Shown here in pieces: positions 1-64,000 of a stretch of DNA of 64,000 nucleotides. Origin of the DNA: Thelephora terrestris (Eukaryota; Basidiomycota; Agaricomycetes; Thelephorales; Thelephoraceae); NCBI GenBank assembly GCA_015956445.1, contig WIUZ02000004.1, positions 1,922,001-1,986,000 on the forward strand. The letters are read 5' to 3'. The stretch's first letter is position 1, and every line of letters starts with the position of its first letter. The translations under genes and the position numbers were made by a program. Under the pieces are notes generated by a model. It searched no databases. It was not told where the DNA came from and worked only from the letters and a program-made list of their open reading frames with translations.

Positions 1-175
1 ACACCTCCGCGATGGTCGCGACGATTTGGTGTCCTGTTGGGGCGGCCAGCCCGGTCAGCGAGTGCCCGACGGACAATCACAGAGGAGATCGTGTACCTTC
101 TTGTCCCCAAGCATGCGTGCTGGGAAGGAGAGAGAGGGCAGATAAGACGGAAGTCAGCAGCAGAGTGAACTTCAT
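1..175 (-). CDS. S1/P1-type nuclease, 5' end only (secreted)
   Basis: The reading frame starts at 175 on the minus strand and leaves the window at position 1. Residues 1-22 form a typical signal peptide (MKFTLLLTSVLSALSLLPS then THA). The mature protein would begin WGQEGHQIVATIAEV after splicing of a 63-bp GT-AG intron (34-96). In S1/P1 nucleases the mature N-terminal Trp and the nearby His coordinate the catalytic zinc cluster, and the W-G-x-x-G-H-x-x-V-A-x-I-A pattern is diagnostic. The family is zinc-dependent and secreted, and cleaves single-stranded DNA/RNA and 3'-nucleotides. Only about 37 residues are visible, so integrity of the rest cannot be judged. The family call rests on the signal peptide plus this motif; the intron is inferred because it restores the motif exactly. 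Confidence 0.8.
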
Positions 176-1154
176 CTTGGGTGCGCTGGGGAGAAACAAG
201 CCTCTTCGCCCACCCTTATATACCCACCGCCCACTATGAATTCCGGACGGCGGAGAAAAGACGTGGGGTACTAAGGTCCAAGAAAGGTCAAGAAGATGCG
301 CTCTTCCGCGTGGCAAACACTAGATCCTGGCAGTCACCTACCGTAAGTGGAAAGTAAGTGGAAATAAGAGATCGTAGAACTCAATTGCCCCAGATTCCAG
401 CCGCTATCATTCCGAAGGCATAGTAAGTAGGGGTTCGAGATCGTGATTGAGATATTGAAGAATTGGTAACGCTGGGCGACCACGAACGTGCGAGACGGAG
501 TATCAGAATCGCCGCTTCGGATGGGTGCCCTTGTTGGCTGTTGGGAACGCCCTAGGGGCTCTCTTCCGCTGACCACGGAGGCTGTTTATCGTCGCGCCCG
601 GGCCTTGGATGAATGGGTCGTATGCAGCGGCAAACGCAGGGAGATAACAATAGCCCAGCCTGATAGTGGCTTCCACAGGGATCCGTTTATCGAGAAATAC
701 TGAAGGGCTTGGCATCGAGCTAGAGCGAGGAGAGGTACGACCTAGGCCCACTTTGCTGCATCGTGTCGCAAACTGAATAGCTGAAAACACGCTAACCCGT
801 GGCGAGTTCGTGGGAACATCATCAACGCAGATCTGCACAAGAAGTTCTGACATTCATTACCCACATACATGTATCGTCATCGCTCGTTTTGGTAGTGCAC
901 TGACCAAATAGAGAAACGATGTGGAATCGGCGGTGAACCGGGCCTGGGAAAGGGTATGCGAAGAACACAGACAGCTTCAGCATCGCAGTCTTGCCGCTGT
1001 CGACGAGAGAGGAGCGCAAGAGAGCTGCCCTCAATAAAGTACAATCCATTACACGGCGAGTATTCGCGTAGTTAACATCGTAGGGCTCGTGCGGTAGAAG
1101 CTCGGGGGCTTCCTAATACTCAATTAGACGTGTGGCCACCGCTCATAAGCCTGC
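176..1154. other. Intergenic region between nuclease 5' end and FTR1-1 3' end
   Basis: Short open frames occur here, for example 503-853 minus, but none resembles a known protein or has a matching counterpart in the duplicated module. From about 985 onward the DNA aligns with the region downstream of FTR1-2 (about 8518 onward), including a shared AATAAAGTACAAT stretch near 1034-1046. This is therefore probably the FTR1-1 3' UTR and the left edge of the duplication. Confidence 0.5.
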
Positions 1155-2616
1155 TCAAGCCTGGGCTCTGTTTTTGTTTTCTGCAGGGAAACAACCGTCA
1201 CTGCTCGACGTGCGATCATACGAGAGCCAGCGACGTACCTCTTCGCTTCAAAAACAACAAGGTAACCACCACGGCGATCCAATAGAAAACGTATCCGAGG
1301 ATTGTTCCTAAAATATTATGAGCGGAAAGAGACACAGAATATTACGATGGATGAGACTGACCGAGGGTACCGTTGTTTGTCCACCCGAAGATGGCAGCAA
1401 AGACCATCCATCCTTGGCCGGCGGGGCTACAGCAGTCGAGGTGCCACACGTTTCCACGGACGTCGTATGAGCCTGGCCCGGTGCCACCAGCATCGTCTAC
1501 GTCGACACCCAACCTAATAAAAAGCACAACATGGTATTCAGCTCCGTCGCAGAATGCGCGGGAAAAAACGAACGAACAATTTGCTGAAAAGGTACCCCTG
1601 GAAGAGCCCAATCGCCTTGCTGAACAAACCGGCACCAATGAGCAGGATCAAGTTGGTCATAACGATGATGAAGACGGTCAAAGCTGTTTCATGTGAGTCA
1701 GGCCAGAACATTAGGGCAGGCTGGGCAAAATATACTCACTGGTACGGCTAGCGAAGGCATAGATGAAGTATCCAATGATAATACCACAGATGATCCCAAC
1801 GATGGCCGCGAGGGGAATGGAGGTCGCAGGCTGAGCGAGCGAAACACCACCAACGAACACAACTGCTTCCACACCCTCACGGAGGACAGTAATCAAGGGC
1901 AAGACCAACAGTGCCCACTTTCCAGCCTTGGTCCGACCGTCCACAGCTACCGTACTGACGCGTTAAAAAAACCTGGCACCGGGAAAAAAGTCCAACGCGA
2001 ACCTTTTCCTTCGAAAGCCTCCTGGAGCTTTACCCTCCATTTGGCCTTCGCCTTGTCCATCTTTAGCATCGTAATGCCAATGACGAAGATGAGAATGGCA
2101 GCAATGAGGGAAAATATTCCCTCCCATAATTCTTCAGACTTTTTCCACAGGTTCGAGGCTTCAGTAAACCAGATAGCGATGAACGCTGCACCAATCGCGA
2201 GAGCGGTCAACAGACCCACTGCAGAACCAATGAAAATCTAACGTAGGGGCAAGAATAACGTAAGGGTGTGGACGACGAGGTTTGATCCGAGAACCTGAGC
2301 CATTGAACTCGGAAGAGAGAAACCTCCGACGTACCTGGATTCGCAGTTTTCTAAGAAGCTTTTTGCGTTGAACCTCGTCGCTCGACGTGTCATCGCCAGA
2401 GGGAAGAGATGGAGGAGCCTCGGGTTGCCCACTCTCAATATTTTGCTTTTCCTTCTCTGGCTCCACCGCCGTCGTCGCCGCCGACAGGGACTCCCCGCCC
2501 GACTGGGGGTTGGCAATCTGCTCGACAATACCGAGCAAGACAGAGATGATTATAACGGCCTCTAGAGTCTCCCTAAACACAATGAAGAAAATGGGAACGG
2601 AGAACACGTTCGGCAT
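1155..2616 (-). CDS. FTR1: High-affinity iron permease FTR1, copy 1
   Basis: This is a plasma-membrane Fe(III) permease that works with an FET3 ferroxidase. The start at 2616 gives MPNVFSVPIFFIVFRETLEA, placing the first REXLE iron-binding motif in transmembrane segment 1. An acidic, charged cytosolic loop follows (about residues 45-90). The second exon has the FIGSAVGLLTALAIGAAFIA membrane segment. The third exon carries the second motif REGVEAVVFVGGVS, then the IVGIICG and VFIIVMTNLILLIGAGLFS segments. The last long exons contain the ILGYVFYWIAVVV segment and a basic end; the last codons lie in a short 3' exon ending at 1155. At least six introns are needed. A neighbouring paralog sits at 8690-10124. 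The 5' flank has two iron-GATA-type sites. Length and motif order match the family. Confidence 0.9.
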
Positions 2617-2669
2617 GGCCGCTTAGAGGACGGTGCAAGGAAGGACGACGACGTCCGGGAGAGAGCGTT

Positions 2670-2682
2670 GGGGGGGGGGGGG
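2670..2682. repeat. Homopolymer run of 13 G in the FTR1-1 leader/promoter
   Basis: Thirteen consecutive G (C on the coding strand of FTR1-1) lie about 55 bp upstream of the start codon. The aligned position in copy 2 is interrupted (GGGGGAGGGG). Confidence 0.8.
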
Positions 2683-2754
2683 CAAGGGAGAAAAGCGAAC
2701 ACCTGGAGGAATGGTGAGAGGCTATTCACTTATTAAATAACGTCCGAGTCGGTC

Positions 2755-2780
2755 TTATCTGATAAAAAGTTATCTGATAA
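2755..2780. promoter_or_regulatory. Pair of iron-type GATA sites (TTATCTGATAA x2) upstream of FTR1-1
   Basis: Two perfect TTATCTGATAA elements start at 2755 and 2770, about 140-165 bp upstream of the FTR1-1 start. Each contains ATCWGATAA, the site recognised by fungal iron-sensing GATA repressors of the Urbs1/SREA/Fep1 family, which repress iron uptake under iron sufficiency. Two sites 15 bp apart in front of an iron permease support function. Actual binding is inference. Confidence 0.75.
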
Positions 2781-2860
2781 TTTTTTTCCAAACTCTGATC
2801 CGATTGGGTGTCTACGTGGCCAATACAAAAAACAAGATCGTGAGATGTTACGTGTGAAAA

Positions 2861-4778
2861 TCAATCCTCCTCCTCAATTCCCGCTGGCTTTTTCAAGTCC
2901 TTGACGTCGACACCCGGAAGTGGCCACTTGGTAGCGAACTCCTTCACATCCCTTCTCAGCTGCTTCACCAGCTTGGCACCCTCCTTGCCCTCTTGCTCGA
3001 CGGATGCGGCGGTCACGAAGTCTTTCAAGAGCTTACTGCCCGATTCCTTCTGAATTAGCAATGCAAGCTGGACGGCACGATGGAGGAACTCGGCGACGAC
3101 TTTGATATCCGATTCGACCATGTCGCGCGAGGTAAGAGCCGATGTTCCCAAACGGATGCCCCCGGGTGTCTGCGCCGAGGCATCGCCGGAAACCGCGTTC
3201 TCTGTAACAGACGTAAATGAGCGCTTCCAAGTCCACGAGACTAGGTGTCCTTACTATTGATGGTGATTCCGAGGAAGTCGCAAAGCTTTTCAAGCTTGCT
3301 ACCAGTTAATTTCAACGGACGAAGGTCCCACAGCACGAGATGGTTGTCAGTCCCATTCGTCTGGAGCTTGTAACCGTGTGCGACCAGTTCCTCGGCTAAG
3401 GTACGAGCGTTTGCGATCACCTGCTTGGCGTAGGCCTTCCAGGTGGGTTGACAGGCCTGTAGGAGGGAGGTAGCGATACCGGCGATAGTCTGGAGGGAGA
3501 GAATTTATCAGATAAGAGGTTTGTAAGACATCGGGTGACTGTAACGTAAAGCCAAAAATACAAACATTGTTATGGGGACCGCCTTGGCATGCTGGGAAGA
3601 CAGCATCGTTGACCCGTTTCTCAAGGTCGGGTGCCTGCTTGGAATCCTTCCTGAAGAAGATCAAGCCTGCACGGGGTCCACGAAGGGTCTTGTGACTAAA
3701 AATTACGAAGCAATGGTCAGATCCCGATGGCGGTTGGGGCCATATACACGTACGTAGTGGTAGTGACGACATCGCAAAATTCGAATGGGTCATTAAGTTC
3801 CCCAGCGGCAACCAAGCCACTGGTGTGGGCAATGTCGGCCATGAGGAAAGCTCCGTGCTCATCCGCGGTCGCCCTAAGTTTTCCGTAATCCCAGTCTCTC
3901 GGGTATGCGGAAGCACCGCAGATGATCAATTTTGGTTTGAAGAGACGGGCCTGGGATGCCAAAGAATCGTATTCGATTAAGTTCGATTCACCGTGGATAC
4001 CGTACGGGAAGGATTGGAAGTAAATGGAAGAAGCCGTCATCTTCTTTTTGGCAGTCTGCATTTGGTTTGGGAGGATTTAGCCACATAAGGGAGTGAAACC
4101 GAATATCATACTAACGTAGTAACCGTGGGTAAGGTGTCCACCGTCTGGAAGTCCAAGTCCCATCAGACGATCCTGGGGTTGAATCAACGCTGTCAAAGCC
4201 GCAAAGCTACACCAGGCGCTTAGAGGGAGCAACACCGGGGAGAAAACCAGAAGACTTACTTTGCTGTTGATCCAGAGTAGGGCTGGACATTGACACCCCA
4301 CTTAGCAGGGTCAAGGTTAAACGCTTGCAAAGCGCGTTTTCGGCAGAGAATCTCGAGTTCGTCGATCCATTCGTTTCCACCGTAGTAGCGGGCATTTGGG
4401 AGACCCTCGGAGTATTTATTCGTAAGAATTGAGCCATTGGCTTGCATGGTTGCAAGACTGGTGAGGTTCTGCGAAACACGCGGTCAGAGGCGCCAACGGG
4501 AGCGAACACGGTCATGTCTGTCACCTCCGACGCAATAAGCTCGAGGCCGGTGAACTGCCTCCATGTTTCCTTGTCGATGATGTTTTGGACCTCAGGGTCG
4601 ATCTGGGCCAAAGGCTGGTACAAGACCTTGTTCTAAATAAGGGCGGGTATGTGAGTTGAGCTGTATGGTAAGAGCGGAGATGCCGCACGAAGTCAGGGGT
4701 AGTCGCCGTGGCCATTGTTCTGCGAGTAAACGGGGCTGCTGAACGAAGAGGATGACGGGAGAGGAGAGAGCGAAGCAT
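2861..4778 (-). CDS. SHM: Serine hydroxymethyltransferase, probable dual mitochondrial/cytosolic
   Basis: This PLP enzyme interconverts serine plus tetrahydrofolate with glycine plus 5,10-methylene-THF. From the ATG at 4778 the protein begins [20 protein letters not shown], an Arg-rich, acid-free mitochondrial presequence. A second in-frame ATG at 4715 gives [19 protein letters not shown], which resembles cytosolic SHMT N-termini. Conserved blocks follow: [15 protein letters not shown], then [33 protein letters not shown], the PLP-lysine region [20 protein letters not shown] split by an intron, and a C-terminal half ending [11 protein letters not shown]. It has about seven or eight introns. 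It lies between FTR1-1 and FET3-1, whose products are functionally unrelated to it. A degraded copy of its middle lies at 10238-10505. Confidence 0.92.
3505..3515. promoter_or_regulatory. TTATCAGATAA inside an SHMT intron
   Basis: This is a perfect 11-mer of the same iron-GATA type as those at 2755, 2770 and 5028, within an intron of SHMT. It could be a distal element for the flanking iron genes or a chance match. Its exactness and its position inside the iron module are the only support. Confidence 0.35.
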
Positions 4779-4992
4779 CTTTAGTTTCTTGCTATGGTGC
4801 AATATGTATTTTTCGTGCTTTGGACCTGAGCAGCTCCCAACTGACTCCGCGAGCAAGACCAGGGTCGAGCTGTCGGAGAGCCCGCTACCCCTCTCCGCTA
4901 AATCGGATCACGAAGCGCCCGCGGCTGTCGTAACCTACGACCGAATCGGCAATTGAATTGTTGGATCCTTCCGGTTCTGGCCGTAGCAGGTC

Positions 4993-5038
4993 TTATCAGA
5001 TTACCAGAGACTCCCACGGGTTTCAACTTATCAGATAA
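4993..5038. promoter_or_regulatory. Iron-type GATA sites upstream of FET3-1
   Basis: A perfect TTATCAGATAA lies at 5028-5038, about 103 bp before the FET3-1 start. A near match, TTATCAGATTA, lies at 4993-5003. The first contains the ATCWGATAA core bound by Urbs1/SREA/Fep1-type GATA repressors. The spacing resembles that in front of FTR1-1, which suggests co-regulation of ferroxidase and permease by iron. Confidence 0.7.
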
Positions 5039-5077
5039 AAATTCATTGAATGCTCGCTTCACAGGTCTGCTCCTGTA

Positions 5078-5088
5078 ATAAATAAAAG
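5078..5088 (+). promoter_or_regulatory. TATA-like element of FET3-1
   Basis: The AT-rich stretch AATAAATAAAA lies about 55-60 bp upstream of the FET3-1 ATG. The aligned sequence in copy 2 (near 10627) is the weaker TTAAATAGAAGG. Confidence 0.35.
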
Positions 5089-5140
5089 ACCCCATGCGGC
5101 ATTTTTCACCACTCTCTGGCTTCCCCCTTCCCCGCCAGCG

Positions 5141-7700
5141 ATGAAAGTTGCCGTCCATCCGTTCCTTCTCGCCCTCTTCGGAGCCCTTCCTGTCGCCGCA
5201 GGCGTTCACGAAGTCTGGTGGAACCTCTCCTATGCCTACAACGTCAGCCCAGATGGACTGGTACCAAGGCGTGCAATTGGTGTCAACGGCACCTGGCCGT
5301 TAGCTGTTTTCTTTTGCCCTCTCGTCCTCGTTCTCACGCAAAAACACCAGCCCTCCGCCTATTTCCGTCAGCGCCAATGACACGCTGATCGTGCACGCGA
5401 CAAACTACCTTGATAATCCCAGCTCCCTCCACCACCATGGCATGTATGCGAATAAAACTGCTTGGTACGACGGTGCCGTTAGCATCACCCAATGTGGTAT
5501 TCCGTACGGCCAGACCGCCACATACGTGGTGGACATCCCAGGCTCGGGCCAGTGGGGTACTTACTGGGTTCATGCACACTCCTACGTACGGTTGCTTCGC
5601 CTCTAAGCATACTGTTTCCTAATCATTTCAATAGGGCCAATACACCGACGGTCTTCGGGCTCCCTTTATCATCCATCCCTTGCAAGAGCTCCAGACTTAC
5701 GACGATGAATACGTGGTGGTACTCGGAGATTGGTTCGCTTGGCTTCATGACACCTGACCTCGCTGGACCCTGATAGTGACCGTCCATAGGTACCACCAGG
5801 AACACGACCCCTTGCTCAAGCACTTCATGTCCATTGCCAATCCTGGGGGCGCCGAGCCAGTCCCCGATGCACCCTTGATGTACTTCGCCCACGGGGATGC
5901 TTACCTGCCACCTATCGCATCCGCTACCCCGAACGTGTCCCCGTCTACCAACAGTGTAGGGTTCAATGAGAATGCAACCTTGCCATTCGAATCCGGAAAG
6001 ACCTACCGTCTTCGAGTGAGCACCTCGTTGCTGACCTGACGTCGTGCGATATCTGAAACAACTGACACACCTGCCTTAAGATCGTCAACACAGGTGCTTT
6101 CGCCGCTATGTTCTTCTGGATCGATGGTCACGAAATGCGCGTCATCGAGGTCGATGGGGTCAGCCTTCCAACCATTTTTTCGCAGACTTTCGTACCGATC
6201 ATTATTGCAGACTGACGTCGAGCCGTATGTGGTCGAACAACTCAACATCGCGGTCGCTCAGCGATACTCGGTCCTCGTCACTGCAAGGAATGACACAAGC
6301 TCGAACTGGGCCATTCACGGCAACATGGATACCGTCATGGTGTGGCACACTCTACTCACTTCTGTTGGGGGACTTGTACTAAGCATCGCATAGTTCGACA
6401 CCGTCCCAGCGAGTTTGAACCCAAATGCGACTTCTACTATTACCTACTCTTCTTCCAACAGCCTCAAAAACCTCTCTCCTGTACCGCTGGAGTTCTACCA
6501 ACCCACGGATGAGACTGTCTTTGTTCCGTCGGTCGTTCAGCCTCAGCTGCCCCCCGCGGACCAGGTTGTCGACCTCGAGGTCACGTTTGATACCATGAAC
6601 GACGGCACTAATCACGCGATGTTCAACATGAAAACTTACAACTTCCCCAAGGTCCCTACGGTGTTCACGCAAGTTGAGTATGCTAATCAAAACATCAGTG
6701 CGTTCAGTTTCGAATGGACCCCGTCGTTTAGGCTGACTGGTCGTGTTCACAGCCGAGCTGGCTTTTGGTGAACTTGCTTTCACCCTAGACCACCTTTCTG
6801 TTGTTGACATCGTTGTAAAAAACGGCGACGTGGGGAAGCATCCATTGTGAGTCCCGTTGTCCGCTCCACTATGTTGTGATGGTCTTGTAATTCTATATCG
6901 TATAGCCACATCCACGGCCACAAGTTCCAAATCATCAATCGTGGTGTCGATTACACTTCTAACGATACCACCCTCAACCCTCCTCTGAAGGAGGGACAGG
7001 CGAACCCGATCCGCCGTGACACAATCCAACTCTTGCCACTGCATTCTGCCACTCTGCGATTCGTTGCCGATAACCCCGGGTCCTGGCTCTTCCATTGTCA
7101 CATCGACTGGCATTTTTCTTCCGTGAGTCTATTCAATTCACAAGGCGTTCTCGTTATCTGATTGGCTGCCTCGACCTTTCGCTTCATTTCCCTTGCCGGC
7201 CCCCGGCCATTTCCCGTTTTGGCAAATCATTCACTGCCTCGATCGGACTTGCGTAAAACTCCAGGGGCTGGCAGCGGTGTTTGTCGAGGCTACGCCGTTG
7301 CTTGCGGACGCGTCGGTGCCACAATTCTTCAAGGATCAGTGTGCAACGCTGGACCTGCCGTCTCAGGGCAACGCGGCTGGAAATCAAGATCCGAACAACC
7401 TCAAGGGTTTACCAGAGGGTCCGTTCCCACAGATCTTGGGATGGAGGCCCAAGGGTATCGGTGCGATGTTCGGGTGCGTGCTCTCTCCCCGCGACCTCTT
7501 CGACAACTCTAATCTAATCTGCTTTGCGCGCGCGATTTAGGTGTGTTCTTACGGCCACGCTCGGAATGGCGACTGTCACTTGGTACGCGGTTTCTGGACG
7601 CAAGCTCACGGACGAACAATTGGAGGAAGAAGTGAGGAGGCAACGCGCCACCAAAAAGAGCTGGAAGAGCGTCGTTGCCTCCAAGCTCAAGTCTGCTTGA
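5141..7700 (+). CDS. FET3: FET3-type ferroxidase (multicopper oxidase), copy 1
   Basis: This membrane-anchored multicopper oxidase oxidises Fe(II) to Fe(III) for FTR1. It has a signal peptide (MKVAVHPFLLALFGALPVAAG), then the Fet3-like start VHEVWWNLSYAYNVSPDGL. All four copper-ligand blocks are present: HHHGM, WVHAHS, HIHGHKF and HCHIDWH. The Fet3-specific Glu-containing NPGGAEP segment, which in yeast Fet3p provides the iron-site Glu185, sits in the third large exon. A C-terminal transmembrane segment (IGAMFGCVL then TATLGMATVTWYA) and a charged cytosolic tail ending SWKSVVASKLKSA anchor it. It has roughly 620 residues and about ten introns. It is regulated with FTR1-1, judging by shared GATA-type sites. 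It is nearly identical to the copy at 10686-13182, especially in the 3' exon. Confidence 0.92.
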
Positions 7701-8689
7701 ACTTTGGCTCCGAGCCCTCGATTGATATATCAGTACCATTTTTGCTTAAAAATGTCGCATCCTCTGTTTCGTAGCATGGGATGTGTAACGTCGTCGTGTG
7801 AAATCCTTAGAATGTATCACTACAGACCATTACCTTGAAGTACCCAAATTAAAGCTGATCTAAACGCATGAGTCGCTGTTCACCTTTATTGAAGTCCGAT
7901 ATCTCCACTCCGACTTCCGTACGTGGATTGGTAGCAGGCTAGCGGTCGAAGCGGGGCGCGGGGGAGACTTACCATGACACCCTGTCGTTTCTAAATTGCT
8001 TATTCAGAAATGTCGACGTGAGCCCCAGACCACGGTCGGTGCCCTGATGGTTTCCCTTCTTTTCCTACTGGAGTCGGGACTAAGAAAAGGCCGAGAAATG
8101 TATGTCGGTCGTACTCAAAGGGGCGGTTAGGGTCCCTGCTTCCCTCAAGGGTCATCGTCTTCGACACCGCCCCCTTCTACAGTGGATCGAATCATGCGGG
8201 ATCTATTGAAGATATCAATATGCCGGAAGTACTCATCTCCCCGGCTCGTTCAAGTACTATAAGCCTCAGGCTGGGGTAGATTTGATCAACCGCTACCGCT
8301 GCCTGTTGACGTTGGCTTACGGGCTTTGTGCTGGGATTCTTTTTTCACACATATACATCATCAACAACAGCTCAAAGAATGTTCGGCGGAGGCCATAAAT
8401 CGGCGATGTTCTAACCCGGCCCCAATGACAGGATTCAGCATTCAAACGGAGATCATTCACCGATGCGTGAGGAACGCAGACAAGTTTAACCGCTGGCTAA
8501 GCGCTCAAGCCAAAGGAGCACGCTGGCCTTTGGCGTCGAGGTTGAGCGCAAGGGAGGAACGCAATAGAGTGGCCCTTAATAAAGTACAATTGGGCATACG
8601 GGGGACATTTGTACACTTCTTCATGTCAGTCGAATGCGGAAGAACGTTGGGGGAGTTCCTAATGCTGTCATTAGCGAACCTACTCAGGA
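7701..8689. other. Convergent intergenic region between FET3-1 and FTR1-2
   Basis: This roughly 990-bp stretch separates the 3' ends of FET3-1 (+) and FTR1-2 (-). The outer parts (to about 7828 and from about 8518) belong to the duplicated unit. I saw no gene in the middle; frames such as 8326-8721 plus are opposite-strand shadows or chance. Confidence 0.5.
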
Positions 8690-10124
8690 CTAGGCTCTGG
8701 CTTTGTTTTCTGTGGAGGTGAACAATCACTACTTGACACACAATCACACCAGAGCCCAGTGACTTACCTCTTCGTTTCAAGGCGAACAAAGCAACTATAA
8801 CGGCAAACCAATAGAAAAGGTATCCAAGGATTGTGCCTGAAATAGTATCAGTACAAAGAGACAAGATATGCCACGAGGGATTGAGACTAACCGAGAGAGC
8901 CATTATTTGACCAGCCAAAGATAGCAGCAAAGATTGTCCACCCTTGGCCGGTTTCTGGACTACAGCAGTTTAGGTGCCACACGTTTCCACGAACGTCGTA
9001 TGAGCCCGGCCCAGTGCCACCAGCATCATCTACCTCGACGCCTAGCCTAAGAAATAGTACAACAAAGTGGTTAGCTTCCTCGACGCCGAGTTAGAAACAC
9101 GAACGAACAGTTTGTTGAACATGTAGTCCTGGAAGCCCTCAATCGACTTGCTGAACAAACCGGCACCGACGAGGAGGATCAAGTTGGTCGTGACGATGAC
9201 GGAAATGATCAAAGCTATTTCGTGGGGTTCAGGCGTGAATATCTGGGGGGAGCTGGCAAGAGATACTTACATGTACGGCAAGCAAAGGCATAGATGATGT
9301 ATCCAATGAGAACACCGCAGATGATGCCAACGATGGCGGCGAGTGGAATGGAGGTCGCAGGTTGACCTATTGAAACATCACCGACGGAGATGACTGCCTC
9401 GACGCCCTCACGGAGAACAGTGATCAAGGGCAAGAATAGGAGAATCCACTTTCCAACCTCGGTGCGAACGTCCACATCTATCGCACTAGCGCGTTGAAGG
9501 AACCTGGGCACCCGACAAAGTCGAACACGAACCTTTTCCTTCGAAAGCCTCCTGGAGCTTTACCCTCCACCTGGCTCCCGTCTTGAGCATATCCGGCATC
9601 GTGATGCCGACGATGAAAATGAGAACGGAAGCGATAAGGGAAAAAATTCCCTCCCATAATTCTTCGAGATTTGTCCACAGGTCCGAAGTGCGAGTGAACC
9701 AGACAGCGATGAACGCTGCGCCAATTGTAACAGCGGCCAACAGGCCCACTGTAGAACCAATGAGAATCTAAGCACAAGTCAAGTGCACGAACGATGAGGA
9801 CTCTCGATCGTTGGACTCTGGAGAGAGGGTACTTCGACATACCTGCAATCGTAATTTTCTGAGAAGGTTTCTGCGTTTGCCTTGGTCGCTCGACGCGTCG
9901 TCACAGCTTGGAGGAGAAGGAGGAGCCTCTGGGAGCCCACTCTCGATGTTTTGCTTTTTCTTCTCCGGCTTTGCGACGTCCTCCGTCGCCAATGGGGAGC
10001 CTTTACCCGACTGGGTGTTGGCGATTCGCTTGGCGATACCGAGTAAGACAGAGATGATTATAGCGGACTCCAGGGACTCCCTGAACACAACGAAGAAAAC
10101 GGGAATAGAGAACACGTTCACCAT
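8690..10124 (-). CDS. FTR1: High-affinity iron permease FTR1, copy 2 (diverged)
   Basis: This is a paralog of the FTR1 gene at 1155-2616 with the same exon layout. The start at 10124 gives MVNVFSIPVFFVVFRESLES, which keeps the R-E-x-L-E iron motif. The acidic loop is similar, and the TVGLLAAVTIGAAFIAVWF segment is preserved. In the second motif region REGVEA is retained, but the following VVFVGGVSLAQ of copy 1 reads VISVGDVSIGQ here, which puts a Ser and an Asp into a membrane-adjacent stretch that is uncharged in copy 1. The last short exon gives a stop at 8690. The frame is open throughout, so the gene appears expressible. It is divergent from FET3-2 with 561 bp between starts, but lacks the iron-GATA sites of copy 1. 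Confidence 0.87.
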
Positions 10125-10237
10125 GACTGCTTGGAGGTCGTTGCAAGGAAGGTGGACGACGTCCGGGGGAGGGGCAAGGGAGAAAGGCGGCCACCAGAAG
10201 AGATGTTGGGAAGCTGTTCACTTGAGTGATATTTCAG

Positions 10238-10505
10238 GAAGGCTATACTAATTGGCCGGGTGGGGAACGTCTTCCATGAGTTCATTGGCGTGTGCTCCCA
10301 GTCCCTCGGGTCCGCAAAATCACCACAGGGAGAAAGGATCTGTTCGAGGAGCCGGGTCGCAGCCCGAGATGCCCAGGTGGTTGATCAAGTTTAATGTATC
10401 GTGCGGGAAGGAATGGAAGAAGCCGTCATCTTCTTTTGGTCCCGGAACATACAGACGCGTGAGAGCCCGGGAGTTGTTCGACCGCTTTAGCCACAGGGCT
10501 CGAGA
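10238..10505 (-). pseudogene. Degraded internal fragment of SHMT
   Basis: This segment aligns with the middle of the SHMT gene at about 3805-4095. Clear anchor blocks are CCAGTCCCTCGGGT (SHMT CCAGTCTCTCGGGT) and AAGCCGTCATCTTCTTTT, identical in both, with GATGCC and GATCAAGTT in register between them. Compared with SHMT it has several internal gaps (about 25, 7 and 12 bp), lacks both ends of the gene, and has no matching reading frame. It sits between FTR1-2 and FET3-2, exactly where intact SHMT sits in copy 1. It is therefore a remnant of a duplicated SHMT rather than an independent insertion. Confidence 0.8.
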
Positions 10506-10685
10506 GGAGAGGCAGAGACCCACAACAGGATTTGAAATGGCCGAGCTCCGGTAATCTCGCGTGTTCCGACGTGCATCAACTTCCCCCCCCATCATCGCTG
10601 TCAACGCCCGCCTGCCAGGTCCTGTGTTAAATAGAAGGCATCATGCCGGTTTGTTGCCGGGTTTCCGCCTCTGTCCCCGCTAGCG

Positions 10686-13182
10686 ATGTCGATGAGAGTT
10701 GTTGCCACTTCATTCTTGTTCGCCCTCTCCGTCGCCTTTCCTGTCGCCGCAGGTGTTCACGAAGTCTGGTGGAACCTCTCCTATGCCTACAACGTCAGCC
10801 CAGATGGACTGGGTGTGCCAAGGCGTGCAATTGGTGTGAACGGCACCTGGCCGTCAGTTGTTTTCTCTCTCGCTTGTCCTCGTTCTCACGGATATTCCCA
10901 GCCCTCCGCCTATTTCCGTCAGCGTCAATGATACGCTCATCGTGCACGCGACAAATTATCTTGACAACCCCGGATCCCTCCACCACCATGGCATGTTTGC
11001 GAACAAAACTGCCTGGTACGACGGTGCCATGGGCATCACCCAATGTGGTATTCCCTACGGCCAGACCGCCACCTACGTGGTAGACATCCCAAACGCGGGC
11101 CAGTGGGGTTCTTACTGGGTTCATGCACACTCCTACGTACCGTTGCTTCGCCTTTATGATAACGCATATCGTTTCCTGATGACTTCAACAGGGCCAATAC
11201 ACCGACGGTCTTCGGGCTCCCCTCGTCATTCATCCTTTGAAAGAGGTCCAGACTTATGACGACGAATACTTCGTAGTACTTGGCGACTGGTTCGTTTCGC
11301 TTTATGATACCTGACCTCCACCGAATTTGAATAGTGGCCGCTCATAGGTACCACCAGGAACATGACCTCTTACTCAAGCACTTCTTGTCAGTTGCAAATC
11401 CCGGTGGCGCCGAGCCGGTCCCCGATGCACCCTTGATGTACTTCGCCCATGGTGATACTTACCTGCCACCTATCACATCCGCTGCCCCGAACGTGTCTCC
11501 GTCTACCAACAGTGTAGGCTTCAATGAGAATGCAACATTGCCATTCGAGTCCGGAAAGACTTACCGTCTTCGAGTGAGCGCCTCGTTGCTGACCTGACCG
11601 AAGCAGCTGACACACCTGTCTTTTTTGAGATTGTCAATACCGGCGCTTTCGCTGGTATGTTTTTCTGGATCGATGGTCACGAAATGCGCGTCATCGAGGT
11701 CGATGGGGTCAGAATTCCAACCATTCTTTCGCAGACCTTCGTACTAATCATCGTTGCAGACTGATGTCGAACCTTATGTGGTTGAACAACTCAATATCGC
11801 TGTCGCTCAGCGCTACTCGGTCCTCGTCACCGCAAGGAACGATACGAGCTCGAACTGGGCCATCCACGGCAACATGGATACCGTCATGGTGTGACACACT
11901 CTACTCAGTTCTCTTGGGGAACCTGTACTGAGCACCGCGTAGTTCGACACCGTCCCAGCGGGTTTGAACCCAAACGCGACTTCTTCTATCACCTACTCTT
12001 CTTCTAACAGCCTCACAAATCTCTCTCCTGTGCCGCTGGAGTTCTACCAACCCACGGATGAGACTGTATTTGTTCCGTCGATCGTCCTGCCTCAGCTGCC
12101 TCCCCCGGACCAGGTTGTCGAGCTCGAGGCTACCTTCAATACCATGAGCGACGGCACTAATCGCGCCATGTTCAACATGAAAACTTTCAATTTCCCCAAG
12201 GTCCCGACGGTATTCACGCAAGTTGAGTATGCCAATCAAAACATCAGTGCGTTCAGTTTCGAATGGACCCCGCCGTTCAGACTGACTGGTTGTTTCCACA
12301 GCCGAGTTGGGTTTTGGTGAACTTGCGTTCACCCTAGACCATCTTTCTGTCGTTGATGTCGTTGTCAAAAATGGCGACACGGGGAAGCATCCGTTGTATG
12401 TCCCGTTATCTTCCTCACCGTGCTCTGATTATGTTAAAATTTTTCACGATGTAGTCACATCCACGGCCACGACTTCCAAATCGTCAAACGTGCTGTTGAC
12501 TACACTTCTAACGATACCACCCTCAACCCTCCTTTAAAGGAAGGACAGGCGAACCCGATCCGCCGTGATACGATACAGCTCTTGCCACTGCATTCTGCTA
12601 CTCTGCGATTCGTTGCTGATAACCCCGGGTCCTGGTTTTTCCATTGCCACATCGATTGGCATTTGTCTTCTGTGAGCCTACCCGATTCACAAGGCGTCCT
12701 CGTTATCTGACTGGCTGCCTCGCGCTCGCGTAAAATCCAGGGGCTGGCAGCGGTGTTTGTCGAGGCCACGCCATTGCTTGCGGACGCGTCTGTGCCACAA
12801 TTCTTCAAGGATCAGTGTGCAACGCTGGACCTGCCGTCTCAGGGCAACGCGGCTGGAAATCAAGATCCGAACAACCTCAAGGGTTTACCAGAGGGTCCGT
12901 TCCCACAGATCTTGGGATGGAGGCCCAAGGGTATCGGCGCGATGTTCGGGTGCGCGCGCTTTCTCTCTCCGCGATCCCATCGATAACTCTAATCTAATAT
13001 GTTTCAACCGCGCGTGGTTTAGGTGTGTTCTTATGGCCACGCTCGGAATGGCGACTGTTACTTGGTACGCGATTTCTGGACACAACCTTACGGACGAACA
13101 GTTGGAGGAAGAAGTGAGGAAGCAACGCGCCACCAAAAAGAGCTGGAAGAGCGTCGTCGCCTCAAAGTTCAAATCGGCTTGA
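10686..13182 (+). CDS. FET3: FET3-type ferroxidase (multicopper oxidase), copy 2
   Basis: This second ferroxidase has the same structure as 5141-7700. It starts MSMRVVATSFLFALSVAFPVAAG (signal peptide) then VHEVWWNLSYAYNVSPDGLG. The copper-ligand blocks HHHGM, WVHAHS, HIHGHDF and HCHIDWH are all intact after splicing. The Fet3-type NPGGAEP segment, the C-terminal membrane helix and the cytosolic tail (SWKSVVASKFKSA) are also kept, so it should be active. It is divergent with FTR1-2. The 5' flank is shortened and carries none of the TTATCWGATAA sites found upstream of copy 1. A 146-bp block of the penultimate exon is identical to copy 1. Confidence 0.9.
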
Positions 13183-13673
13183 ACTTTGGCTCCGGATCCT
13201 CTATCGGTATATCCGTGCTTTCTTGTTTTCGCGTCCGCAGTTCCGCCACACAGGGTGTGTGGTACCGCAGTGTGAAGAATGTATTGCTGTAGAACGTTAC
13301 AAGTATGTAAAACTGACAGGAACACACCTTCACCCATTGTGTCTTGCCCTCCCTCTGCGCGTTTGCTCTGTAGGAGGAGGCAATACTTCGCACTTCTCCC
13401 GTTTCACAGACCATGCATCCGTAATCAATGCCCAGTGCCCAGCCTTCCATTCACGCCGCGAGGTGATGCCAGATATGCAGAAGGAGTGCAGCGCAGCATT
13501 TTTCACGGAACGTGCCGTTCAAAGTTCAGAGGATATGAAAGGGGTATTCAGGGTCACTGTGCGGACGATAGGAAGATACTATTATACTGGTTACAGATCC
13601 GAAAACGCTCGTAGAAAGGGGTTGATTACAACATGAAATCAGGACAGGAGATGGAATGTGGCGTGAAAGGCCG
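13183..13673. other. Convergent intergenic region
   Basis: This lies between the FET3-2 stop and the 3' end of the DUF4336 gene. The first 110 bp align with the FET3-1 3' flank. Nothing else is recognisable. Confidence 0.5.
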
Positions 13674-14875
13674 TTATGCGGTGGCAGCAACATCAGCAGC
13701 GGTGGTGGAAGGAGTGGGAGAAGGATCTGGATCTGAGGTGTCTGGAGCGGTGAGGAACTTGGAGTAAGCGCTCTCCCATGCCCTCTTGGCGTCGGTCTCA
13801 ATGGCGTCCTATGAAAATTAATCGATCAGCGGACTGAGGGCTTTCCCTGAACGCAGTGTACACTGACCCCATGGCAAGGAATTATGCGCTCAAAGTCCCA
13901 TTCGTTAACAGCCTTGGCGTCTTTGGCCATAGCGCTGAAGAGAGAGAGGGGAGAAACACCAAGGGATCGGTTTTACACAATGAACGGGAAACGAGTACGA
14001 AAAAGCACGCACGCCTTGTCCTTGCTCTCGCCCCATATGAAGTTCTTGTGGAACTCGGTGTAAGGGTTGAGCTTCTTGGTGAAGAGACCGGTCTTGCGCT
14101 GCTTGGACTTTGAGTATTGTTCAGTGGCGGGTAAGTTGAAGATCAAGTCGGCGACGATGAGCGTCTTTGAGGACTTGTGGAACCAGGCGACGTCCTTCTT
14201 GCTGAAACCAGAGAAGTAGACGGCTTCGATCTGTGTTTGGATCATCAGGAACGTGTTAGTGTCCGCTCACGACCAGGGGTCAAGGGTGCTCACATCATCT
14301 TCAAAGCCAAATTCGTTGTCGGAATCACGCTTGTAGACTGAGTGTGGCGGGTGAGGAACGTCAATTTGGTGCATCACGATTGCGTACCCTCATCGAACTT
14401 CCAGTACTCTCCCTTCTTCTTCTCAGGCAGAGTCTCGACCCCAATCATCTTCGCGTCAGGGTAGTTCTTCTTCCAATCGGCTATTTACAAAAGGGCCGAT
14501 CCATATATCAGCCGTGGTGTCCGTCGTACACACGCAAAGGAGTGGGGGGGAAGATCCACTCACTCAAGAAGTAATGGTGATCAGCATCCGCAGCCACAAT
14601 ATATTTCACCATTCCGAGCTTCTCAACAGCGGTCTTGGTCTCGTTGCTGTACGGAGTCGAGGCAACGACCCAAACGTCACCCGAGGAGAGCTTTATGGCG
14701 GTCGAGCGACCCCCCATTGGGAAAAACCCGAGGAATTTGGAGAACGGCCTGGAGAAGGTGACCACATCCGGGGTGATCTACGTCGTGTGTGTGGGGGAGG
14801 GTCACCCAAAGTGAGCTTCGGTCCCCAACATCAGAAGAACGGGGTAAGCACCTCTCGTATAACGATATCAGCCAT
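13674..14875 (-). CDS. DUF4336 protein (metallo-beta-lactamase-like fold), cytosolic-type paralog
   Basis: The start at 14875 gives MADIVIRE, spliced to ITPDVVTFSRPFSKF, then MGGRSTAIKLSSGDVWVVAS, YIVAADADHHYFL, and ADWKKNYPDAKMIGVE. Later exons give SGFSKKDVAWFHKSSKTLIV, ADLIFNLPATEQYSK, and WDFERIIPCHG followed by DAIETDAKRAW and a Pro/Thr-rich tail ending AAATA-like residues at 13674. The DHH and PCHGD positions resemble metal ligands of metallo-beta-lactamase-fold proteins. The biochemical role of DUF4336 is unknown. It has about seven introns. A paralog at 56915-58428 has the same block order but a long mitochondrial-type presequence; this one has none, so it is probably cytosolic. Confidence 0.82.
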
Positions 14876-15619
14876 GTCTGTGGGATTGTGGGGGAGGGAA
14901 GTAAAGGTAGCTGGGGGGGGCAAGAGAGGAGGGGGGAGGGCGGTTTGTTTGTGGCTGGCTGGTGGGCGGATATGAGTTGAATTTATAGTAGACCCCTCAT
15001 GTTTGGACCTCGCGCTTCCTTTAGATAATCCAGCAGACGTGAATGAATAGCGTGACAGTGCTTTCTGGCTTTGGAACCTTGCTTCCGGTCAGTGTGAGAG
15101 ACTGGAACGTTAGGTGGCGGGGATTTACGATGATCTCCACTCCTGATACCAGCATTACAAAGATCCGGGGACCATTCGGCTCTCTCTGTTGGGCTTCAAC
15201 GCCTGCGCATAGTAAACCCGGGCGTACGTTTTGGTGAGGCACGAGAAGAGTTTGATCGAAGAGGATAACCGCTCTCTTACCAAAGCAAGGACGAGGATCG
15301 GCCTCTGCTTCATCAGCGAACAAACAATGAAACCCCTCGCCCACTCTAGCCCGGGCCGCATGCTCGCTGACCCTGCGCGATCACCCTCACACAAAAGTAA
15401 ATGGGCTATCCGGCAGCGCGAATTGCAGGGGTTGAAAGGAAAGTGGTCGTTATTTATTTCTTTCATAGTAAGTACGGCAAAATACATGGTTTCACTACTA
15501 CGGTACCTTTACAACGCGGCTCCTGGTAAAGGGAAACCAACTAGCCAACAAAACGATTCAAAGCACAACGTACACAGCGAACGATTCAGTAGTACACACA
15601 CACAAAATTCGACTGTAGA
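14876..15619. other. Intergenic region
   Basis: This is the probable promoter of the DUF4336 gene (GC-rich, with G-runs near 14911-14917) and the 3' region of the C2H2 gene. Open frames such as 15231-15719 plus show no family resemblance. Confidence 0.5.
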
Positions 15620-16672
15620 TCAGGCGAGTTTGATACCTGGGGCTTGGGGGTTCCACAACGTGTTCAGCGATTGGCTCAAGAAGCTCGGGTCGTTGCTCTC
15701 GGCCTCGCGGTCAAAGTAGTGTTCTGGAAGGGAGGAGAGAGGTCAGGTCAGCGTGGGTGTTCCAAAAACTCGAATCCACAAGGAGGGCACGAACCATCGT
15801 CGTAGAAAGAGTAGAGCCATTTGGGGGTCGGTCCGAGGTAATCAGAATCTTCTTCATCCCAGTCATCTCCGTCTTCAACGGAGGTCCCAATGAGTTGCTT
15901 CAGAGCGAGGGAGAGGTGGGCATGAAACGGTAATGCGGATTCATCTTTAGTCCCGTCATCATATCTGGAGGGATGGAGTGTCAGATATATGAAGGGAAGC
16001 GAGCGCGGTCGGTCGTATTCCGCATACCTGTGGTCATCATAGAAGTCAACGTATTCATCTAGACCTCCATGATCCTCCCATATCTCGCAAGAGTCCGAAT
16101 CACAATCGCCGCTGCTCGAGTCTTCCGTGATCGGCGGAGTGCAGCTGCTTGCGTCGTCATCGTCATTGACGAGGGATCCCAGCGAGGAAGAACTGAATTG
16201 AGTGCGATAGAAACCATCAAAGTGGAACGGAGGGGAATAAGCGCCATCTCTCTGCATGTCGTTGGTGGTGAACGAGGGTGGGGAAAAGATGTCAACATGC
16301 TGTTTATATTATGAGTCTACTCTGCAGCTCGGTAGATAGAGGTCACACATACCTCAGCATTCTCGGTATCATAGCCATAGTCAAGGTCCGGGGAGTGGGA
16401 AACGAAGTCGAGTGCGGGGTAATTCTCGAGGCAGGCACTTGTATCCAACAACGTGCAAGTATGCTGTAGGGGTCGGTTAGGGTTGAACTAGCGAGGGAGA
16501 AGAGAGATAAGAGACTCGCCTGCCCGGACTTCTTGAGTTTCTTGCCACACGTGTCGCATGTTGGACGACCATGGAAGGTGCCATAGTGGGTAGCCAACGC
16601 GCTCTCAGAGCAGAACCTACGACGACAGGTGCTGTGGCTGCAATAAAGATAATCACCAGAACCGAATGCCAT
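15620..16672 (-). CDS. Small C2H2 zinc-finger protein with acidic tail
   Basis: The start at 16672 gives MAFGSGDYLYCSHSTCRRRF. The first finger fits CX4CX12HX4H (second Cys ...RRRFCSESALATHYGTFH). A second CXXC (CDTCGKKLKKSGQ) is followed by an intron and a His-containing exon. The rest is low-complexity and acidic: SSSSLGSLVNDDDDASS, a Ser/Asp-rich run, then WKLYSF-like aromatic segments, ending NTLWNPQAPGIKLA. It has no RING. The CX4CX12HX4H spacing and the intron directly after the second finger's Cys half match the neighbouring RING-containing family (17206-28509), so it may be a related member without RING. A cellular role cannot be assigned. Confidence 0.75.
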
Positions 16673-17205
16673 TGCGCATGCCCCAAGGGAACAACGTCCA
16701 AATGAGAGAGAGGGACCCTATCATGTCGCCACGACACCGCTCGGCTTTTATATCCGAATTTGCCCCAAAGGAACTCCATCAAGCGCGCTTGCACTTGTCT
16801 CAATGAGGACCCAAACGGTTACAGGCCCCTTGTCACCTTCCCAATCCAGTCGACGTTCTGAATCCTGATGGTCTTCGTATCAACTCAGCCGCCTCGAGGC
16901 TGTCCTATACTTTCCCCTTCGCCATTCCCCAACGGCTTCGCGTTTTTGTAGCACAAACACGCAAGGTCGCCACAATACTTGCGCAGTTGCCCCTTTAGGC
17001 ACACGCGGCCACGATCAGTAAACTCGTCTCATACTTTAGGCACGGACAGGGGCTCGTGATCAATTTCTCTCAAGCTCTGCCACGACAACGTTAGCCACCA
17101 AAACATTTGTCACACCTGATGATGAATTTGAAACCCCATGCTCCAACCAATGGAATGTTCCCGAAGGAATCCTTTGGGCGCTTGACCTATATATCTACCG
17201 CACCC
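16673..17205. other. Intergenic region
   Basis: This is the promoter region of the C2H2 gene and the 3' flank of C2H2-RING gene A. No coding signal was seen. Confidence 0.5.
16745..16755 (-). promoter_or_regulatory. TATA-like box of the 15620-16672 C2H2 gene
   Basis: The minus strand reads GGATATAAAAG about 75 bp upstream of the ATG at 16672. Confidence 0.4.
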
Positions 17206-19280
17206 TCACGATGCCAGGTCTAACTTGAACAAACAATAAAGAGCCAGAACGTTCTTGCAGACTGGACACCTCGATTCCTCCAAAACCACTGGGGCTATAC
17301 ACCTCCCTCGAGTCAGTCTCATTGTTACCCAAAAGCGGCAGGCGAGGATCCGCTTACTCGTAGCAGAACAAGTGCCCGCAGAGCGTTGCGGTCAGATTTG
17401 TGGCTGGCGTTGGGTCCGAGAGACAGATCCTACACTCAAAGTGTACCTCTGGCGAACCCAGTTTAGATCTTTTTGATCTATGGGTCCGCTGCGGATCATC
17501 ATCATGGGATAGATCGCCTGACCACGGGATCGATTTGAGTGGTCACAGGTCAGGTTTCGGAGGTGGGCAATCATCACAAAACGCCGCGAACGAACCTCGA
17601 TTTGTATTTCGCCCTTCATCTCGCGAGCTGAAGGATGTGGAGGCTGGAGAACCGGATCTGACCTCTCCGTAACGCTCCAAGTTCGCGGGCGACGGCGTTG
17701 CCCCAACAAGCCCATTCTGCCTTTGGACCTTCGGCTCGTCCCGCGAATGATCCCTAGTCACAATGGCACTCCTTAAGGTGAGAGTTCAATGGTATAGAAT
17801 CAGAGTTTCGCCATCCCACGTACAGGGTGCGACCCTCCCGTACCCCGAGTTTCGGAACACGAGGCGGGTCCGTGATGTCTCCGCCCTTCCGGGGAGACCT
17901 TCCATTCCGCTGGCACGCCCTAAGTTAGCATTGAATGACCTCCAATCAGGTGCGTGGCCTCACAAGTCTTGATGAGAGCGATGGGCGTTCATCTATGTCG
18001 TAGTCCTCTTCAGGCTCGTCCGCTCCGAGAGAGGATACCGTTATCGCCGGAGACCAAACATCCGAGGCGATTTCATAGGTCACCTCATCCCGACTCCGGC
18101 GTGGCTTTGGGTCAATCTCAACCAGAAGGTTCAAGGTTGGTCCGCTGGGAGATAAGAGGTCACGCTCATCAAAGGAAGCAGTTTTGACTTCCAAGTTGGT
18201 ATGATGAACAGGTTGCGATTTAGCCTAACGGTGATCGCTTGGACCCTGGCATAGAACAAAGATCTCTGAGACAGGCTTACCTTGGAAGTTGAGAATCCCG
18301 ACTGAATTCCAAGTCAGAATCTAATGAGGCGTTTTCTCGATTTACACACCTTATCGTCCGAGGGGGGCGAGGCGATCTTACCCTGTTTAACGCTTGACTT
18401 CAGCACCACCGAGGGAGGATTACTAATTACAGGATTCTGCACGGTCGGAAGACTGGAAGGAGACGGTTCGGGTTGGGTTACTACGCTTTGGGCCTTGAGC
18501 GGTGCGTGAGATTTTAGCCCACGTTAGCCATAGATTTCGTACCTTAGTGTTGGTATCATGATTGGCACCACTGCGTTGGTCGTTCATCTTCCCTGAACGG
18601 GATCGTCAAGGCCCAGACCACCACAAACAAAGTGAAGAGGCTTACCCTTGTTTGCAGGGGTCACAGCCCCCTTCCCCTTTGCGCCCGCGGTCGCGTGAAC
18701 TGCATTGAGATGCTATACAGTCGAGTAAATGAATGAGAGTGTGACGTGTCTCCGGGACACGGACCATTTGCCAGGCGAGTTCGTGTTGAAACGGAGGCAG
18801 CGCAGGACATTTCGTACATTTCCAGCTGTGGAACATCGCCTTATGCTATTTCTCCAGTCATGACAGTGGAGGCACAGCAAGAGAAGAATTTCCAAACCTG
18901 ATCCAAGGTATATGAAGTCATGAATCGGGTGAGGCAGTACTCGCATGTCAGTCCTGTCAGCGCTCTCTCGGAGTAGCTTGTTGGCTGGCTTCGGGTTCAG
19001 CTCTAGGCCTCCTGGCCAAAGGAAAGAATTGTACCCTCACAGTGTGCGCTGGCTCATTCTGCGTCTGGACCCGAGGTTCTTGCGCCACCGGAGGTTGGGC
19101 TTGCGCACTCGGCGCTTGCTTGAGTGAATTGCGATGTTTGTCGCGGACATGCTGAAGCAGGGGGTCAGCAAACTCTCTCGTAAACGTGAGAAAACCACTC
19201 GCCTGTTGCAGATGCGGGATTGAGGCAAAAGAATGGTCGCAAGCGTCGCAGGGGACGGGTCCTTTGTTCTTCTTACCCAT
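17206..19280 (-). CDS. C2H2-RING paralog A
   Basis: The start at 19280 gives MGKKNKGPVPCDACDHSFAS. The first finger is CDACDHSFASIPHLQQ then, after an intron, HVRDKH. Two more split fingers follow: CEYCLTRFMTSYTLDQ/HKAMFH and CTKC...AWQM/HLNAVH, where each slash marks an intron. A long acidic/Ser-rich linker leads to a C-terminal C3HC4 RING: ECRICLSDP, TLCGHLFCYE, an intron, CIAPVVLEESRCPVC, then the family signature ALYCLFKLDLAS and the stop at 17206. All eight RING ligands are present. RING fingers of this type usually recruit E2 enzymes for ubiquitin transfer, so an E3 ligase is inferred. It is the first of five same-strand relatives. Some internal splice sites in the linker are unresolved. 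Confidence 0.75.
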
Positions 19281-19786
19281 AGTCGTGGCAAGCGAAAAAC
19301 AGGTGGCCGATGCGGGACACGTTGGGCGTTATGTATTATGAGGACCCTCATCCAAATAAATAACATGCAAGCGCTCTTGATGGTGTTGTATCCACGTTTT
19401 TGCCTTTCTGAGTGTCAGAATCATTCTAGATGGGATATTCCAAGTTCCAAGTGAAGAAAAGCGGCGTCGTAAGCAAAGCATTGTCCAGATCGAGACATCG
19501 AATTCAAAAATTCATCCAGTGAGTAGGAACCAAGGGTCAGTTCTTTGGATAGAAACAAGGACATCGCAGGGCACAGATTCGCAGGTGGGGGGAACTCGAG
19601 AGTAAAATTTTTGGATCAAAAGTCGAACTGATAATCGATGACACTACCGGTTCCGAGGGGACCGTGACTCTGGTCTGAAGGACTCGATCATGGGCAGGGA
19701 TCATACATACTCGTCGCGATGTACGGTACCGGTATTATGGACGCAAGAGGTGCTTAAATATTCCAAATGGAGTGTCCGCGGTAATA
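19281..19786. other. Intergenic region, duplicated with 22282-22724
   Basis: This is the promoter of gene A and the 3' flank of gene B. Blocks such as CTGAGTGTCAGAATCATTC (near 19409) and GACTCGATCATGGGCAGGGATCA (near 19680) recur between genes B and C (near 22514 and 22576). The B-C duplication therefore includes the flanks. Confidence 0.65.
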
Positions 19787-22281
19787 TTAGCACGATATAT
19801 CCGACTCAAAGATACGATCCACCAAAATGCTTGTATGACAGACAGGACATGCGGATGTGGAGGTGACCTTCGGGATGATACACCTGTAGTGAAGCGTAGA
19901 GCTTCAAACGGCGGCTTTTATTTTTCAAGGAAGGTGATCCACTTACTTATGGCAAAACAGGTGCCCACAGATAGTGGCCGTCGGCTGCGCTCCTACAGAT
20001 GGGGGTTTGGCGTAGATTCTACACCGGTACTGAGTGGCGATATCGGCAGCTATGTTCTCCCTGTCCAGTTTACTCGGGGCAAGGACTTGTCAGATGATTG
20101 CTCTCCAGACGGCTTGGCTTCTCCCTTTCCATTGAAACCAAGGGCGTCAGTCTCGGTGACTGCTTTTGGTGCACCCAGGGATGATTTATTCGGCTGGGCG
20201 CGCGAGGGTCAGCACACAATTTTCTACAACACCCGAACCCGTTCACCTTCTTCGGATGAAAAAATTTGTTGTGGGTGTTGAGGAACCCCTGAGTCGAGAA
20301 CCCTCGACCACAATCCATCTCCTGACAGTAGAATCGCTTCGGACGAATGATTCCCTATGATCACAACAGGGCGTGAGATCAAACCTCTGGCTGCCTCGTG
20401 TCCGAACTCACCTGGTCCTGGTCAGGATTTGTGATAAATGCTGTCTTCTGTTCAAGGAGGGTCAGTTTCACGAAGATCACGGAGGTCGTGGATGGAAGAG
20501 GATTACGAGGGCAAAAGCTGGCGATTTTGCTCCGTTGAGATTTGCGCAATTCGTTTCTTCACCGCCAGTGGTCAACGGCTTGCTGCTGGGTAAATTTGGC
20601 GGCGGCGGCGGAGGTCTATGGTCTTCGCATTCCCTCAGGATTGGAATGCGTGAAACCTGGATCATCTCTGCCTCTGTCTTGAATTTCTCTGCGAATTTAG
20701 CGCACAAGTAGGTTTCGTGTTCGCTATATTCATGCTTTCCGAGGTCATTAACATCACACCACCGTTGCAAAGCGGTGCACGCACAAGCCAAAGTTCCGCA
20801 GTCGATACGAATTTTTTGGCGCATTTAGGGCAGGGGAGGTTATGTTTCGCCTTGTAATGCTGGGCGTGTCGTCAGATTCGTCGACATTAGGGCACGATAA
20901 TGAGGGGTCGTACTTCGCTCCTTCCCTCTTCCGTTATGAAGATCTCGGAACAGTGGGCACAACGGAACCGATGGTAAACTTCACGGTGCTTAGAGAATTT
21001 TAGCGGGCGATCTGGATCACCCAATTAAAACGTATAGAGGCAAACCTGATCCATTACACTTTGTGTGGTGAAGCATTTGAAGCAGATGTTGCATTCAAAC
21101 CGGTGCCTAGCATTGTAGTGCTAGATTTCATGTCAGCACAAGGTCAGAGCATAGGGAGCGAAAAGCAACTGGCCTGATCCATCATAGCCCGCGTAGCGAA
21201 GTTAGCACCACACTGTTGGCATCTGAAGCGATGCTTCGCATCAAGGTGCTAAGTGGCCGTCAGCGAGGTCGCTGTTGAGGGGAGGGATCAAGAACCTTCT
21301 CCATCCCATGTTCCGTCCTGAATTCACGACCGCACTCGTGACACTGAATCACACGGTGTTCTTCATCGTAATGCTAAGTGTATGTGTGAAAATTCAAAGG
21401 AAAAAGCAATTGATAAAAACGGTGTTCACCTGAATCAATGCAGCCTGCGTCGTGAATTCGTTGGTGCACTCGGGGCATTCAAGGCGGTGTTTTGCGTTGT
21501 AGTGCTGGAATGGCGTCAGGAGACAGGCGTCAAGCTTGCAAACGGGCACGGACCTGATAAAACCCTTTCTCGGTCCTGAGCACGCGGCCACATTCAGGGC
21601 ATACGAAAGTGCAATGCTCTGCTTCATGGTGCTGAAGGGGGTATGTAAGGACGTTATCCATATCCGTGGGGTGAAAGTGAACCTGATTCATTGCAGCCCA
21701 CGTCGTGAACTCACTATCGCACACTGGGCATTCGAAACGGTGTGTGGCATCATAGTGCTGAGTAGCCTTAAGCAGGTGACCAATGGGGGGAAGAATGAAT
21801 ACGGACCTGAATCATCTCCCCCCGCGACCTGAATCCACAGCCGCATTCGGGACAATTCACCCAACGGTGAGCCACATCGTAGTGCTTGAAAATAAGATTG
21901 CATCAGCGCCTAGCCTGAGAGATCATCAAAATGGACGGACTTGATCCCGTGCGCTCTGCGTAGTATATACGTCATCGCATTTGGAACATTCAAACCAATG
22001 TTTTGCTCTGTAATGCTGCAGGAACTTAAGTGGAGGACTGCGGGATGGCAGGGAATGTAAACCGAGACCTGATACGCGGCATACTCCGATCCAAACTCGC
22101 GGGGGCACTCAGGCTCTGTGCAGCGGAAACAGCAATGTTTTGCCTGTATATGCTAATGCAACAAAATTAGCGAGTCGAGACACGTCAATCAGATAAGGAT
22201 AATCACAGCGCCCACCGCCTGCCAGGATCCAAAGGAATCTGAGCAAAAGTGACACTGGCAGTGTCCCCGGTTTACAGGCAT
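19390..22281. repeat. Tandem duplication unit B (C2H2-RING gene plus 3' flank)
   Basis: This unit aligns with 22500-25126 across 3' flank, RING exons, linker and the finger exons. It contains one finger exon more than unit C. Confidence 0.75.
19787..22281 (-). CDS. C2H2-RING paralog B (13-finger array, partly degenerate)
   Basis: The start at 22281 gives MPVNRGHCQCHFCSDSFGSW. Thirteen fingers follow with consensus CX2-4C-X3-F-X5-L-X2-H-X4-H. Each intron falls between the last Q/E of the Cys half and the first ligand His, for example CDSEFTTWAAMNQ/HHEAEH and CTNEFTTQAALIQ/HYDEEH. After a linker comes a CX4CX12HX4H finger (CGRGFSTQGFLNTHNKFFH), then RING exons ending CPVCHTSILVDRIF at 19787. 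Three defects are visible relative to gene C. The second RING Cys is Tyr (CRIY, codon at 20012-20014). The second Cys of finger 13 is Phe (20693-20695). One intron donor is GC rather than GT (21172-21173). It may be a decaying or altered copy; the frame is otherwise open. Confidence 0.72.
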
Positions 22282-22724
22282 TCGGCTTGGTCGAGGGTCA
22301 GATGGCGACGATTATCTTATGCGCGAGGTCGGGGACTTTAGGACCGCGTTATGACAGCTTGTAAAAGGTTTGGACCTCGTGGCAGAGGTGTGTAGTTTGA
22401 CCGCGACCTCGTGTGCCAGTGGACGACGATTGGAAGTTCAAGCCCAAGTCCGAGGCCTACGATCAAAGGCTAGAACACTTCTCTAGGGTGCTGCAGCCAC
22501 GTTTTTCCCCTTCTGAGTGCCAGAATCATTCAAGATTAATCGACGACACTACCGATTCCGAGGGGACGGTCTTAAGGACTCGATCATAGGCAGGGATCAC
22601 TGCACATACTCGTCGCGATGTAGTACGCGTACGGTACCGATATTAAGGATGCAAGAGCTGCTTAAATATTCCAGAAGTTCGTTGGATAAGACAGGCACTT
22701 ATAAGCCTCGTGTCCGCGGTAACC
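22282..22724. other. Intergenic region between C2H2-RING genes B and C
   Basis: This is the promoter of B and the 3' flank of C. The right part duplicates 19390-19760. No gene was seen. Confidence 0.6.
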
Positions 22725-25126
22725 TCAGCACGATATATCCAACTTGAAGATACGATCTGCCAAAATACTTGTATGACAGACAGGACATTCGGATGTGGAT
22801 GTAATCTTCGGCATGATACACCTGTAGCAAAGCGTATAAAGCTTCCGCCGGCGGCCTTTATGTCTCAGGAAAGGCGGTCCACTTACTTATAGCAAAAAAG
22901 GTGCCCACAGAAAGTGGCCGTCGGCTGCGCTCCTACAGATGGGCGTTTGTTGCAGATTCTACACCGGTACTGAGTTTCGATGTCAGTCAATATCTTCTTC
23001 TCATCCGGTTTACTTGAGGCAAGGGACTTGTCAGATAATGGTTCCACAGATGGCCTAACTTCTCCCTCTCCATTAATATCAAGGCCGTTACTCCCGGTGA
23101 CCGCTTTTTCCCTGTCGGAGGATGGCTTATTTTGCTGGGCGCGCGAGGGTCAGCAAATGATTTTCCACAATCCCCCGAACTTCGTTCACCTTCTTGGGAT
23201 GGAAAAATTTGGTGTGCGTAGCGAGGAACCCCTCAGTTGAGAATCCTCGACCACAGTCCTCCTCCTGACAGTAGAATCGATTCGAACGAGCGGTCCCCTG
23301 GGTTCCAAGACAGAGCGTGAGATCCGACCTCTGGCCGTTCCATACCCGAACTCACCTGGTCCTGGTCAGGATTTGTGTCGCACGTCGGCTTCTGTTCGTG
23401 GATGGTCAGTCTCACGTAGATCACAGGGGTCATGTTTAGAAGAGCATTACGAAGGCCGCCCCAGGTGGCGATTCTCCATCGCCGACCTTTGCATGGTTCA
23501 CTTTTCCGCTGCCCGTGTCCAACGGCCGGCTAATGGGTGGACTGGGTGGCGGTGGCGGTGGAGGTTTATGCCTCTCGTTAACGTGCTGGTGATAAAGGTC
23601 AAACTAATCATCCGTTCAGAATTGCTAGAATGCGAGAAACCTGATTCATCGCTGCATCTGTCTTGAACTTCTCCAAACATTTAGGGCATGGGTAGGTTTT
23701 GTGTTTTTCGTCTTCATGCTGTTAGAGTTCATTAACATCGCACCACCCTTGGAAAGTAAAGCCCGCACATGTCGAAGGTCCAGAGTTGATACGAATTTTT
23801 TGGCGCAGTTAGGGCAGGGGAAGTTATGCTTAGTATTGCAATGCTAGCCAAGTTATCAGACCCCGTCGACTTTACAGTGTCATGATGAGGGGTCACACCT
23901 TGCTTCTTGCTCCTTCCGTCATGAAGATCTCGGGGCAATGTGCGCAACGCAACCGATGGTAAGCTTCGCAATGCTTAGAAAAGATTAGCAGTAGATCCGG
24001 ACTACCCAGTCGCGAAATTAAGAAGCAAACCTGATTCAGCACGCTTTCTGTGGTGAAGTATTTGGAGCAGATAGTGCATTCAAACATGTGTTTAGCATTG
24101 TAGTGCTGAGATGCATGTCAGCACGATACCGGAGCATAGGGAGCCACAAGCAAAATGACCTGATCCACCCCAGCCTGCGTAACGAAGTTGGCTCCACACT
24201 GTGGGCATTTGAAGCGGTGCTTCGCATCAAAGCGCTAAATTCTCATCAGCGGGCATCTTAGTTCATGGAAGGGATCGAGAACCTGTTCCATCCCCGTTTC
24301 TGTCTTGAATTCACGGTCGCACTCGGGACACTCTATCATACGATGTTCATCGTTGTGATGCTAATGGTACGCGTAAAAACTCGAGTCATGATGTATTCAA
24401 GAAAGATGATGAGTACCTTGTTCAAAGCGGCCTGCGTTGTGAATTCATCATCACACTCGGAGCATTCGAAGCGGTGTTTTGTGTCGTAGTGCTGGAAGGG
24501 CGTCAGGAAGGTGGGCGCCAAGCCCAGGAACGGGCACGGACCTGGTCCATCGCTTCTTCGGTCCTGAACTCGCGATCACATTCAGGGCATTCGAAAGCGC
24601 GATGCTTCACTTTATGATGCTGGAAGGACATGTGAGGGCGTAATCGAAATCTATGGGTGTAAGCTAACCGTTTCCATTCCAGCTCGCGTCTGAAACACAC
24701 GATCACACACTGGGCATTCAAAACGGTGGTTCTCATTATAGTGCTGAGAAACTGTCAGTAGGCGACCGATGGCGGGAAGGACGAACGCGAACGCTATCTC
24801 GTGCATTCTCCGTCCAAAATTCATCGTCGCATTCGGAACATTCAAAGCAGTGCTTTGCTTTGTAGTGCTAAAGGACCTTCAGCGGGGGATTGCGGCTGGT
24901 AGGAAATGTAGTCAGAGACCTGATCCATGGCACCTTCCGACATAAACTCGCGGCTGCATGCTGAGCAGCGGAAAACGCCATGTTTTGCTCGGGCATGCTG
25001 ATGCGACGAAATCAGCGAGTCGAGACGTGGCAATAGCAAAAATGTAAGTACAGAGTACACCGCCGCCCACGATCCAAAAGAATCTGAGCAATGGTTGCAT
25101 TCGCAGGATCCCCTGTTTATAGGCAT
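22500..25126. repeat. Tandem duplication unit C (C2H2-RING gene plus 3' flank)
   Basis: Partner of 19390-22281. The RING exon, the final CX4C finger, the spacer and most finger exons align one to one. Confidence 0.75.
22725..25126 (-). CDS. C2H2-RING paralog C (12-finger array, intact RING)
   Basis: The start at 25126 gives MPINRGSCECNHCSDSFGSW. About twelve array fingers follow, nearly every one split by a phase-0 intron just before its first His, for example CSECDDEFTTQAALNK/HHNDEH and CPECDREFRTEEAMDQ/HYDTKH. Linkers between the last His and the next Cys are only 3-4 residues (HRFEC, HRAFEC). One His is replaced by Arg (24232-24234). After a His/Pro-rich low-complexity spacer comes a YCQEEDCGRGFSTEGF finger, then the RING: CRICNKRP, TFCGHLFCYK, an intron, and CPVCHTSILADRIFKLDISC. 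All RING zinc ligands are intact. This is the best-preserved multi-finger member. An E3 ligase with a finger-based recognition array is inferred; its targets are unknown. Confidence 0.75.
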
Positions 25127-25388
25127 TCAACTCCGTTGAGCGACAGGCGGGGGCCAGTGATTTCGATGCGCGGGGTTGGAAGATTTCAAATCTCGCAATG
25201 ACAGGCCCACCAAAATTTCGGACCTCGTGACGGGGGTGGCTAGACCTCGTGTGGTGGACCCACGGCGCCTTGGTATCAAAAGAATCTAAACGACGATCGG
25301 AGGTTTTGAACATTCAAGCAAGGCCTCAGATGAAATCCGGAACACTACGAACATGCTACATCATCATTTTCTCACAGAATTTGGATGC

Positions 25389-26924
25389 CTAGGGTAACAC
25401 TGGGAGATCGAGTTTGAACAAACAATACAGCAAGAGGGCACCGTCGCACACGGGACATCTGGGAGTCGACGTCACGTGTTGGGTGATGCACCTAGGGTAG
25501 GGTGAGTCTAGAAGCCAATTTGCTCAGGATTCTCGAGGCATACTCATAGCAGAAAACATGGCCACACATCGTGGCGGTCGGTCGCATACAGACGGTCGGA
25601 GGTGCATCGCACATCCTGCATCTGAAAGAAAGAGGCGATGAGGTGGTTACCGCTGGTGGTGCGCTGACTTCGCCGGGGGTTGTCGCCGAGCTTCCGAATG
25701 CGCCCTGAACGCTCATTCCCGCACTCGAGGGGATAACTTGATGCCCTTCTTGTGGCAGGGTGAGTGCAGGAGCTTCAGCAGGACTAGGTGTGTGTAGAAG
25801 GTCATGCAACGTGTATTCTCCAGATTCGGAGGAGCCGACGGTTGATGTCGAGTGCGCAGGGGAGGTTTTCACGGATTCTTCCGCCTCCTCAGGGATGTTC
25901 TTTGGGGATGGGTTGGCTCCTTCCTCCCCTGCTGTCGTCTGGGCGGGCTTTGAATTGCGCCTCAGTTTTTCACTAACCGAAAGAAATTCTATCACCAACC
26001 TTCGTTTGATGGAAAAATCTCGTGTGAGACTCGAGGTGTGCCTCGGATGAGAAACCCCTTCCACAATCGTGCTCTTGGCAGTAGAATCGTCCAAGTGTCA
26101 GATTGTGTGTGGAGCCCGTGGCCGAGTCTTCGTGAGTTTGGACGGGACCGCTGGTCCAGGTGCTGGGGTACACCCCTTCTCCGGGAACCCGGAGGGAATT
26201 AGCAGCTAAAGATCCCGCCAGGCTACCGTTGCGTGGAGATTGGGGTGCTGCTTGGTTAGCAGCTTCAACACTGCTGTTTGTGTTACCGTGATTTTTCCGA
26301 ACATGCTAGATAGGATAGTTAGCTGTGGAAAACTGAAATAGAATTTTACACCACATTGGAAAGCTTCTTGACTTTGACGGCGGCAGAACATATTGGGCAC
26401 TGACTAGCGGATGAGCGGGGTATCACTGCCAAGGTCATAGGAGGCACACTCAAACCTATTTCACATTGTCATTGGTTCAAAGAGAAGAAGCACACTAAAA
26501 TTCACCTTCGAAGTGGGAGTGTGAACTGCTTTCACATGCTGCGGCCGCGTTCAGAAAGTGTTCGATGATCCACCGGTCTCGTTACCTTTTTCTTCTCGGC
26601 TTTGGTTCGAAACGCGGGAATAGGACACCTCCCGCAAGCCCATGTCTTTGGGGGCTAAGGAATGCATTGTTATTAAGTTTCTCTTGCAAAATGATAGTAA
26701 CCCCGGACCTTTGTCACCTGTGGGACAACGGCGCCCGGTGAGAGAATTATCAGGGATTCGGTGCAGCTGGGGTGCTTCTTGCGAAGATGCTATCGAGTAG
26801 TCACATCAGATGCCACACCCAGCCTAGATTTTGAGTCTCAGTCACTCGCCGTCTCAGCACCTTTCAAGTTCACATAAGTTTTGCCGCAAGCGGGGCAGAC
26901 CTTGTTTCTCAGTGAGGTTTCCAT
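25389..26924 (-). CDS. C2H2-RING paralog D
   Basis: The most plausible start, at 26924, gives METSLRNKVCPACGKTYVNL. Split fingers follow: CGRCPIPAFRTKAEKKK/HVKAVH and CPICSAAVKVKKL...V/HVRKNH, with introns before the His. A Pro/Ser/Thr-rich linker precedes YCQEHDCGRGFSSEAH (CX4CX12HX4H), then an acidic linker (QTTAGEEGANPSPKN). The RING is RCRMCDAPPTVC, TMCGHVFCYE, an intron, CITQHVTSTPRCPVC, and the signature LLLYCLFKLDLPVLP ending at 25389. All RING ligands are present. It has few fingers and lacks the B/C array, like gene A. The exon between the first and second fingers (about 26700-26860) is not fully resolved. Closest to E in the RING and in the CX4C finger. Confidence 0.7.
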
Positions 26925-27275
26925 GTGATGAAGAGTGTGGCTGGTGGGCAAAGCGTAGTGGGCGCGTGGGCGAGCGATCCGGAAATTCTGATTGTCGGGC
27001 ACCCATATTGCTCACACATTCGCGTGTTCCCACTCTCTCCCCGCCAATAATGTCTATTACATGGTGGGTACGTTGACAATCCGTGCATTTAATAAAAACA
27101 ATACAGGCGGTCCGCAACACACGAAAAGATAGTCGTGGTTGCATGGACTGGCGTAGAGGACAGGATTTGAGGCAAAGTCCGAAACGTCATGGGGATGGGC
27201 GGCAATTTTATCTTGCCGACTGTACACTCATGTACGGCGGACCAAGATAAATCGTATTGTTACGAAGAACACACT
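26925..27275. other. Intergenic region between C2H2-RING genes D and E
   Basis: This is the promoter of D and the 3' flank of E. The minus-strand frame starting at 27144 (MQPRLSFRVLRTACIVF...) contains CTDC but no convincing finger. It is left unassigned. Confidence 0.45.
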
Positions 27276-28509
27276 CTAAGTCATTCCCGAAAGATCGAGT
27301 TTGAATAGACAATACAACAAGAGGGAATTATTGCACACAGGACATCGGGATGTGGATGACACATGTTGCGCGATACACCTGACGGGAAGTAAGCATTAAT
27401 ATCCAGCACTTCAGCTTTTGTTACTTGGTATTTTTGTCACATACTCGAGACAGAAGAGGTGGCCACATGTGGTGACCGTAGGTTGTGTCGTGACCGTGGG
27501 AGGTGAATCGCACATCCTACAATGCAGGGGGAGGATACCTGTGACAGGTTGTGCTGCCTTGGGTTGCGTATCGGCAGCATCTTGGATTGAAGGTGAGGAT
27601 ACATTAGCGATTTCAGGGGGTTTCGCGGCATCCTCTTCCATTGAGTTGGTGCCCTGACATTCACCCCTGAAATCGGACAAGCTAGCTCCGGAAGGGGGAC
27701 GCAGGTCATGTTTGTTCGCTCGTTCCTCCACTTGAGATAGAGCGATCGTTGTGGTTGACGGATAGTATAGCTCAGGAGGGCGAAGCCCTTCGGATCGTTC
27801 CGCCACTCCTTTCGACGAAGAGGGAGCTTCTCGTTCCCCCACGGTCTGTTTAGGCATCTGGAGGTCGACATAGCTTACGGTAAGGGGAGTGTAATTATGT
27901 GACATGCGCTCACCCATTTCGAGTGGAAAAATCTCACGTGGGATTCAAGATGCGCCGCTGACGAGAAGCCCCTTCCACAATCGTGTTCCTGACAGTAGAC
28001 ACGCCCCGATGTAGCTTCGTTTATGTTGCAGAGAGCAGTATCGTTGGCAGAGTAGCGCCTCTCCTTCGACGATATCAGCTCTCAGCAGGAAAGTCGTAGC
28101 ATGCAACCCACAGACGACAGTTCCGCTGCACCGTCGGTGTGAGGCGCGGATACTGTCAAGGGGCCGGTTTTAGCGACTGCATCTGGTATGCCGTGCACCT
28201 TTTCAAGGTGCTGCCAGGGGGAAGGGTCAGATAAGGAACAACGTCAACGACGTTGGGGCTACCCTTGCGAGGTGTCGTTGTGACACCGTTGCACGACACA
28301 TCGTGCATTTACCACGTCCCAACAACGATGCTCCAGACGCATTCCTCGCCTGGGGCGCAGCTGAAGTGTGAACTTGTTTCCTATGCTGCGTTGACGATTT
28401 AGTGATCGTAACTGGCGCTAGAGAAGTGGAGGATCACCTTTTTCAACGCCTTATTGGAAGCAAAGGGAGATAAATCTGGACACAGTTCGCAAAACTTTCG
28501 GCATTGCCG
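27276..28509 (-). CDS. C2H2-RING paralog E, 5' end unresolved
   Basis: The 3' part is clear: YCQEHDCGRGFSSAAHLESH (CX4C finger), an acidic/Pro linker, RING HCRMCDSPPTV, TTCGHLFCLE, an intron, CIAQHVSSTSRCPVC, and LLLYCLFKLDLSGMT with the stop at 27276. Upstream are two split fingers, CELCPDLSPFASNKALKK/HRKQVH and CTMCRATVSQRHLA/HLEKVH. The exon starting HLEKVHGIPDAVAKTG does not join the next exon in frame with any convincing intron near 28050-28110, so there may be an unrecognised intron or a frame lesion. The first exon (ATG) was not found; 28509 is only an acceptor-defined boundary. RING ligands are all present. Treat the 5' half as provisional. Confidence 0.55.
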
Positions 28510-30554
28510 CTAGGACGCACACTCTCAAAAAATTATGGATTTTATGCTCAATAGTCCCCAAACCTTTGGTAGCGTTCGGGACAGCCTCTTCTCCATTGGT
28601 GCCGTTATCATGTTGAATTGTCTCTTGTTGCCGATAGGGATAATGTCACGTGAAGGGAAGTTTCCTGTGCCCATTCCCCGTATCATTGCCAGGGCCAGCG
28701 TCTTGTCGCCCTCTGGTTCTGCACGGGTCTCTGCAGTGTCATGGCGCAGGGCGAGTCGCCCTGCAACGGGTACTGCCTGAAAGCACATCAATAATGACTG
28801 TGGATCCTGCATCTGGCTACACACATTTGCGCCTGTGGCAAACTTGGGAACTAGACGTACCCATGCATCGATCAGCCTAAGCACATGCGCGAATGACATG
28901 ATTTTGTTGTTGCGTACCGGTCAAACTTGCGCGCTTTAGCGATAGCAGCGAATTCATATCGCGTAGGGCACGCAGCCAAAAGACAGGTCGCCGACCAGAT
29001 CCTGAGTCTCAGCTACGCACTTATCGAGCAACGTTTCTTGATATGCGGGGTTGGGCGCAAACGGAGGTCAGTCTGTTTTCTCCGATCTTATCGTCTAGGT
29101 TTCAAGGGTGATGAGTGTGGCGGACAAAGTCTGGCGTCAATCCTCTTCGGCTACACTTTGTGCCGTAGACGCCCTGCAATTATGTCATCCCGACGACAGT
29201 GCATGCCGTTGAATGGGGGTATCGACATACAGCGAGAACGGATTGTAGGTGTAGGAAGTGAATCACGAACATGGGTGGAAAGTGGTACGCCCAGAATGCG
29301 CGAAGAAACGCCTAAATCCAGCCTAATTAGAGCAACACCTTTGGCGCGTCACCAGCATATTAACGCCGCTGAGTCACCCCTACTTACAGATGCAAGGATG
29401 TCGAACACGGGCGGATAAATTGATAGACGACAGCAACCTCCCCATGCCCCTGAAGGCGAGAAACAGACTGACCATAGTTCTGGCCTATCGGAGATGGCCC
29501 TACATTGATTCGAATGAGCATTTCCCGTCACACTGGCGTGAGTGATGGAAAAGCGGCAAGTATGTGATTTAGAATGCACCTTAAGTTTGAACAAGTTGTG
29601 TGCCTATCACCATCTAAGGTAGAGTGGGTGGCTGCTTGATTCAAGGTGCATTCGCTTCGAGTATCCAGGACTGGCTGTGAAAAAGAGCCGAAATCCTGCC
29701 CATGCGAATCCCTGTGGACCCTTGAAAGATGGGTAACGTTCGCGTACTCCGCACACCACCCCTTCAGTCCTACTGGAACCCTGGATTTTCGGCGAGTTAT
29801 GAGCGTGTGTGGAGGCAGCCGAGACATTTCCACACTTTGTCACTGTACGATGCGCCGTATCCTGAAAGTTTGGAGTCGATGCTAGCTTGCCAACCACTGA
29901 TGGAGCCCGTTCACCTGTGGGGACTGCATTGGGGGCTGTCTGGGGGAATTGTTTCGTAGGGAACTTGCACTCGCCCACCTCACATCGATATTCATCAGGA
30001 CGGGCGGTGTTGATATCCTTCATGCGCTTGAGCCGTAACTTCACGGTTAGAAATTCGGGATGGTGGAAAATATTCCATTAGCCATAACTCGCAATCCTGC
30101 GAGAGAAACTTGCGGAGAACTTGAAAAACGGACATTAGTTCCATAAATTTTCTCCAAATACGAAAGTCGCAGGAAAACAGGCCCGTTTCCAACGGCTGGC
30201 TAAGGTTGGGCTCTTTTTATCCTTTCGTGCCTTCCGTGTTCTCGGCCGCAGGGTTAAGGAATCGTTTAGGACACAGGGGTCTTTGGCGACCTAGGGGTGT
30301 TTCCATGACTGACGATTTCTTCAGACGGGGCAAGAAAGTAGCAGCAGTTTGATTCAAGACACGTGGGAGTTAGACACTTGAAAGATCGCGTAATGGGTCG
30401 AGAGTGGGCTGCAACCTGGGCGGACGCATTACGACGGCTTGAAGAGACTTTTGACGCCGATACATGTGGCCGATCACTCGAAACTCGCCTTCCGTCACCA
30501 CGCCACTCGATTGACCCTCATCCCGCCTTTCAGTCCCAGGTGGGCACTCTCGCG
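28510..30554. other. Unassigned 2-kb zone between C2H2-RING gene E and HIR1
   Basis: This should contain the 5' exon(s) of E and the HIR1 promoter. Minus-strand frames at 28525-28899 and 29607-30044 are open. The second contains EYRCEVGECKFPTKQF, which looks like the Cys half of a CX4C finger of this family, but no RING or clear His halves were found. It may be a remnant of a sixth family member. Confidence 0.35.
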
Positions 30555-33307
30555 ATGCGATTCACAAAACCAGCCTGGGTCACTCACAGGGGTAGGCTTC
30601 TTCATTTTACACGTCAAGTACAAGCTCACGTCCCGAATGCAGAACAGGGGACCAAATCCGAGCAGAACCCGAAGCCACTCGCCATTTTTTCTGTACACGT
30701 ACACCCTGATGGCTCGCGAATTGCTACAGGAGGGCTTGATGCAAAGGTTCGGATATGGAGCACAAAACCGATCCTAAACGAGTCGGCAGAACTCTCCGGT
30801 CGTCCGCCAAAGTCGCTATCTACCCTTTCGATGCATACTGGCCCAGTTCTCGTTGTAAGATGGGCATTTTCTGGTCGGTGGCTCGCCAGCGGCAGCGACG
30901 ATACCATTGTCATGATTTGGGATCTTGACCCGTGAGTGCTTCAGTCTTACTGACATCGAGTGAGATTCCCAATTGTTACGTTGACAGAGGCGCCAAAGGG
31001 AAACTTTGGAGTTCGGACGAGGTTAATGTCGAGGGCTGGAAGCCCCTGAAGCGACTTTCCGGTCACGACAGTGGTATGGACTCACATCAATTTGCGGTCC
31101 TGTTACGTCCCTTACAACAGACTCAGATGTCACAGACCTTGCTTGGGCTCCCGGAGATAGGTACCTTGCTTCCGTGGGTCTTGACTCAAGGGTCCTCATT
31201 TGGTGTGGATTCACCCTCGGTATGTGACCGCTCCCCCACAATCTCACTAATTCTCAGCTACGGGAATTGGTAGATCGCCTCCGAGTGCTAGATTTGCACC
31301 GAGGATTTGTGAAGGGCGTGTGCTGGGATCCTGTCGGAGAGTTCATTGCTACGGCCTCTGACGATAGGTCTGTCAAGATATGGAGGACCTCAGATTGGGG
31401 TTTAGAGGCAGAAGTGGAGAAGCCTTTCGAAGCTTCACCGGGAACATTTTTCTGGCGTCTTAGGTATTTCATGCCCTAGGAAGAGATTCGGCACCTGACC
31501 ATGTGTAGTTGGTCACCCGATGGTGCGCACATAACTGCTTCAAACGCCACCAACAACCAGGGATTCGTGTTCATTGCTGCCGTTATTGCAAGAAATTCCT
31601 GGACTTCAGAAATTAGTCTCGTCGGTCATGAGAATACGGTTGAAGTCTCCGTATGTGGATATATTTCTATATTTTGGCCATCATCATTGACTTTCGCAGT
31701 GCTACAATCCTCACATATTCGTACGGAACACCTCGCAACCTGTCGTCACGTCAAATATCTGCTCCGTTGTGGCCCTCGGTGGCGATGATAGGTCCGTTTC
31801 TGTTTGGCAAACCAAATCCGCTCGACCTATGATCTTCGCAAAAGAGGTTTTTGAGCGACAAATCCTGGACTTATCCTGGTAAACAATTCGCTTTGCCGTT
31901 TCAGACGTGTTTAACATTCACGCAGGTCTCAAGACGGTTTTGCCTTATACGCGGTCTCTTCAGACGGCACGATGGGAGTGTTCCATTTTGATGTTGAAGA
32001 GTTGGAAGGGATCTGCCCGTTGTCTGCACAGCAAGAATACCTCAAGAAGTTTGGTTACGACCCGCCACCGGTCCGATCGGGATTTTCTCACCAGGAACCT
32101 CCAGCGGCCATCTCTGAGATGAAGGTTGACGTCGAGACCCCAACGAGCATGAATTCCGTTAGCCAACCTACAAATGGAGTGAACACCCTCATCGCCAAAC
32201 GGAATAAAAAAAAGCGGGTCCCCTTGGTTGGAACGAAGTCAGCCCCCCTCCAGTTATCAAAACCCCAGCCTCCACCGAGCACGACACCACGACTCAACCC
32301 TCCTTCCATCTCGGCCGGGATAACTTCATATTCATTTGATGACCCCATCGAAAGCCAGATACCATTAGACCGGCTCGTCTCCGGCTCGTCTCCCCATTCG
32401 CCCACCATCTCTTCGTGGAACAGGAACACACGCAATCCTTTCGACCACTTCCTAGGTAACGAAGATGTCGATATGTTCGATGCACACTCGGACATGAGCG
32501 TGCGGATCAGCTCTTTGAACGACGAAGAGACCGTTAACACAAGGAGTAAACGTAAAATTTCGGATCTTATCGACGACGGACGCCCTGTGAAAGCGAGGAC
32601 GCTTGGTGGTGATCAGGGAAGAAGAGAGAGGCCGATAGTGAGGGAGATCGTCTCTGGCTCCAACGTCAACCAGCCCTTCGCACAGTCGTCGAACCCAGTT
32701 TTGCTCCCATCACCCCCGTTTTTGAATTTCCCCGCTGCAAAGGTGGACGGAGCTCAAGACGTGCTGGAATGTTTGAATAAGGTCGACGAAGGTGAGGAAG
32801 GCTAGCACCCCAACTCACCCTCCGCACTAACAAGCGACCAAAGGGCTGCACGAATTAACGTTCCGAACCGGCGCTATGCAACAGACGCAATTGCTGAATT
32901 TCTTGCCTTCCCCTGCGATCGCGATAACCGTTACGAAGAAGTTTTGTGGTGCCGCGATGCAGGATGGCTGGATAAGTGTATACACCCCGACTGGCAGGAG
33001 GTATGGGCTCCGTGATCAAAAAAAGGGTACACGAGGAAAGTGAGCATAGTCGCCCGTTACGATTTACCATTCAGAGCAGTCCTGGATTCACAGTAAATAT
33101 GGCACGATCTCATTGGGGAGGATCTGATGATCTGATTTTCATGTTGCCAACAGATTTGCAGCGGTCGCCTTCGTGGAAATTCTGGACGTCCTTGTCGACT
33201 TCGACAGCGACCCTCACGGCCTCATGGCCAGGGACGAGCTACGTCAAGAAGATGAGGCTCGTGTAGCGGACACGGGGGATCGACAAGTCAATCTCGGATC
33301 CCGCTGA
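30555..33307 (+). CDS. HIR1: HIR1/HIRA-like WD40 histone chaperone subunit, atypical C-terminus
   Basis: HIR1/HIRA organises the HIR complex, which deposits H3-H4 independently of replication. The start at 30555 gives MRFTKPAWVTHRG, then IFSVHVHPDGSRIATGGLD. At least six WD40 blades follow: ATGGLDAKVRIWS, ASGSDDTIVMIWD, ASVGLDSRVLIWC, ATASDDRSVKIWR, ALGGDDRSVSVWQ and the VSSDGTMGVFHFDVEELEG end of the propeller with EYLKKFGYDPPPV. A disordered Ser/Pro region carries the KRKISDLIDDGRPVKARTL segment, resembling the HIRA B-domain (histone/Asf1-binding) area. The next exon ends MQDGWISVYTPTGRR, the start of the C-terminal HIRA domain. The expected remainder is not visible; splicing leads to a short tail FAAVAFVEILDVLVDFD... 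stopping at 33307. Upstream exons are well supported; the last two are not. Confidence 0.8.
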
Positions 33308-33865
33308 TGAGAAGAATTGGTGACCTCACCGGGAATTGTGCCATGAATTAGCCTTCGTGAATGTGGTCGTCGGTCTATCACGGGTCCATATGTTCGTCCG
33401 TTAGTGGGTTTTCCTAGTACGGAGACGAAACCGTGGGTACATACTCCGCACACACCACAGTTGTCAGTTGGTGACTAGCGTCGAGACGAGCTTTGAGCAG
33501 CGCTTCATCACCTTTCACCTCGGACATGGGGACCTCTTAAATAGTGAAATTTTTCGCCTGGAGATACGAGAAGCGAGGCTGAGCGCTGTTCAAACGTCCA
33601 AGAGGCTCCAGAATGTTGGGGAATTAGATTATAATGCTACAGACCCAGAAACCGGTGTTACGCCCTGACGATAGATCTGATACAGAAACGGAAACAGCTA
33701 CAACCAAAACGACCACTGAGTGAGGAGGAGTAAAGGAAGGTGGCGATTGAATGGCGATAATATGGGGTTGGCGACGGTGGAGCGCTACCTTTAGCACCTA
33801 CCACAAACTCAGGGTGTCTTCCCAAAGTATGGAGGGGATAGATATAATAGAAGGCCGTCACGTTG
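33308..33865. other. Intergenic region 3' of HIR1 and 3' of the DUF6533 gene
   Basis: A plus frame at 33468-33668 (...EQRFITFHLGHGDLLNSEIF...) is open but unrecognised. It could be part of an altered HIR1 3' end or chance. Confidence 0.35.
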
Positions 33866-35712
33866 TCATACCGTATCCGTGGTCTTCGAGACACTTTTCG
33901 TACTCGAAAGTTCCCACTCGTTTTGTTCTTCGGATGTTCTTTCCCCTCTGGTAACACCTGGTTTCCGGTCCCAGAGCACCCGCGGTGTGCGGTAGTCCTC
34001 TCGACCATAAATTGGGTCGTAGTCAACCATCACAGCTTCTTCGATCTGGACCTGCACATCCAACCCATCGTTCGTCGTCTCAGCTCCCTCCTTGGCGGAA
34101 TTGTTGAACTGATTGCGCATGGCCTGGGTGATGTCGCGAGGAGCGGATATTTGATGACTGACAAAAATTCTTTGATGAGCGCGGTCCTCAGCTGCCTCTA
34201 CAAAGTGGGGTCAGATAACGAACTGTCAACCGATGACTGTTCGTTCGGACACACCGTGAATGTGGATTAGAATCCGTTGGCTCATGATCCATACGACCAG
34301 ATATCCGAACGAGGCGCTGTGGGGCGAACGCAAATTCGGACCGTGTTTCGCACAAGGATTTCGTTCTGATCACTCACCCCGACGACTGGAAAAGGAAGGG
34401 TGATGTCAGGGCGGTGATGAGGGAGAGTGGAGTGCCACGGCGTTTACCTGTACACTCTTTCCGACACTGTTCCGGTACAGGATCAAGTTCAAAATGTTGA
34501 CCCCTGGCGGACGCGAACACGTGTGGTGAGCAGGATGAACCGAAACACGCGAAGTAAAATGTGGCGGACCGGTGAGGGTGATCATATAACCCAAGCCATC
34601 ATAGAAAAGCCTTGTACACGAAACCGCGAGATAAGAATCACGTCTCGGCTGTCAACTAAACCATCACGCACATCCTGACTAGTGCCGACATGCTAATGAC
34701 ACTGAAGTGAACATTCGTTTCCACTTTGCACGTCCAGGTGAAAACGGACAAACCTCTTGATTCCGCCCGCTGATCTGACCAAAAAGAAAGTGGAAATGAT
34801 GCATGTGGTCGAGTCGAAGAGCACGGCCATAAGGTAAAACACCCATTGTGGCACGCGCGTTCGCGAGTTTCCTGGCGAACAGCTGTCCAAGCCTCATGTT
34901 AACATACGCCACTTGGCAACACGTGTAAATGAGCGCGCTCACTTTCCCTGAGGAAAAAAAGGGTTTCATCAGGGGCTGATGTCACCGGCGCCGGGACGTG
35001 GGATGAAAAACTCACATCTTCCTGAACTGGAATACGGCCATCGACGTTCGCATACCACTGCATCACTGTCACGATGAAACCGAACCCTAGGAGGGATAGG
35101 CCGACCTCCTTCGACCGCCGAGTTATAGCCCAAGTTCTATAACCAATGATTACCTGGGAGATCATGATTTGGATCACTAGTGTGGGATAAGGGTTAAACT
35201 CAATTGCTTGAACCCCGAGAATGACCCGCCTTTCATGACTGGTGCGGCCATGTAGTACCTCGAACAGGTAGCAGCGGAGAACCCGTGGTAGAAGTACCCG
35301 AAGTCGCTGACGAACAACAACAGAATGCTGACATATCTGTTATGATGGGCGGGAGTGAGTGATCAATCGCCTGGACGCCGATAGAACTTGTTGGGCACCG
35401 TATCAGGATGAACAGAATTTTGCTGACAGACCAACTAACAACACAACAGCGTTAGCGAGGACAATTTCCGGGAACAGACGGGTGGTAAGACCGTACCCAA
35501 AGCGCATCGACCCTTTGTAGCGGTAGATCCGCCACTCTGCTGGGATGGTAATCAAGAAACTGTGGAACATAACATCCGGGCGAAGAACGACAACATCCGA
35601 GAGTCAGAACGAGTGAAATGAAACTACGGAAACGCATAACGCACTCGTAGGCGGAGACAGATATCGAGGTGACTCGTAGGAAGGAGCTCCATGTCAGGTC
35701 GGTACTCGCCAT
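33866..35712 (-). CDS. DUF6533-type multi-pass membrane protein
   Basis: The start at 35712 gives MASTDLTWSSFLRVTSISVS, spliced to AYDFLITIPAEWRIYRYKGS, the typical N-terminal DUF6533 block. Membrane segments follow: PEIVLANAVVLL, SILLLFVSDFGYFYHGFSA, SQVIIGYRTWAITRRSKEV, LSLLGFGFIVTVMQWYAN, VPQWVFYLMAVLFDSTTC and, in three tiny exons, CV-M/DGLGYMITLTG/VNILNLILYRNS. The penultimate exon is ASFGYLVVWIMSQRILIHI, and the C-terminal tail is a soluble Glu-rich segment ending KTTDTV at 33866. About seven helices are predicted. The family is very large in agaricomycetes and functionally uncharacterised. Some exon joins (near 34930-34950) are approximate. Confidence 0.75.
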
Positions 35713-36299
35713 GGCTCACGCAGGTCGGAGAGAAGGTAAGGGAAAGAAAGGTGGAGGGACCAAAAGAGGTGGAGGCACATCAGATGGCTTGTTCATATAG
35801 CCTCGAGGTGGCCCCAATCCGGGTGGAACAAATGGTCCTCGCCCACAAATCGGCCTGTGCGCTTGGGCTGGATCACGGGTGGCGGGAGTCAAACTTTGAT
35901 GAGGTTTCCTCTTTTTTCACTCCGAGCTCACCGCGCGTGTTTTCACCGCTTCGCCCCGCTTGTAAGTCGTAAGTACGGTATACCCATTCTGCAAACACCG
36001 TCGTCGACGTACGTGTCCCCGTGCAACACTTTCGTCTGTTGTTCGACCATTTCCACGAACGCTCCAGGAACTCCTTCCCGGCCCCGGGAGCGTTTTCAAA
36101 TTCGTTGTCGTTGCGATAGTGAAACCACGGGAGGCGGATGAGGCAGGTGGATAACCGCCTGTGACCGGCAGTTCCTGGGCCTGCCGAATGAATGTTATCG
36201 CAGGGGTCGACCCATCGGCCCGTCCATGTGACACCCACCCATCATTCAAAACTTGTGCTATACTTGTCATCTACTATACACCTGGGTTACTTTCTAAGA
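35713..36299. other. Intergenic region between DUF6533 gene and LYS2
   Basis: The promoter of the DUF6533 gene occupies the left part. A minus-strand frame at 35873-36238 reads like protein in places (HYRNDNEFENAPGAGKEFLE), followed after a possible intron by VEQQTKVLHGDTYVDD. I cannot name it, and it may be a fragment of an old gene. Confidence 0.35.
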
Positions 36300-39200
36300 T
36301 CACGCGCGGTTTCGCCCAATCGCAACCATCCCTGCAGCCCCCTCCACCTGAGGCAACGGCTGCCCTGAGCTTGACATGGGCTGTGGGAGAAATCCGACTT
36401 GAACAAGCCACGCCAAATACAACCCCATAACCTCTTCCGTTACCGACACCCCAGTCTCAACAGGCACCGACTCCAACAACGCCCGGGTGTTCCTATCATC
36501 CAATTCAGGTGCCTTGGTACTCGTCGGTAGGTCGTCCAGGACAAAATGAAGCAGAGGAAACAGCGCATTGTCCTGAACCTCCATGACGTGTCGCTCTAGT
36601 TTCCTCCTCCAATCCAGATACCCGCACTGCTCCACCTGATAGCCATATCGAGCCAGCGACAAGAACATGTTGTTGAACGTCAATCTCGGTTTTGCCGTAA
36701 TATGCAACACCGACATGGCGCAGTTCTTGCGCAGATGACCTAGAGCTGCTAACGCTGCGCATCGGGCAACATGATCTACAGGGACCATATTGACTGTGTT
36801 GTTGATGTTCGGTACCAGTCCCAGTTGAACGCATCCTTTTATCAAACGCCAGATAAAATCATCCGTATTCGTCACTAGCCGGGACGCCACGATCAGTCAT
36901 CCTCGAAACAAGTCATGAACCCACGCCCGGCTCACCTGCAGATTTGGAATCCCCAACCACATATCCAGGGCGTACAATGTGCCCTCTCAGTCCTCTCCTC
37001 CCAGCCTCAAACAGCAGCTTCTCTGAGACCCACTTTGACTGACCGTAGCCTGACTTCAAACCGTGCCTTGCTCCCTCCAGGTCGTCGTCCTCAGGGACTC
37101 CCAACAACCCGTCTGGATCGTTTAGCATAGAATCAGACAGTTGTACATAATGTGGAGTATCCAGGGCGGACGTTGAGGAGACGAAGACAAAGAGCTTCTG
37201 CCTGCCAGCAGATGCCAGTTCTATACCCGTCAATGTGGCGAGGACGTTTGCTGGTCGTAGTTTTTCATATGGATATACCCAATGGACCTGAGCGTAAAAA
37301 AGTCAGTGCATCGCTCTCATGTATAGATCGTCACCCACAAAGGCGCCGTTATGTAGGATCGCGTCTACTTCATTGGCGACCTTGTCCCAAATCGCGGCAG
37401 AAAGCCCAAACCGCGCCTGGTCAAGATCACCGCACAGAACCTCCAATCTCGATGACTCAACCCATTGTTCGTCCCAAATCCCCCTTCCGGTCGAGCTTTG
37501 CCGTAATCTCTCCGTAGCCTTCTCCTGGCTGCCGTCTCGAACAAGGCAGAAGACTTTCGACACTTGCTCACTTTGAAGGAGATCTTTGAGCACAAAAGCT
37601 CCTAGAAATCCGGTGGCGCCAGTAAGGAAAACTCTGAACTTCTGTGTGCCGAAGTCGTCCGGCAATGGGGAATATGACTCCTTCAACTGCTGCTTCAGAG
37701 ACTCGAAATCTGTGCCATATTCCTCAGCACGTTTAGCAACCCCCGCGGTCGGAACGCCAGGCGCCTTGTAATCCAGCCCAAGATCGGCATTCTTGAGGAC
37801 ATCGACCTGTGCTGCTTGGTCTGCTACTGTAGGATGGTCGAATACCAGTCCTAGTGGCGCCTCGATGATGAAGGTCTTTCGGATTTCGAAGATCAGACGC
37901 GTCGCAAGGATCGAATGGCCACCAAGATCAAAGAAGCTTTCATCGAGTGGAATTGGATCGGGAGCATTGGGAAGGATGGTCCCCCATATCGCTCGGATAG
38001 TTGCTTCGGTTGGATTGACCGCCTGTGTACCTGCACGTCTGGACTCGATGGACGCTGCCTGAACGGTATCAGGGAACGGCAGTGAGGGTTTGTCGATTTT
38101 TCCATTGGGGTTCAATGGCATCCGCTTCAAGGGGACAAAAACTATATGGCGACAAGGCAGGGGGCCAGGATCAGATACTTTGATTTCATAAGAGATCGGA
38201 ACTGAGCACATACGAGATGGAATGCTGTAACTGGGTAGCTTCTTCTTCAGATGTTCGCGGACGTCTTTGATCAACCGCTTGTATTTCCGAATTCCACCAG
38301 CAACGCCTTTATCTTCGTCTCCAGAAATTGTGTCGCTCTCGAAACCTGCCAAGTCTGGAGCCTCCAAGGGTACGAAATAACTAACGAGTATCTTTTCTTC
38401 GTCCTTGTCCCTCCTTACGAGCGTGACGTTCTCTCGGATGAGAGGATGCTGGCTCAGTAGCGTATCGATCTCTCCCAGCTCGATGCGGAACCCCCGGATC
38501 TTGACTTGATCGTCGGCTCTGCCGGCGCACTCAACGGATCCATTGGGCATGTAGCGTCCTAGGTCTCCAGAGCGATACATTCTGTCTCGAATCCCCTTCC
38601 AGTGGCGAGCGGCGGGTGGGGCATGTCCTTCCTTCGGATGCAGCATCGTGTCCTGTCGAGGTGTGTTCGAAGCACTGAACCAGTTCTGAACGAATTTCTG
38701 CAGGGTGGCATCGGTATCCGAATAACCTTCCGCCAACCCCCCCGATCGCACGTAGATCTCCCCGACTTCACCGACCCCACAGAGAACGCTCTTGTCAAGT
38801 CGGTTCACAACTAAGAGTTGGACGTCTATCATTCCAGATCCGGCTGGCATGACATCTTTTTGAGTAGAAAGGAAGGTGAGATCATCGGAAACGCAAGGGA
38901 TCTCCATGTATGAGACCGCGCGCTGAGTCTCTGTGGTACCGTACATGTTGATGATGCGAACGTTCTGAGCAAGGGCTTGTAGACGGAGGCAGTCCCTCTT
39001 GGTCAAGACATCACCGACGAAGAACGCGTTGCGAAGAGTAGGGATTTGCGCCGTAGCTTGTGCGGAGAGTAATTGACCCATAGCCGGCGTGAGGTGAGTA
39101 ACCGTGACCTGATGCTCGGCCATCCACTCGGCGAGCCTGCCAGGCGTGCCAATATCCTCCGGGGTCGGGACATAGAGTTGGGCTCCAAAGAACAGAGGTG

Positions 39201-40847
39201 TGAAGACTGGGAACAATCAGACTTCAGTGAATGAGTTAGAGGTGGGCAGTGAGGCGCTCACTGTCTCGCTGAATTGGGTCGTGAGCAATTCCACTGAGCA
39301 TCGTAAACCTGGAGTGTTCCCCAATCTCGAAACGTTGCCCCATCCATGGGAAGAAGTGGGTCAGGGAATAGTGCCGGCCCTTGACGCCTTTGGGAACACC
39401 CGTACTTCCGCTCGTGAACGATAGTGTACCTATGCTATCCGGTCCGATTATTACGTTGGGATCGATCTCGGCCAGATGAATCTGCGGCGCAAGAACATCG
39501 ACTGAACCCTCGTCTATGCTGCCGCCCATGACCTCGCCGTTCCGAAGGAGTTGTAGAGCGGGAACTTCGACCCTGATGCCCAATTCGGAATTGATGAACT
39601 CGCGAACGGTGGAGTTGATTTTTCCAGCTCCCTTGAGGACAATGAGTGCTCGGGGTTGGGCAACCCCGAGGTAGATGGTTTGTCGAGAAGGGGGATAAGC
39701 AGGATCTGTATCAGCAAATATCAGTATTCAATTCCCGTCCCCGATATTCAATTGCAATACCAATCACTGAGAACGTCGCGCCGGTCTTCAAGGTAGCCAG
39801 GATGGCAGCCACTAGTTCCACGCTTCTGTGCGCGTATATCATCACAACTTCTTCCCGTTGGACACCATGTGTTAACAGGTGATGGGCCAAGATATTCGCT
39901 GCGCGCCAGATGGCGCCATAAGTGTAGGTGAGAGGGTGGGAGAGTTCGTCTCCAGGAGTCTGGACGACGCACGGCCGGTCTGGGAACTTTGATGCATTTT
40001 GAGAGAAGATGTCCGTAATAGCCCCCTTCCAGTCACACCAATTGAGGTCCGCGGTGGGGTCGGGGAGCCTTTCTTTTTGTGAGTCCGTGAGTAAAGGAAC
40101 AGACCCAATCGGTGACAATGGTTTGGAAGCCACCCGACGTAAGAACGAGGAGAGCTGGTCAACGATCACAGCAATACGGGTCTGCGTAAACAACAACGAA
40201 TTGTAGAGGATTTTGAGAGTAATATGGGGGGCAAGGGATGCGCGCGACGTAGTGGTCGCACGAGTGACGAAGACGGTAAGATCTGATGTTGAACTTGTCG
40301 ATCGGATGAAATTGTCCTTCGCAGGGTCAGTCCCATCGAAGAATCTGACGCGGAAGAGAGGCTTTTCGTCGCGGTCCTTGGCCAGAGCTTTGACGATTGT
40401 CTCGTAGGGGAGGACGTCAGCCTCGGCGTCTCTCTCGACTTGTTGGACCTTTCGCACGATAGCCCAGAAGGGATCTGATGGATCTACAGAGAGGCGGAGT
40501 AGGAGAGGATCATGGGCAACAGCGGAAGAGGAGCCGATGATTATATCTTGATCTCCAGTGTATCGATGAAGCAAAACAGTGAATGCCGCCAAGAGGAGGT
40601 GGAAGACGGATGGGGTTTCGGGGACGGAATCGCTCTTGTCGTCGTCGACGTCGTCATCATCAAAAAGTGCCAGCTTTAGCAATCCGCGGGATGTTTGTTC
40701 GGGGAGTTCCCCAATGTGTGCGGCCTCAACGAGCTTGTTCCCGACGGTCGGTCTGGGGTAATCAGTCGGAAGGGATATCAACGGAACATTTTGTAGCCTC
40801 TCCACGACCCGGCGGAGGCGTGCTTCTTCGTCGTCCATGGTGTCCAA
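36300..40847 (-). CDS. LYS2: L-alpha-aminoadipate-semialdehyde dehydrogenase (alpha-aminoadipate reductase)
   Basis: This large enzyme of fungal lysine biosynthesis activates alpha-aminoadipate with ATP, holds it on a phosphopantetheine arm and reduces it with NADPH. Domains in order: an N-terminal condensation-like region (to about residue 270); an adenylation domain with GTLSFTSGSTGVPKGVKGRH, NMYGTTETQRAVSYMEIP, RMYRSGDLGRYMPNGSVEC and NPNGKIDKP; a carrier domain with LGGHSILATRL (phosphopantetheine Ser); and a reductase domain with FLTGATGFLGAFVL (NADP Rossmann) and GYGQSKWVSEKLL (Y-x3-K catalytic pair). It is about 1,430 residues, normal for the family, with about five introns. A second ATG at 40838 is an alternative start. 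No truncation seen. It needs activation by a phosphopantetheinyl transferase (LYS5), not present here. Confidence 0.95.
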
Positions 40848-41189
40848 GTGAGAGGGTGGGCGCCGGGAGAAAAATTATTTGACTCGCGAGAATCGGGACG
40901 GATTTTGACTCGTGCGACTGACGTAGGGTGTTCGTGGTGTGTTGATACCAAACCCTAGGGGGGAAATGCTGGAGGAAATGCTTAGGACATTACGATTGAA
41001 ACCGTAGTCGAGCACAGGAGTGACTGTGGTCTTCCTGAATATTTGGGGTCAAACTCAAGGAGTATCCGATTTGAGCCCCAACCTCAGAGTCAAAGGCCAC
41101 CTTGGCAGGTCACCTGATCCAACTTAGCCCATCAGATTCCGACGCGACGACGGTGATTATCATTATTGGACTCAAACTTCGCTTCCCCC
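40848..41189. other. Divergent promoter region of LYS2 (-) and RecQ (+)
   Basis: About 340 bp between divergent starts; no gene seen. A GAGTCA element (near 41087) could be a half-site for Gcn4-type regulators, but this is a weak match. Confidence 0.4.
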
Positions 41190-44100
41190 ATGTCGTGGAG
41201 AGCGAAGAGTTCCAAAACCGGTCAAAGTTCTACCGCTGCAGTGAGTCAAACTCTTTGCGACCACGGGAGTTCAGCGTTGCCAACCATCGACGATAATCTA
41301 GACCGCAGCGAACGAACGTACGATCAATGCTGCGTTCGACGTACGGCGAGCAGACCTACTGAGGCGACGTGAGGTCGTTCAGAGAGACCTGGCCAACGCT
41401 GATCAGCAAATCGAGAATTGGAAGGCCACTCGGCAGCTACATTCTAATGAACTCGAGGAAGTCGAGAGGGAGATCTTGGCTTTGGATGCTGAAGGTCATC
41501 GTCGACCCGGGCCAAGCATTGCCACCCCAAATGCGATCAACTACATGGAACAGGAATTCGAATGGAGCGGGCAACTCAAGTTGAAGCTAAAGAGGATTTT
41601 CGGTATTGACGACTTCCGTCTTTGCCAGAAAGGGTATGTGACTCACCGGACTAAACGCGTCTCCTGGAATTTACGCCCTTGCTGGCAGCGTTTGTAATGC
41701 GAATCTCCACCAAAGGCACATCATCTGCGTCATGCCGACAGGAGGGGGAAAGAGCTTGACATATCAGTTACCGGCGCTCCTCTCTCGCGGATGCACCCTT
41801 GTTGTGTCTCCGTTGATATCTCTCATGTCCGACCAGGTGCTGCACCTAAAAGAGAACAACGGTGAGGATTCTGATCCTTATCACAATCCAGTCTCTGATT
41901 ATTGTTTCAGTCGAAGCAGTGATGCTCAATGGTAACACCCCAAAGCGTGAAGTCGAGGAGACTTACGAGCGCCTGATGAACCCTCCCGCAAACGGCGGGG
42001 AGGGGATCAAACTCCTCTATGTCACGGTGAGTTCACATGCTCTCTGAAGGAGGACCGGCACCAAGCCAGACTTTCAGCCAGAAAGGATAAAGAGGAGCAA
42101 GCGATTCATGGGGTTCCTTCTTGACTTAGCGAGGAACGGCCTCCTCGGTAGGTCGTTTCTATGTACGTTCCAACCGAGAGTCACATTTCTGCCAGTTCGG
42201 ATCGTAATCGACGAAGCCCACTGCATTTCATCAATGGGTCACGACTATAGGTATGCGTTGATATGTCCAGTGCTACTCGGACCACGCAAACGTGCTCGTT
42301 TCCCAGGCCGGATTACCTCGAGCTGCGTCGGCTAACCGATAACTTGAGGCACATACCTATCCTGGCCCTCTCGGCAACATGTCCTCCGAGAGTACAAAAC
42401 GACATCATTAAGATCCTGGGCCTCCCCCCAGCGACTGCGGGGACAAGTATGAGATAATGTTCCTACCATCTATGTCCGCGTTAAATTCTTTGCAGTGGCA
42501 GCACCGGGGAGAACAGTTTTCTTCTCTTCCCCGTTGTATAGGAAAAACCTCCGCTACAAGGTGATGACGAAGCCGTCAAAAGAGAACGATCATTTGGATA
42601 TGATGGTGAATTATATCCTCGAGAACCATCCTGATGAAAGTGGAATTGTATATTGCACCACGAAACTGGCAAGTCTCTGGCTCCTTTGCAATCCCGAACG
42701 ACATCTGAGCCTCGAAGGTAGCAAACACACAAGGTGGCCGAGGGACTGGAAGAGAGAAGCCGGAAGAAGATCAAGACCGGCATCTATCACGCAGACATTG
42801 AAGCGGAGAAGAAACAAACACTTCACGAGAAGTGGCGACAAGGCTCCGTGAAGGTGGTCTGCGCGACGATTGGTGAGTGGGGCTGCGATGCATTTGAGGG
42901 ATGACGCGATGACGCGCAAGACCTTTCCCCTCAGCATTTGGGCTCGGAATCGATAAGGGCGATGTTCGATTCGTTCTCCATCACTCGGTGCGTGTAAAGT
43001 AGGGAGGATTAAATCTGACCTAACAGAATTCCGCAGCCATCAGTGGGTATCGTATTCCTGGTGTAATTTAACCACCCTGATCCCATTCAAAGAAAACCGT
43101 CGAAGGCTATTATCAGGAGTCCGGGCGCGCAGGTCGAGATGGCAAGGACTCGGACTGCATTCTCTATTATCGGCCCCAGGACGCATCATCTATCCTGACG
43201 ATGACACCCGGTACTGGCGATGGTGAGTTTCAGGGAACCCCCACCCTTTTTGGAGACTCATTCAATCTCATTCAGGGCGTGAGATTCTCCGATACGCGCA
43301 AGATAAATCGCAATGTCGGCAGGTCTTCTTTGCAAAGTTCGTATTGATTTCGTGTTTAGGCGCAATGAGCTTAGATTTAACACGCGACTACCAGTTACTT
43401 CTCTGCGTCCGCCAACCTTGATCCTTCTGCTTGGTCAGCAGACGGAGCTGGTGCCACGAAGCGCTGTGGTCACTGCGACAACTGTCTCCGGGATTCCACT
43501 TCTTACACGTGTGGAGACAAGACTCTTGAAGCTTGGCAAATCCTGAAAATCGCAGAGGAGGTTTACAGACTCAAGGGAAATGTAACCATCGGCACTTTCG
43601 CTGCTCTTGCAGGCGGTGGTCGGCAGGCCAAGATCAGGGTGAAACCACGAAGAGGAGCCGCTACCGAGATACAAATAGACGTGGGCAAGATCGCCGGAGG
43701 GAAGGTCGAACTGACCGTTGCGGTTAGTCACGACTCCTATCCTTCGTCCTCTTGTTCAACTGGTTCCCCGAAATTATAAAGGAGACAGAGATTCTCATTG
43801 TACAGTTGATTGTCGACGGTTATCTGACGGCCCAAGTACATCAAACCACATGGACGACCTACGCCTATATCATTCCGTCGTTCACGGCTTCCCAGATAAC
43901 GCGATTCGCACGTGACGGCCTCGGGAACTGTGGCGTATCTGTCCGGTGTTACCTCCCTTCCAAGGCTCGGAAAACCGGGAAAGGGAAGAAACGTGCAACG
44001 TCGGGGGGTGAGGATCCACCGCTTCCGGATGCCGCTACCACTTCCAGGTCTGGACCTTCGCAACTGACGGGGAAACGTAAGAGGATGGACGATCCGGAAG

Positions 44101-44393
44101 AGGACGGAAGTGTAATCGAGATATCTTCTGATGTCGCATATGAGGAGGATGAAATCAGCGAGGCTGACCCTTCACCTCGATCTCGATCTCGGGGAGGACT
44201 GAAACCCTTGAATTCTGGCACTCGAGAGGCAGGATCAAGACCCCAGGTCATGGATGTGGATTCCGGACCCGAAGAATGGATGGCCGGTGATTCCAAAGAT
44301 GACGAAGGCTGGATGTTTTCCCAACGCTCAAACCCACGACACCGGAGACGCACACAATTGACCTCAACAATGGCAGACCTCCCTGACTTCTAA
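41190..44393 (+). CDS. RecQ-family DNA helicase (RECQL/Q1-like)
   Basis: The start at 41190 gives [17 protein letters not shown], spliced to [20 protein letters not shown] and a coiled coil (about residues 25-75). The helicase core has Walker [42 protein letters not shown] (motif II and the aromatic-rich loop), [15 protein letters not shown] and [10 protein letters not shown] (motif VI). The zinc module [10 protein letters not shown] and an RQC winged-helix region ([21 protein letters not shown]) follow. The C-terminal 130 residues are disordered with acidic [12 protein letters not shown]. The aromatic-rich loop is unusual: typical QWGHDFR reads SMGHDYR. It has about 11 introns. The 5'-coiled-coil layout matches RECQL1-type proteins rather than longer Sgs1/BLM types. 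Role: DNA unwinding in repair and recombination. Confidence 0.88.
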
Positions 44394-44637
44394 CATTATC
44401 GCTTTTGTGAAAGAATGTAGTGGTAGTATTTTGAGTCTCCCTACGACAGAGCTACATGGGGCTTTGAAAAGAATAATAATAGGCACGACAGAGCAAGTAG
44501 TAAAGCAGGAGGTACAATTTACAAAGGAGTTGATGATTGAACAGCAAAGCCTCTCGGCGGATGGTGCAGTATAAGTTAAGATGCGAGTGCGAATGCAAGG
44601 AAAGCAAAATGCCCGACAAAAAGCGTGGTAGTCATAA

Positions 44638-45825
44638 TCATACGGTCGCCCTGCGTTGAGTGTCCGGCCTCTTGAGAGCAGAGCGAGGTGGAGTTTTGGG
44701 AATTAAACGGTGTTGCAGATCGATGATCATTCCAACCTCGTTCATCCAACCGACTGTGGGGTCAGGGTAGTCGGCCAGGTCCTCGGGGTAGTCCTGACCA
44801 GGCTCCGCGGGCTTATAAAGGCCGTCGTTCGTCCAAAGTTGGTCACTGAAAGTAGAGTTAATATGAGTGTGAGGAGATAAAAAAGAGTGCGCTCACCCTT
44901 TACGATTGAACCAACCCTTCCGACGGGGAATCGGTGAATCGAGGACGAGGCCGTCCTTCCAGCGGACGCTGCGCCGTGTGGGGGCGGGGACTTCTACCTT
45001 CAAAGGAGGTCGGACACTGGTTGACATACTACGAGAACGACGAGAGACCGTGCGGGTTCTGAAGGGCATCGGGGCCACTGGCTCTGCCGAGCGCTCAACA
45101 TAACCGCTGCTCTCGTATGGATGAACATATTGACCACCCTTAGGGTGGTGGTAATACGACTGGGCGTATTCGGCATACTTCTCCGCGCCCTCAGACGGGA
45201 AATCTTGGAATCGACCATTGTCCACCTGTACTTGGACTGGGAACTCATGGATAGGCTCTGGAGTACGTGGGGGGGATGACGAGGAGGAAGAGGAAGAGGA
45301 GAAATTATCGGGTGATGATCGTCGTGGCATAGATAATGCAGACGGCCGGCGTTCAGGATTAGGGGAGGAGGAGGTGCTCTTAGCTGGCGCTGGGGCGTAA
45401 ACTAAGCGAGGATCGTCGTTGCTCGTCTTCGTTTGCTGACGTTGTCCTTGATTGACGGTATTGGAGGGACGATCAGAAGCCACGGTATAGACGTCAGGGC
45501 CGCATGTGGATGATGACACGCGGTAGAATATGCCCGATGGAGAGTTTACGGTGGTAGGCGGTGCCAGAAGGGTGCTCTGGAGGGTCTCAGTGCTGCTGGA
45601 CGCGCGGGTTGATGAAACGTCGTCGATTGTGAAGGTAGGAGATCCAGGGTCTGCGGAATAATAGGTCGATGAGGCGGTGTTTGCCTCGTGTACCGACGAG
45701 TCGGAACGGGGCGAGATAGAGGTCTCGTAAATCATAACGTCATTAGCGGAGCTTGGATGAGTGCTGTAGCCCTGTCGAGGACGGTCCCATTGTTGCTGGG
45801 AGCGGAGCTGGCGATCGTGCACCAT
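44638..45825 (-). CDS. Hypothetical Ser/Pro-rich disordered protein
   Basis: The start at 45825 gives MVHDRQLRSQQQWDRPRQGY; an upstream in-frame ATG at 45924 would add 33 residues that look like leader sequence. The protein is low-complexity, with Ser-rich stretches, a 10-Ser run (near 45290), PPRTPEPIHEFPVQV, tyrosine-rich YAEYAQSYYHHPKGG, and a basic end of the main exon (VRWKDGLVLDSPIPRR). One intron (about 44845-44895) leads to a short conserved-looking C-terminus: DQLWTNDGLYKPAEPGQDYP, DLADYPDPTVGWMNEVG, then LIPKTPPRSALKRPDTQRRA and a stop at 44638. I do not recognise the family. The C-terminal 60 residues are the best query for homologs. Potential phosphorylation-rich regulator; this is inference only. 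Confidence 0.65.
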
Positions 45826-46608
45826 CGTTTGCGGTTTTGGGTGAGAGGATGGATAGGTTTTGTGGGGGGGAGAATTACGTGGGGCATCGACTGGGGAAGA
45901 ATATGAGCACTTTTGCTCCCACACTGACGAAATAAAAGATGAACCAAAGCCGTATGGTAGTGACGAGAGGACCGGCCCCTTGAAGATATTAAAAGTCGGT
46001 AGACCCTTCGAGAAAGATGATAGATACTGGGTGCATTCATATCAGTAAGAGATTGGAGGCGGGAGAGTACTACAAAGACTTGCCTTGCTCTGAAGAGGGT
46101 CGACCACTTCTTGGGTATGGAGACCGCTATGCGCGAAAGACATCATAATTGAAGAGGGCCGGTTTTGGAGGAAGAGTGAGAAGAGCCCAGCCTTATAAGC
46201 GGTCCCAGAAGATATGGGCGGACACGCCTTCTGCACGACCCCGACCGGATGTCTGCCATGCGCACCAATGGCGTTTCAGTAGGCCTTGGATAGGCTCGGA
46301 CGATTGTGAGATGGCGGAGGTGAGGCCAAAGTTCCTATGACCCAAGCGGTGAAATTGCATCACATTTGCTTTCCAACGGAAAGTGTTTGGAGCACAGTGA
46401 CATAGGCCAATTACCTGGAGCGAGACCCCGTCCTCCGTATCTTCACCTGAGTTCAAAAGGAGCGTGTCTCATCACGTGCCCTCGTTCGGTCGTCTCTTCC
46501 GGTCACTCTCCACAGCCCCCCACGCGTTCCCTCCCTCTGACCCCGCACCCTGTCCTTTGCTAGCGTGTTTCAGCGTTTTCCTGAAGCGAATAGTGATCTC
46601 TCCGGGCG
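45826..46608. other. Divergent promoter region of the Ser-rich gene (-) and CFT1 (+)
   Basis: No coding features are recognised. Short frames here are not supported. Confidence 0.45.
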
Positions 46609-49600
46609 ATGCAGGCGATTCATCAGGAGATTCTGCCCGCAAGCGGCGTCCAGTTTGCGACCTGCTTGAAACTCATTCCAACAACCCTTCTATCGCGGGA
46701 CTCGCTGCCGACTTCTGATCCTAGCGGCCTCTTGGCTGTGTCTAGGCGGTCACTGTTCAATGTTGTTGTGGCGCGTTCGAATGTTCTGCGGATATTCGAG
46801 GTTGTGGAGGAGTTAGCACCGATGGACGCACAGCGTGAGGAGGAGCGAGAACGGAAGGCCGCCGTTCGTAAAGGCACTGAGTCAGTTGAAGGCGAAATAG
46901 AAATGGATACCAACGGGGAAGGTTTTATCAACCTAGGGCAAATAAAGGTGAATTCGACTACTTGTCCTCGATAATCCACGCCAATAAGATGCCTTCCCCC
47001 GTTAATTACGCCCAGCCTGAAGCACAAGGCTATTGAACGACTAGTGCTGACTGTTTCGTCCCATCATCGCAGTCGACTACTCAAAAAGAAGCACTCGGTC
47101 CTCCAATGGTCACCCGACTTTACCTTGTTCGTGAACATCGCCTGCACGGGATCGTTACCGGCGTCGAGACCGTCAGGATCATGTCCTCAATCGAGGACAG
47201 TCTGGACCGCCTCCTTGTTTCGTTCAAAGACGCCAAGGTAAGCTTCACTTCGGTCTCCAGGGGTCGTCAAGTTCACCGTACCCTCTTAACCATACCCTGT
47301 CCTAGGTCGCTTTGTTGGAATGGTCCGAGGCTATACACGACCTTCTTACTGTTTCGATACACACTTATGAACGTGCACCGCAAATGGTTTGTCCATTGAC
47401 CCCTGGTTTGGTGTAACCGCGTGCATAATCCACTTACAGATAACGTTGGACTCCGCCCTGTTTCGTGCCGAATTGCGCGTCGACCCGTTATCTCGCTGCG
47501 CGGCATTAATGTTGCCACAAGCCAGCGCTGCGATCCTTCCGTTTTACCAGACCCAGGCCGAATTAGAGATCATGGAACAAGGTCAGAGTCAATTACGGTC
47601 CGTTGTTCCATATAGAAACCCGGTCAACCTGACCCCTTTTAGGGATGTCCCCTATTCTCCCAGTTTCATCCTAGACTTTGGGGCGGAAATCGACAGCAGG
47701 ATACAGCATGTCATCGAGTTTGCGTTTTTGCCCGGTTTCAACAACCCTACGATGGCAATCCTATTCCAATCCCCTCAAACGAATACTGGGTAAGTCAGGA
47801 TAATCTATGCTGATCCGACTTAATTCTCGAAGGCTGATCAGTACCGAAGACGCCTAAAGGAGCACAAGGATACCGTAAAGCTTTTCATCATCACAGCTGA
47901 CTTCATCACCCATAACTATCCAATAATTGCCGAAGTTGAAGGCTTACCTTATGACTGTTTCTCCGTCATACCATGCTCCGCGTTTCCTGGAGGAGTTATT
48001 GTCATCTCTACGAACGCGATCATTCACGTTGGCCAGTCGTCACGCAAGGTTATCCTGCCTGTAAACGGGTGGTTTGCGCGGGTCAGTGATGCGCAAACAA
48101 CAGCCTTGACCCCGGAGGAAGCTGCTCGAGACCTTCGGCTGGAAGGCTCGCTCGTGTCTTTCGTCAATGACACAAACTTTTTGGTGATCCTCGCTGATGG
48201 AGCGGTGATTCCCGTGGAGATCGTGGCAGAAGGGAAGACTGTATCTACCTTGAGAATGGGAGCACCCCAGGCTCAGACTACTTTGCCTTCGGTTGTTGCT
48301 AAAGGTCCAGATGGTTACGTACTCATCGGGAGCACCTCTGGGCCATCTGTTCTGGTTAGGGTAGATCGCCTAGAGGAGGAGGCACCTGAGGGAATGGATG
48401 ATCAACCTGTCGGAGTGGTGAACCCTGCTGCGACGATGGATGTGGATGACGATGGTTTGTGAACCCTTGTTTCAGGTTGAATAACCCTTCACTCAACCAC
48501 CGCAGATGACATTTACGGCCCCTCCACATTTGATCCAGAGCCGACTTCCAGAGGCTTTGTTGCCGCAAAGAAACGTCTGATCACCAGGTTCACCCATTGT
48601 GATACCATTCTGGCACACGGGCCTATCTCCTCGATGACATTTTCGCTTGCAAGGAACGGTGTAAGACATCTCAACTCTCGTTGTTGAAGCCCAATCTCAA
48701 TCCACACAGGAGAGGCTTGTACCGGAGCTTGTTACTGCCTCTGGGTCGCATCATCTCGGTGGGTTCACGCTCTTCCAGGTATGAGACTTGCCTGCTCTAG
48801 AGGGTGGAGTTTTGACTAAAGTGTTCACAGAGGGATCTTCCTACCAGAGTGAAACGAAAAGTGCACGTTGTGGGTGGCGGCCGTGGAATGTGGGCATTTC
48901 CGATCAGGCAGTCCATCAAGGTTAACGGTGTCTCATACGACCGACCTTGGAACCCATTCCGCTCCGAGAATGATTCTTTAATCATCAGCACCGATGCAAA
49001 TCCATCGCCTGGCCTATCTCGAGTGAGATTCTTGCTTTGGGAACTGGTGCTTCATTGTTAACCGGGGCCCCAGATCGCCACTCGTTCTCAAAAAGGTGAC
49101 ATCACAATCACCACACGAATGCCAGGGACAACGATCGGCGCTGGGCCAATTTTCCAGGGAACGGCGATTCTTCACGTCATGTCTGGGACGATTCGAGTTC
49201 TAGAGCCTGGTGCGTCACCGTCGCTTCATTTCACAACATCACGCATCCCTCATGGTGAATTACCCCTAACCCAAGACGGAACCGAGCGCCAGTCAATCAA
49301 AGATACGGACAGCAGCAACAACCCTCGCGCCAAAATACGTGCATGCAGCATCTGTGACCCATACGTTCTCATTGTACGGGAGGATGATACGATCGGATTA
49401 TTCATCGAAACTGAACGTGGTAAAATGCGGAGGAAGGACATGTCACCTATGGGAGAAAAGGTGGGGATATCCCGCACCTTATGACCATCGATCCACCCCC
49501 GCTGATGTCACCTACCCCAGACTTCACGCTACTTGGCCGGATGTTTTTTCAATGATTCAGACGGGGTTTTCCAAACTCGACAAAACTCCAAAGTTGTATC

Positions 49601-52219
49601 AAACGGGAGCTCAAAAACATCAACTCTGACTAACGTCACGTCTGGGGGAACAACCCAGTGGCTTATCTTGTGCCGGCCACAAGGAGTAGTTGAAGTACGT
49701 GATACTAGCTAACACAAGGACTGGAACTGAAATGAAGCAGATCTGGACTTTGCCCAAATTGACGCTGGTTTTCTCTACCACCGCGTTATCAACGTTGCAA
49801 AACGTCTGCAATGACTCCTATGAAGGGCCCGCTCCGTCTGCCTCGCAAGATCGAAAGCCTTCGGACACGGATGTGGAGAGTATTCTCGTTGCGCCTCTTG
49901 GCGAATCATATCACAAACCACACTTCTTCGTAAGTTCCGGAATATTCGTTCACTCCCTGTGAAAATTTTCTCGTCTTAAGTCCAACCTTACTTTAGGTTT
50001 GGTTACGTTCTGGCCAACTTGCGGTATATGAAATCCTGCCCGCATCAGTACCAGATGACCCCATGACACCAACAAGGCCTGTTTTATTGCTTGTGAAGTT
50101 TGTCAAGGTCGCTTCTCGGGCTTTTGATATCCAATTATCCGATGACACCGAAAAGTCCATTCTCGCGGAGCAAAAGAGAATATCCCGCCAGCTCATACCA
50201 TTCTTCACATCTCCCCGCCACGGAGAAAGCTACTCGGGCGTATTCTTGACTGGAGATCGGCCGTCGTGGATATTGTCGACCAACAAAGGCGGCATCAGAA
50301 TTATCCCCTCTGGGTATTCCGTCGTACATGCCTTCACGGCATGTTCGATCTGGGAATCAAAGGGTGACTTCCTGCTTTATTCAGAAGAGGTACGCATCGA
50401 GCACCACTCTCTAGTATCCGGTATCCGGATGGCGCTGCCATCCATTGCAGCCCCCGAATTATGCTGAGCTAACGTGTGCGCACCCCTGTTCTATTTCTAG
50501 GGTCCAAGCCTAGTGGAATGGATGCCTGATGTTCTATTAGAACAACACCTACCGTCGCGAAGTGTGCCCAGATCACGACCGTACTCAAACGTTGTTTTCG
50601 AGCCATCAACTGCCCTGATTGTTGCCGCCTCTACGTTGCAAGCAAAGTTCGCCTCGTTTGACGAGGACGGCAACCGGCTTTGGGACCCTGACGGTGTGGC
50701 TGTCCTCCCTCCTGCTTCATTTGATTGGCGTCTCACATGCTTCCGACGCTGCTCCCGCTTCATGCAGCGAACAACGTGTCATTCCCCACCACGGAATGTT
50801 CCACTCTGGAACTGATCCAGCCCGAGGCATGGTCGACGATGGATGGGTACGTAACTCTGATCCCCGGAAATCTAGATTTCCGTACTTACGTTCTGATCTG
50901 GCAGATATGAATTTTCTCCCAATGAATTCGTTAATGCCCTCGAAATTGTGACGTTAGAGACTTCCAGCACCGAATCTGGAACCAAGGACTTCATTGCCGT
51001 AGGGACCACTATTAATAGAGGAGAGGACCTTGCTGTCAAAGGAGCGGTGGGTGTTCTGTTATCTGGCAACGCGATATTGCTGAAGGTCCATAACGTAAAC
51101 CCGCAGACCTACATCTTCGAAGTCGTGGAAGTCGTTCCAGATCCAAACTCGAGGAGCAAACGGTGGTATAAGCTGCGCCTGGACTGTCGGGACGATGCAA
51201 AAGGACCGGTTACTGCGGTATGTGGCCTGAACGGATACCTGGTGTCTTCCATGGGGCAAAAGGTTTGGGGGACTGCCTCTTCGGCCCGAATTCCAGAACT
51301 GAGCCTGTACCCTTCTAGATCTTCGTGCGAGCATTTGACCAGGACGAGCGCTTAGTCGGCGTTGCATTCCTTGACGTTGGCGTGTACGTCGCATCGCTCA
51401 GAACTGTGAAGAACCTCTTGGTTATCAGCGATATCGTCAAGAGCGTTTGGTTCGTTGCCTTCCAGGTTGGTACTACCGGGTTGGGGTCCAATCTCTACTC
51501 TCTGACCCCCTCCTCTCCAGGAAGATCCGTACAAGTTATCCATCCTTGGGAAAGACCCTCATTCCAGAGCCCTGACATGCGCAGATTTCTTCTTTGGGAA
51601 TGGGCTCCTGTCGATCCTCACATGCGACGAGGAAGGTGTGATCCGGATTTTCGACTATAACCCCCTCGGTATGTACATATTTTGAAAATCAAATCTCGGA
51701 GAGGTCTCAAGCGTGGACCAGATCCGGAATCCAAGATGGGTCAACATTTACTTTGCCGTTCCGAGTTCCATGCTAGGGTTGAGTACAGATCATCGTTGAC
51801 CGTGGCTCGAAGGACCAGAACGGGAGAGCCTGATATTCCCCAAGCGAAAATAATATGCGGTGCTTCGAATGGCGCACTGCTTTCCCTGACGCCGATCGAT
51901 GAAGTTTCAGGGAAGCGATTGCAACTGTTGCAGGGTCAACTGACTCGAAACGTACAGCATATTGCTGCTCTAAACCCCAAGGCCCAACGGTGCGTATCGT
52001 ATCATTTTCTCATCAATTCTGAAAATTGAGGGATTCTTCTGTAGGATTGTTCGAAACGATCATGTGTGGAAGCCACTGAGCAAAGGAATATTGGACGGAA
52101 ACCTGCTTCGTGTGTTTGAGGATCTGCCATTGTCACGACAAGATGATATCACCCGTCAGATCGGTACGGACCGCGCCACGATGCTACGAGACTGGGTCTC
52201 TTTAGAGGTGTCTTGGTAG
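46609..52219 (+). CDS. CFT1: Cleavage and polyadenylation specificity factor large subunit (CPSF160/CFT1)
   Basis: This is the scaffold of the mRNA 3'-end processing complex that recognises AAUAAA with WDR33 and CPSF30. The start at 46609 gives MQAIHQEILPASGVQFATCL, the canonical CFT1 N-terminus. Conserved segments: LYLVREHRLHGIVTGVETVR, SPSFILDFGAEIDSRIQHV, KLFIITADFITHNYPIIAEV, and an MMS1-like second propeller (RDLPTRVKRKVHVVGGGRG, WAFPIRQSIKVNGVSY). The C-terminal CPSF_A domain ends MVRNDHVWKPLSKGILDGNL and RDWVSLEVSW (M here is I in the read), with the stop at 52219. About 16 short introns; roughly 1,400 residues, normal for the family. Only the internal junctions near 49470-49930 are loosely placed. 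Reference-like domain order argues for function. Confidence 0.93.
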
Positions 52220-52540
52220 ATACGTAGCAGATATTCGAATACACTCACAGCCACCCATAGTATGTTCAGCCTCAATCGGATCTCCTGGTCGCTGGCCACG
52301 GAATTCAATGTTCAATATTCAATATCCAGTGCTCAGCCTCTTGGCTTCTTGGCAACGCCTCACTGATGGTTCGTGGGAGTTCAATGCTGCCTCGGTCATC
52401 GGTGATCTCGCTGGCGCCCTAAAAAGAATTGTATGGCCCCATCGGGGATGGATTCGCCGTGGCCGTGAAACGCTTGTGCGCGTTCTGGTTTTAAGGGCTC
52501 TCGAACGGCTTGCGACAACCCCCAAGGAACAACGACCAGG

Positions 52541-53366
52541 ATGGCCTCTATGGTTTTGACGCAAGCCGGTGCTAAGCTCTTCCACAAGAATATCCCCGGC
52601 TACGAACCACAAGACCCACTGTACGAGACCTATGTCGACGAGGATGGCGAAGAGAAGACACGAAAAGTATGGGCGGGTTTCTTGTATTCTTGTTCACGAT
52701 AAACTTAACGGAGTACTTGCTATCTCAGAAAGACGTACCCGCCGGATTGTCCAGGCGGGACATCCAGATCTTGCAGGACGTCAGGAGAAAGGCCCACAAG
52801 CTCGACAAAGAATTTACCATCTTTGGATTCAGTTTTGGATGGGGGTTCATAATAAGTGAGCAACCCTTTCGCACCGAGGATGCCACCTCACAGAACCTGT
52901 TGTGCCGTAGCCTTGCTTCCTGGTATTGGGGACATCATCAATGCGTTCCTCAATTATTGGCTGATCCTCGCTCAAGCTCAGAAAGCAGAGTGCGTTTCAC
53001 CCCCTCGCTCTCCAAATGACCTACGACTGACGATCGTTTATGGTGTCCAGGCTCCCGGATTGGCTTGAAGAGCAGATGCTTTTCAATCAGTTGTTTGCCT
53101 GCGTATGTGGAACGGTTCCTATCCTTGGGGATTTGGTTGTCGCAATCTTCGGGTGCAACTCCAGGAACGTTACCTTGCTTGAGGAATATCTTGCCATCCG
53201 TGGCGCCGAATACCTCAGGCCTCAGGGTGATCGCCATTACAACCCTGAAGATATCAAGCCAGGTGCTGGGATGGTGCCCGAAGAGTCTCTATCTCACAGC
53301 CCCAGCCCCGCCCCAGCCGATACTGTTCAGCAACCGCTGATCAGCAGAAAAGATGAGCAAGTTTGA
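52541..53366 (+). CDS. DUF4112 membrane protein
   Basis: The start at 52541 gives MASMVLTQAGAKLFHKNIPG and YETYVDEDGEEKTRK, then, after an intron, DVPAGLSRRDIQILQDVRRK and FTIFGFSFGWGF. Two Gly-Asp-containing membrane hairpins follow: GIGDIINAFLNYWLILAQAQ and LPDWLEEQMLFNQLFACVCG leading to TVPILGDLVVAIFGCNSRN. The repeated P-x-x-G-D pattern is the DUF4112 signature. The soluble C-terminus is Pro/Ser-rich and ends ISRKDEQV at 53366. Four exons are evident. The start lies about 320 bp after the CFT1 stop on the same strand. The family is common in fungi and bacteria; its function is unknown. Confidence 0.82.
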
Positions 53367-53796
53367 GATACTTGGAGAAGGATTACTGCCCACCGTATGT
53401 ACCCGCGCGAAGAAATTGCTCTGTTTGCCTTTTGTAGATTATATCATCGGACCACAGAGGCTGGTGGTTCCCTGCATTTCTCAAGTTCGATCGAGTTCGA
53501 TCAGCACGACTCTTGCTTCTTGCCTTCGTGTGGCAGTAACAACTGAATCTACTCCACGGCTATGGCTTAGCCGTATCATCCGAACGTCTCTTCGCTCTGG
53601 GGTGCAGTACATTCGTAGGAGCACATGTCTTCTTCGGCTCGAGTTCCGGTCATCAGGAATAGAGTGCTCTTCCGATGACGCACAACCTTTGTCTGGCTTC
53701 CCAGCCGGATCTCATATGGCTCCGCGTCGGCTACGGAGGCCGGGTGGAATATAAGACGATGTATCTGTAGGTTTTCTATGCCCCTGATACGACCCC
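53367..53796. other. Intergenic region
   Basis: A 133-codon frame (53353-53754) overlaps the end of the DUF4112 gene but looks like chance. No other signal was seen. Confidence 0.45.
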
Positions 53797-55988
53797 ATGT
53801 CCTCCCTATCTAGTCGCGAAAAACCCCCAAAAGTTGGGCCGTCAGTATCGACCCGTGCAACCTTAGAAAATGGGATTCCTCAGTATATGGGACGTTCGGG
53901 CGATGATCTGATATTCGCCATCACTTGTACAGCGACGGCAGGTGAGCCGTGTCGCTTGGTTAGAAGTGAAACGGGCTGACAGAGTGCTCGCTCAGCATTT
54001 CTCCTATTTGGATACGACCAGGGAGTGGTTGGTGCACACAGGAATAGTAAATGAATGACCCACTTACCTGCCCCAGATGTCCGGGATCATATCTGCGCCT
54101 CAGTTCTTCCGGGTCTTCCCTGACTTGAACCCAGAGAATGTCGGACACACGTCTGCATCAACCATGCAAGCGTTCTATACTGCAATCTATGAAGTCGGAT
54201 GCTTTTTTGGAGCACTATTCGCATTGCTATATGGGAATAAAGTTGGAAGAAGAAGGAATATGTACATCGGTGAGCTTTTTCTATAATCCCTACTTGCATC
54301 AGTGACGTGATGTATTGCAGGGGCCTCTTTTGTTACGATTGGGACGATAATCCAAATCACCTCCACACCAGGGGTACGTAGCATGTCCTCCCGCTGAACT
54401 CCTTTCGGACATCTGATGATAGCACTAAGCACCTTTCCGGGCACCAGTTCGTTATTGGCCGTATTGTCACTGGTATGTGCCCTACCCTCATGACTGGACC
54501 GCTGAGATAGAGCAAAACTTCTCAGGTTTCGGGAACGGGCTAAACACCGCAACAGTACCAAGCTGGCAAGCAGAGTGTTCGAAGCCAAAGAATAGGGGAC
54601 TACACATCTGTATCGAGGCGAGCATGATTGCCATTGGAACCGTGACCGCGTATTGGATAGTAAGCGTTCTCTACGAGGAGCTTTTCATTCAAAGCTAAAC
54701 GCTATGCGCACAGGACTTTGGTCTCTCGTTCGTTGACAGCTCTCTCTCTTGGAGACTTCCCATTGGCCTCCAGATCGTCTTCGCGCTCCTGCTTGCATCA
54801 GGGGTCTACTTCCTTCCAGAGTCCCCAAGATTCCTGTTGTCGACCGGTCAGAGCGAGGAAGGTCAGCTCGTCGTCGCGGCGCTCATGAACCAACCCGTCG
54901 ATTCGGAGATTACTCAACAAGAGAAGCGGGTCATCATCGAAGCACTAAAAGGCGATAATCCCTCTATCCGCGATGTGTTGACCGGAGGTCCTTCTCAACA
55001 CTTGCGAAGGACAATAATTGGAGCATCCACTCAATTCTTTCAGCAGATTGGCGGATGTAATGCGGTGATATATTTTGCGTGAGTGGTTTGGCAGCAAAGG
55101 CTTAACAACGCAATTAACCGGAGCGAAACAGTCCTGTGATATACCAAACGTACATTGGGCTCGACCGAAGGCTCTCCTTGATCCTCGGAGGAGTAAATTC
55201 CACCGTCTACGCGCTCTCCGCATTCTTGTCGTACCTGATGATCGAGAGGTTGGGTCGCAGGAAGATGTTCTTGTGGTCTGTGTTTCTCATCTTGTTGCTC
55301 ACGACAACGAGAATTGACGGTACATTCTCTAGGGGTACGGCCGGACAGGCTGTTTCTATGTTCCTCGCGATGGCATGCCTCATTCCATACAATGTTTACC
55401 ACGATACCGAGAATAAAGCAACCTATGGTGCAGTCGCAGGGTTATTCCTGTTCCTCATAGCCTTTGGATGGTAAGCTACAGCACTCACTCGGAACGCTTC
55501 TCCACTGACATGATATGCTGCGATTAGCACATGGTTAGAACTCCCGTGGTTGTTGCCCGCGGAGATTAACCCCAACGCAATTCGTACGAACGCGAATGCG
55601 ATTTCGACGATGAGCAATTGGGGGTGGAACTGTAAGCGAGACCTTCTTTCTTCCGGCGCGCCCACGTCGCTGACCTCGGTACGCAGTCGCTGTGGTCATG
55701 TGGACGCCGCCGATGCTCGATCGCTGGGGAGGGTTTGGGACCTTCCTCTTCTTTGGGCTGATCAACCTCACCTTCATCCCGTTCATCTACATCTTCTATC
55801 CAGAGACAAAAGGTCGCTCTCTGGAGGAAATCGATGTGATATTTGCGAAGGCTTATTGTACGGGGGAGTGGTACGTCAAGGTGGCGAATGAGATGCCGAA
55901 GCTGACCGCTGCGGAGATCGAAGAAGAGGCAAGGAGGTGGGGCCTTGCGGAGGGGGGGAATGTCAGGGGGGCTGTCTGTAAAGTCTGA
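53797..55988 (+). CDS. Sugar transporter, major facilitator superfamily
   Basis: This is a twelve-helix proton/sugar symporter family member. The start at 53797 gives MSSLSSREKPPKVGPSVSTR, a soluble N-terminus, then FLLFGYDQGVVG in helix 1 after an intron. Diagnostic motifs are GNKVGRRRN (loop 2-3), LPESPRFLLSTGQ, QQIGGCNAVIYFA, IERLGRRKMFLW and PETKGRSLEEIDVIF after helix 12. The PWLLPAEINPNAIRT block in helix 10-11 is also typical of fungal hexose/lactose-type transporters. It has about ten introns and a C-terminal tail with EEEARRWGLAEGGN. The substrate cannot be read from sequence. No defect seen. Confidence 0.92.
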
Positions 55989-56914
55989 CGTTGTACATGC
56001 CAAGGCATCAGCTTTGTTCGTAACTTCAAAACCTCCAAGAGTGGAAGTCTATGTATTGCGTTCTTTATGTGCTGAGCGTGGTGTCGTTGCATGGGTACCT
56101 TTGGGGGCACGATGCGATGGATCGGGGGTGGTCGGGCCAGAAGCAACAATAGTCACGAGAGCAGGAGTGCCTGTAGGCAGTGACAGTCTCTTGACTTGGA
56201 TGGGATTCCCACACGGTCGTGAGAGGGGGTCACATACGAAAAGTAGATAACATACCGGTGAAAACGCCCAAGGTTGCGCTCATGAACCCTTGAATCGTGA
56301 AAACCCGAAGCCCGCACGCGGCCAACCGATAGCCAGATATCTGTGGCGTTAGTAGTCCGCCAGATCCGAACTCAGCATCCATTGTTCGTTCGCAAAACTC
56401 AATTCGCGTGGTCTGAGTGGTGCCTTCGTTGAGAGACTGGTTCCAAAGAAACAGAGAAATACTGTGAGTTGTCCCGTGTTCACATCGTCCCTGGGGATCC
56501 GAATATACCAAAACCAGGATTCGAAAAATCAAACTTTGCTAGGTGTTTCCGTCCGGTTGGACGCGATCCCTGGTTCTTTGTCCGCCTCGTAAGAGACATT
56601 CGAGGATGTCACTTCATCGAATCTCGAAATACCAGTATCATCCTAGGTCTCATCCGGGAAAAACAAATCCCAAGAAAGAGATTTGATGACATCGGACCAT
56701 TGAACACCCTTACGCTCGACGTCGCGAACGAAGAATTGGTCTTGTTCCTCGGCCATTCAGGTTGGACCACTCACAGAACGCCGATGAATCCTCGGTCGGT
56801 GGGTATTAGCGAAAGGAGTACGTGAGGTAAGTAAGTACTAGGCAGATGCCGTGATCCTAGCGCCACGGGATTGAGAACTTCGTGGCATCTCCTGCAAGTC
56901 GAACTCATCAAAAA
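55989..56914. other. Intergenic region upstream of the mitochondrial DUF4336 gene
   Basis: A 118-codon plus frame (56469-56825) is open but unrecognised and has no initiation context or homologous look. Otherwise nothing is recognised. Confidence 0.45.
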
Positions 56915-58428
56915 ATGTTGAGAACTTCGGCGAAATGCGCTTCTAGTTTAGGGGGGACCAGAATAACCTTACGGGCAAGGCACTCGACCCCCCTCAGAGT
57001 GACGACGGTGACGCGCACAAAAGCGCCATCTTACCTAAGGCACGCTCCCCTCCTCAAAACTTGGGCGGCCCTGGGGCTGCATTTCGGCCCAGCCCTACCC
57101 ACAACTTTGTCCAGGAACTTCAGCACGAACATTAAACCGCAGCCTTCAAACGCAATGAGTGAAACCGTTATCCGAGAGGTCGCCAAAGACGTCTGGATCT
57201 TCTCCAAGTAAGTTATATTCATCCGACGAACTCGCTTATCTCTGGGCGGACTGAGGGGGTGTCGAGCTGCTCCTGACCTCGCCCTACCTTTGTAGGCCAT
57301 TCAGCAGGTTCGGGGTCATACCTTTCGGCGGTCGCTCGACCGCCATCAAACTCCGCGAAGGCGGTGTCTGGGTTTTGGCCTCTACCCCTCTCGAAACAGA
57401 GACAAAGGCTAAGATTGACGAATTGGGACCCGTAAAGTGAGCTTTGCGCCGACCTGCACGCTATCGCGGAACGTCGTGTTGAACGATGCCAGATATATCG
57501 TTGGACCTGACATAAGCCATCACTTGTACTTGGGTGATTAGAAAGCCTTTTACGCTCGTGCTGCCCTTTTGCTGACGGAAGGGGTATCATACAGGGGAAT
57601 TCAAGAAAGCGTATCCGGACGCTAAATTGATTGCTGTCGAAGAGGCGATCCAGAAGCACCAGGGCGAGGATATCAAATTCGACGGATGTATGTTGTCCTC
57701 CTTGTTCTTTGCCAGATAGAAACCCACTCTCGACTGCTATCTCATAGCTTGGGGGAAAGATGCCGCTGACACAAAATACGGGTTTGAGAACGACGTGAGT
57801 CCAACCATATGGAAGTTCCTCCCGCAAGGTTGACGGGATTATCTCGACAGATCAACTGGTGGTATGTGTGGCAACTTCGACACATCCTTGAGGGATCAGT
57901 TGGCCCTTACCCCACACAACAGTTTCTTGAAAGGTTTCGCGACGAAGGAGGTAGCCTTCTTCCATAAGGATTCCAAGTCCCTCATCGAGGCGGACTTGTT
58001 GTTCAACATGCCTCCTAATGAACAGGTGCGATCTCATCGGCACTGGTTCGTCGGTTGTAATTCACGACCGAAACAGTACTCGAAATCCCAGAGGGTGACT
58101 TTCTCAGTCTTTACTAGCAGGCTCTTGAACCCATGGTCATACGCGCATAAACGCCTCGTGTGGTCCGGCGGCAGCGACAAGGAGTGAGACCTCACCTCGT
58201 ATCCTTTGCAACCCTTGACCAACTCCCCCCTCTTCCAGGGCTATGAGGAAGGACGTCAAGACTGTTGCAGAATGGGACTTTAAGCGAATTATCCCTTGTC
58301 ATGGTGTCAGTGCAGACGCTCCTTTGCATTTGACCGATCATTCATCCCAATCGTTTCTTCCTTAGGACGTCATCGAAAAGGACGGAAACAAAGCGTGGAG
58401 GGAATTATTCAAGTGGTACCTTGACTAA
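56915..58428 (+). CDS. DUF4336 protein (metallo-beta-lactamase-like fold), mitochondrial-type paralog
   Basis: The start at 56915 gives MLRTSAKCASSLGGTRITLR and continues for about 80 residues rich in Arg, Thr and Ser and almost free of acids, ending LSRNFSTNIKPQPSNA: a mitochondrial presequence. A second ATG at 57154 gives MSETVIREVAKDVWIFSK, which aligns with the start of the paralog at 13674-14875. Core blocks: PFGGRSTAIKLREGGVWVLA, YIVGPDISHHLYLGEFKK, AYPDAKLIAVEEAIQKHQGE, then a micro-exon (about INWC), GFATKEVAFFHKDSKSLIE, LLFNMPPNEQ, WDFKRIIPCHGDVIEKDG and KWYLD at 58428. The DxxHH and PCHGD positions are intact. The two starts could give mitochondrial and cytosolic forms. Role of the family unknown. 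Confidence 0.82.
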
Positions 58429-58630
58429 AGACTTGATCAATCCTGACTGCGAACTCGATTTGACTGTAATGTATACGTGACGCAACTTGGAGAGAATGTC
58501 GAATGTAGTCTCCTATGTTAATATGGAACGTGAAGAGCTAGCGCGACACAGTAAAATGTACTTGACGAACGATGAAAAGCATGAAACGAGAAAAAATATG
58601 GTGAGTAAAATGGGCAAAATGTTACGATGT

Positions 58631-60014
58631 TCATTCTTCCGCCGCATCCTCTTCAATAGGCTCGGCAGCTTGCTTCTTGGACGACGAGGGTTTGCTTCTC
58701 TTGGCCCTCGAGGCGGGCTTCGACGACTTGGAAGCAGGAACGCGCTGCGTAAGTCAGCGAAAGTTAGAAGCGGCAGTGACTATCTACAAACCTTGCGCTT
58801 CTGTCCGGACGTTTCCTCGGCGGGCTCCGCATCTTCATCATCGGCAACCTTATCGACTTCGTCAGCAAAGTCTTCATCGGTCTCCTCGTCCTGTCTAAGA
58901 GTTAGTTCGAGAGATAGGACTTGAAGAGGGTAATGGTACCTTTTTCGCAGCCTTCTTCGGTGCAGCCTTGGTCCTGGGCTTAGGCTCAGCTTTCGCCTTT
59001 GGTGGGGCCTTCGCCTTCGGCTCAGGCTTCGCTTTGGATTCGGGTTTTTTGCGGGGAGCTGCCTTCTTTTTGGGCTTCTCCTCTACTTCGGCCTCCTCTT
59101 CCTCAACATCTTCAGCGTCCGAGACCGGTTTCTTTTAGAGTATGTGAGCTCCCTCACACGTAAGTTAGCTATGGCACTCATACCTTGGGCTTACGAGCAC
59201 GAGACGCCTTGGGTTTTGGGGCAGGTTCCTCGTCATCACCTTCAGTAGCCTAGAAAGGACGGTTTGTAGGTACTCAAGACAACGATGAGTGCGGCTTACC
59301 TTGGGCTTCTTTCCTCGTGCCTTCCTAGGTTTCTCTTCCTCTTCATCGTTGTCTTCTACCTCTTTTCTCTTCTTAGGAGCACGCCTCTTCGGTTTCTCTT
59401 CTTCCTCCTCATCTGCCGCCTTGATTGCAGTAGGGGGGATGTCCTCATCAGCTACATGGCCGGCATCCCAGGCAACCTTGAGCTTCTCTTTATCTTCATC
59501 ATTGAGCTCGTCGAAACCATCGAGTTCCTGCGGATCCTCAAAGGATTTCTTAACATTCTCGATGATCTTGGGAGTGACACAACCCCAATGACGCCACGCG
59601 CTGTGTTTGAAAACGTTAGATTGCGGAATAGACATGGGGTACCATCACGCGAGAGACGCATACAAGGAGGTTCGGCCCTTGAAGTCAACCAGAGACCTGG
59701 AGTAGACGTATGTCAGACTAAAATGGTGGGGAGATAACAGAGAATCACATACCCGAACCGAAGGTCACCCTTGGCGAGAGTAGTGCCTAATAAACGCGAG
59801 ATGCGCGGTGAGTAAAGATACTAGAAGGCGAAGGGTGCTGTGGGGAATACCTGCACACGGTTTGGGACCTAGAAACGCGTTCGACGGTGAGCCAACAATT
59901 TCGAGGGTGGACTGGGTGAAACTGTGACAGTGACATACCTTTGCACTTTGCCCTCGCGGAAGCGGCGTACTCGACGCGATAGCCAGATTTCTTGGTTTCC
60001 TCTGTATCAGACAT
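58631..60014 (-). CDS. PARP-type zinc-finger protein with Lys/Glu-rich tail
   Basis: The start at 60014 gives MSDTEETKKSGYRVEYAASA, then AKCK/GPKPCAG/TTLAKGDLRFG, where each slash marks an intron and the middle exon is only 18 bp. The PARP-type finger is completed by SLVDFKGRTS and AWRHWGCVTPKII (the H-W-G-C ligand pair). The next segment (KKSFEDPQELDGFDELNDED) is the helical part that usually follows this finger in fungal proteins. The rest is repetitive: RRAPKKRKE, KARGKKPK, Lys/Ala/Pro-rich stretches and an acidic end, EEDAAEE, at 58631. No PARP catalytic domain is present. Such proteins bind DNA breaks or nicks through the finger; a chromatin-associated role is inferred. Eight or more introns, several very small. 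Confidence 0.83.
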
Positions 60015-60284
60015 GATGGTGGTAGAAGGGAGAGATGGATGGGGAGGAAGAAACGGGGAGAAGGGAGAGAGATGATTTTAGTTTGGGCGTGTTTTACATT
60101 CCGCCTGAATTGGTTTGGAACCAACTACAAGTTGCGCACGCACGGACCTCGCTCGCCCGTGGTCTCCCGTGGGTTCAATCTGTTTCATCCTCTCTCCTTT
60201 ACTGTTTCTTAAAACCTTTGATTGCGTATTTGAAAGCGTGGTACAAATATCGTGCAGTGACAAAACAACAGGCGTCGGCTATGG

Positions 60285-60929
60285 CTAAGTCGCCTTCACA
60301 GCTGCCTTTGCCTCCTCCGCGGCCACAACAGCAGGGTTTACTTTCTTGCCATCTTTCCATCGAACCCGGGGGGGTGGAGCACGGTTCCTTCGTCCCGTAC
60401 GAGACCGCACACGGACGACTAGAACCGAGGACAGCTCGTGAGCTGCTCAAACAATTACTGATAACCCCAAAACGCACCGTGTGAGTGGATGGCGCATGAC
60501 ACGCAATAAGCGATTTTGAGATACAGCTTTGGTACAATGTAGTCTGGCACAGAGAATCAGAAGATGGTCCGAGAGTGTCGCCGTTTGATACATACCGACG
60601 TACACACTGGCCTCGCTGATGTCACGGACGGCAGCACTCTCGACCATGTTCCTTACGGTGAATCGTTTGATGGCCTTATCTTTAGGAACGCAACGCGAGC
60701 AGTTCGAGCAACGAACTGGGTTGACGTGGCCACGTCCTTTCTTGTTGCGACCGTTATTTCTTCGCTTTTTCGTCTGCGGGACAAGGGTTTAGTCACCGGG
60801 AGATGATAAGGCCCATCCGTCCAGAATCGTTGCATCCACCGTCAGACTCATCCGTAGTCGACCGTCACGGCACGCAATGTAATATAGAACGATGGCACGA
60901 ATGGGATGCGAAGATAAAATGCTCACCAT
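60285..60929 (-). CDS. RPS26: 40S ribosomal protein S26 (eS26)
   Basis: This is a component of the small ribosomal subunit near the mRNA exit channel. The first exon consists of the ATG alone (60927-60929), directly followed by a GTGAGC donor. After a roughly 140-bp intron the sequence reads [20 protein letters not shown] and [20 protein letters not shown]. The CSNC and a later CVSC provide the zinc site of S26. A third exon gives [20 protein letters not shown], and the last exon gives [20 protein letters not shown] and ends AKAAVKAT at 60285. About 115-120 residues, normal for the family. Start choice is fixed by the conserved [10 protein letters not shown] beginning. The ATG-plus-intron start is common in ribosomal protein genes. 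Confidence 0.93.
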
Positions 60930-62048
60930 CGTCGGTGGTGAGGAGGGTTGGCGATGCCTGTCGGGATGACCGTGAAGTTGTTGATCGTCACAATTGATAA
61001 CAAAAATTTGGACCACCGATCACGTATAGTTTGGACACCCAAAAGGTGTGATCGTAGATTAATTATGGAGAGCCACATACTCTATCCTGACCCTTGAGAC
61101 TTACCGAAACCAGAGATAAAACCCTAAGCTACCTATCGTAAAATCCAGGATACAGTTGGAGCAAAGCGGATAGAGTTATTCACCCCCAAACTCGAAGCGG
61201 GAGATCTGGCTCAACTTGAAGTTGACGAATTTTGGCTGGTGGCGTACGGCCGTGATAAATTTTAAAACTCAGCAACGCCGAGAAACTGCTGGCCATGAAA
61301 ACAAAGCAGGTTTCCGCGCGATGAACTTGAAACCGGACACCCTCGTCAATACTGAATTGGATGTATCAATACATGTGGATAAGGTGCGAGCTAGTTGGAG
61401 CTAGGTATAGATACAACGATATCAGACGAGTCAAATGGGGATGACTGAAGTGGTGGCTCGACGTGCGGTGAATGGGTGAGCGGACTTCTCCGAGCTGTGA
61501 GATTGGCGGAGTTCAAATCACCCTTCCCAAATAGGTTGTCACGTCCAGGCCACCCGTCACTGAGGATGCCCCATGGAGCCCCGGGGGACGCATGGGATAG
61601 AGTTACTGAATGCCCGAGGATGTTATTTCAGTATGATCCTGACCTCCCGAATGTTGGTTGTGTAGCTGTACCGCGCACCCGAAAGCAATGCAATTGCTGT
61701 GACTACACACACGAGAAGTCGAAAAACTCGTGCTTGACAAAACAGATTGAGATGTGGCTTGCGCTACTATCTAGAAGACCATCATCGCCTTAAATGGCAT
61801 AGTGCTGCTAGCGAAAGCGAAGCATTCCTCCTTCTCAGCTCGCACTGATGTAGCCCTTCTCGTGTCCGCTGTGGGATGGAGAGGAACCGGAAAAAGAGCA
61901 GAGTGAGCTGTGACGCTCACGTGACATGCTCTGTCGGGTCTAGGGCCTAGGGGCGGTGATTACCGAGCCGATCACCTCGTGTGGCGGTGGTCTGCGCAAT
62001 GGTGGACTGGGGAGCCGATAACCTCACACACCTTGCCTTTCACCCCCC
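60930..62048. other. Divergent intergenic region between RPS26 (-) and YSC84-like gene (+)
   Basis: About 1.1 kb without a recognisable gene. A frame at 61476-61793 plus is open and Cys-containing near its end (CNCCDYTHEKSKNSC) but matches nothing I know. The region probably contains two promoters. Confidence 0.45.
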
Positions 62049-64000
62049 ATGAAGTTGAACAATCCGCTACCACAAGCTCTACCCAAGGAATGCGCGAAGG
62101 CGGCTAGAATATGTGAGTTTCTTCTCTCTCTCACACCCTCCAGACCCCTGGCAGAAGGGATCTAATCTCTGCCCGCAGTCAAGTCCTTCGTCGATCATGG
62201 AAACAACGGTCTCGATGGGGTACATTCTTTCAGCTACAGACAGTAGGCGTCTTTCTAAACGCATACTCCCAGGTCATTCCGCGGACAGTCCTTGAGAATG
62301 CCCAAGGATTCGCCATCTTCACCGTGTTCAAAGCCGGATTCCTCTTCTCTGCCCGAGCCGGGAGCGGAATCGTAGTAGCAAAATTACCAGACGGATGTAC
62401 GTCCAGTCTGGTTTATTTTTAACCAAGGGGCTTACGGCGTGGATGCAGCATGGTCAGCCCCTAGTGCTATTGGCACTGCGGGTCTCGGCGTTGGCACTCA
62501 AGCCGGCGCGGAAATGACTGATTTCTTGATTGTACTCAATTCACATTCTGTGAGTTCATTGGGCACCGCGCATGTTCTCCGTGAGGCTGACACCCGTACG
62601 CTTGCAGGCAATTGTAAGGAACCTCGCCTTCTCGGTCTCGTGACTCCCACCGATCTCCGTTTAGAAATCATTTATGGCCGCTGGATCCCTCACGCTGGGC
62701 GGGAACCTCAGCATTGCTTTGGGTCCGCTAGGTCGCAATGGTGAAGCTCTTGGATCACTCAACACAAGTGGAAAACTATCTGCAATGTTGGTCCCCTCTC
62801 GTATCTGGACCCTCTTTCATTCACTGATTCACATCAATTTCCGGTCATCAGGTACAGTTACAGTAAGACGAAAGGCCTTTTTGGAGGTTCGCCACAACGC
62901 GATCATCTGTGGCGATAGCGCTGATAACCATACTAGGCATCTCCGTCGAGGGATCCGTCATCGCAGAACGTCAAGATGCCAATACACTAGCATATCACTC
63001 CGACGTGTCCGTCAAGGGCCTGTTGAGCGGCGCGGTCCCCCGACCCGAATGGGCTCAACCTTTGTATCAGACTCTTGACGCTTGCACCAAGTTCCGTGGG
63101 GGTCAGCGCGAATGGATCGACGACACACCTGCACATGAGCAAGAGTACGCATTTACTGGTCTCTCGGGCCCCAACGGAGAACAACAGCCAAGGACGTTGC
63201 AAAAGAGGAAGAAAACTGGTCCCTCGCTTTTCCCTCCCGCAAGTTGGGGTGAGCAAAAGCCCGGTGGCTCCTATTTCCACGACTCGGCGAATACCTCCAC
63301 GTCGCGGGGTGCCTCAGGGCCGGCATGGGACCCAGCCAGTCAAGATTCCAAACATTCCACCTCCAACTTTGAAACACATTTCGAATCGGATTACAACCCA
63401 CACGACGATCGGTTCAGGCACATGCACAACCGCGGATTCAGTCTTAGTGTAGTTCCGACCCCAAAGTCGCAGGGTAGCTTTGGCTCTGGCAGAGATGATT
63501 TCTACGCTTCCGATGATAGCTGGCAGAGAACGTCGCGGGCGAACACTTCCAGTTCCCCGTACTCGCCATACAACCGACCGCCGACCACCACTCGTACCCC
63601 TTCGATGCCGGTTCCGGGACTGAGCCCAACCACGAGCAGTCCATTCGATTATGAACACAACGGGCAGATTTTCGATGAACCTGCACCGATGGTGACCCGA
63701 CCCGTTCTAACCCCGAAGGCGGAGTTGGCCACTCCTCTAACCCCTGGGGAAGGTGTGGGCAGGGCGATCGCGTTGTTTGATTTCAATGCAGTCGAGGTTG
63801 GTAACGATCCAATGACACTGCGACCCCGCTGACGTGATTCGATAGCCTGGAGATCTTTCCTTCACGAAGGGAGAAGTCATCACGATCACACAGAAGACTG
63901 GAACCGCAGACACATGGTGCGTGTAGTAATCTCCCTTGATGATCGCTAGCTAAATTACTGGATCGCCTCGTAGGTGGACTGGAAAGGTCAACGGCAGATC
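62049..64000 (+). CDS. YSC84/LSB3-like SYLF-SH3 protein, 3' end outside window
   Basis: The start at 62049 gives MKLNNPLPQALPKECAKAAR, then KSFVDHGNNGLDGVIPRTVL and NAQGFAIFTVFKAGFLFSAR, the beginning of a SYLF (DUF500) lipid-binding domain. GAYGVDAAWSAPSAIGTAGL, GVGTQAGAEMTDFLIVLN, AAGSLTLGGNLSIALGPLGR and SVEGSVIAERQDANTLAYHS continue it. A long Ser/Thr/Pro-rich linker (about 63120-63720) follows, and the window closes in an SH3 domain: GRAIALFDFNAVE/GDLSFTKGEVITITQKTG and WWTGKVNG. In yeast, Ysc84/Lsb3 act at cortical actin patches in endocytosis through SYLF binding to membrane/F-actin and SH3 partners. The 3' end is cut off. At least six introns. Confidence 0.88.

Follow-up and report, generated by a model that had tools for sequence, protein, structure and literature searches.

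A tandem cluster of C2H2 zinc-finger genes in Thelephora terrestris predicted to encode RING-type ubiquitin ligases with an exon-modular finger arm

Introduction

What kind of protein is encoded by a fungal gene cluster in which C2H2 zinc fingers are joined to a RING domain, and how does the finger arm of such a protein change? The question is raised by a locus in a 64-kb window of the Thelephora terrestris genome, the window being the whole stretch of DNA analysed here. An initial annotation, made from the sequence, described a same-strand array of C2H2 genes, five of them fused to a C-terminal RING, and read it as a rapidly remodelled family of putative E3 ligases whose recognition fingers vary as in an arms race. 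As an observation this proved largely right and was confirmed in part, and the interpretation is partly supported. We propose that the locus holds a family under birth-and-death evolution, in which duplication, the loss of modules and decay have shaped RING-type ubiquitin E3 ligases, each a single chain with an exon-modular finger arm; we give this reading a probability of roughly 0.55.

Results

Six related genes lie in tandem on the minus strand

The tandem, single-strand layout was borne out by six related genes, A to F, which all lie on the minus strand at 15.6-28.5 kb of the window. Their exon boundaries were set manually, guided by splice signals and reading frame, and were checked with a splice-scoring script that had been trained on the same models, and for that reason the check is not independent of them. 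Gene C (22725..25126) is predicted to have 17 exons encoding 511 amino acids, comprising 12 array fingers, a proline-rich linker, a finger of the CX4C type, a C3HC4 RING and the tail ILADRIFKLDISC; exons 1-12 hold the first finger halves and exons 2-13 the histidines. The script returned the same 17 exons for C at a penalty of -7 and merged exons 1 and 2 at -10. Gene B (19787..22281) has 13 array finger exons, of which the last encodes a damaged finger, followed by a CX4C finger and a decayed RING region that is out of frame; its exons 5 and 6 were merged by the script at both penalties. Gene A (17206..19280) encodes three split C2H2-like fingers, a long linker, a C3HC4 RING and the tail ALYCLFKLDLAS in a model taken from the splice-scoring script, in which the exon structure of the linker is uncertain and the first two exons are merged, with loss of the first intron, at a penalty of -10.

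Gene D (25389..26924), modelled by hand, has three split fingers, a CX4C finger, a RING and the tail LLLYCLFKLDLPVLP; the script gave it 5' splice sites that differ from those of the hand model, and these sites are uncertain. For gene E (27276..28509) the script model was preferred over the hand model and contains two split fingers, a CX4C finger, a RING and the tail LLLYCLFKLDLSGMT. The 5' end of E is uncertain, as is its start codon (the top-scoring ATG is at 28674), and its first finger exon is not recognisable. Gene F (15620..16672), whose exon list was put together by hand and is in frame, has one CX4C finger, one atypical split finger and an acidic tail without a RING; it matched zero Pfam families at E<=1 and is possibly a distant member of the cluster. 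The predicted models of A, C and D are open from ATG through stop.

The predicted models contain 60 introns with a median length of 54 bases, 56 of them GT-AG and four GC-AG, although at least one gene A intron is doubtful; the gene structure of the window is eukaryotic, and such short introns fit a basidiomycete. The GC-AG introns are the first finger introns of A, D and F (19202, 26849 and 16519), all three at the first split finger and before its histidine, and intron 9 of B (21173).

Four genes carry a readable C-terminal RING

RING domains had been assigned to five genes, A to E. A readable RING was found in A, C, D and E; the frame of B meets a TAG before the RING, leaving four such genes and not five. 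The four segments were recognised as RINGs in a Pfam search, each reaching at least one cut-off: A matched zf-RING_2 at 35.2 bits (cut-off 27.3), E matched zf-RING_5 at 30.6 bits (cut-off 27.9), C matched zf-C3HC4_2 at 27.2 (cut-off 27) and D reached a single cut-off, that of zf-C3HC4, at 21.0 bits as printed (cut-off 21). The RINGs of C and D passed narrowly and failed other RING models. In an alignment, the eight zinc ligands of the C3HC4 type are invariant among A, C, D and E, and a profile of the four RINGs matches RNF4, Pex10, TRAF6, COP1 and TRIM21 among the 28 PDB sequences listed. A phase-2 intron splits the RING at one shared codon in all five models from A to E, and the C-terminal LYCLFKLDL signature described initially is present in A, D and E and altered in C.

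The RING dN/dS could be computed for six of ten gene pairs and lay at 0.11-0.23 in five of them (D/E 0.11, C/E 0.15, A/C 0.23), values read at a dS of 1.5-2.8, near saturation; for the sixth pair, B/C, in which the B copy is broken, it was 0.56. Together, the Pfam matches, the eight ligands, the PDB profile matches and the low dN/dS support from sequence the assignment of these proteins as putative E3 ligases. A basic linchpin residue after the last zinc cysteine favours RING E3 activity, though not universally. The residue at this position is lysine in A only, with asparagine in E, aspartate in D and histidine in C, and the RING activity of D and E may be weak because of the aspartate and asparagine.

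Fingers of B and C are built one per exon

That the N-terminal fingers are interrupted by introns was also upheld. Across the six models, 33 introns fall immediately 5' of the codon for the first histidine position in a finger (A 3, B 12, C 12, D 3, E 2, F 1), one of the C codons being the arginine that replaces the first histidine of finger 7; an automatic tally gave 34 by counting a further F intron that precedes a CAT outside any finger. The array exons of B and C measure 75, 78 or 84 bases, are in phase 0 at both ends and hold one finger's worth of sequence each. From exon 2 on, each opens with the codon of the preceding finger's first zinc histidine, the exception being the last array exon of B, which reads on through a damaged intron. 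As the phase-0 intron precedes the first histidine, each such exon joins the back half of one finger to the front half of the finger that follows, and the gain, deletion or skipping of an exon would alter the arm by one entire finger with the reading frame kept.

Scanning the window with a strict finger-exon pattern gave 21 minus-strand matches, all within B and C. The plus strand gave none, nor did any of 20 single 64-kb strands simulated with a first-order Markov model. Tandem Repeats Finder reported no array. Pfam C2H2 cut-offs were passed strongly by the B and C arrays only (zf-C2H2 E 6.7e-30 in B, zf-C2H2_4 E 2.7e-30 in C), which consist of tandem CX2CX12HX3-5H fingers. The fingers of A, D and E fall below these cut-offs, and several of them have 11, 13 or 14 residues where those of B and C have 12; finger assignment in these three genes and in F is accordingly by motif, intron position and likeness to the paralogues. 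The CX4CX12HX4H finger that had been noted in at least four members is present and conserved in B, C, D and E and was not seen in A.

Linkers between the array fingers of B and C are three to four residues long; an automatic count printed 0 for three fingers in which a cysteine directly follows the histidine, and these read as 3 or 4. Helix position -1 is serine or threonine in 25 of 25 fingers, and the combination of long TGEKP-like linkers with varied contact residues is absent from the B and C arrays. The top PDB matches of the array are the DNA-binding proteins ZNF568, Aart, CTCF and TFIIIA, whose longer linkers appear as gaps in the alignments.

One finger module separates the tandem duplicates B and C

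BLASTN self-comparison showed that B and C are head-to-tail duplicates. One unit (19382..22301) holds B and its flank, with about 200 bases at 19432-19631 unmatched, and the other (22487..25146) holds C and its flank; the units align at 74% and 72% identity in their two long matching pieces, and at 86% in a 50-base piece. Aligning the two genes revealed a gap of exactly 134 bases, which corresponds to one intron-plus-exon module of B (21807..21940, minus strand; intron 3 of 56 bases and finger exon 4 of 78 bases) that is absent from C with the frame kept. Intron comparison agrees with this placement, as the partner of C intron 3 is B intron 4 (z 5.8), while B intron 3 gives no match to it (z 0.2). 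Seven of the nine later pairs, from C4/B5 to C12/B13, are clearly shifted by one (z 5.2-8.8). C intron 6 scores 1.5 against B7 and 1.1 against B6, and C12/B13 are without a match (z 0.2) because in B the damaged stretch stands in the place of C intron 12.

Of the 11 orthologous pairs, 10 group in an unrooted tree of the fingers (support 77-100), B7/C6 failing to do so, and finger B4 joins B8/C7 (support 78) from outside that pair (77). The position of B4 outside the pair mildly favours a loss in C. The description of the array as remodelled is supported for this one finger-module event, together with the decay of B.

Most 100-column bins of the B/C alignment have an identity of 0.68-0.79, with values of 0.85 for the CX4C exon and 0.56 for a nine-site bin at the module gap. 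Identity rises to 0.83-0.92 over a tract of coding and non-coding sequence (19632..20049, minus strand) that takes in the RING-coding exons and the intron between them as well as the 3' flank, and since the high identity spans all of these, a later exchange of sequence between the two copies over this region is likely.

Gene B is decaying

Exon 16 of B (19947..20193, minus strand) is 247 bases long versus 248 in C, and the resulting frameshift leads to a TAG before the RING. Beyond this, RING ligand 2 is tyrosine, with loss of the zinc cysteine; the second cysteine of the last array finger is phenylalanine; and a 31-base deletion has removed the intron acceptor and first histidine codon of that finger. 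Gene B is decaying and does not encode a fused RING. Even if the one-base difference in exon 16 were a sequencing mistake, decay would still be indicated by the lost cysteines together with the 31-base deletion. The B exon at 20734-20507 (minus strand), which carries the last array finger, is an in-frame read-through of a stretch that is an intron in C.

Fingers of B and C are under net purifying selection

With B exon 4 omitted from the exon pairing, the B/C finger dN/dS was 0.354 by NG86 (298 codon pairs, bootstrap 0.25-0.51) and 0.59-0.60 by LWL85, YN00 and maximum likelihood, all five overall estimates lying below 1; the fingers of this pair are under net purifying selection. Zinc ligands are unchanged at 43 of 46 sites, with one of the three changes due solely to a two-residue insert in B exon 2. 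At helix positions -1, 3 and 6 we counted changes at 13 of 36 sites versus 39 of 84 other non-core positions (Fisher p 0.32). All 13 fall at +3 and +6 (13/24) and none at -1, and among the 25 fingers -1, +3 and +6 have the lowest entropies of the non-core positions, while helix +2 is variable (entropy 2.85). Grouping -1, 2, 3 and 6 as a DNA-contact class gave a dN/dS of 0.86, the top value of the classes computed, from few sites. The comparison is of low power because it rests on a single paralogue pair of which one member, B, is decaying.

Discussion

A cluster of predicted modular RING ligases

In the reading we prefer, the C-terminal C3HC4 RING would recruit an E2 and the hydrophobic tail past the CPVC motif may aid RING pairing, while the N-terminal C2H2 arm would hold the substrate and a long linker, usually with the CX4C finger, would join arm to RING. 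Because of the short linkers and the constant helix -1, the arm more probably binds RNA or another protein than DNA of a specific sequence. Each array finger of B and C is, in the predicted models, split by a phase-0 intron just 5' of its first zinc histidine, and exon skipping may offer a route to an altered arm. A stronger version, in which the locus is a cassette system that gains symmetric phase-0 finger exons, loses them when copies recombine or skips them in splicing, and so yields from one locus many substrate arms that differ in finger number on a common RING, is one we consider distinctly improbable.

The suggestion that the fingers are arms-race products holds that the fingers diversify by positive selection to keep pace with nucleic acid of foreign or transposon origin, the RING acting as effector. 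The paralogues do differ in finger number, the tandem cluster includes a decayed copy, the contact class has the highest dN/dS, and once the invariant -1 is set aside the changes at +3 and +6 (13/24) slightly exceed those elsewhere (39/84), with +2 variable as well. Against this, no overall dN/dS estimate reaches 1, helix -1 is serine or threonine throughout, changes at -1, 3 and 6 show no excess, and these three positions have the lowest entropies outside the finger core. Vertebrate poly-zinc-finger expansions, by comparison, show positive selection at -1, 3 and 6 in the sections consulted of PMC2604467; a dN/dS above 1 at these positions was not found in the one pair compared here. The variable-finger claim was consequently not borne out, and we hold an arms race to be quite unlikely. 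Were the proteins instead regulators that bind specific DNA sequences, with a RING that causes the turnover of chromatin or transcription factors where they bind, the strong C2H2 matches of B and C and the DNA-binding nature of the best PDB matches would be accounted for, but the three- to four-residue linkers, shorter than those of the matched DNA binders, and the near-constant helix -1 make this reading unlikely.

Kinship with ZNF598/Hel2, with a changed domain order and fingers that bind ribosome or RNA, would fit the rarity in human of a RING and C2H2 fingers in a single chain (PMC5504347, in part), the short linkers, and the matches of B and C to zf-C2H2_jaz, which is described as dsRNA-binding. 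It sits poorly with the C-terminal RING, the 12-13-finger arrays and the multigene cluster. ZNF598-specific Pfam models exist, and no ZNF598-named model is among the matches listed at E<=1, up to 25 families in the case of C. We regard this kinship as very unlikely. Finally, the locus could be mostly a relic, its duplicates drifting to loss with no current family function; to the four lesions of B may be added the arginine in place of the first histidine in finger 7 of C and the unrecognisable first finger exon of E. The open models of A, C and D, RING and finger dN/dS values below 1 and the mostly retained zinc ligands speak against it, and we judge it highly improbable.

Known systems and searches for relatives

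The modular ligases proposed here belong to a RING type that is already known; their finger-per-exon construction is less so. RNF4, TRAF6, COP1 and TRIM21-type ligases share the sequence class of the RING and differ from the cluster in their substrate-binding parts. The nearest named RING plus C2H2 protein is ZNF598/Hel2, which like the cluster combines a RING with several C2H2 fingers in one protein. Its RING is N-terminal, however, whereas that of A, C, D and E is C-terminal, and unlike ZNF598/Hel2 the locus consists of clustered genes with arrays of as many as 13 fingers, at one finger per exon. A contribution to sensing the state of the mRNA or ribosome has been proposed for the ZNF598 fingers, and ZNF598 and three others are named as human single-chain proteins with both domains (PMC5504347, sections consulted).

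Vertebrate KRAB/poly-C2H2 clusters share with this locus a tandem layout, varying finger number, duplication and loss, but carry a repressor domain where the cluster carries a RING. Seven human genes at 8q24.3 have their fingers all within a single exon (PMC2865497, sections consulted), in contrast to about one finger per exon here. If the exon-per-finger layout is general in the family, it would give fungi a simple, frame-safe way to remodel the arm with which a ubiquitin ligase recognises its target and would be a counterpart to the vertebrate zinc-finger clusters whose studied fingers share one exon.

Some mushroom proteins may be annotated with RING and C2H2 domains. RING proteins are among the orthogroups specific to complex multicellular fungi, and the consulted sections of the same paper, which treat mushroom RING, F-box and BTB ubiquitination families, do not mention a C2H2-RING fusion or an exon-modular array (PMC8893723). 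A 30-species survey of Basidiomycota reports dispersed and tandem duplication of Agaricomycotina C2H2 genes, in the sections consulted, and its main text nowhere uses RING or ubiquitin as a whole word (PMC12295980). No description of a fungal C2H2-RING family was found in the freely accessible literature searched. Pattern searches of viral contigs gave 60 matches to the RING tail, 36 to the whole RING and 40 to the CX4C finger, and a search of prokaryote genomes with the whole RING alignment gave 71, none of them confirmed by tblastn; these collections, being viral and prokaryotic, are uninformative on fungi, and the results are not evidence of novelty. NCBIfam gave matches below cut-offs only, to prokaryotic zinc-finger models and rad18.

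Surroundings of the cluster

A Pfam scan of ten long open reading frames in the window identified a serine hydroxymethyltransferase at 3.3-3.9 kb and Ysc84 at 62.9 kb. It also placed WD40 repeats from 30.3 kb onwards, in a region that the CAF1B/HIR1 and THOC3 models match with scores short of the cut-offs. Three open reading frames at 36300-40874 (minus strand) hold NRPS-like condensation, AMP-binding (adenylation), carrier and NAD_binding_4 reductase domains and are probably one intron-bearing gene. No Rfam families or tRNAs were found in the window, and the open reading frames at 28525-28920 and 29607-30077 had no Pfam match at E<=0.001. The latter, on the minus strand upstream of E, contains a CX4C-like stretch, YRCEVGECKFPTKQF, and is a possible relic or unmodelled relative. 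BLASTN also detected an inverted repeat pair (13861-13953 and 58223-58312) of about 93 bases and 77% identity, its copies 44 kb apart, which is possibly a small mobile element.
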